The position numbers and the translations under genes are program-made. The notes below the pieces were generated by a model that had not been told where the DNA came from, searched no databases, and saw only the letters and a program-made list of their open reading frames with translations. A DNA stretch of 24,581 bases from Alphaproteobacteria bacterium (GTDB lineage: Bacteria > Pseudomonadota > Alphaproteobacteria > RUG11792): assembly GCA_025998575.1 (NCBI GenBank), contig BNWD01000003.1, forward strand, positions 1-24,581. The letters run 5' to 3'. Of the stretch, positions 1 through 24,581 are shown one piece after another (position 1 is the stretch's first letter; each line of letters opens with the position of its first letter).

Positions 1-1
1 C

Positions 2-70
2 GACCGTTTTTTAGCTATCTATACGAAGGAACTTGCAGTAATTAGCAAAATTAACAATAAATACAATTAG
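2..70 (+). CDS. Possible 3' end of a gene cut by the left edge
   Basis: Frame 2 is open from the window edge to TAG at 68-70 and encodes 22 residues (DRFLAIYTKELAVI then SKINNKYN). Composition is protein-like, with alternating charged and hydrophobic residues, but the piece is too short to identify and could be chance. Frame 1 is also open, to TAG at 43-45. Sequence left of the window would settle it. Confidence 0.2.
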   Translation, partial: DRFLAIYTKELAVISKINNKYN

Positions 71-515
71 AAGAAAGCTTCTTATGTGTAGAGTTGATGA
101 ATGCAGAAAATTAAAGAGGGGCGACAAAGAAGCTCGATATTAAACTAAAGATGAATCTTGAACAAAAGCGTAAAAAATTGCAGATATTTCGATAACTTTG
201 ATGTAGAAACAATATGAGATAATAAAAACTTTTCAAACGAATTCCGATTTTTATTGTCATTAGCTGTAAATTTTTCACTTGAATACTGTTGATGTATTGC
301 GTATGCTTAAATCTGCTGGTTTCGCTGTCAAGGCGCCAAATATTTAATGGCAAATGCGTTACTCAGTGCTCGGTAAATCAATAATACTTCTAATTAAATA
401 TTATTTACAATATATTGGCTGCTATAATTTTAGTCTTCTATGCTTGAATAATCTTTGATAATGATTAATATACGGCAACAATTTACTTAATTGAATAAAA
501 TTTTACTTACACTTA

Positions 516-552
516 ATATATCGAAGTTCATTGTTTCTGGACTTCAATATAT
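516..552. repeat. Stem-loop in the left gap
   Basis: ATATATCGAAGTTC (516-529) pairs with GGACTTCAATATAT (539-552) at 12 of 14 positions around a 9-nt loop. There is no T-tract on either side, so a rho-independent terminator is not supported. Its function is unknown, and it could be chance in A+T-rich DNA. Confidence 0.35.
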
Positions 553-716
553 AACTTGGAAAATTCTTTCCTAATATTCATCATATAAATAATTTCTGTT
601 TAAACTTTTGCAATATTTAATATATGAAGCTTTGTTGTTTTATGACGCTTACTTAATTAGTAATAAATGATTTTCTAATTTTTCACTTAATATAGAATTT
701 TCTTTTTTGCTATTGT

Positions 717-734
717 GCTTGATATAATGCCAGC
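717..734 (+). repeat. 18-nt repeat copy 1 with a TATAAT box
   Basis: GCTTGATATAATGCCAGC here and GCTTGATATAACGTCAGC at 1445-1462 match at 16 of 18 positions. The core resembles a -10 hexamer (TATAAT at 723-728), but no good -35 lies 16-18 nt upstream. The copies may be weak promoters or the best-preserved part of a longer degenerate repeat: 601-700 and 1427-1512 share further short words. Confidence 0.35.
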
Positions 735-1444
735 GTTTATAAACTTGTGTTAGTTGCAAACATTTCGCTTAATTGAATAACAATCGCAAATTATTTTTCA
801 AGGCAATCTAGTATTTTTCTAATTTAGAATTTGATTTTCCATATCAATATTTTCAATGATCAACTATTGCCTTTGTCTATTTCAAATGCAGTCTGTTTCT
901 GTAATCTTTGATTTTTTTAATAAGGGCGCACAGTTCATCCATCTCTAAATTTACATATAGCAATAGATACACATAAGAATTTTCTTTTTACGCTTTATTT
1001 GCGGTATATTTTAATCATTATATTGAAAATTTGTATAAATATTCCATTTTTTATATCTTTGCTCGTTTGCGCTAGATAAAGTTGAACAAATGGAAAACAT
1101 TCGCACGATAACAACGTATTATCTCAATAATTACACATTGCTCTTTATAAATTTTCTTATGAATAATTTAACTATAACAAGTTGATAATTAAAAACTCTT
1201 TCTTTAAAGCTATATTTTTTTCATACCTAGCGATCATTTGGAACAATAACATGACTTTAAATGCCATTTCGTTATTTCTCCATTAATAAAATTTACTATT
1301 TCGCGATAATTACTCACCTCAATAACAAACCTAATATATAAGAATTTTATTTCCCATAAATTTATATATACATTTTATTGTAAATTCATTTTGAATATCA
1401 TTAGAGTGTTGCAATGCTAATCAGACTGTTTGAACTTTTACAAT

Positions 1445-1462
1445 GCTTGATATAACGTCAGC
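1445..1462 (+). repeat. 18-nt repeat copy 2, possible promoter before the PAAR-like gene
   Basis: Second copy of the 18-mer. Its TATAAC box (1451-1456) is preceded by TTGAAC at 1430-1435, a spacing of 15, which is short for a sigma-70 promoter. It lies about 100 nt upstream of the PAAR-like gene and is the best promoter candidate for it that I can see. Confidence is low. Confidence 0.3.
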
Positions 1463-1558
1463 TGTTACATGATTTTATTGCGTTAGTAGAAAATACTTAA
1501 TAGAATTTTCGCTGTCGCTTTGTTATGATCAATCGAATTCGTTGTTTTTGATTGTTTC

Positions 1559-1936
1559 ATGTTAGCTGTGAATGGAGCGGTATGCAGGTGCTCATTTGGA
1601 GTTGCGCCGGGGCCGCTCAGCATCCTTCCTTTGAACAGAGTTCTCGCCTGCAACTTGCCAGTTGCTAGCATAACCAACTTCGTTCCGATGCTCAATATCG
1701 CATGCTTCGGAATGTGCTCGTGCCCTGCCAATCCAGCCGTTGCGGCAGCTACAGCGGCTGCACTTGGCGTCTTGACTCCAATGCCATGCGTTCCAGTTAT
1801 TGCGTCTCCTTGGGTATCGACTAAACCAACAGTGCTGCTGGCTACAGGAGCAGTCGTCATGAATGGAAATATGTGTATGTGCGCCTTTGGTGGCGCTGTC
1901 ACAATAAACATGCCAGGCCAATTCACCGTTGTGTAA
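1559..1936 (+). CDS. PAAR-like (DUF4280-type) spike-tip protein
   Basis: A 125-residue protein resembling DUF4280/PAAR-like proteins, which cap the spike of type VI and related contractile injection systems and can carry or load effectors. Visible hallmarks are an early CRCSFGVAPGPL segment (residues 9-20), a FGMCSCPANPAVAAATAA segment at mid-protein, the LTPMPCVPV turn, a late CMCAFGG and the C-terminal MPGQFTVV. It appears full length, with no toxin extension, so it would be an adaptor or tip, not an evolved effector. ATG at 1559 is the only start before an in-frame stop at 1526-1528, and no Shine-Dalgarno is visible. Base composition is clearly richer in G+C than the preceding gap. No other injection-system gene is in this window. 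The family call is from recalled sequence pattern; the partner system is inference. Confidence 0.82.
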   Translation: MLAVNGAVCRCSFGVAPGPLSILPLNRVLACNLPVASITNFVPMLNIACFGMCSCPANPAVAAATAAALGVLTPMPCVPVIASPWVSTKPTVLLATGAVVMNGNMCMCAFGGAVTINMPGQFTVV

Positions 1937-1969
1937 GTAATTTTATAACTTAAAATTTAAATAATTCAA

Positions 1970-3250
1970 ATGCTGCTTACATTCGCGTTGAATTCATCGT
2001 ATAATGCGATTTTAGATTATTTCAGAAATGACATGCAAAAGCAGGCTGGTTTTTTCGTTTTTCTGCGCGAATCCATTCCAGGAACGATCTGGGCGATTGG
2101 CGTGTCTTCGCTGTTGATCAACATTTCGACGTCGGTCGTTTTCTCCGGCTCTGCGCTATATATGAAGAGTGCGTTTGGCGTCGCCATTTCGACGATAGCC
2201 CTTCTGGAGGCGATTGTTGAGGCTATCGCGCATTGCATTCGTATTTTCTCTGGAATTTTGAGCGATTATTTGCGAAACAGGAAATATCTAATGTGCATTG
2301 GATTTGTTTTGATCGCTGTTTCCAAGCCTTTGCTCGCCTTTTCTGGATCTGTTTTTCAAGTTTTCCTTGCGCGCACTATCGAGCGATTGGGGAATGGCAT
2401 TCAGGCGACTCCACGAGATGCTATGGTCAGCGAAGTTGCGAAAAAGGAGCAGAAGGGCGCTTGTTTCGGTATGCGCCAGAGCCTGGCCGTTGTTGGTTCG
2501 ACGCTTGGCGGGATATTGGGTGTTGTTGTGATGAGCGCGACGAACAATAGCTTTCGCGCGATGTTTCTTTATACTGGCATTCCAGCGTTTGTTGCCGTTT
2601 TGATCGTCATATTTTTTGTGAAGGAAAGCAACAGTGCGAGCGCTCAAAAATCTCTTCATCCAAAATGGAAGCTGCGCGATTGCACGCTTTTGGGCGGGAA
2701 ATTTTGGATTTTAATGGCTATTGTTTCTATTTTCATGCTGGGAAAATTCAGCGAGACGTTCATCGCTCTCCACGCCTGCGAAAATTTCGGCCTCGGGGTT
2801 GGATACGCTACGGTTATAACGACAAGTTACAACATCGTCTCGGCGCTGGTTTCGTATCCAATCGGCCGCCTGTCAGACAAAATGGACCGCCCAATCCTGC
2901 TTTTATGCGGGTTTGCGCTCTTGATTTTCTCGCATTTGCTCATCTGGTTTTCATTAAATCTTCCGATGATTTTTGCAGGAACAATGCTCTGGGGGGCGCA
3001 CATAGGAATCACGCAAAGCATATTGGCGGCGCTCGTCTCTGACTTCGTCCCACGAAATTTGCGCGGAACAGGCTTTGGTGTTTACTATCTGATAACCGCG
3101 ATTTCCAACGCTTTGGCGAGCATAACGGCAGGAATTATCGCGCAAAAAAGCGGAGAAGCGAGCGCATTCTTATTCGGGGCAGCATTCTGCTCAATCGCGT
3201 TCTTGACATTGCTGATAGCCAGGAAACACTTGAAATGCGATGAATTATAA
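1970..3250 (+). CDS. Major facilitator superfamily (MFS) transporter
   Basis: A 426-residue polytopic membrane protein with roughly 12 hydrophobic segments arranged as two six-helix halves around a basic central loop (KSLHPKWKLRD). The first-half signature GNGIQATPRDAMVSEVA, followed by GACFGMRQSLAVVGSTLGG, recalls a group of alphaproteobacterial MFS permeases. The second half has the equivalent loop YPIGRLSDKMDRP. The substrate cannot be read from the sequence. It starts 33 nt after the PAAR-like gene on the same strand, so the two could be co-transcribed. The start is uncertain: ATG 1970 has no Shine-Dalgarno, and ATG 2033 (residue 22) would give a shorter N-terminus. Intact otherwise. Confidence 0.85.
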   Translation: MLLTFALNSSYNAILDYFRNDMQKQAGFFVFLRESIPGTIWAIGVSSLLINISTSVVFSGSALYMKSAFGVAISTIALLEAIVEAIAHCIRIFSGILSDYLRNRKYLMCIGFVLIAVSKPLLAFSGSVFQVFLARTIERLGNGIQATPRDAMVSEVAKKEQKGACFGMRQSLAVVGSTLGGILGVVVMSATNNSFRAMFLYTGIPAFVAVLIVIFFVKESNSASAQKSLHPKWKLRDCTLLGGKFWILMAIVSIFMLGKFSETFIALHACENFGLGVGYATVITTSYNIVSALVSYPIGRLSDKMDRPILLLCGFALLIFSHLLIWFSLNLPMIFAGTMLWGAHIGITQSILAALVSDFVPRNLRGTGFGVYYLITAISNALASITAGIIAQKSGEASAFLFGAAFCSIAFLTLLIARKHLKCDEL

Positions 3251-3260
3251 CGCGAACAAA

Positions 3261-3288
3261 TTGCCATTTCAGCAAAAATTGATATAAT
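3261..3288 (+). promoter_or_regulatory. Predicted sigma-70 promoter for the heparinase-like gene and holB
   Basis: TTGCCA (3261-3266), a 16-nt spacer and a perfect TATAAT (3283-3288) lie just after the MFS stop and 24 nt before the ATG at 3313. This is a good match to the housekeeping consensus and suggests that the next two genes are transcribed separately from the transporter. Confidence 0.55.
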
Positions 3289-3312
3289 TATAATAAAAAG
3301 AAAAAGATTTTT

Positions 3313-4905
3313 ATGAAAGAGTATTGGAAAAATATAAAAAAGGTTTATAATGCTTTTTCAGTGTCTTTTTCTCAAAATAGCTTCTTTTATAAAGCCTCGC
3401 TTGACACTCGCAGCTCCATTTTCGCAACTGAGCGCTTCATTCCTGACTCATGGCCTGGAACGCAGAGCGCAGGCTCCAATATTCTCAACGGCATCGTTTT
3501 TTCCGAGCTATCCGATGTTCCGTTAAGTTTGGTCGAACTCATCATATATAGCCCAGTTTGCAATGGTTTCGAGGATGCTGCAAAATATGCAAACAGCTTT
3601 TTTTGGCTGCGAGATCTGCAAGCTATTGGCGGAAACAGTGCGCGAAAATATGCGAGAAAACTCATCGCGGCCTTTATTGAAAGCTATCGGGATGAGAAGC
3701 GATTTTGGACGCGCGACTTCCAATGGGCGCCAGAGGTCATTGGAGAGCGGATATGCAGTTGGATTTTTTCATATTCGTTCGTAGCCTCAGGGGCTGATGA
3801 CGATTTTCAGAAGGAAATGCTGTCTTCGTTGTGTGAGCAATATTCACATTTATTGAAATCTTATAGAGCCGAAACAGATAATTACTTGAAAATAATCGCA
3901 CTAAAGGCTATAATGTTTTGCAAATGTTTTTCGGCAAATATTGATAGACGCTCGTTAAGGAAATTTGCATCAAGATTGGACAACTGCATAACAGAAATTT
4001 TCGATAAAAACGGCATGCTTTTGACAAGAAATCCAGTTGATTATTTCAATTTGTTCAGAAGTTTGGTAGAAATAAAATTTGCGTTGAAAGGAGGGCCAAT
4101 AGAACTGAAATCATTCGAAAACCTGCCGAACATGGCGGCTTGCATACGGATGCTGAGGATGGGAGACGGTAGAATTTCTGAGTTCCAAGGTGATATCGAG
4201 CCTCAAAAATCGTTCATAATTCCGACAAGAAGCATTGTCGACGCAGCGATTTCTGTTATCGATGCAAGCAGCAGCAATGTTAATTTGCCGACAAGTTTTA
4301 GCCGAATTTCTACGAAGGAAATAACGATTATTGTCAATAATAAAATTTCTAATGTCAAGTCAAAATTTAACGATTTTAATAAACCTGGCATTAATATTTT
4401 TGATTTTGAATCCAGTTTTGGCATAAATAAATTAATTTCTCGTGCTGATATATCGATTATTTTCAATAAATTTAGAGTAAAAATAACTAAAAATTCTGAA
4501 AATTTTTATAAAATATTTAATAAAAATGGCGGATTATTATACACAGGATTTTTGCAAAGTAATAGTTTCGGATTGCCGCTTGTTGTTGAGCGCGAAATTT
4601 TTGTTTCCCTTTCTGAGCCCAAAATGAAAGGCATTGACTATATTCGCATTCCATCGGATTTTATTATTTTTTCTAGGTTTGTTTTTAATAAAAAATGCGA
4701 AATAAATAAGCCAACTCAAAAAAGCATTATAATAAATTTAGGACAAAACAAATATAAATTAAGCTCAATTTTTAAACAAAATTCGAATAATATAGCAGTG
4801 ATAAATAAGAGTAAGCTTTTGTATCCTGCTGTTGAGATTGGTGTTCGATCTGAAGCTGAGCAGGAGGTTCGAATAGACTGGGAAATAGGGAAAATGGAAG
4901 GATAG
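3313..4905 (+). CDS. Heparinase II/III-like protein
   Basis: A 530-residue protein resembling the alphaproteobacterial heparinase II/III family. It has an N-terminal (alpha/alpha)-toroid-like half (WLRDLQAIGG at 98-107; FQWAPEVIGERICSWIFSYS at 136-155; a DDDFQKEML helix after it) and a beta-rich C-terminal half ending in AVEIGVRSEAEQEVRIDWEI. Family members are annotated as polysaccharide lyases, but the role of this chromosomal alphaproteobacterial group is not established and I make no substrate claim. No signal peptide is visible. The second half is much more A+T- and Asn/Lys-rich than the first. ATG 3313 follows a promoter-like sequence, with only a poor A-rich ribosome site. It ends 4 nt before holB, so the two form an operon. 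Confidence 0.7.
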   Translation: MKEYWKNIKKVYNAFSVSFSQNSFFYKASLDTRSSIFATERFIPDSWPGTQSAGSNILNGIVFSELSDVPLSLVELIIYSPVCNGFEDAAKYANSFFWLRDLQAIGGNSARKYARKLIAAFIESYRDEKRFWTRDFQWAPEVIGERICSWIFSYSFVASGADDDFQKEMLSSLCEQYSHLLKSYRAETDNYLKIIALKAIMFCKCFSANIDRRSLRKFASRLDNCITEIFDKNGMLLTRNPVDYFNLFRSLVEIKFALKGGPIELKSFENLPNMAACIRMLRMGDGRISEFQGDIEPQKSFIIPTRSIVDAAISVIDASSSNVNLPTSFSRISTKEITIIVNNKISNVKSKFNDFNKPGINIFDFESSFGINKLISRADISIIFNKFRVKITKNSENFYKIFNKNGGLLYTGFLQSNSFGLPLVVEREIFVSLSEPKMKGIDYIRIPSDFIIFSRFVFNKKCEINKPTQKSIIINLGQNKYKLSSIFKQNSNNIAVINKSKLLYPAVEIGVRSEAEQEVRIDWEIGKMEG

Positions 4906-4909
4906 AGAT

Positions 4910-5692
4910 ATGTGTGTGACGACGAGAAGTTTTTTGGTTTATGGCAAGAATAAAGCGCAAAATTTAGGTAAATCTTATGAATTAGCGATCAATTATATGA
5001 TAACAAATAGCGCTCTTGATTCAGTTGAAGTTGAAAAATATGCGAGAAATAATGTATATCCGAATTTTTTGTTTCTGAAAAAAGCGGAGGAGGACAACGA
5101 GCTTTCTGTTGACGCCGCGCGAACTATTAACGAATTTTTATCCAGGAAAGCCGAGATTAACGGAAACAGCGCGGTCATCATAGATTCCGCCGAGCTCATG
5201 TCCAGCAACGCCGCCAATTCTCTGCTAAAAACTTTGGAAGAACCTCCAGAAAATTTTATTATAATTTTATCAACTAGCAGGCTGAGCTCCATACTGCCGA
5301 CGATAAGATCTCGTTGCGTCAAGATAAAGGTTGAGACCGAAAATATTTCTACGAACAGTTTTGACGATTGCGCTTCTTATGTAAAAAAAGTATTCAGCGC
5401 CGCAGGGAAAATCGAAAGTGATGCGTTCATAGAAAAATCAGTGAATTTTATAAAAACAGGAATGTCGAGTATTTCAGAGTTCGTGAAAGCATTGGAAGCA
5501 GGGGAGTTGGAGTTGTTTAAGGAGGTATGCTTTCTCTATGTTCACTTTCATTTATACAAGAATCCGGATTATAACTTGGCCGATATGGCATTGAAATTGC
5601 AAGATTTATTGGAGATTTCGAATGAAACATACCCAGATAAACAGAGTTTGGTGACTGCAATTTGGTGTATTTTTAAGGAGAATTTGTTATAA
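4910..5692 (+). CDS. holB: DNA polymerase III delta' subunit
   Basis: A 260-residue AAA+ family clamp-loader subunit. The diagnostic block is at residues 88-136: AVIIDSAELMSSNAANSLLK, then TLEEPP, then the sensor-1 stretch IIILSTSRLSSILPTIRSRC with the SRC motif. In the holoenzyme delta' works with DnaX and delta to load the beta clamp. The P-loop region is degenerate (YGKNKAQNLGKS, residues 11-22, in place of GPxGxGKS), and no zinc-binding cysteine cluster is present. Delta' need not bind ATP, so this may be tolerated. It is short for the family. AAGGA upstream of ATG 4910 is a fair ribosome site. The usual alphaproteobacterial neighbour tmk is not adjacent. The 3' end overlaps rluD convergently by 20 nt. 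Confidence 0.85.
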   Translation: MCVTTRSFLVYGKNKAQNLGKSYELAINYMITNSALDSVEVEKYARNNVYPNFLFLKKAEEDNELSVDAARTINEFLSRKAEINGNSAVIIDSAELMSSNAANSLLKTLEEPPENFIIILSTSRLSSILPTIRSRCVKIKVETENISTNSFDDCASYVKKVFSAAGKIESDAFIEKSVNFIKTGMSSISEFVKALEAGELELFKEVCFLYVHFHLYKNPDYNLADMALKLQDLLEISNETYPDKQSLVTAIWCIFKENLL

Positions 5693-6638
5693 TTTTGTCG
5701 ATTATTTTCAGATCTTCTGGCAGATCGGATTCGAATGATAAATTCTCGCCAGTCATCGGATGAATAAAAGAAAGCCTTCTCGAGTGCAGCGCTTGTCTTT
5801 TCAAATTTCTGATAAATTTTGGATAAATTTCTTCTATTTTCTGTTTGCCATAGACTTGATCACCGATAACGTGCGTCCCTAAATATTTCATATGTATTCT
5901 TATTTGATGCGTTCTTCCGGTCAATAATTCACAATTAATTTTCGATATAGCTTTCGTCGAAGAAAAATAAAAGCTTCTCTCTGTGTTATAAAGCGTCAGA
6001 GCCTTTTTACCAGTCGTTTCACTAACAGTATATTGCTGTCTGAGCCTCTGATGCCTTGTCAAAAAAGTCTCTATTTTGCCACATCTTTCTTTTGGACAGC
6101 CAAACACAAAGCAAGCGTATTCCCGTTTCAGGGTTTTGCCCTTTTCACAGGCAAACATATCGGAAAACGCTCTGTGCGCAGCATCTGTTTTTGCAATTAA
6201 CATCAGCCCAGACGTGTCTTTATCAAGCCTGTGAACAATCCCTGGCCGCGATTTATCACCAACATTCGCAAAATTCTCAAACTTATGCACCAACGCATTC
6301 ACAATCGTTCCAGTCTTGTGCCCAGGCGCAGGGTGACAAACGATTCCGCATGGCTTATCAATTATTATTATGTGTTCGTCTTCGAAAATTACATCTAAAT
6401 TTAGCTCCTCCGCTTCAATTTTATAGTCGTTATCATCTGTATACTCCTCGATATTCAACTCAATTTCGCACGCCTCTCGGACCTTCCACGCGCAATCTCT
6501 GACCTCTTCCGCGCCACAGCGGACAACCCCCTCCTTTATATATTTTTGCACTTTTGCTCTCGAGATGTCAAGTAATATTTTCGGGATAACTACATCTATT
6601 CTTTCGCCGATGAAATTTTCCTTGATTTTTATTTGCAT
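5673..6638 (-). CDS. rluD: 23S rRNA pseudouridine synthase of the RluD/RluA family
   Basis: A 321-residue enzyme with an N-terminal S4-like RNA-binding domain (about residues 12-60) and a pseudouridine synthase domain. The catalytic motif is GIVHRLDKDTSGLMLIAK with Asp139, the same number as in E. coli RluD. Other family signatures are IIIDKPCGIVCHPAPGHKTG and LLTGRTHQIRIHMKYLGTHVIGD. RluD modifies helix 69 of 23S rRNA; related RluC-type specificity cannot be excluded. ATG 6638 fits family N-termini. An upstream in-frame TTG at 6674 would add 12 residues and overlap uppP. It starts 7 nt after the uppP stop, so it is probably co-transcribed with tRNA-Leu and uppP. Confidence 0.9.
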   Translation of the reverse strand: MQIKIKENFIGERIDVVIPKILLDISRAKVQKYIKEGVVRCGAEEVRDCAWKVREACEIELNIEEYTDDNDYKIEAEELNLDVIFEDEHIIIIDKPCGIVCHPAPGHKTGTIVNALVHKFENFANVGDKSRPGIVHRLDKDTSGLMLIAKTDAAHRAFSDMFACEKGKTLKREYACFVFGCPKERCGKIETFLTRHQRLRQQYTVSETTGKKALTLYNTERSFYFSSTKAISKINCELLTGRTHQIRIHMKYLGTHVIGDQVYGKQKIEEIYPKFIRNLKRQALHSRRLSFIHPMTGENLSFESDLPEDLKIIDKIITNSP

Positions 6639-6645
6639 TTGTGAG

Positions 6646-7428
6646 TCATAAAAAGAATATAGCCGCGCCGACAATCACTCTGTATATGGTTATCAAAAAA
6701 AAGCCACGATTTTCCATAAATTTTATCGATGGAAATATGGCCAAAATCCCGATCAGAGCAGTTACAGCGACTCCAATTAGATTGTTTTTTTCGAAAATAT
6801 TTAAATTATTTCTATTAAAACTTTCATAAAATTCTAATGTTAAAGATCCAAAAATGCTAGGTATAGCAAGCAAAAGCGAGAAGTGAATTGCTTTTTTTCT
6901 GTCGATCAACAACATTCTGGCGGACGTCAGACATATTCCAAAACGACTGATTCCAGGAAAAATTGCGACAGCTTGGAAGCACCCGAGAATAAAAGCTTGC
7001 CAAACCGGAACTATCGACTTATCATTTCTTTTCATCATACAAGAAATCCTGTCAAAAATCAATAATATAATGCCGAATATTATGCAGACAGCGCCCATAA
7101 TTTTTGGCGAGTCAAATTCCTTGACGAAATCTCTTGCAAAATATCCTAAAATAGTGACGGGGATAGTTGCCAACAAAAGTTGCCAAAAATAAGTCTCAGA
7201 TAGTTTGGTTTTTGATGAAAATATTCCACGAAATATGTTTAAAATTTCTCGCTGAAAATAAAGCAAAAGAGTCAAAAGGCTGCCGACGTGCAATGAAATT
7301 TTGAGCGAGAAAGAGAAGCTTTCGATGTGAAATAATTTAGAGAATAAATGGAGATTGACTGACGAGCTGATGGGCAGAATTTCACCAATTCCTTGCACGA
7401 AACTCAAGATAAATATGTCAAAATCCAT
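6646..7428 (-). CDS. uppP: Undecaprenyl-diphosphate phosphatase (BacA/UppP type)
   Basis: A 260-residue integral membrane phosphatase that would recycle undecaprenyl pyrophosphate to the lipid carrier used for peptidoglycan and other envelope polymers. The first signature is QGIGEILPISSSVNLHLF (Q12xxxE16, the E/QxxxE motif). The second is PGISRFGICLTSARML, the PGxSRSxxT loop with Arg162 kept but the following Ser replaced by Phe163. The position of the conserved His (SSxxH in the family) is Asn25, with a His two residues later. Length and hydrophobicity fit the family. The frame is open further upstream, but that extension is translated tRNA, so ATG 7428 is the start; the ribosome site is weak (GAG). 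Confidence 0.85.
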   Translation of the reverse strand: MDFDIFILSFVQGIGEILPISSSVNLHLFSKLFHIESFSFSLKISLHVGSLLTLLLYFQREILNIFRGIFSSKTKLSETYFWQLLLATIPVTILGYFARDFVKEFDSPKIMGAVCIIFGIILLIFDRISCMMKRNDKSIVPVWQAFILGCFQAVAIFPGISRFGICLTSARMLLIDRKKAIHFSLLLAIPSIFGSLTLEFYESFNRNNLNIFEKNNLIGVAVTALIGILAIFPSIKFMENRGFFLITIYRVIVGAAIFFL

Positions 7429-7442
7429 ACTCAAAACGCCAA

Positions 7443-7527
7443 TGGTGCCCAGAAGAAGACTCGAACTTCCATGGATTTCTCCGCACGCACCTGAAGCGTG
7501 TGCGTCTACCAATTCCGCCATCTGGGC
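7443..7527 (-). tRNA. tRNA-Leu (anticodon CAG)
   Basis: An 85-nt class II tRNA. The acceptor stem GCCCAGA pairs with TCTGGGC, followed by discriminator A and an encoded CCA (7445-7443). The D-arm region is TGGCGGAATTGGTAGACGC. The anticodon stem CACGC/GCGTG encloses loop TTCAGGT, giving anticodon CAG. A variable arm and the T-arm GTTCGAGTC follow. It sits 14 nt upstream of the uppP start codon and probably shares its transcript. Confidence 0.95.
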
Positions 7528-7537
7528 AATAAAAAAC

Positions 7538-7567
7538 ATTATAACACATCATCGCCCGGCCTTGCAA
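7538..7567 (-). promoter_or_regulatory. Predicted promoter for tRNA-Leu, uppP and rluD
   Basis: On the minus strand, TTGCAA (7567-7562), an 18-nt spacer and a perfect TATAAT (7543-7538) lie about 10 nt before the tRNA 5' end, as expected for a tRNA promoter. Confidence 0.6.
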
Positions 7568-7581
7568 CTATTTTCAAAAAC

Positions 7582-7610
7582 TTGACAAGCGCGCGCGGGC
7601 GTGAGACAAT
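7582..7610 (+). promoter_or_regulatory. Predicted promoter for the rplU operon
   Basis: A perfect -35 TTGACA (7582-7587) is followed after 17 nt by GACAAT (7605-7610). The better TATAAT at 7610-7615 is spaced at 22 nt, too far. The spacer is unusually G+C-rich (GCGCGCGCGGGCG). It is divergent from the tRNA-Leu promoter. Confidence 0.5.
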
Positions 7611-7651
7611 ATAATTATGTATTGGTGTGTTTGCGTTGTTGGTGGGGTTTT

Positions 7652-7978
7652 ATGTTTGCGATAGTGAAGACTGGCGGGAAGCAGTATTGCGTCAAAGCTG
7701 GCGATGTCGTCAAGGTTGAGAAGCTTGAGGCTGAGCCTGGCGCAAAAATTTCGTTGTCTGATGTTTTGTTCACCGCCTCTGATTCAGCGGTGAACGTCAA
7801 CGCATCAGATGTTGGAAATGCGTCGGTTGCGGCCGAAGTGATGAAGCATGTTCGAAATAAGAAGTTGATAGTTTTTAAGAAAATTCGCCGGCATAATCAC
7901 AGGCGGAAAAATGGGCACAGGCAGTGGATGACGGTATTGAAAATCACTGATATATCATTGTCAGGCGCCGCTAAATAA
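7652..7978 (+). CDS. rplU: 50S ribosomal protein L21
   Basis: A 108-residue ribosomal protein L21 of the large subunit, binding 23S rRNA domain V. Signatures are the start MFAIVKTGGKQYCVKAGDVV, followed by KVEKLEAEPG, and the basic C-terminal core KIRRHNHRRKNGHRQ. The frame is open upstream to 7601, but ATG 7652 with GGTGGGG just before it matches the family N-terminus. First gene of the rplU-rpmA-pepF-tamB-priA run. Confidence 0.95.
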   Translation: MFAIVKTGGKQYCVKAGDVVKVEKLEAEPGAKISLSDVLFTASDSAVNVNASDVGNASVAAEVMKHVRNKKLIVFKKIRRHNHRRKNGHRQWMTVLKITDISLSGAAK

Positions 7979-7990
7979 GAGGAGATTGAT

Positions 7991-8251
7991 ATGGCGACAA
8001 AAAAAGCTGGTGGTAGTTCAAGAAACGGAAGAGATAGTATTGGCCGCCGTTTGGGCGTGAAGAGATTTGGCGGACAATATGTTTTGGCTGGAACGATAAT
8101 TCTTCGCCAACGCGGCACAAAATATAAGACGCATGATAATGTTGGCCTTGGCAAAGATCACACAATTTATGCTATGGTCGATGGATCGGTTTATTTTAGA
8201 TCCGGCAGAGATAATAGAACGTATGTTGGCGTTTCTCCTCTTGCGGCCTAG
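7991..8251 (+). CDS. rpmA: 50S ribosomal protein L27
   Basis: An 86-residue L27 whose N-terminal tail reaches the peptidyl-transferase centre. It opens with [16 protein letters not shown], then [20 protein letters not shown] and [20 protein letters not shown], all typical. No N-terminal pre-sequence (as in some Firmicutes) is present. AGAGGAG precedes the ATG. It follows rplU by 12 nt, the standard pairing. Its TAG stop directly abuts the ATG of pepF. Confidence 0.96.
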
Positions 8252-10024
8252 ATGAACACGTGGCAACTGGAAGACATATACAGCTCTGCTCACGCGAAAG
8301 AGTTGAGCTCAGATTGTGAACTGGTTGAGCGTTTAATTGAGGATTTTTGCGCGAAACACAAAAATAAATTGACTATCGACGCTTTGCAAGAGAGTATTGT
8401 TGACTATGAAACGATAATTAACTTCGCGGAAAAGATTGGAGGTTATGCGTTTTTGCAATTGCAAACGAGGCTTGATAATCACGAGGCTTTGACTTTTTTT
8501 CAAGAAAAAACAGAGTGGTTGTGTGAGGTAAGTTCGAGATTGGTGTTTTTTTGCAACGATATAGCGAGGCTTGACAAGAAAAAAGTTGAAGCCTCGATAG
8601 AGCGCTCTGAAATATTGAAAAAATATGAATCTTGGATTTCGAACTGCTTTCGATATCAACCGCATTTGCTGTCGAATGAAGCTGAAGAAGCGCTTGCTAA
8701 AAAATTTATGACGTCGAGCAATTCTTGGATTCGAATGTTCGATGAGATATTGGCGTGCTTGCAGTTCAATTTTGAAGGGGAAGAGAAAACGTTTACGGAA
8801 CTGTTGGAAATTGCAAATCATTCCGACAACGAAGAAAAAAGAGCGCGCGCGGCAAAGAGTATCTCAGAAAAACTGACTGAAAACAGTTTTTATTTCAAGC
8901 ATATATACAACAATGTGATGCTCGATCGTCGCATAGAAAATAAGTTGAGAAATTACGAAAAACCGGAATCTTTTCGTAATCTTTCTAACAATATAGATCA
9001 AGCGTCTGTGGATTTTTTGGTGGAAGCGATTGAAAGCCGTTACGAACAGACGTCGCATAGATATTATGCGCTGAAAGCGAAGATTTTAGGAAAGCAGAAA
9101 TTGGAATATTGGGACAGAAATATTTCGATAAAATTATCAAATATTTTTAATAAAAAATTCGATTATAAAGCGGCAGCTGGCTTGGTTTTGGAAACTTTCT
9201 GCGCGTTTTCTCCAATATTCGCCGATATAGCCTCGGATTTTATTAATAAAAATTGGATAGATGTCTATCCTAAACTTGGAAAGACATCTGGCGCCTTCGC
9301 ATGCAGCTGCTCGACAAGCGTTCATCCATATATTCTTCTGAATTATTTTGATACAATAAGAGATGTCTCAACTCTCGCCCACGAACTCGGACATGGCATT
9401 CATCAAGTTTTAGCGGCAAAAAACGGCGCTCTTTTGGCTGAAACTCCAATAACTTTGGCAGAGCTGGCCTCTTTGTTTGCTGAAAAATTGTTATTTGAAA
9501 AGCTGTTCGCTAATGCAGAGACGATCGAGGAGAAGATCGATTTGTTGTGTTGGAGACTGGACGACACGATAAATTCAACAATAAGGCAGATTTCGTTCTT
9601 CAAGTTCGAGAGAGATGCGCACGAACTGAGATCGACAAAGGAACTATTTGTCGAAGATTTGTCTGAAATTTTCTTGAAAAACCAAAGAAAATGCCTTGGA
9701 AATTCTGTCAATGTTGATGAATGCGTTGGGATTTATTGGACGTATATTTCACATTTCTTTCACTCTCCTTTTTATGTCTACGCATACGCATTTGGTGAAA
9801 TTTTTGTTAATGCTTTATACAAAAACTATAAGAAATTTTCTGATAATTTTGTCGAAAAATATATTAAAATGCTATCTAAAGGTGGTATTGATAGATATGA
9901 TATTGCAGCTCAAACATTTGATCTTGATCCTTCGAAGAAGGAGTTTTGGAAAGATGGCGTTGATGAAATTGAAGCGCAGATAAATTATTTAGAGAATTTG
10001 TATAATGGTCTGCTATGCAATTAA
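8252..10024 (+). CDS. pepF: M3 family oligoendopeptidase (PepF type)
   Basis: A 590-residue cytosolic zinc metallopeptidase that would degrade short peptides. The zinc site is HELGH (residues 377-381), with Glu404 in the AELAS segment as the third ligand. This resembles the alphaproteobacterial M3 subfamily with HQVLAAKxGALxAETPxTLAE. The C-terminal helices (HFFHSPFYVYAYAFGEIFV) contain the tyrosines and histidine typical of M3 enzymes. No signal peptide. Length is normal. The start codon touches the rpmA stop with no spacer, so translational coupling is likely. The last 20 nt overlap the start of tamB. Confidence 0.9.
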   Translation: MNTWQLEDIYSSAHAKELSSDCELVERLIEDFCAKHKNKLTIDALQESIVDYETIINFAEKIGGYAFLQLQTRLDNHEALTFFQEKTEWLCEVSSRLVFFCNDIARLDKKKVEASIERSEILKKYESWISNCFRYQPHLLSNEAEEALAKKFMTSSNSWIRMFDEILACLQFNFEGEEKTFTELLEIANHSDNEEKRARAAKSISEKLTENSFYFKHIYNNVMLDRRIENKLRNYEKPESFRNLSNNIDQASVDFLVEAIESRYEQTSHRYYALKAKILGKQKLEYWDRNISIKLSNIFNKKFDYKAAAGLVLETFCAFSPIFADIASDFINKNWIDVYPKLGKTSGAFACSCSTSVHPYILLNYFDTIRDVSTLAHELGHGIHQVLAAKNGALLAETPITLAELASLFAEKLLFEKLFANAETIEEKIDLLCWRLDDTINSTIRQISFFKFERDAHELRSTKELFVEDLSEIFLKNQRKCLGNSVNVDECVGIYWTYISHFFHSPFYVYAYAFGEIFVNALYKNYKKFSDNFVEKYIKMLSKGGIDRYDIAAQTFDLDPSKKEFWKDGVDEIEAQINYLENLYNGLLCN

Positions 10025-12524
10025 AAAGTTCTTAAAATTTTCGCTATATATTTTAATTTTTACATCGCTCTTTATATATGCCCTTCAAGTTTCTTATGTT
10101 CAAAAACTGTTATTAAATGCCGCTTTGGGAAAAAACTATACTATTTATCTCGGCAAAATTAGCGGGCTATTCCCATTCAATTTTTCAATAAAAATGATTT
10201 CAGTTTCTTCGAAAGGAGACTCTATATCTGCAGAAAATTTATCTATTATTTTAAAGGAAAGTTTAACAAAAATTAACATAGTTTCTGCTGAAAAAGTTAG
10301 CGCTAAATTAAATCCTGCCACAAAATTCTCTGTTTCAGATATAAAGGATATTTTATCACTTCTCGCTCAGAAATTTGTGAAAAATATAGATATAAAACAA
10401 GCAGATATTGACGATATTAAAATAAAGGATTTTAAATTTAATTTAGACAAAAAGACGAAACTAAGAGCTGCCAAGTGTTTGGTGAATGAAAAGAAAGCGG
10501 AAATTTCATATAATTTTGAAGACGGAAAAATGTTTTCCGATTTAGTTTTCGACAATATAGACGCCAATATTATTTATGAAATGGCAAATAATCAGCTCAA
10601 CATACACACGCGATTCAATAATAAAAAAATAAATTTTGATGGAGTGTTGAATAACGATAGCATAAGCGGGATTATATCGGGCGCAGATTCAAAATATAGC
10701 CTTGCTTGCTCGCTAAAATTCGATGGAAATTCCGCTATTTCTGAATTTTTCTCAAAGGACTTCGGCGTTTCTGGAAGCGTTTCTTATAATTTTGCAACGA
10801 AAATGACTGTAGCCAACGGGATTATTTTTGAAAATGGCGTTGTTATAAAGCCGTTTTCCATGGACGAAAATTTGAAAATAAAAAACATCGATGTGCTTTT
10901 GAAAAAAGGAAAAGCACAAATCACTGATATAAATTTATCTCAGGAAAACTTTTCGCTTGGCAAAGTATATTTCAATAATATCGATCTGGCCCAATTCTTC
11001 GATAAAAGAACTGACGTGTCTGGAATAGTTACTGGCCGCGCTGTTTTTCGAAATGCCGGAGAGGATCTCAAGATTTTTGTTAAAAATTCGAAAGTTTTCA
11101 ACGTGAAAATTCCGGACCTAACTATAAACGGAAGATATTCTGAAAATAAAATAGATATCGATATTTCGTATAAAGTTTTAAACAAAATAAATAAAATTTT
11201 TGGATATATTTGCCCAGCAAAGTGGATTGTTACTAACAATAGTAAAATGAAAATAAGTTCTAAAGGCAGGATAAATATTTCCGATTATTTGTCCAAAAAC
11301 ATTGCGCAAGGGATCATAAAATATTCGCTCGATATAGCAGGAACGCCTTTGGCGCCAATTGTTTCTGGAGATTTAAAATTGAAAGATGGGCTCTATATAA
11401 ACAAAGCCAGCGGAACGTATATTAAAAACGGAACGATTGAAGCAATCGTAAGAAACAATAAATTGACAATAACAAAAATCCACGCAACAGACGACTTAAA
11501 GTCTCAAGGAAAAATTTCCGGGAGCGGCAGCATTGCTCTGAACAAAACGGAATTGCTTGCGGATATCATGCTCCATTTTGATAAGATGGAGGCAGTCGAT
11601 ATAGTCGGTTTCGACGGAAAATTGTCTGGAGATATTTCAATAAAAGGCGGAACGGCAAATGGTCTCAAAGTCTTGGGAGACTTGCATTGTGACAATGCGC
11701 TCTATGACGTCTCGAGCATCATAACGCAATCCAATATGGCGTTCGAAATATTGGAAGAAAAAATCGAAAAGAAAGAGGTTGAAAAAGACGTTTTAGCATT
11801 GCCGTTTGGCGTTTTGTTTGACGTTCGATTTTCGTTTAAACCGAAACTGAGGATGATAGGGGCTGGAATCAATAGCAGGTGGATAGGCGGCGGATTCTTG
11901 AAAGGAGATTTGAAAAACCTTGAATATGGCGCGAAAATAACGCTTGTGAAAGGCGGCATTCAAGTCGCAGGAAAAGATTTCAAACTCAAAAACGGCACCA
12001 TATGGCTCGATATGAACTGCCCAGGCGTGTTTTTTGTCGATGTTTCAGCCACGAAATCTATAGAAAGCATACACGTCGGAGCGAAGTTTATCCAAGACAA
12101 ATCTGGCTCAGACGTCAGGTTTTTCTCAAATCCGTATATGTCCAAAAACGACATTTTGTCATACCTGCTCTTCAACCACAAAGCCAGCGAAATAACGGCA
12201 AGCGAAGGTCCAGTGCTGTTTTCTGTGATGTCGACTCTCTCTGGAAACAAAGGCGCCGATATCATGTCGAAAATAAAAACGATCTGCAGAGTAGATTCTT
12301 TTGACGTGAAGCAAGGCAAAAATGACGGCAAGGGTGAATATGGAGCTCTGAGCGTCGGCAAAAAGTTGGGACGTAATGTCAATTTGAACGTCGAGCAGGG
12401 CAACGGCAAAGACACGACAAGGGCAACGATCGAGGCGAAAATGAAGAAAAATACGAAGGTTGTCGTCGATGTTTACGGCAAGAACGCGCCTGGCGTCGGC
12501 ATTCTTTGGAACAAAAGATATTGA
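10005..12524 (+). CDS. tamB: TamB-like translocation/assembly module inner-membrane protein
   Basis: An 839-residue protein with an N-terminal membrane anchor (about residues 8-28), a long repetitive beta-rich body (many short alternating strands with D/N-K-I patterns) and a conserved C-terminal DUF490/TamB domain. That domain includes GGIQVAGKDFKLKNGTIWLD, then VSATKSIESIHVGAKF, then SNPYMSKNDILSYLLFNHKA, and the end ALSVGKKLGRNVNLNVEQG to GVGILWNKRY. TamB-type proteins bridge the periplasm and help outer-membrane protein assembly or phospholipid transport. It is shorter than many alphaproteobacterial members, implying a shorter bridge. No tamA (Omp85) lies beside it here. ATG 10005 lies inside the pepF end. 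The coding is A+T-rich in the first two thirds. Confidence 0.85.
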   Translation: MVCYAIKKFLKFSLYILIFTSLFIYALQVSYVQKLLLNAALGKNYTIYLGKISGLFPFNFSIKMISVSSKGDSISAENLSIILKESLTKINIVSAEKVSAKLNPATKFSVSDIKDILSLLAQKFVKNIDIKQADIDDIKIKDFKFNLDKKTKLRAAKCLVNEKKAEISYNFEDGKMFSDLVFDNIDANIIYEMANNQLNIHTRFNNKKINFDGVLNNDSISGIISGADSKYSLACSLKFDGNSAISEFFSKDFGVSGSVSYNFATKMTVANGIIFENGVVIKPFSMDENLKIKNIDVLLKKGKAQITDINLSQENFSLGKVYFNNIDLAQFFDKRTDVSGIVTGRAVFRNAGEDLKIFVKNSKVFNVKIPDLTINGRYSENKIDIDISYKVLNKINKIFGYICPAKWIVTNNSKMKISSKGRINISDYLSKNIAQGIIKYSLDIAGTPLAPIVSGDLKLKDGLYINKASGTYIKNGTIEAIVRNNKLTITKIHATDDLKSQGKISGSGSIALNKTELLADIMLHFDKMEAVDIVGFDGKLSGDISIKGGTANGLKVLGDLHCDNALYDVSSIITQSNMAFEILEEKIEKKEVEKDVLALPFGVLFDVRFSFKPKLRMIGAGINSRWIGGGFLKGDLKNLEYGAKITLVKGGIQVAGKDFKLKNGTIWLDMNCPGVFFVDVSATKSIESIHVGAKFIQDKSGSDVRFFSNPYMSKNDILSYLLFNHKASEITASEGPVLFSVMSTLSGNKGADIMSKIKTICRVDSFDVKQGKNDGKGEYGALSVGKKLGRNVNLNVEQGNGKDTTRATIEAKMKKNTKVVVDVYGKNAPGVGILWNKRY

Positions 12525-14461
12525 AAAATTATAGCGTTGGCCTCAGAATAAATATCGATGAATCGTTCTCGTATTCTTCATCTTTGGAGTTATTGGAAGG
12601 ACAATTAGTCGCTGTTAACTTTAGAAACAGAGAAGAGATCGGCGTTATAGTTGCTCAAGAACCCCCTGAGTTTTCAGGAACTATAAAGGAAATTAACGCA
12701 ATCCTCCCATACAATATCAACAAGGAATACATAAAATTTGCAAGATTCGTCGCTAGCTATAATTTAACAAAATTTGGAAAAGTTTTGAAATTACTAATTC
12801 CGTTTTCAATCAATAAGTTATTGCTTCCGGAAAAACAAATAAAAGAGAAGTCGTTTGAAAAAGAAAACGCAATTTTGAATAAAGAGCAAGAAGAAGCTGT
12901 CGCAAAAATGCTAAAATTTGTTGATAATTTTAAAGTTATATTGCTGCATGGCATAACTGGCTCTGGGAAAACTGAGGTATTTTTGGAGTTTGCAAAATCG
13001 ATTGTCAACGAGAAAAAACAGATTTTAATAATGGTTCCGGAGATATCTCTCTCAGATGAACTGTCAGAAAAAGTTTCAAAAAGGCTCGGACTAAAATGTC
13101 ATATTTGGCACAATTCAGTCACGCCAACGAAGAAACTTTCCATCTGGAAAAAAATTGCTGATGGCGAACAGATTTGCATAGTAGGCGCTAGATCCGCTTT
13201 ATTCGTCCCATTCAAAAATCTTGGATGCATTATCATAGACGAGGAGCACGACCAATCCTACAAACAGAACGAAACGATCGTTTATCATGCACGCGACATG
13301 GCGATATATCTGGGCCAATGCCTTGGCATTCCTGTCATTCTCTCCTCCGCAACTCCGTCCATCGAGTCGTATAACAATTGTCTGATAAAAAAATACGAAT
13401 ATATAAAAATTAACTCGAGATACTTCGAGAACGCCAAATTGCCAAGCGTTTATATAGACGATATGAGAACTCACAAAAGCCGCTCTATCTTAAGTCCGCG
13501 CTCAATTGTCGAGATAGAAAAATGCCTAAACTCCGGCAAACAAGCCCTGATTTTCGTCAACAGACGCGGACATACGCCAAAAATTTTATGCAAATCCTGC
13601 GGCTGGAAAATGGAATGCCCAGGCTGCTCATCATGGCTCTGCTATCACTGTTTGACAAACGAACTCATCTGCCATCATTGCGGCCACAAAGCCGAACTCA
13701 AAGAGAAATGCGGAGAATGCGGGAAATCTTCGCTTACTGGAATTGGCGCCGGCGTTGAAAAAGTTTCTCTCGAATGCACCGAAATCTTCCCGACCACCAG
13801 AATACTAACACTTTCAAGCGACACAATCAACACTCCAAACAAGATTTCAAAGGCCTTGAGTTTGATCAAAAACAAACAAGTTGACCTGATAGTCGGAACT
13901 CAAATAGTCTCGAAAGGCCACAACTTCAACGACCTGAACTTAGCCGTCATAACCTCCATAGACTCGATGCTATACGGCGACGATTTCAGATCAATCGAGC
14001 GCGCATTTCAGATAATCCAACAGGTCTCCGGCCGAGCCGGACGCAGCGGAACTGGCGAAGGGAAAGTGATAATTCAGACATACAACCCAAGTGATAAATT
14101 CATAAAATTGATCGAGAAGAATGACACGGAAGAATTTTACAACATCGAAATAGCCAATAGAAAATTGACCAAAATGCCGCCATTCGGAAAGCTTGCATCA
14201 CTAACTCTATCAGGATTCAACGAAGCTGAGGTCTCTCGATTTGCTAAAAAACTGATTCAACTTGCCCCAAGACAAAACGGAATTAAAATACTCGGCCCAA
14301 TCCAACCAATACTCTTCAAACTCAGATCAAAATACAGACTCAAAATATATGTCTTTTCCACACAAAACCTCCAACCATACATATCACAACTGCTCACCTC
14401 AACCAAAATCCCACCAAACATAACAACCAACACAGACTTCACCCCAACAGAGTTTGGATAA
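12521..14461 (+). CDS. priA: Primosomal protein N', replication-restart helicase PriA
   Basis: A 646-residue superfamily 2 helicase that would reload the replisome at stalled forks. Order: N-terminal 3'-DNA-binding region (compact), Walker A GITGSGKT (144-151), DEEH box (240-243), SSATPS motif III, then eight zinc cysteines at 357, 360, 366, 369, 384, 387, 397 and 400. These have exactly the spacing of E. coli Cys436-Cys479. Helicase C motifs GTQIVSKGHNF and QQVSGRAGRSGTGEGKV follow. The start is a TTG: 12521 overlaps the tamB TGA as TTGA and has GGA 10 nt upstream, while TTG 12506 would add five residues. Last gene of the run; its 3' end is partly repeated downstream. Confidence 0.93.
   Translation: MKNYSVGLRINIDESFSYSSSLELLEGQLVAVNFRNREEIGVIVAQEPPEFSGTIKEINAILPYNINKEYIKFARFVASYNLTKFGKVLKLLIPFSINKLLLPEKQIKEKSFEKENAILNKEQEEAVAKMLKFVDNFKVILLHGITGSGKTEVFLEFAKSIVNEKKQILIMVPEISLSDELSEKVSKRLGLKCHIWHNSVTPTKKLSIWKKIADGEQICIVGARSALFVPFKNLGCIIIDEEHDQSYKQNETIVYHARDMAIYLGQCLGIPVILSSATPSIESYNNCLIKKYEYIKINSRYFENAKLPSVYIDDMRTHKSRSILSPRSIVEIEKCLNSGKQALIFVNRRGHTPKILCKSCGWKMECPGCSSWLCYHCLTNELICHHCGHKAELKEKCGECGKSSLTGIGAGVEKVSLECTEIFPTTRILTLSSDTINTPNKISKALSLIKNKQVDLIVGTQIVSKGHNFNDLNLAVITSIDSMLYGDDFRSIERAFQIIQQVSGRAGRSGTGEGKVIIQTYNPSDKFIKLIEKNDTEEFYNIEIANRKLTKMPPFGKLASLTLSGFNEAEVSRFAKKLIQLAPRQNGIKILGPIQPILFKLRSKYRLKIYVFSTQNLQPYISQLLTSTKIPPNITTNTDFTPTEFG
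14301..14339 (+). repeat. Repeat copy 1, inside the priA 3' end
   Basis: This 39-nt stretch of priA recurs at 14594-14632 with 36 of 39 identical positions, in direct orientation and 293 nt away. The core is CTCTTCAAACTCAGATCAAA. Confidence 0.8.
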
Positions 14462-14676
14462 ATCATCGACCTATCCAAACCCGCTAGAAAATCAAAAAAG
14501 CGCCATATTAAGCATTCCATAACTGATCAAATCAAGAGAACCAATATCAATAAAAGAGGAGGTTCGCTTACAAGTCTTCAACATTATTCACACTCCAACC
14601 AACACTCTTCAAACTCAGATCAAAATATAAACATCCATACAATTGACGTTTTGTGAAGCAATTTTGTCAAAAATGA
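14462..14676. other. Convergent intergenic region between priA and proS
   Basis: 215 nt between the convergent priA and proS ends. It contains the displaced priA-like repeat (14594-14632) and an isolated strong Shine-Dalgarno-like AGAGGAGG (about 14557) with no start codon after it. No T-tailed hairpin terminator was found. It may be what is left of a tandem duplication or a deleted gene. Confidence 0.5.
14594..14632 (+). repeat. Repeat copy 2, noncoding copy of a priA segment
   Basis: Direct copy of priA 14301-14339 with three mismatches, all transitions. It lies outside any gene, so it is a fragment of duplicated priA 3' sequence. Confidence 0.75.
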
Positions 14677-16095
14677 CTAATAACTCTTAGCGAAGACAGC
14701 AAGTTTATTGGTTTTGACGCCAGAGAAAATGCATTTACCTTCTTCGCCACTGTTTCCAGGAGTTAGCAAGCAGCGGACAGAGAGCGCAGTGTTTACCAAG
14801 TGTGAAGCAACTACTTCGTCCGAATCGTAGCAATACCCTAAAGCAAAGCCTTTCCCACCTTCTTTAAAATAAGATAATAATTCTGCACATGAGGTGAAAG
14901 AATTTGTGTTCTTCTTGAAATAATCTTGAGCTTTGGCCTTTAACCGACTGTCATGTTCGTCCAATAATGAAGAAATTTTCACATCAAATTCAGATAATGA
15001 GAGCGTATTTTCGTAAAGATTATCAGAGCGCGAAACAACAAAAACACTATTAGAATTTGTTTCTTTTGCGCCAATCAAAATAATATATGGAACGCCTTTT
15101 TTAATATAAGTCCATTTTTTTGCAGAAAACGTGTGATGTTGATTTAAATCCAAAAATACTCTACATTTTTTCAATAGATTTTCATAAATTTTCATGCAAT
15201 AATTAACAACATCTTCGGAGAAACCTACAGGAATAATAACAAAATGGAAAGGAGCGATAGCTGTTGGCAAATTTATACCAGATGAGTCGCCGTGCGTCAA
15301 AATAACAGCGCCAACATCGCGAGTAGACGTGCCCCACGAGCTAGTGAATGCCAGTTCTTTTTCTCCGCTTCTGTTTTGAAAGAGAATGTTTAATTTTTTC
15401 GAATAATGTTGCCCCAAAACGTGGCTTGTTGCACTTTGCAAAGCCTTTCCATCTTGCATCATGCATTCAACAGTCAGCGTTTTTGAAGAGCCTGGGAAAC
15501 GGTCAAAAGAAGGCTTTTCACCAGAACATCCACACAATAACAAATCGCCCAACAACACCTTTTCATACGACTTGTGTATCGTGAAAATGAACCTATCAGC
15601 GTCCTCAAAAGTTTCATGAACGCCATGTCCTTCCTGCCACAGAATCTCGGTTGTGCGCAAGAAAAACCGTGTCCGCATCTCAGGCCGGAAGACATTGCAC
15701 CATTGATTATAAAGCATCGGCAAATCGCGATATGACAACGCAATGGAAGAGAAATATTTACCGAAAACGACCTCAGAAGTAGGACGAATAACATATAGAC
15801 TTTCAGTGTGCGTGTCAGAGATATTATCAGGCAAACCAGCATGAAAACACTCATAATTTCCCATGTGTTTTTGATAAATTTCAGCAGAAATCAGAGTCGG
15901 AAAATACACCTCATGAACATTGTTTTTGTTGAATTCGGCAGTCAACAATTCACGAATTTTCGACCAAATCTGCAGACCATACGGCAACAAAATCATGCAC
16001 CCGCGAACATCAGAATACGTCGCCAACTCCGCATCATCTATCAGCCGCTGATACCAATCATCAATACTCTCCACCACAACCCCCAGCTCAGCCAC
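14677..16095 (-). CDS. proS: Prolyl-tRNA synthetase, eukaryote/archaeal-like class
   Basis: A 472-residue class II aminoacyl-tRNA synthetase charging tRNA-Pro. Motifs include VRGCMILLPYGLQIW (motif 1 region), IRPTSE (103-108), RPEMRTRFFLRTTEILWQEG (motif 2, from 137), ATSH, and SSWGTSTRDVGAVILTHGD (motif 3 region). The anticodon domain and a C-terminal domain ending VFAKSY follow. This is the Thermus/eukaryote-type architecture (no editing insertion, extra C-terminal zinc-domain), not the bacterial form usual in alphaproteobacteria. Compared with Thermus, the four C-terminal zinc cysteines are Cys422, Glu427, Cys455 and Ser458, so two ligands are lost. Start GTG 16095 has AGGA five nt upstream. 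It stands alone on the minus strand; horizontal origin is inferred. Confidence 0.92.
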   Translation of the reverse strand: MAELGVVVESIDDWYQRLIDDAELATYSDVRGCMILLPYGLQIWSKIRELLTAEFNKNNVHEVYFPTLISAEIYQKHMGNYECFHAGLPDNISDTHTESLYVIRPTSEVVFGKYFSSIALSYRDLPMLYNQWCNVFRPEMRTRFFLRTTEILWQEGHGVHETFEDADRFIFTIHKSYEKVLLGDLLLCGCSGEKPSFDRFPGSSKTLTVECMMQDGKALQSATSHVLGQHYSKKLNILFQNRSGEKELAFTSSWGTSTRDVGAVILTHGDSSGINLPTAIAPFHFVIIPVGFSEDVVNYCMKIYENLLKKCRVFLDLNQHHTFSAKKWTYIKKGVPYIILIGAKETNSNSVFVVSRSDNLYENTLSLSEFDVKISSLLDEHDSRLKAKAQDYFKKNTNSFTSCAELLSYFKEGGKGFALGYCYDSDEVVASHLVNTALSVRCLLTPGNSGEEGKCIFSGVKTNKLAVFAKSY

Positions 16096-17250
16096 AACAA
16101 TCCTAACAAAACATGCTTATACCATTTATGATAGCATGGTTTATGGTTGCATTCACTAAAAATAATATAATGAAAGTAGGCTTTTGCATTAAAATATACT
16201 TGGCGATAAACATTAACAATGTGTTAATTAAATTTTTAACTTAGAAAAAAATACAGTGCTAAAATTATTTATAATGCAGCTCGATGTGAAACAAATATTT
16301 ATTCATAAAGCACAAAAATAACGCTTGCGAACCTCAAAAATTGGAATGATTTCGAATATTCTATAAGACTATAGTTAGCTGTAATTTTCAGTGAACTAAA
16401 ATAGTGGCAATCAGTATTTTAAATATTGTTTAGAATATAAACGAAAAAACTTATTAAATTATATTTAGTATTCTTTTGTCTACCTATTTCACAATAATAT
16501 TATTGCAACTTTAAAATTAATCTTATTTTAGAATAAACAAAATTCATAACTAATAACAGTAATTTTAAAATATAAGCTTACAATTATCATAAATTTACAT
16601 ATCTAGAATTTTTATTTTTTACGCACATACATTAACATTTGGGACGCTATAAATATATAGCGTGAAAGAATGCAGATGCTATTATAGTCAATTTATGTGT
16701 TTCAAGATTATTTGAGAAATTGCGCATTGCCTCATTTTTTCTACAGATATATTATTATATAATATATAGCGCAGGCTGTACAAAGCTAACTAATTGCGTC
16801 CTGTAATTTTTATTAAAAAAGCACAATTTTAAATTATTATGCCGAGAAATAATTTGTTGTGTTTATGGAAAAAGCACTTCAAACATTGCAGTTCTTGCGA
16901 AGAATGGAAGAATGAAATGTGGAATAAAGATTGTTAGCTAAAATATAGAGTATTGTTCTGAATTTTGTATTTGAAAGAAAAATTAATTCAGAGTAATTAT
17001 AATGATTTTTTGTGAAATATATTATACAGGTATATTCAAAAAAGAGAACGAAATTAGAAATAGTGTATTCTAAAAATATTGAAAGAGAAAATACCTAATA
17101 ATTATATAAGAATTGACAATTCCAGCTACAATAACAACGCCTTAAATTTTATTCTTTATATATTCTGCTTTAACGTTTCTCAATTTTTTGAAACTATTAA
17201 CAACATATATTTTTAATATGATTCAACACGCGTAATTTATGTGTTCGCAA
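16096..17250. other. A+T-rich gap, no genes seen
   Basis: About 1.15 kb with stops in every frame, no conserved motif and no RNA signature. It includes the proS leader at its left end and a hairpin at 16644-16663. Composition matches the other gaps of this window. I could not identify a parent gene for it. Confidence 0.6.
16644..16663. repeat. Perfect 8-bp stem-loop
   Basis: ACGCTATA (16644-16651) pairs with TATAGCGT (16656-16663) around AATA. No T-tract follows on either strand. Function unknown. Confidence 0.35.
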
Positions 17251-18312
17251 TTAAAATCCAAGCTCATAGAGCTCAATTTCAATGCAAATTTCTTTATGCG
17301 CTTCAAATTGGTTTATGCAATGTAAGAACCATTTTATCATATTTTTGGCAGTCGCTTCCCATATCTTTTTTTCACTTGGGTGCGAATTAAATTTATTGAC
17401 TTTTAACATATTTTCAAAGGTTTCATACAGCAACTCTTCATTTCGCAAGCATTTCTCTTTTTTTAAAATGTTATAAATACCGCGGAATGCTGTATAAAGG
17501 TTCCATACAGCTTGATTAATAAATTGCAACAATTTAAATAGATCTTCAGGCCATTTATGATTTTTTTTTAAGTTATCCAGCCAAGTAAATTTTTGTTCAA
17601 GATCTTCTTGTTTAAATGCCACTAAAGCAATTTTTAATTCAGCAGCGTTCAAAGTTTTAAGTTGTTGAAAAACGTATAAAATAAGAGGTACAATAAATAT
17701 CTTATGATTACTTTTTGTGTTAATTTTTTCAAGCAAATATGCAGCAAAGATTTGCTCAGAAATATCCTTTTTATCCTTCGGAATAGATAGCAAATACCTC
17801 TCGAAATCTTCCATTTTTGAAACAAGCACAGAAAAATTACCAACAAGTGGATTGTCTTTAGGAAATAAGTTTTCTGGTGAATTTTTTATATTTATTGAGC
17901 TTATTATTTGAAATTCATGATTTGAAATTATATCTGATAAAAAACGATTAACACGTTCAGAAAGCCAATCAGGAGCCTTATTTTGCCCAGCATATTGAGG
18001 AATCACAGGAGTGTTTTGTTTCATCTGCGTGATATTTGTATTTACATTCTCTGTGTCTAAAGAGCTATTTTCATTATCTTGCGGAAATTGCACAAACCAA
18101 GTTTTTTGGTCAGCGCATTTATAAGGATCCTCGTCATCGTATTCATATGAACCTGAATAGTTAATATTATCCAAATTATCCCAAAAAGTATAACAACTAG
18201 GAGTTCCATTATCAGAAGAATTCGCAACATTGCATTTAGATGTCTGGGTGTCAGCACGTGCAGTAAAATTCGGAATCGCTATAGCTATTAATAATATCAC
18301 ATAAACTTTCAT
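17251..18312 (-). CDS. Predicted exported protein of unknown function
   Basis: A 353-residue protein I do not recognise. It has a textbook Sec signal peptide, MKVYVILLIAIAIPNFTARA with cleavage after ARA, so it is exported to the periplasm or beyond. The mature N-terminus is low in order, rich in Asn, Ser, Asp and Tyr with several cysteines (residues about 27-65). Residues from about 115 onward look alpha-helical (SERVNRFLSDIISNHEFQII; AAELKIALVAFKQEDLEQKF). GGAG lies 9 nt before ATG 18312. It is flanked by gaps of over 1 kb, so it is a single-gene unit. A host-directed effector is plausible in an endosymbiont, but nothing in the sequence proves it. Confidence 0.7.
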   Translation of the reverse strand: MKVYVILLIAIAIPNFTARADTQTSKCNVANSSDNGTPSCYTFWDNLDNINYSGSYEYDDEDPYKCADQKTWFVQFPQDNENSSLDTENVNTNITQMKQNTPVIPQYAGQNKAPDWLSERVNRFLSDIISNHEFQIISSINIKNSPENLFPKDNPLVGNFSVLVSKMEDFERYLLSIPKDKKDISEQIFAAYLLEKINTKSNHKIFIVPLILYVFQQLKTLNAAELKIALVAFKQEDLEQKFTWLDNLKKNHKWPEDLFKLLQFINQAVWNLYTAFRGIYNILKKEKCLRNEELLYETFENMLKVNKFNSHPSEKKIWEATAKNMIKWFLHCINQFEAHKEICIEIELYELGF

Positions 18313-18722
18313 GAAATTTTTCTCCAGAATAATTTTATATCCATGCTTTTATTCAAGCATACAATCAGCCTCATTTCAAACTGCTTTTTTCATGAAATGA
18401 TCTCTATTCGCATTCCATAGCCAGCACAACCGCTTCCGTTCAAATTTCTAAAAATAGTTTTGTATATTCATATTTATGTGAGTAAATATTTCATCTAATA
18501 CATAAACACTTTGCGAGATTCATGCTCAAATAAAGGATCGTATTACTTATTATATAAATGATCAGTAAATGTAATTAAAAACACTTTTTCATAGAACAAT
18601 AAAATACAGATGTTACTACAACAAACAACGATTACGCTATAAATATTCAGGCTGCCAATCTAGAACTATGATAGCAAATTTTCTTGTAAGGATCATTATT
18701 TTATGCTGCCATATAATACAAG

Positions 18723-18835
18723 AAGGAGTTTAGCCCTATGGGAAATATGATATGATAGAGAGAAAGTTTCCAGTTATGCTCAGCCTTTATACTAACAACA
18801 ATAGCGCGTCTATTTCCTGCTTCGCCTCCTATTAA
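18723..18835 (+). pseudogene. Orphan translation-start region, possible gene remnant
   Basis: AAGGAG (18723-18728) sits 9 nt before ATG 18738, but that frame stops after four codons. A second ATG at 18752 opens 27 codons (MIERKFPVMLSL...ASISCFASY) and then stops. A TATAAT-like box lies just upstream. It looks like the start of a gene whose body has decayed, or a short peptide gene; evidence is weak. Confidence 0.25.
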
Positions 18836-19235
18836 TTATTTTCTATGCGCTATAGCCATTCGTTTTTCCACATAACAAACTCTGATATTCCTAATAAATG
18901 TAGCTGTATAATACCTCAACAGGCAATCCATATGTATTAGCCAATTCCAGAAAGGTGTTATCTCAATTCGTTTCTTACTAAAAGATGTTTTCTCTTAATG
19001 CGAGACATACTATTTGAATACCTCGTCAACTCCACATAGATAGCATAGCGCAAAATGGATAGCCAACTAGTCACGGTTTTGATATCCCACTCATGTGTAA
19101 TCGATAGAGATAAAACCAAAAAGAAGCTCATTCACATTTATCCATAGCTTGTAATTGAGTTTGTACTTAATTTCTTATATTAGAATATTCTCTTGTTGGT
19201 TTGTTTTTATTATTTTAGTAAAATTATAAATAGCT

Positions 19236-19261
19236 ACATTTATCTCGTTGTTCTCGATTAT
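19236..19261. repeat. 26-nt inverted repeat, left arm
   Basis: Inverted relative to 19838-19863 with 25 of 26 matching positions, about 577 nt apart. Similarity continues weakly for some 40 nt on the inner side (ATCACG and GCGTTTTT words). Read 5' to 3' it encodes YLVVLDY-like residues, and the other arm on the minus strand encodes the related YLVALDY. Confidence 0.7.
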
Positions 19262-19837
19262 AACGGCTCACTATCACGGCCGCAAGATATAGCGTTTTTC
19301 GCTCCACTATAATAAAACACTTCATTAATATATAATTTATAAAATGCAATATTTATAAAGTTTAGCCATAAAAATGACCAAGCGTTGTTTGGATAGCAGT
19401 TCCTGAATTGATATTAGTTTTTATTATTAGACAATTCAGAAATTTTATTTCAGGCGATATAGTAGTTAGATATTACTAATTTTGAACAGAGCAATTATTA
19501 CAATTACAACGTTGAATCAAAAATTTAAATTCACTTTTTTCTACATTTTTCGATTTATAATATTCACATTCTTTCATTTTATCTACAATTTATATAAACA
19601 ACTCTTGCGCAAGCGAGAGAGTTTTAACACAAGAAGAGACTCTGAATGGCTTCTTAAGTATTACATGCCTTGTAATTGATTCCTCGCATACTTTCTTATT
19701 ACAGTATCACTAATATTTCCAACAGTTTCCACAAAATATCTATTTGTTTCATAACTTCCATAGCAAGAAAACCTTCTTTTTTATCAAGGCGTAGAGAAAA
19801 AAACGCGGTTGTTTGAGTTCGTGATGGATAGCAATAT

Positions 19838-19863
19838 ATAATCGAGAGCAACGAGATAAATGT
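19838..19863. repeat. 26-nt inverted repeat, right arm
   Basis: Reverse complement of 19236-19261 with one mismatch. Its right flank (CCATAACTTGTA) also resembles, in direct orientation, 19142-19153 (CCATAGCTTGTA), so at least three copies of a degenerate element occur in this gap. Confidence 0.7.
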
Positions 19864-20002
19864 CACTATCCATAACTTGTAGACTCAAAGAAGCGCTCAT
19901 CATGTTTTAGGATTATGTATCATATAGAAGAAATGTGCTTACAGGCCTATATAGAACAAGTCTAAAACATAATTAATAAAATAGGATATCTTTACAATTT
20001 GA

Positions 20003-20029
20003 CAAACTCAAGCTTGACGCTTGAGTTTG
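20003..20029 (-). terminator. 11-bp hairpin downstream of the repeat protein gene
   Basis: CAAACTCAAGC (20003-20013) and GCTTGAGTTTG (20019-20029) form a perfect stem with a TTGAC loop. It lies about 50 nt past the stop of the minus-strand gene ending at 20082. There is no T-tract on that strand, so it may be a weak terminator or an RNA 3'-end stabiliser. Confidence 0.4.
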
Positions 20030-20081
20030 ACTTTATCAAAATCAAAGTGAGATCTTTTTTATCCGCTGAACAAACATCAGG

Positions 20082-20855
20082 TTATTTATGAGCATGAATT
20101 AGAATATCTAAATCCTCATAAATCTTTTCAAGCTCACCATCTAATAAATCTGTATGGTAAATCTTACGTAGCAGTTGCCATAAATTGATTATATGTTCAT
20201 CAATTTCATCCTGAGTTGCCGCTTCAACAATTCTTGTAACGTCTTGCTGCATAGCCGCATCTATCCACGTCCTTCTCAGAGCGCGCCTAGCATCCTTGTT
20301 CGGACTCCAATAAGTTAGATGATCCAAATCCGCATAAATCTTCTCAAACTCATCATCGGAAATATCTGTATGGACAGCATATTTCATCAGTAGCTTTAAT
20401 TTGATTATACGTTCATCAACTTCATCCTGAGTTAGCGCTTCAACATCTCTTGCAACGTCTTGTTGCATAGCCGCATCTATCCACGTCCTTCTCAGAGCGT
20501 GTCTAGCATCCTCGTTCCGACTCCAATAAGTTAGAAGATCCAAATCCGCATAAATCTTCTCAAGCTCATCATCGGAAATATCTGTAGGTAAAGACTCATT
20601 TAGCAGTTGCCATAACTCATTACGCCACTCAATAATGTCGTCCTCATCCGCCACATTAGCAAATTCAGAAAAAACATCTGCTTGCACAGCATAATCTATG
20701 CGCTCCCTTATCTGATTATACCTAGCGGCCTCTCCCACAACATTCTGGTTGGGATAAAGAATATCATTCGCATAAGAATTCGCAGTAGAAGCTAAGCAGC
20801 AGCCAACCGAGCAGCATAGCAACTTTAAACTTAACAATTTTCTTAATTTCATCAT
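20082..20855 (-). CDS. Exported protein with 72-residue tandem repeats, unknown function
   Basis: A 257-residue protein I cannot assign. The signal peptide MMKLRKLLSLKLLCCSVGCC is followed by LASTANSYA, with likely cleavage before NDILYP. The mature part is an acidic, helix-rich repeat array: a degenerate half unit (residues 52-90), two full 72-residue units (91-162 and 163-234, 54 of 72 identical) and a truncated unit (235-257). The unit core is TDISDDELEKIYADLD, then TYW..N.DAR.ALRRTWIDAAMQQDV, then TQDE.DE.I. Alpha-solenoid-like, so a protein-binding scaffold is possible (inference). Excellent AAAGGAGG ribosome site before ATGATG. It shares a 33-nt upstream element and start with the gene at 22371. 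No sign of decay. Confidence 0.75.
   Translation of the reverse strand: MMKLRKLLSLKLLCCSVGCCLASTANSYANDILYPNQNVVGEAARYNQIRERIDYAVQADVFSEFANVADEDDIIEWRNELWQLLNESLPTDISDDELEKIYADLDLLTYWSRNEDARHALRRTWIDAAMQQDVARDVEALTQDEVDERIIKLKLLMKYAVHTDISDDEFEKIYADLDHLTYWSPNKDARRALRRTWIDAAMQQDVTRIVEAATQDEIDEHIINLWQLLRKIYHTDLLDGELEKIYEDLDILIHAHK
20085..20585 (-). repeat. 216-bp tandem repeat within the exported-protein gene
   Basis: Unit 1 is 20370-20585, unit 2 is 20154-20369 and the partial unit 3 is 20085-20153. DNA identity is very high in the central part: blocks at 20251 and 20467 are 216 nt apart and nearly identical over about 40 nt. This indicates a recent duplication, or repeat homogenisation by recombination. 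Confidence 0.9.
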
Positions 20856-20891
20856 AATTAAACCTCCTTTTAAAAAGCATATTAATACCTG

Positions 20892-20924
20892 ACTGAGAAT
20901 ATTTCTTTTGGCAATACCTCCGTA
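20892..20924 (-). promoter_or_regulatory. Shared 33-nt upstream element, copy 1
   Basis: On the minus strand it begins TACGGAGGTATT and ends AATATTCTCAGT. It matches 22405-22437 at 26 of 33 positions without gaps. It lies 36 nt upstream of the ATG of the repeat protein. A TTTTGAAATAT word precedes both copies. Unlike copy 2, no strong -35/-10 pair is visible before it; it may be an operator, an RNA leader element or part of the promoter. Confidence 0.6.
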
Positions 20925-20958
20925 TCTTAATGATATTTCAAAAACTACTAAGAAAATG

Positions 20959-21309
20959 TTAAAAGAAATCGTAAATATGCTCGTAACAACAACTACCTGC
21001 TATCTTTGACGAAATATTTTCAACAAATTTTATTTGAGATATGTTGCTGGAGAGATATTTATTGAAAATAGCGTTTGCAATGGCAACAAAGTGTTCGAAT
21101 TGCGGCAAAAGCAGTACTTTACAGAGAAAAAACGCTGTTGGCAGACACAGAGCTAAAATACAAAAACGCCAATAGATCAAGGTAGAGAGCTTAACGAGAG
21201 CTAGCACAGGTAACACACATTTATCAAATATGTTACAAATCTCAGAGTTATGAAAATAAATATTACAAAATATATCATTTAATAGAAATTTAGAGTCGTT
21301 TTTAGACAA
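20959..21309 (-). CDS. Doubtful small membrane or exported protein
   Basis: A 116-residue frame starting with TTG 21309 (AGGTAGGTG before it is a possible ribosome site; an in-frame TAA lies three codons upstream of that TTG). It has one hydrophobic stretch (about residues 33-58, VLPVLALVKLSTLIYW then FCILALCLPTAFFL) and a C-terminal part with some helix character. No homology is recognised. It lies between two exported-protein genes on the same strand. It could be a real small protein, a remnant of a larger one, or chance. Confidence 0.3.
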   Translation of the reverse strand: MSKNDSKFLLNDIFCNIYFHNSEICNIFDKCVLPVLALVKLSTLIYWRFCILALCLPTAFFLCKVLLLPQFEHFVAIANAIFNKYLSSNISQIKFVENISSKIAGSCCYEHIYDFF

Positions 21310-21449
21310 ACACCTACCTTATCTATTGAATCTAATAGCGTGATTCCTATCTTTTTTTATATTCCTTATAATTCATGATAAAATTTATTAAAATATGTAA
21401 TCACCTATTAAAATCCAGAAATCTTACAACCTTTATCTCCAAGCATTGT

Positions 21450-21512
21450 TATTGTGTCACCCATGCATATAGGTACACTAGTCAAACCAATGCATGTTAA
21501 GGTGTCACAATA
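21450..21512. repeat. Imperfect long inverted repeat
   Basis: TATTGTGTCACC (21450-21461) followed by CATGCAT pairs with ATGCATG (21490-21496) followed by GGTGTCACAATA (21501-21512): one mismatch in the outer 12 bp and a 4-nt bulge. It lies about 70 nt downstream of the minus-strand gene ending at 21581. It could be a transcript-end structure, a protein-binding site or the footprint of a small inverted-repeat element. Confidence 0.5.
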
Positions 21513-21580
21513 GAAAAGGAAGTCTGTTATAGACTTACATATCAGAAGAATCGCTTTGCAACTCTTCCACTAAATGTTTA

Positions 21581-22371
21581 TTAGTTTACTCCAAAACAAA
21601 CGTTTTGTATATTTTTGTGCAATGCAGCACAATCAAAAGTTCGAAGGTCAAATTGGCCATAATCATTAAACTTGCATATGTGACGAACACAAAGTAAGAA
21701 CATGCTAAGTCGTCTGTCAATGCTAGGATTTAAATAATCTTCAATATTTGTGAATACGAGGCCAAATTGCAAGTTATCAATTGTGGCATAGTTGTCGGAA
21801 CAAGTACGCTGTAAAAACCATGCGCGTATGTTCTTGAGATCATCCACCGTGGGAATATCACGTGTGCACGTTTCAGCATGCGCCCTCAGCGTGGAAACAT
21901 TCCACTTAGAACAAAGTTCAATCAACGCAAAAACACGCCAGAGAGAGTCACGTAATTTATTTTCGATTTGGAGCATGTCTTCGCTCAAGCGCTCTAAACA
22001 ATTTTGTATAGTTTTCACAACTAAACCAGAAAAAATGGCAGTTCCTTCAGTAGCAATTCCTTGAGTAACCAGCCAAAGACGATAGCCGCTCAACAAAAAA
22101 GACCGGTTCGCATCATTTTCAAAGAGATAGCGTAGACTCGTAGCAGCCTGGCTGTGTAGGTTATCTACAGCGTACCTTTTGGCAACATTACGATCACGAT
22201 AAATTTCCAGTATTTGTTGTGGGTCGTGAAATATTTGGTCTTGAGTTGCGGCAGCATTTTCAACAACAGGCACAACAGCGTTATCTACACATACGGCATT
22301 ATTAACGCTAGAAATGCCCCCACAACAACAGCAATAGCCAAGCATAGCACTAACTTCTTTAATTTCATCAT
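21581..22371 (-). pseudogene. Exported protein gene with a frameshift in its signal peptide
   Basis: From ATG 22371 (AAGGAG eight nt upstream) the frame encodes a signal peptide, MMKLKKLVLCLAIAVVVG, but then hits TAG after 28 codons. The frame one nt away is open from there to 21581, and its own first ATG (22345) has no ribosome site and would start MLGYCCCCGG. The frames join at GGGGG (22321-22317). One extra G, or a -1 slip, gives MMKLKKLVLCLAIAVVVGG followed by ISSVNNA and a cleavage site, 263 residues in all. The body is helical and cysteine-containing, with no recognised domain. The long body frame without other damage argues for recent loss, phase variation, recoding or a base-call error. 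The start and upstream element match the gene at 20855. Confidence 0.7.
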
Positions 22372-22404
22372 ATTAATTACTCCTTCATAAAATACATACA
22401 CAAT

Positions 22405-22437
22405 ACTGAGAATATTATTTTTAATAACACCTCCGCA
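22405..22437 (-). promoter_or_regulatory. Shared 33-nt upstream element, copy 2
   Basis: On the minus strand it begins TGCGGAGGTGTT and ends AATATTCTCAGT; 26 of 33 positions match 20892-20924. It lies 33 nt upstream of ATG 22371 and just downstream of the predicted transcription start, so here it would be in the 5' untranslated RNA. Confidence 0.6.
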
Positions 22438-22450
22438 CTTCCTGAGTCTT

Positions 22451-22479
22451 ATAATACGCAATACTTAACAACTTGTCAA
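22451..22479 (-). promoter_or_regulatory. Strong predicted promoter for the frameshifted exported-protein gene
   Basis: Minus strand: perfect TTGACA (22479-22474), a 17-nt spacer and TATTAT (22456-22451). Transcription would start near 22444, giving a leader of about 70 nt that contains the shared element and the AAGGAG site. Confidence 0.7.
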
Positions 22480-22495
22480 TATAATATTTCAAAAT

Positions 22496-23242
22496 TTATA
22501 GCGTCAAAATCTCTGTTGAGTTGTCAGTGACGGCGATGGTGTGTTCGAATTGAGCTGATAGTGATTTGTCGACAGTCGTTGCTGTCCAGCCGTCTTTTTG
22601 GACTTTTGTTTTAAAAGAGCCGGCGTTTATCATAGGTTCTATTGTGAAGAACATGCCTGGCAGTATTTGCTCTCCTTGGTCTCCAGAGGCGTAGTGAAGG
22701 ATAACTGGTTCATCGTGGAAAAGCTGGCCTATGCCGTGTCCGCAATAGTCTCTGACGATTGAAAAGCCGTGTTTATCAACAAATTTTTGAATAGCTTTCC
22801 CGATATCGCCGAAGTATCCGCCAGGCTTAACGGACTTTATCCCTTCATATAACGCGTCTTCAGCGACTTTAACGAGCCTTTCAGCAAGCTTCGTTGTAGA
22901 GCCTACGATAAACGTTTTGCTCGTGTCACCGAACCAGCCGTCCAAAATGACTGTCACGTCGAGGTTGACTATGTCGCCGTTTTTCAACTTATAGCTCCCT
23001 GGAATGCCGTGGCAGACGACGTTATTGACGGAAATGCAAGTTGACTTAGGAAAGCCGCGATAGCCAAGAGTAGCGGAAGTTGCTCCGTGCTCAGCAATAA
23101 AATGTGCGCAGAGATCGTCTAAGGATTCTGTAGAAGCTCCATCTTTTATGTGTGGCTCGATAAAAAGCAAAACGTTCCTGGCCAATTGACAGGCCTTTCT
23201 CATCTGCGCTATTTCTTCCTCTTTATAAATTCTTATATTCAT
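22496..23242 (-). CDS. map: Methionine aminopeptidase, type I
   Basis: A 248-residue enzyme removing the initiator methionine from nascent proteins in the cytosol. All metal and catalytic residues of the family are visible: His78 (VCHGIPG), Asp95 (NLDVTVILDGW), Asp106 (FGDTSKTF), His169 (YCGHGIGQ), His176 (FHDEP), Glu202 (TIEPMI) and Glu233 (QFEHTI). They correspond to E. coli His79, Asp97, Asp108, His171, His178, Glu204 and Glu235. No N-terminal zinc-finger extension. ATG 23242 follows the comEC TAG with no gap, so it depends on the same transcript and coupled translation. Confidence 0.96.
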   Translation of the reverse strand: MNIRIYKEEEIAQMRKACQLARNVLLFIEPHIKDGASTESLDDLCAHFIAEHGATSATLGYRGFPKSTCISVNNVVCHGIPGSYKLKNGDIVNLDVTVILDGWFGDTSKTFIVGSTTKLAERLVKVAEDALYEGIKSVKPGGYFGDIGKAIQKFVDKHGFSIVRDYCGHGIGQLFHDEPVILHYASGDQGEQILPGMFFTIEPMINAGSFKTKVQKDGWTATTVDKSLSAQFEHTIAVTDNSTEILTL

Positions 23243-24581
23243 CTAATCCAAATCTTCGAAAAAAGCAGGGCAATAAGGATGCAATCTTTGCGCTATCTGA
23301 CACTTTCGTATTATTTTCCCATTTTTCGACCATATAAACAAGCCATTTTCATATTTTTTTCTTTCAACTAAGCAATCCTCAAGTTCCATTTTCTCTAACT
23401 CTCCAGAAAATCCTAAGTTTCTTTGAATTGAAATAAATTTTCTCCAACCTTTTCTCTTTGATGGAGCATAAAATTTTCCATCTTCTATATAGCAAGGAGT
23501 GTCTATGCCAGGTGCAAATATTATGTTTGGATTTTCCTCAAATGAATATAAAATTAAAGATGAAATAATCATAAATATTCCGCAATATTTTAATTTAGTT
23601 TTCAACAAAAAATAAATAATTCCGCCGAAAATGCCGATATATAATGTGCTATTGTGCGGAGATCTTATGGCAATATCCGAGCCAGGAATTTCCGATATAA
23701 ACCCAACTGTATTTATCAATATATTCAAAAAATACTCTAACAGCGTCAATATCTGTTTGCAAAAACTTGAAAAAAATAGGCTAAAAATGCCAAGAGGAGC
23801 TATTATGAAGCTGACCAGTGGAATGGCTATTAAGTTTCCTAAAACTCCTGATGCGCTGAATCTGTTGAACGTTGCGCTTGAAATTGGAGTTGTGGCAAGC
23901 GTTGCAATGAGAGTAGTTATAATTGACGCGAATATATATGCTGCTGACTTTCCAAAAAAATTGTCTTTGAAAATATATTTTGGAATTCTGTCTTTATTGT
24001 TTTGATAAAACGAAATAAGAGCAACAACAGCTGCAAACGATAATTGAAAACTAACAAGAAATAATGAGCTTGAATCAAATAAAAGTATCAAAAGCGCTGC
24101 TGTGGAAATGCTTCTCATCGATAGAGCGCCCCTGCCCAAAATAATGCTGATAAGACAGACTGAAGTCATCAGAAATGCCCTAATGGCCGATGGCGAAAAT
24201 CCAGACAACGCGAGATAAACATAGGCTAAAGGAATAGTCAAAATTGCGGAAATTTTTCGATGATTTATGCGATGCAATATTAATTTTAGATAGAGCAATA
24301 TTTTCGAGAAAAGAAAGAATAATATAGAGACGAGAATAGACATGTGAAGCCCTGAGATGGCCAGAACGTGAGCTGTTCCAGAGTTTATAAATTTATCTCT
24401 AATTTCAGGTTTTATAGCAGTTTTGTCGCCAGTCAAAAGCGCCGACGCAATGCCATTTGCCGGCTCTGAAAATTCTCTCATTATTGCTTTTGTCAAGTTG
24501 CGTCTTAAACCTGAAAATATGTCTTTTGAATTGTTTTTTTCTTTGGCTTTGACTTTCTTTATATAGAAAACTATTCCAGTT
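23243..24581 (-). CDS. comEC: ComEC/Rec2-family competence membrane protein, 5' end beyond the window
   Basis: The frame has no stop up to the right edge, so the protein starts outside the window; the first in-window TTG (24496) is not the true start. The visible 445 or so residues contain the competence-domain signature GTAHVLAISGLHMSI, then SGFSPSAIRAFLMTSV, LRxx-like SMRSIS, FQLSFAAVVALI and about eight or more membrane segments. ComEC forms the inner-membrane channel for single-stranded DNA uptake. The C-terminus is a short soluble tail (DTPCYIEDGKFYAPSKRKGW) with no metallo-beta-lactamase domain, as in many alphaproteobacteria. Whether DNA uptake works in such a reduced genome is unknown. 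It abuts map. Confidence 0.88.
   Translation of the reverse strand, partial: TGIVFYIKKVKAKEKNNSKDIFSGLRRNLTKAIMREFSEPANGIASALLTGDKTAIKPEIRDKFINSGTAHVLAISGLHMSILVSILFFLFSKILLYLKLILHRINHRKISAILTIPLAYVYLALSGFSPSAIRAFLMTSVCLISIILGRGALSMRSISTAALLILLFDSSSLFLVSFQLSFAAVVALISFYQNNKDRIPKYIFKDNFFGKSAAYIFASIITTLIATLATTPISSATFNRFSASGVLGNLIAIPLVSFIIAPLGIFSLFFSSFCKQILTLLEYFLNILINTVGFISEIPGSDIAIRSPHNSTLYIGIFGGIIYFLLKTKLKYCGIFMIISSLILYSFEENPNIIFAPGIDTPCYIEDGKFYAPSKRKGWRKFISIQRNLGFSGELEKMELEDCLVERKKYENGLFIWSKNGKIIRKCQIAQRLHPYCPAFFEDLD

What the first reader, a model, noticed from the sequence alone, without database searches (positions are those of the whole stretch)
22317..22371. Secreted-protein gene switched out of frame at a G5 tract in its signal peptide
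A strong promoter, a strong ribosome site and a good signal peptide are followed by a stop in one frame, while a 250-codon body is open in the next. The frames meet exactly at GGGGG (minus strand, 22321-22317). One added G restores a signal peptide with a cleavage site. Options are slipped-strand phase variation of an exported protein, -1 recoding on the G tract, recent pseudogenisation, or a base-call error. The otherwise clean body suggests the function was lost recently or is retained.
Basis: partly seen in the sequence, partly recalled or inferred. Interest (0 to 1): 0.78.

Follow-up and report, generated by a model that had tools for sequence, protein, structure and literature searches.

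The report
Frameshifted gene for a secreted protein
A bacterial gene for an apparently exported protein of unknown kind has its export signal and its body in different reading frames, most likely because an ordinary small insertion or deletion broke it recently rather than because it is an on/off switch.

Summary
In detail: on the minus strand a promoter-like site (22479-22451) and a ribosome site precede a start at 22371. That frame stops at 22287-22285, while a 254-codon body (22345-21581) is open in the next frame. 'The frames meet exactly at G5' does not hold. Both frames are open over 22372-22288, and two relatives of the leader and signal peptide in the same genome (b, window 20855; c, contig C23:7553) place the switch at about 22351-22330, upstream of G5. 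A null model reached that advantage for both relatives in 2 of 1500 and 0 of 1000 trials. No relative of the body was found. On the two contigs examined, I judge 4 of 7 orphan secreted-protein genes to be out of frame, against 0 of 15 Pfam-matched genes (one-sided Fisher 0.005; 0.023 if gene d is counted intact). Best reading: recent pseudogenisation in a fast-changing set of secreted-protein genes. Sequencing error is less likely; phase variation or recoding at G5 is unlikely. Raw reads and a same-genus genome were not available. The reuse of one promoter-leader-signal start in front of unrelated bodies is the more interesting part.

The parts
22350..22494 (-). Leader cassette a: promoter, 5' UTR with GGAGGTGTTA, Shine-Dalgarno AAGGAG and first signal-peptide codons
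   Evidence: similar to b (score 74, best of 500 shuffles 43) and to c (score 66, best of 1000 shuffles 44)
22451..22479 (-). sigma-70-like promoter site TTGACA-17-TATTAT
   Evidence: 11 of 12 consensus positions; 11 promoter-like sites in 20000-22600 against a shuffle mean of 8.7, this one the best
22285..22371 (-). Frame A: start ATG and hydrophobic signal-peptide-like N-terminus, ending at TAG 22287-22285
22288..22372 (-). Overlap in which frame A and the body frame are both open
22330..22351 (-). Most likely place of the frame switch, from alignment with the signal peptides of b and c; the upstream edge is soft
   Evidence: no homopolymer or simple repeat in this stretch
22317..22321 (-).
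21581..22345 (-). Body ORF, 254 codons from its first ATG; orphan
   Evidence: only itself found in the 5.8-billion-protein database; no Pfam or NCBIfam family up to E 1 and no PHROG up to 0.01
20082..20855 (-). Gene b: intact gene (257 codons) with a related leader and signal-peptide start; body holds about 2.4 copies of a 216-nt repeat; orphan
20834..20976 (-). Leader cassette b
17251..18312 (-). Further intact gene with a signal-peptide-like N-terminus (353 codons), no family match; its leader is not of this type

Best explanation
It is a recently broken member of a set of lineage-specific secreted-protein genes. Shown: promoter, leader and the start of the signal peptide resemble those of two other genes of the same genome (b in the window, c on contig C23), whose bodies show no similarity to this one. 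The signal peptide of this copy begins in one frame and the body lies in the next. Alignment with b and c puts the frame break at about codons 7-14 (22351-22330), before the G5. Inferred: a small insertion or deletion in the signal peptide stopped export of the body. The body has no stops yet because the loss is recent, and selection on these genes is weak or fluctuating, as the other out-of-frame members on contig C23 suggest. The function of the body is not known; export to the periplasm, surface or host is the inferred fate of the intact form.
For: Leader a resembles b (0 of 500 shuffles) and c (0 of 1000). b and c place the frame switch upstream of G5: for switches after codons 7-14 the scores are 51-58 (b) and 59-70 (c), against 38-41 and 40-42 at the G5. 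With random hydrophobic codons, b's advantage is reached in 12 of 1500 and 9 of 1000 trials, c's in 2 of 1500 and 12 of 1000, both together in 2 of 1500 and 0 of 1000. Of 7 orphan secreted genes on the two contigs, a, c, d and e are judged out of frame, c with several switches; none of 15 Pfam-matched genes there is. Of 45 further open pieces of 45 or more codons in the gaps, 40 were scanned and none reached a Pfam cut-off, so no broken conserved gene shows.
Against: The body has no further break in 254 codons, which also fits a gene still in use. Two of three frame-overlap zones (a and d) contain a G5 or G6 run, which fits slippage at G runs. The alignment scores have a lower second peak downstream of the G5 (51 for b, 47 for c). 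The cysteine matches that drive the placement are coupled to valine codons in the other frame; the null allows for this but rests on two paralogues. c was first a weak hit (E 0.365), and b against c upstream of the ATG is reached by 9 of 1000 shuffles. The codon signal of the body is weak. No same-genus genome or raw reads could be compared.
Confidence: 0.72

Rival explanations
1. Base-call or assembly error: the gene is intact in the cell and the contig is wrong at one base.
For: Draft genome in 171 contigs, 64% complete; one copy of the sequence, no reads available.
Against: 0 of 15 Pfam-matched genes on the two contigs are broken while 4 of 7 orphan secreted genes are judged so, so random error would have to fall on one gene class. 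The favoured switch zone has no homopolymer.
Confidence: 0.13
2. Slipped-strand phase variation: the tract length turns export of the protein on and off.
For: A G5 lies inside the frame overlap of a and a G6 inside that of gene d on C23; exported proteins are typical targets of phase variation (recalled). One meningococcal C5/C6 tract varies between strains (PMC5084427, passage).
Against: Switch placed upstream of the tract. Tract short (PMC5084427 section 19). Four of the five G or C runs of 5 or more in the window lie in intact conserved genes. Gene e has no run in its overlap zone.
Confidence: 0.06
3. Recoding: -1 frameshifting in translation, or polymerase slippage in transcription, joins signal peptide and body in part of the products.
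For: The direction of the shift fits -1 (my reading). Polymerase slippage at poly(A) tracts is reported to rescue frames in Buchnera (PMC2831843, passage).
Against: Predicted structure around and after the G5 is no better than chance: z -0.24 and -0.58. No long A run here. b is in one frame throughout. No relative of the gene to show conservation.
Confidence: 0.04
4. Two separate products: a 28-residue membrane peptide from frame A, and a non-secreted protein from ATG 22345.
For: Both frames are open, and the peptide is hydrophobic after its lysine-rich start.
Against: Leader and N-terminus resemble genes whose signal peptide continues into a body; the ATG at 22345 has only a weak ribosome site (by eye).
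Confidence: 0.05

Closest known systems
Pseudogenes in reduced genomes of host-associated bacteria (general knowledge, recalled)
   Same: Small genome, long stretches without recognisable genes, lineage-specific secreted genes out of frame while Pfam-matched genes stay open
   Different: The body is still open over 254 codons, so the loss would be recent; host and lifestyle are not known here
Terminal reassortment of secreted effectors (recalled; only a search listing was seen)
   Same: One expression and export start found in front of unrelated bodies
   Different: The N-terminus looks like a Sec-type signal peptide, not a type III signal; fast divergence of the bodies would give the same picture and was not excluded
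Slipped-strand phase-variable genes of Neisseria (PMC5084427: passages and section 19 read)
   Same: Frame change near a mononucleotide run in a gene for an exported protein
   Different: Tract of 5 only, switch placed outside it, variation not shown

Membership tests
Recent pseudogene | reading frame interrupted relative to intact homologues | tested here: met
   signal peptides of b and c continue in one frame, this copy does not; tested for the signal peptide only, the body has no homologue
Recent pseudogene | no functional product made | not testable with these tools
   no proteome or reads
Recent pseudogene | decay elsewhere in the same gene class of the genome | tested here: met
   4 of 7 orphan secreted genes on two contigs judged out of frame, 3 of 7 if d is counted intact; the other 169 contigs were not surveyed
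Slipped-strand phase-variable gene | frame switch located in a simple repeat able to slip out of frame | tested here: not met
   switch placed at about 22351-22330, no such repeat there
Slipped-strand phase-variable gene | tract length varies within or between strains | not testable with these tools
   no reads; no same-genus genome among the relatives
Programmed -1 frameshift gene | stimulatory structure at the slippery site | tested here: not met
   z-scores -0.24 and -0.58 for two stretches
Terminal-reassortment family | same N-terminal export cassette on unrelated bodies | tested here: met
   leaders of a, b, c similar, bodies not; signal peptides of d, p466, e similar
Terminal-reassortment family | bodies traceable to other genes, showing recombination | tested here: not met
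   no homologues of the bodies of a, b and p466 other than the contigs' own proteins

The most novel reading that the evidence does not exclude
The genome keeps a reservoir of orphan bodies behind a few reused promoter-leader-signal-peptide cassettes. Members are parked out of frame with their export signal and can be returned to use by small indels or recombination, so this gene is a stored silent copy rather than a dead one.
Probability: 0.07. Interest if true: 0.7.

Novelty: new member of a known kind. Interest (0 to 1): 0.3.

Why it matters
It shows that the striking G5 layout is probably incidental, and that the more informative signal is a reused expression-and-export start in front of unrelated orphan bodies, several of them out of frame. 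If that holds genome-wide, the lineage would be a case for studying how bacteria with small genomes turn over exported proteins.

Tried and rejected
Homologues of the body: protein database (only itself); 59 genomes, the own one included (three weak matches elsewhere at E 0.003, 0.0055 and 0.07, the second across two stops; only that locus was read); species genomes (20 stretches matched a pattern, none encodes a relative); plasmids (none); phages (one 39.6% match over 19% of the query at E 0.1, taken as chance); solved structures (best E 0.44).

Structure prediction of the body without an alignment gave mean pLDDT 32; no fold search was made on it. Rfam gave three sub-threshold snoRNA matches. 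The two leader RNAs fold no better than shuffles.

The leader pattern of a and b occurs in 1 of 59 genomes, the own one. The leader model was built from a, b and c, which therefore match it by construction; beyond them the own genome gave four matches at E 0.06 to 3.3, read and judged not to be leaders of this kind. In 39 relatives the best match was E 0.006, and 25 of 40 genomes, the own one included, had a match at E up to 1; four of these matches were read and lie in or before ordinary reading frames, the rest were not read.

Synteny: of 29 map loci compared, only G009 shows map next to comEC, and its contig ends just beyond map; the loci reach only about 1.5 kb. ProS loci were fetched but not compared further. 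The organism could not be named: the 80 kept map relatives in species genomes are at most 59% identical and are labelled Alphaproteobacteria, or only Proteobacteria or bacterium; within its own family map reaches 72%.

In the first count the 15 conserved genes included the 530-codon ORF at 3313-4905, which turned out to have no Pfam match; it was replaced by the DUF4280 gene, so the number stayed 15. The counts 15, 7 and 4 were typed into the Fisher formula by me. Fragment f on C23 was left out of the 7.

Full report
Setting. The window is contig C3 of a draft genome of 855,653 bases in 171 contigs, 64% complete. The 34 relatives of the same family among the genomes have 0.5 to 1.1 million bases, and none is of the same genus. 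The map protein points to Alphaproteobacteria (80 kept loci, at most 59% identity). By Pfam the window holds DUF4280, MFS, DNA polymerase III delta', pseudouridine synthase, BacA, L21, L27, M3 peptidase, TamB, PriA, a class II tRNA synthetase (ProS-like by my reading), M24 peptidase (map) and a ComEC-type competence protein cut by the contig end.

Observation. On the minus strand, after map, lie a promoter-like site TTGACA-17-TATTAT, an AAGGAG ribosome site and an ATG at 22371. The first frame reads a lysine-rich start and a hydrophobic core and stops at 22287-22285. The next frame is open for 254 codons from ATG 22345. None of 20000 shuffles of the body stays open and the other five frames hold 8 to 28 stops. 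The codon signal of the body is weak.

Where the frames part. Both frames are open from 22372 to 22288, so the G5 is one possible joint among many. Two related cassettes exist: b, before the intact gene at 20855, and c on contig C23, first seen as a weak DNA hit (E 0.365) and then read. Leader a resembles b (0 of 500 shuffles) and c (0 of 1000); b against c is clear with the coding start (0 of 1000) and weaker without it (9 of 1000). The signal peptides of b and c are rich in cysteine; the body frame of a is too, upstream of the G5. Scoring every switch point with the two frames kept apart gives 51-58 (b) and 59-70 (c) for switches after codons 7-14, against 38-41 and 40-42 at the G5; the scores fall off slowly on the upstream side and have a lower second peak downstream of the G5 (51 and 47). 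Because valine codons in one frame give cysteine codons in the next, I ran a null with random hydrophobic codons. For a generic core, b's advantage was reached in 12, c's in 2 and both in 2 of 1500 trials; for the target's own composition in 9, 12 and 0 of 1000. The switch zone has no homopolymer or simple repeat; a (TGT)3 starts at its edge, 22330, and cannot change the frame by whole units.

What the gene is. No homologue of the body was found (weak matches are told under tried and rejected) and no family. The bodies of a and b are unrelated by protein (best E 0.42) and by DNA (322 of 500 shuffles score as well). Contig C23 carries more such genes around enolase and dnaK: d, p466 and e share a second signal-peptide type, and p466 has no homologue besides its own contig's protein. 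Of seven orphan genes with signal-peptide-like starts on the two contigs (a, b, the 353-codon gene; c, d, p466, e), I judge a, c, d and e out of frame. For e the signal peptide and a 253-codon open stretch lie in different frames (0 of 20000 shuffles stay open), though the codon score of the signal-peptide stretch is negative (-0.19). For d the second frame is open over 104 codons (83 of 20000 shuffles). c changes frame more than once. None of 15 Pfam-matched genes on these contigs is broken. Since those were found as open frames, I also listed 45 open pieces of 45 or more codons in the gaps and scanned 40 of them: none reached a Pfam cut-off, one sub-threshold match. Fisher's one-sided value is 0.005, or 0.023 with d as intact. 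C23 was examined because it holds cassette c, so the sample is small and not random; signal peptides were judged by eye.

Mechanism. The simplest account is an ordinary small indel in the signal peptide of a gene under weak or fluctuating selection (inferred). Sequencing error would have to fall on this class of genes only. Phase variation at G5 lacks the right place and a long tract; in its favour, gene d has a G6 in its frame overlap, while e has no run. Recoding lacks a structure beyond chance.

Comparison. G/C tracts under 7 repeats that vary by one unit are a weak class in a meningococcal survey (PMC5084427, section 19 read), though that paper mentions one C5/C6 tract varying between strains (passage). 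Slippage at poly(A) in Buchnera is mentioned in PMC2831843 (passages only). One expression-and-export start before unrelated bodies resembles terminal reassortment of effectors (recalled; listing only), but rapid divergence of the bodies is not excluded.

Noticed in passing
L132 (G000:C23) 1402-8400: Series of orphan secreted-protein genes and fragments on both sides of enolase and before dnaK; signal peptides of d, p466 and e are related, bodies are not.
   Followed up: partly
L132 1788-1857: Frame overlap of gene d contains a G6 run (1828); its place relative to the break could not be fixed for lack of a paralogue.
   Followed up: partly
window 20099-20615: The body of gene b holds about 2.4 copies of a 216-nt (72-codon) repeat.
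   Followed up: no
window 20893-20922 and 22406-22435: Leader block GGAGGTnTT...AAAA..AATATTCTCAG upstream of the likely ribosome site, alike in a and b and shortened in c; no usual start codon at suitable spacing by eye, function unknown.
   Followed up: partly
window 16100-17250 and 18313-20081: Long AT-rich stretches (24% and 31% G+C) without convincing genes; open pieces of 45 or more codons there have no Pfam match.
   Followed up: partly
window 1559-1936: DUF4280 protein (Pfam E 1.6e-26), a PAAR-like family by recall, which hints at a contractile injection system.
   Followed up: no
window 20959-21309: 116-codon ORF with only weak family matches; coding status unclear.
   Followed up: no
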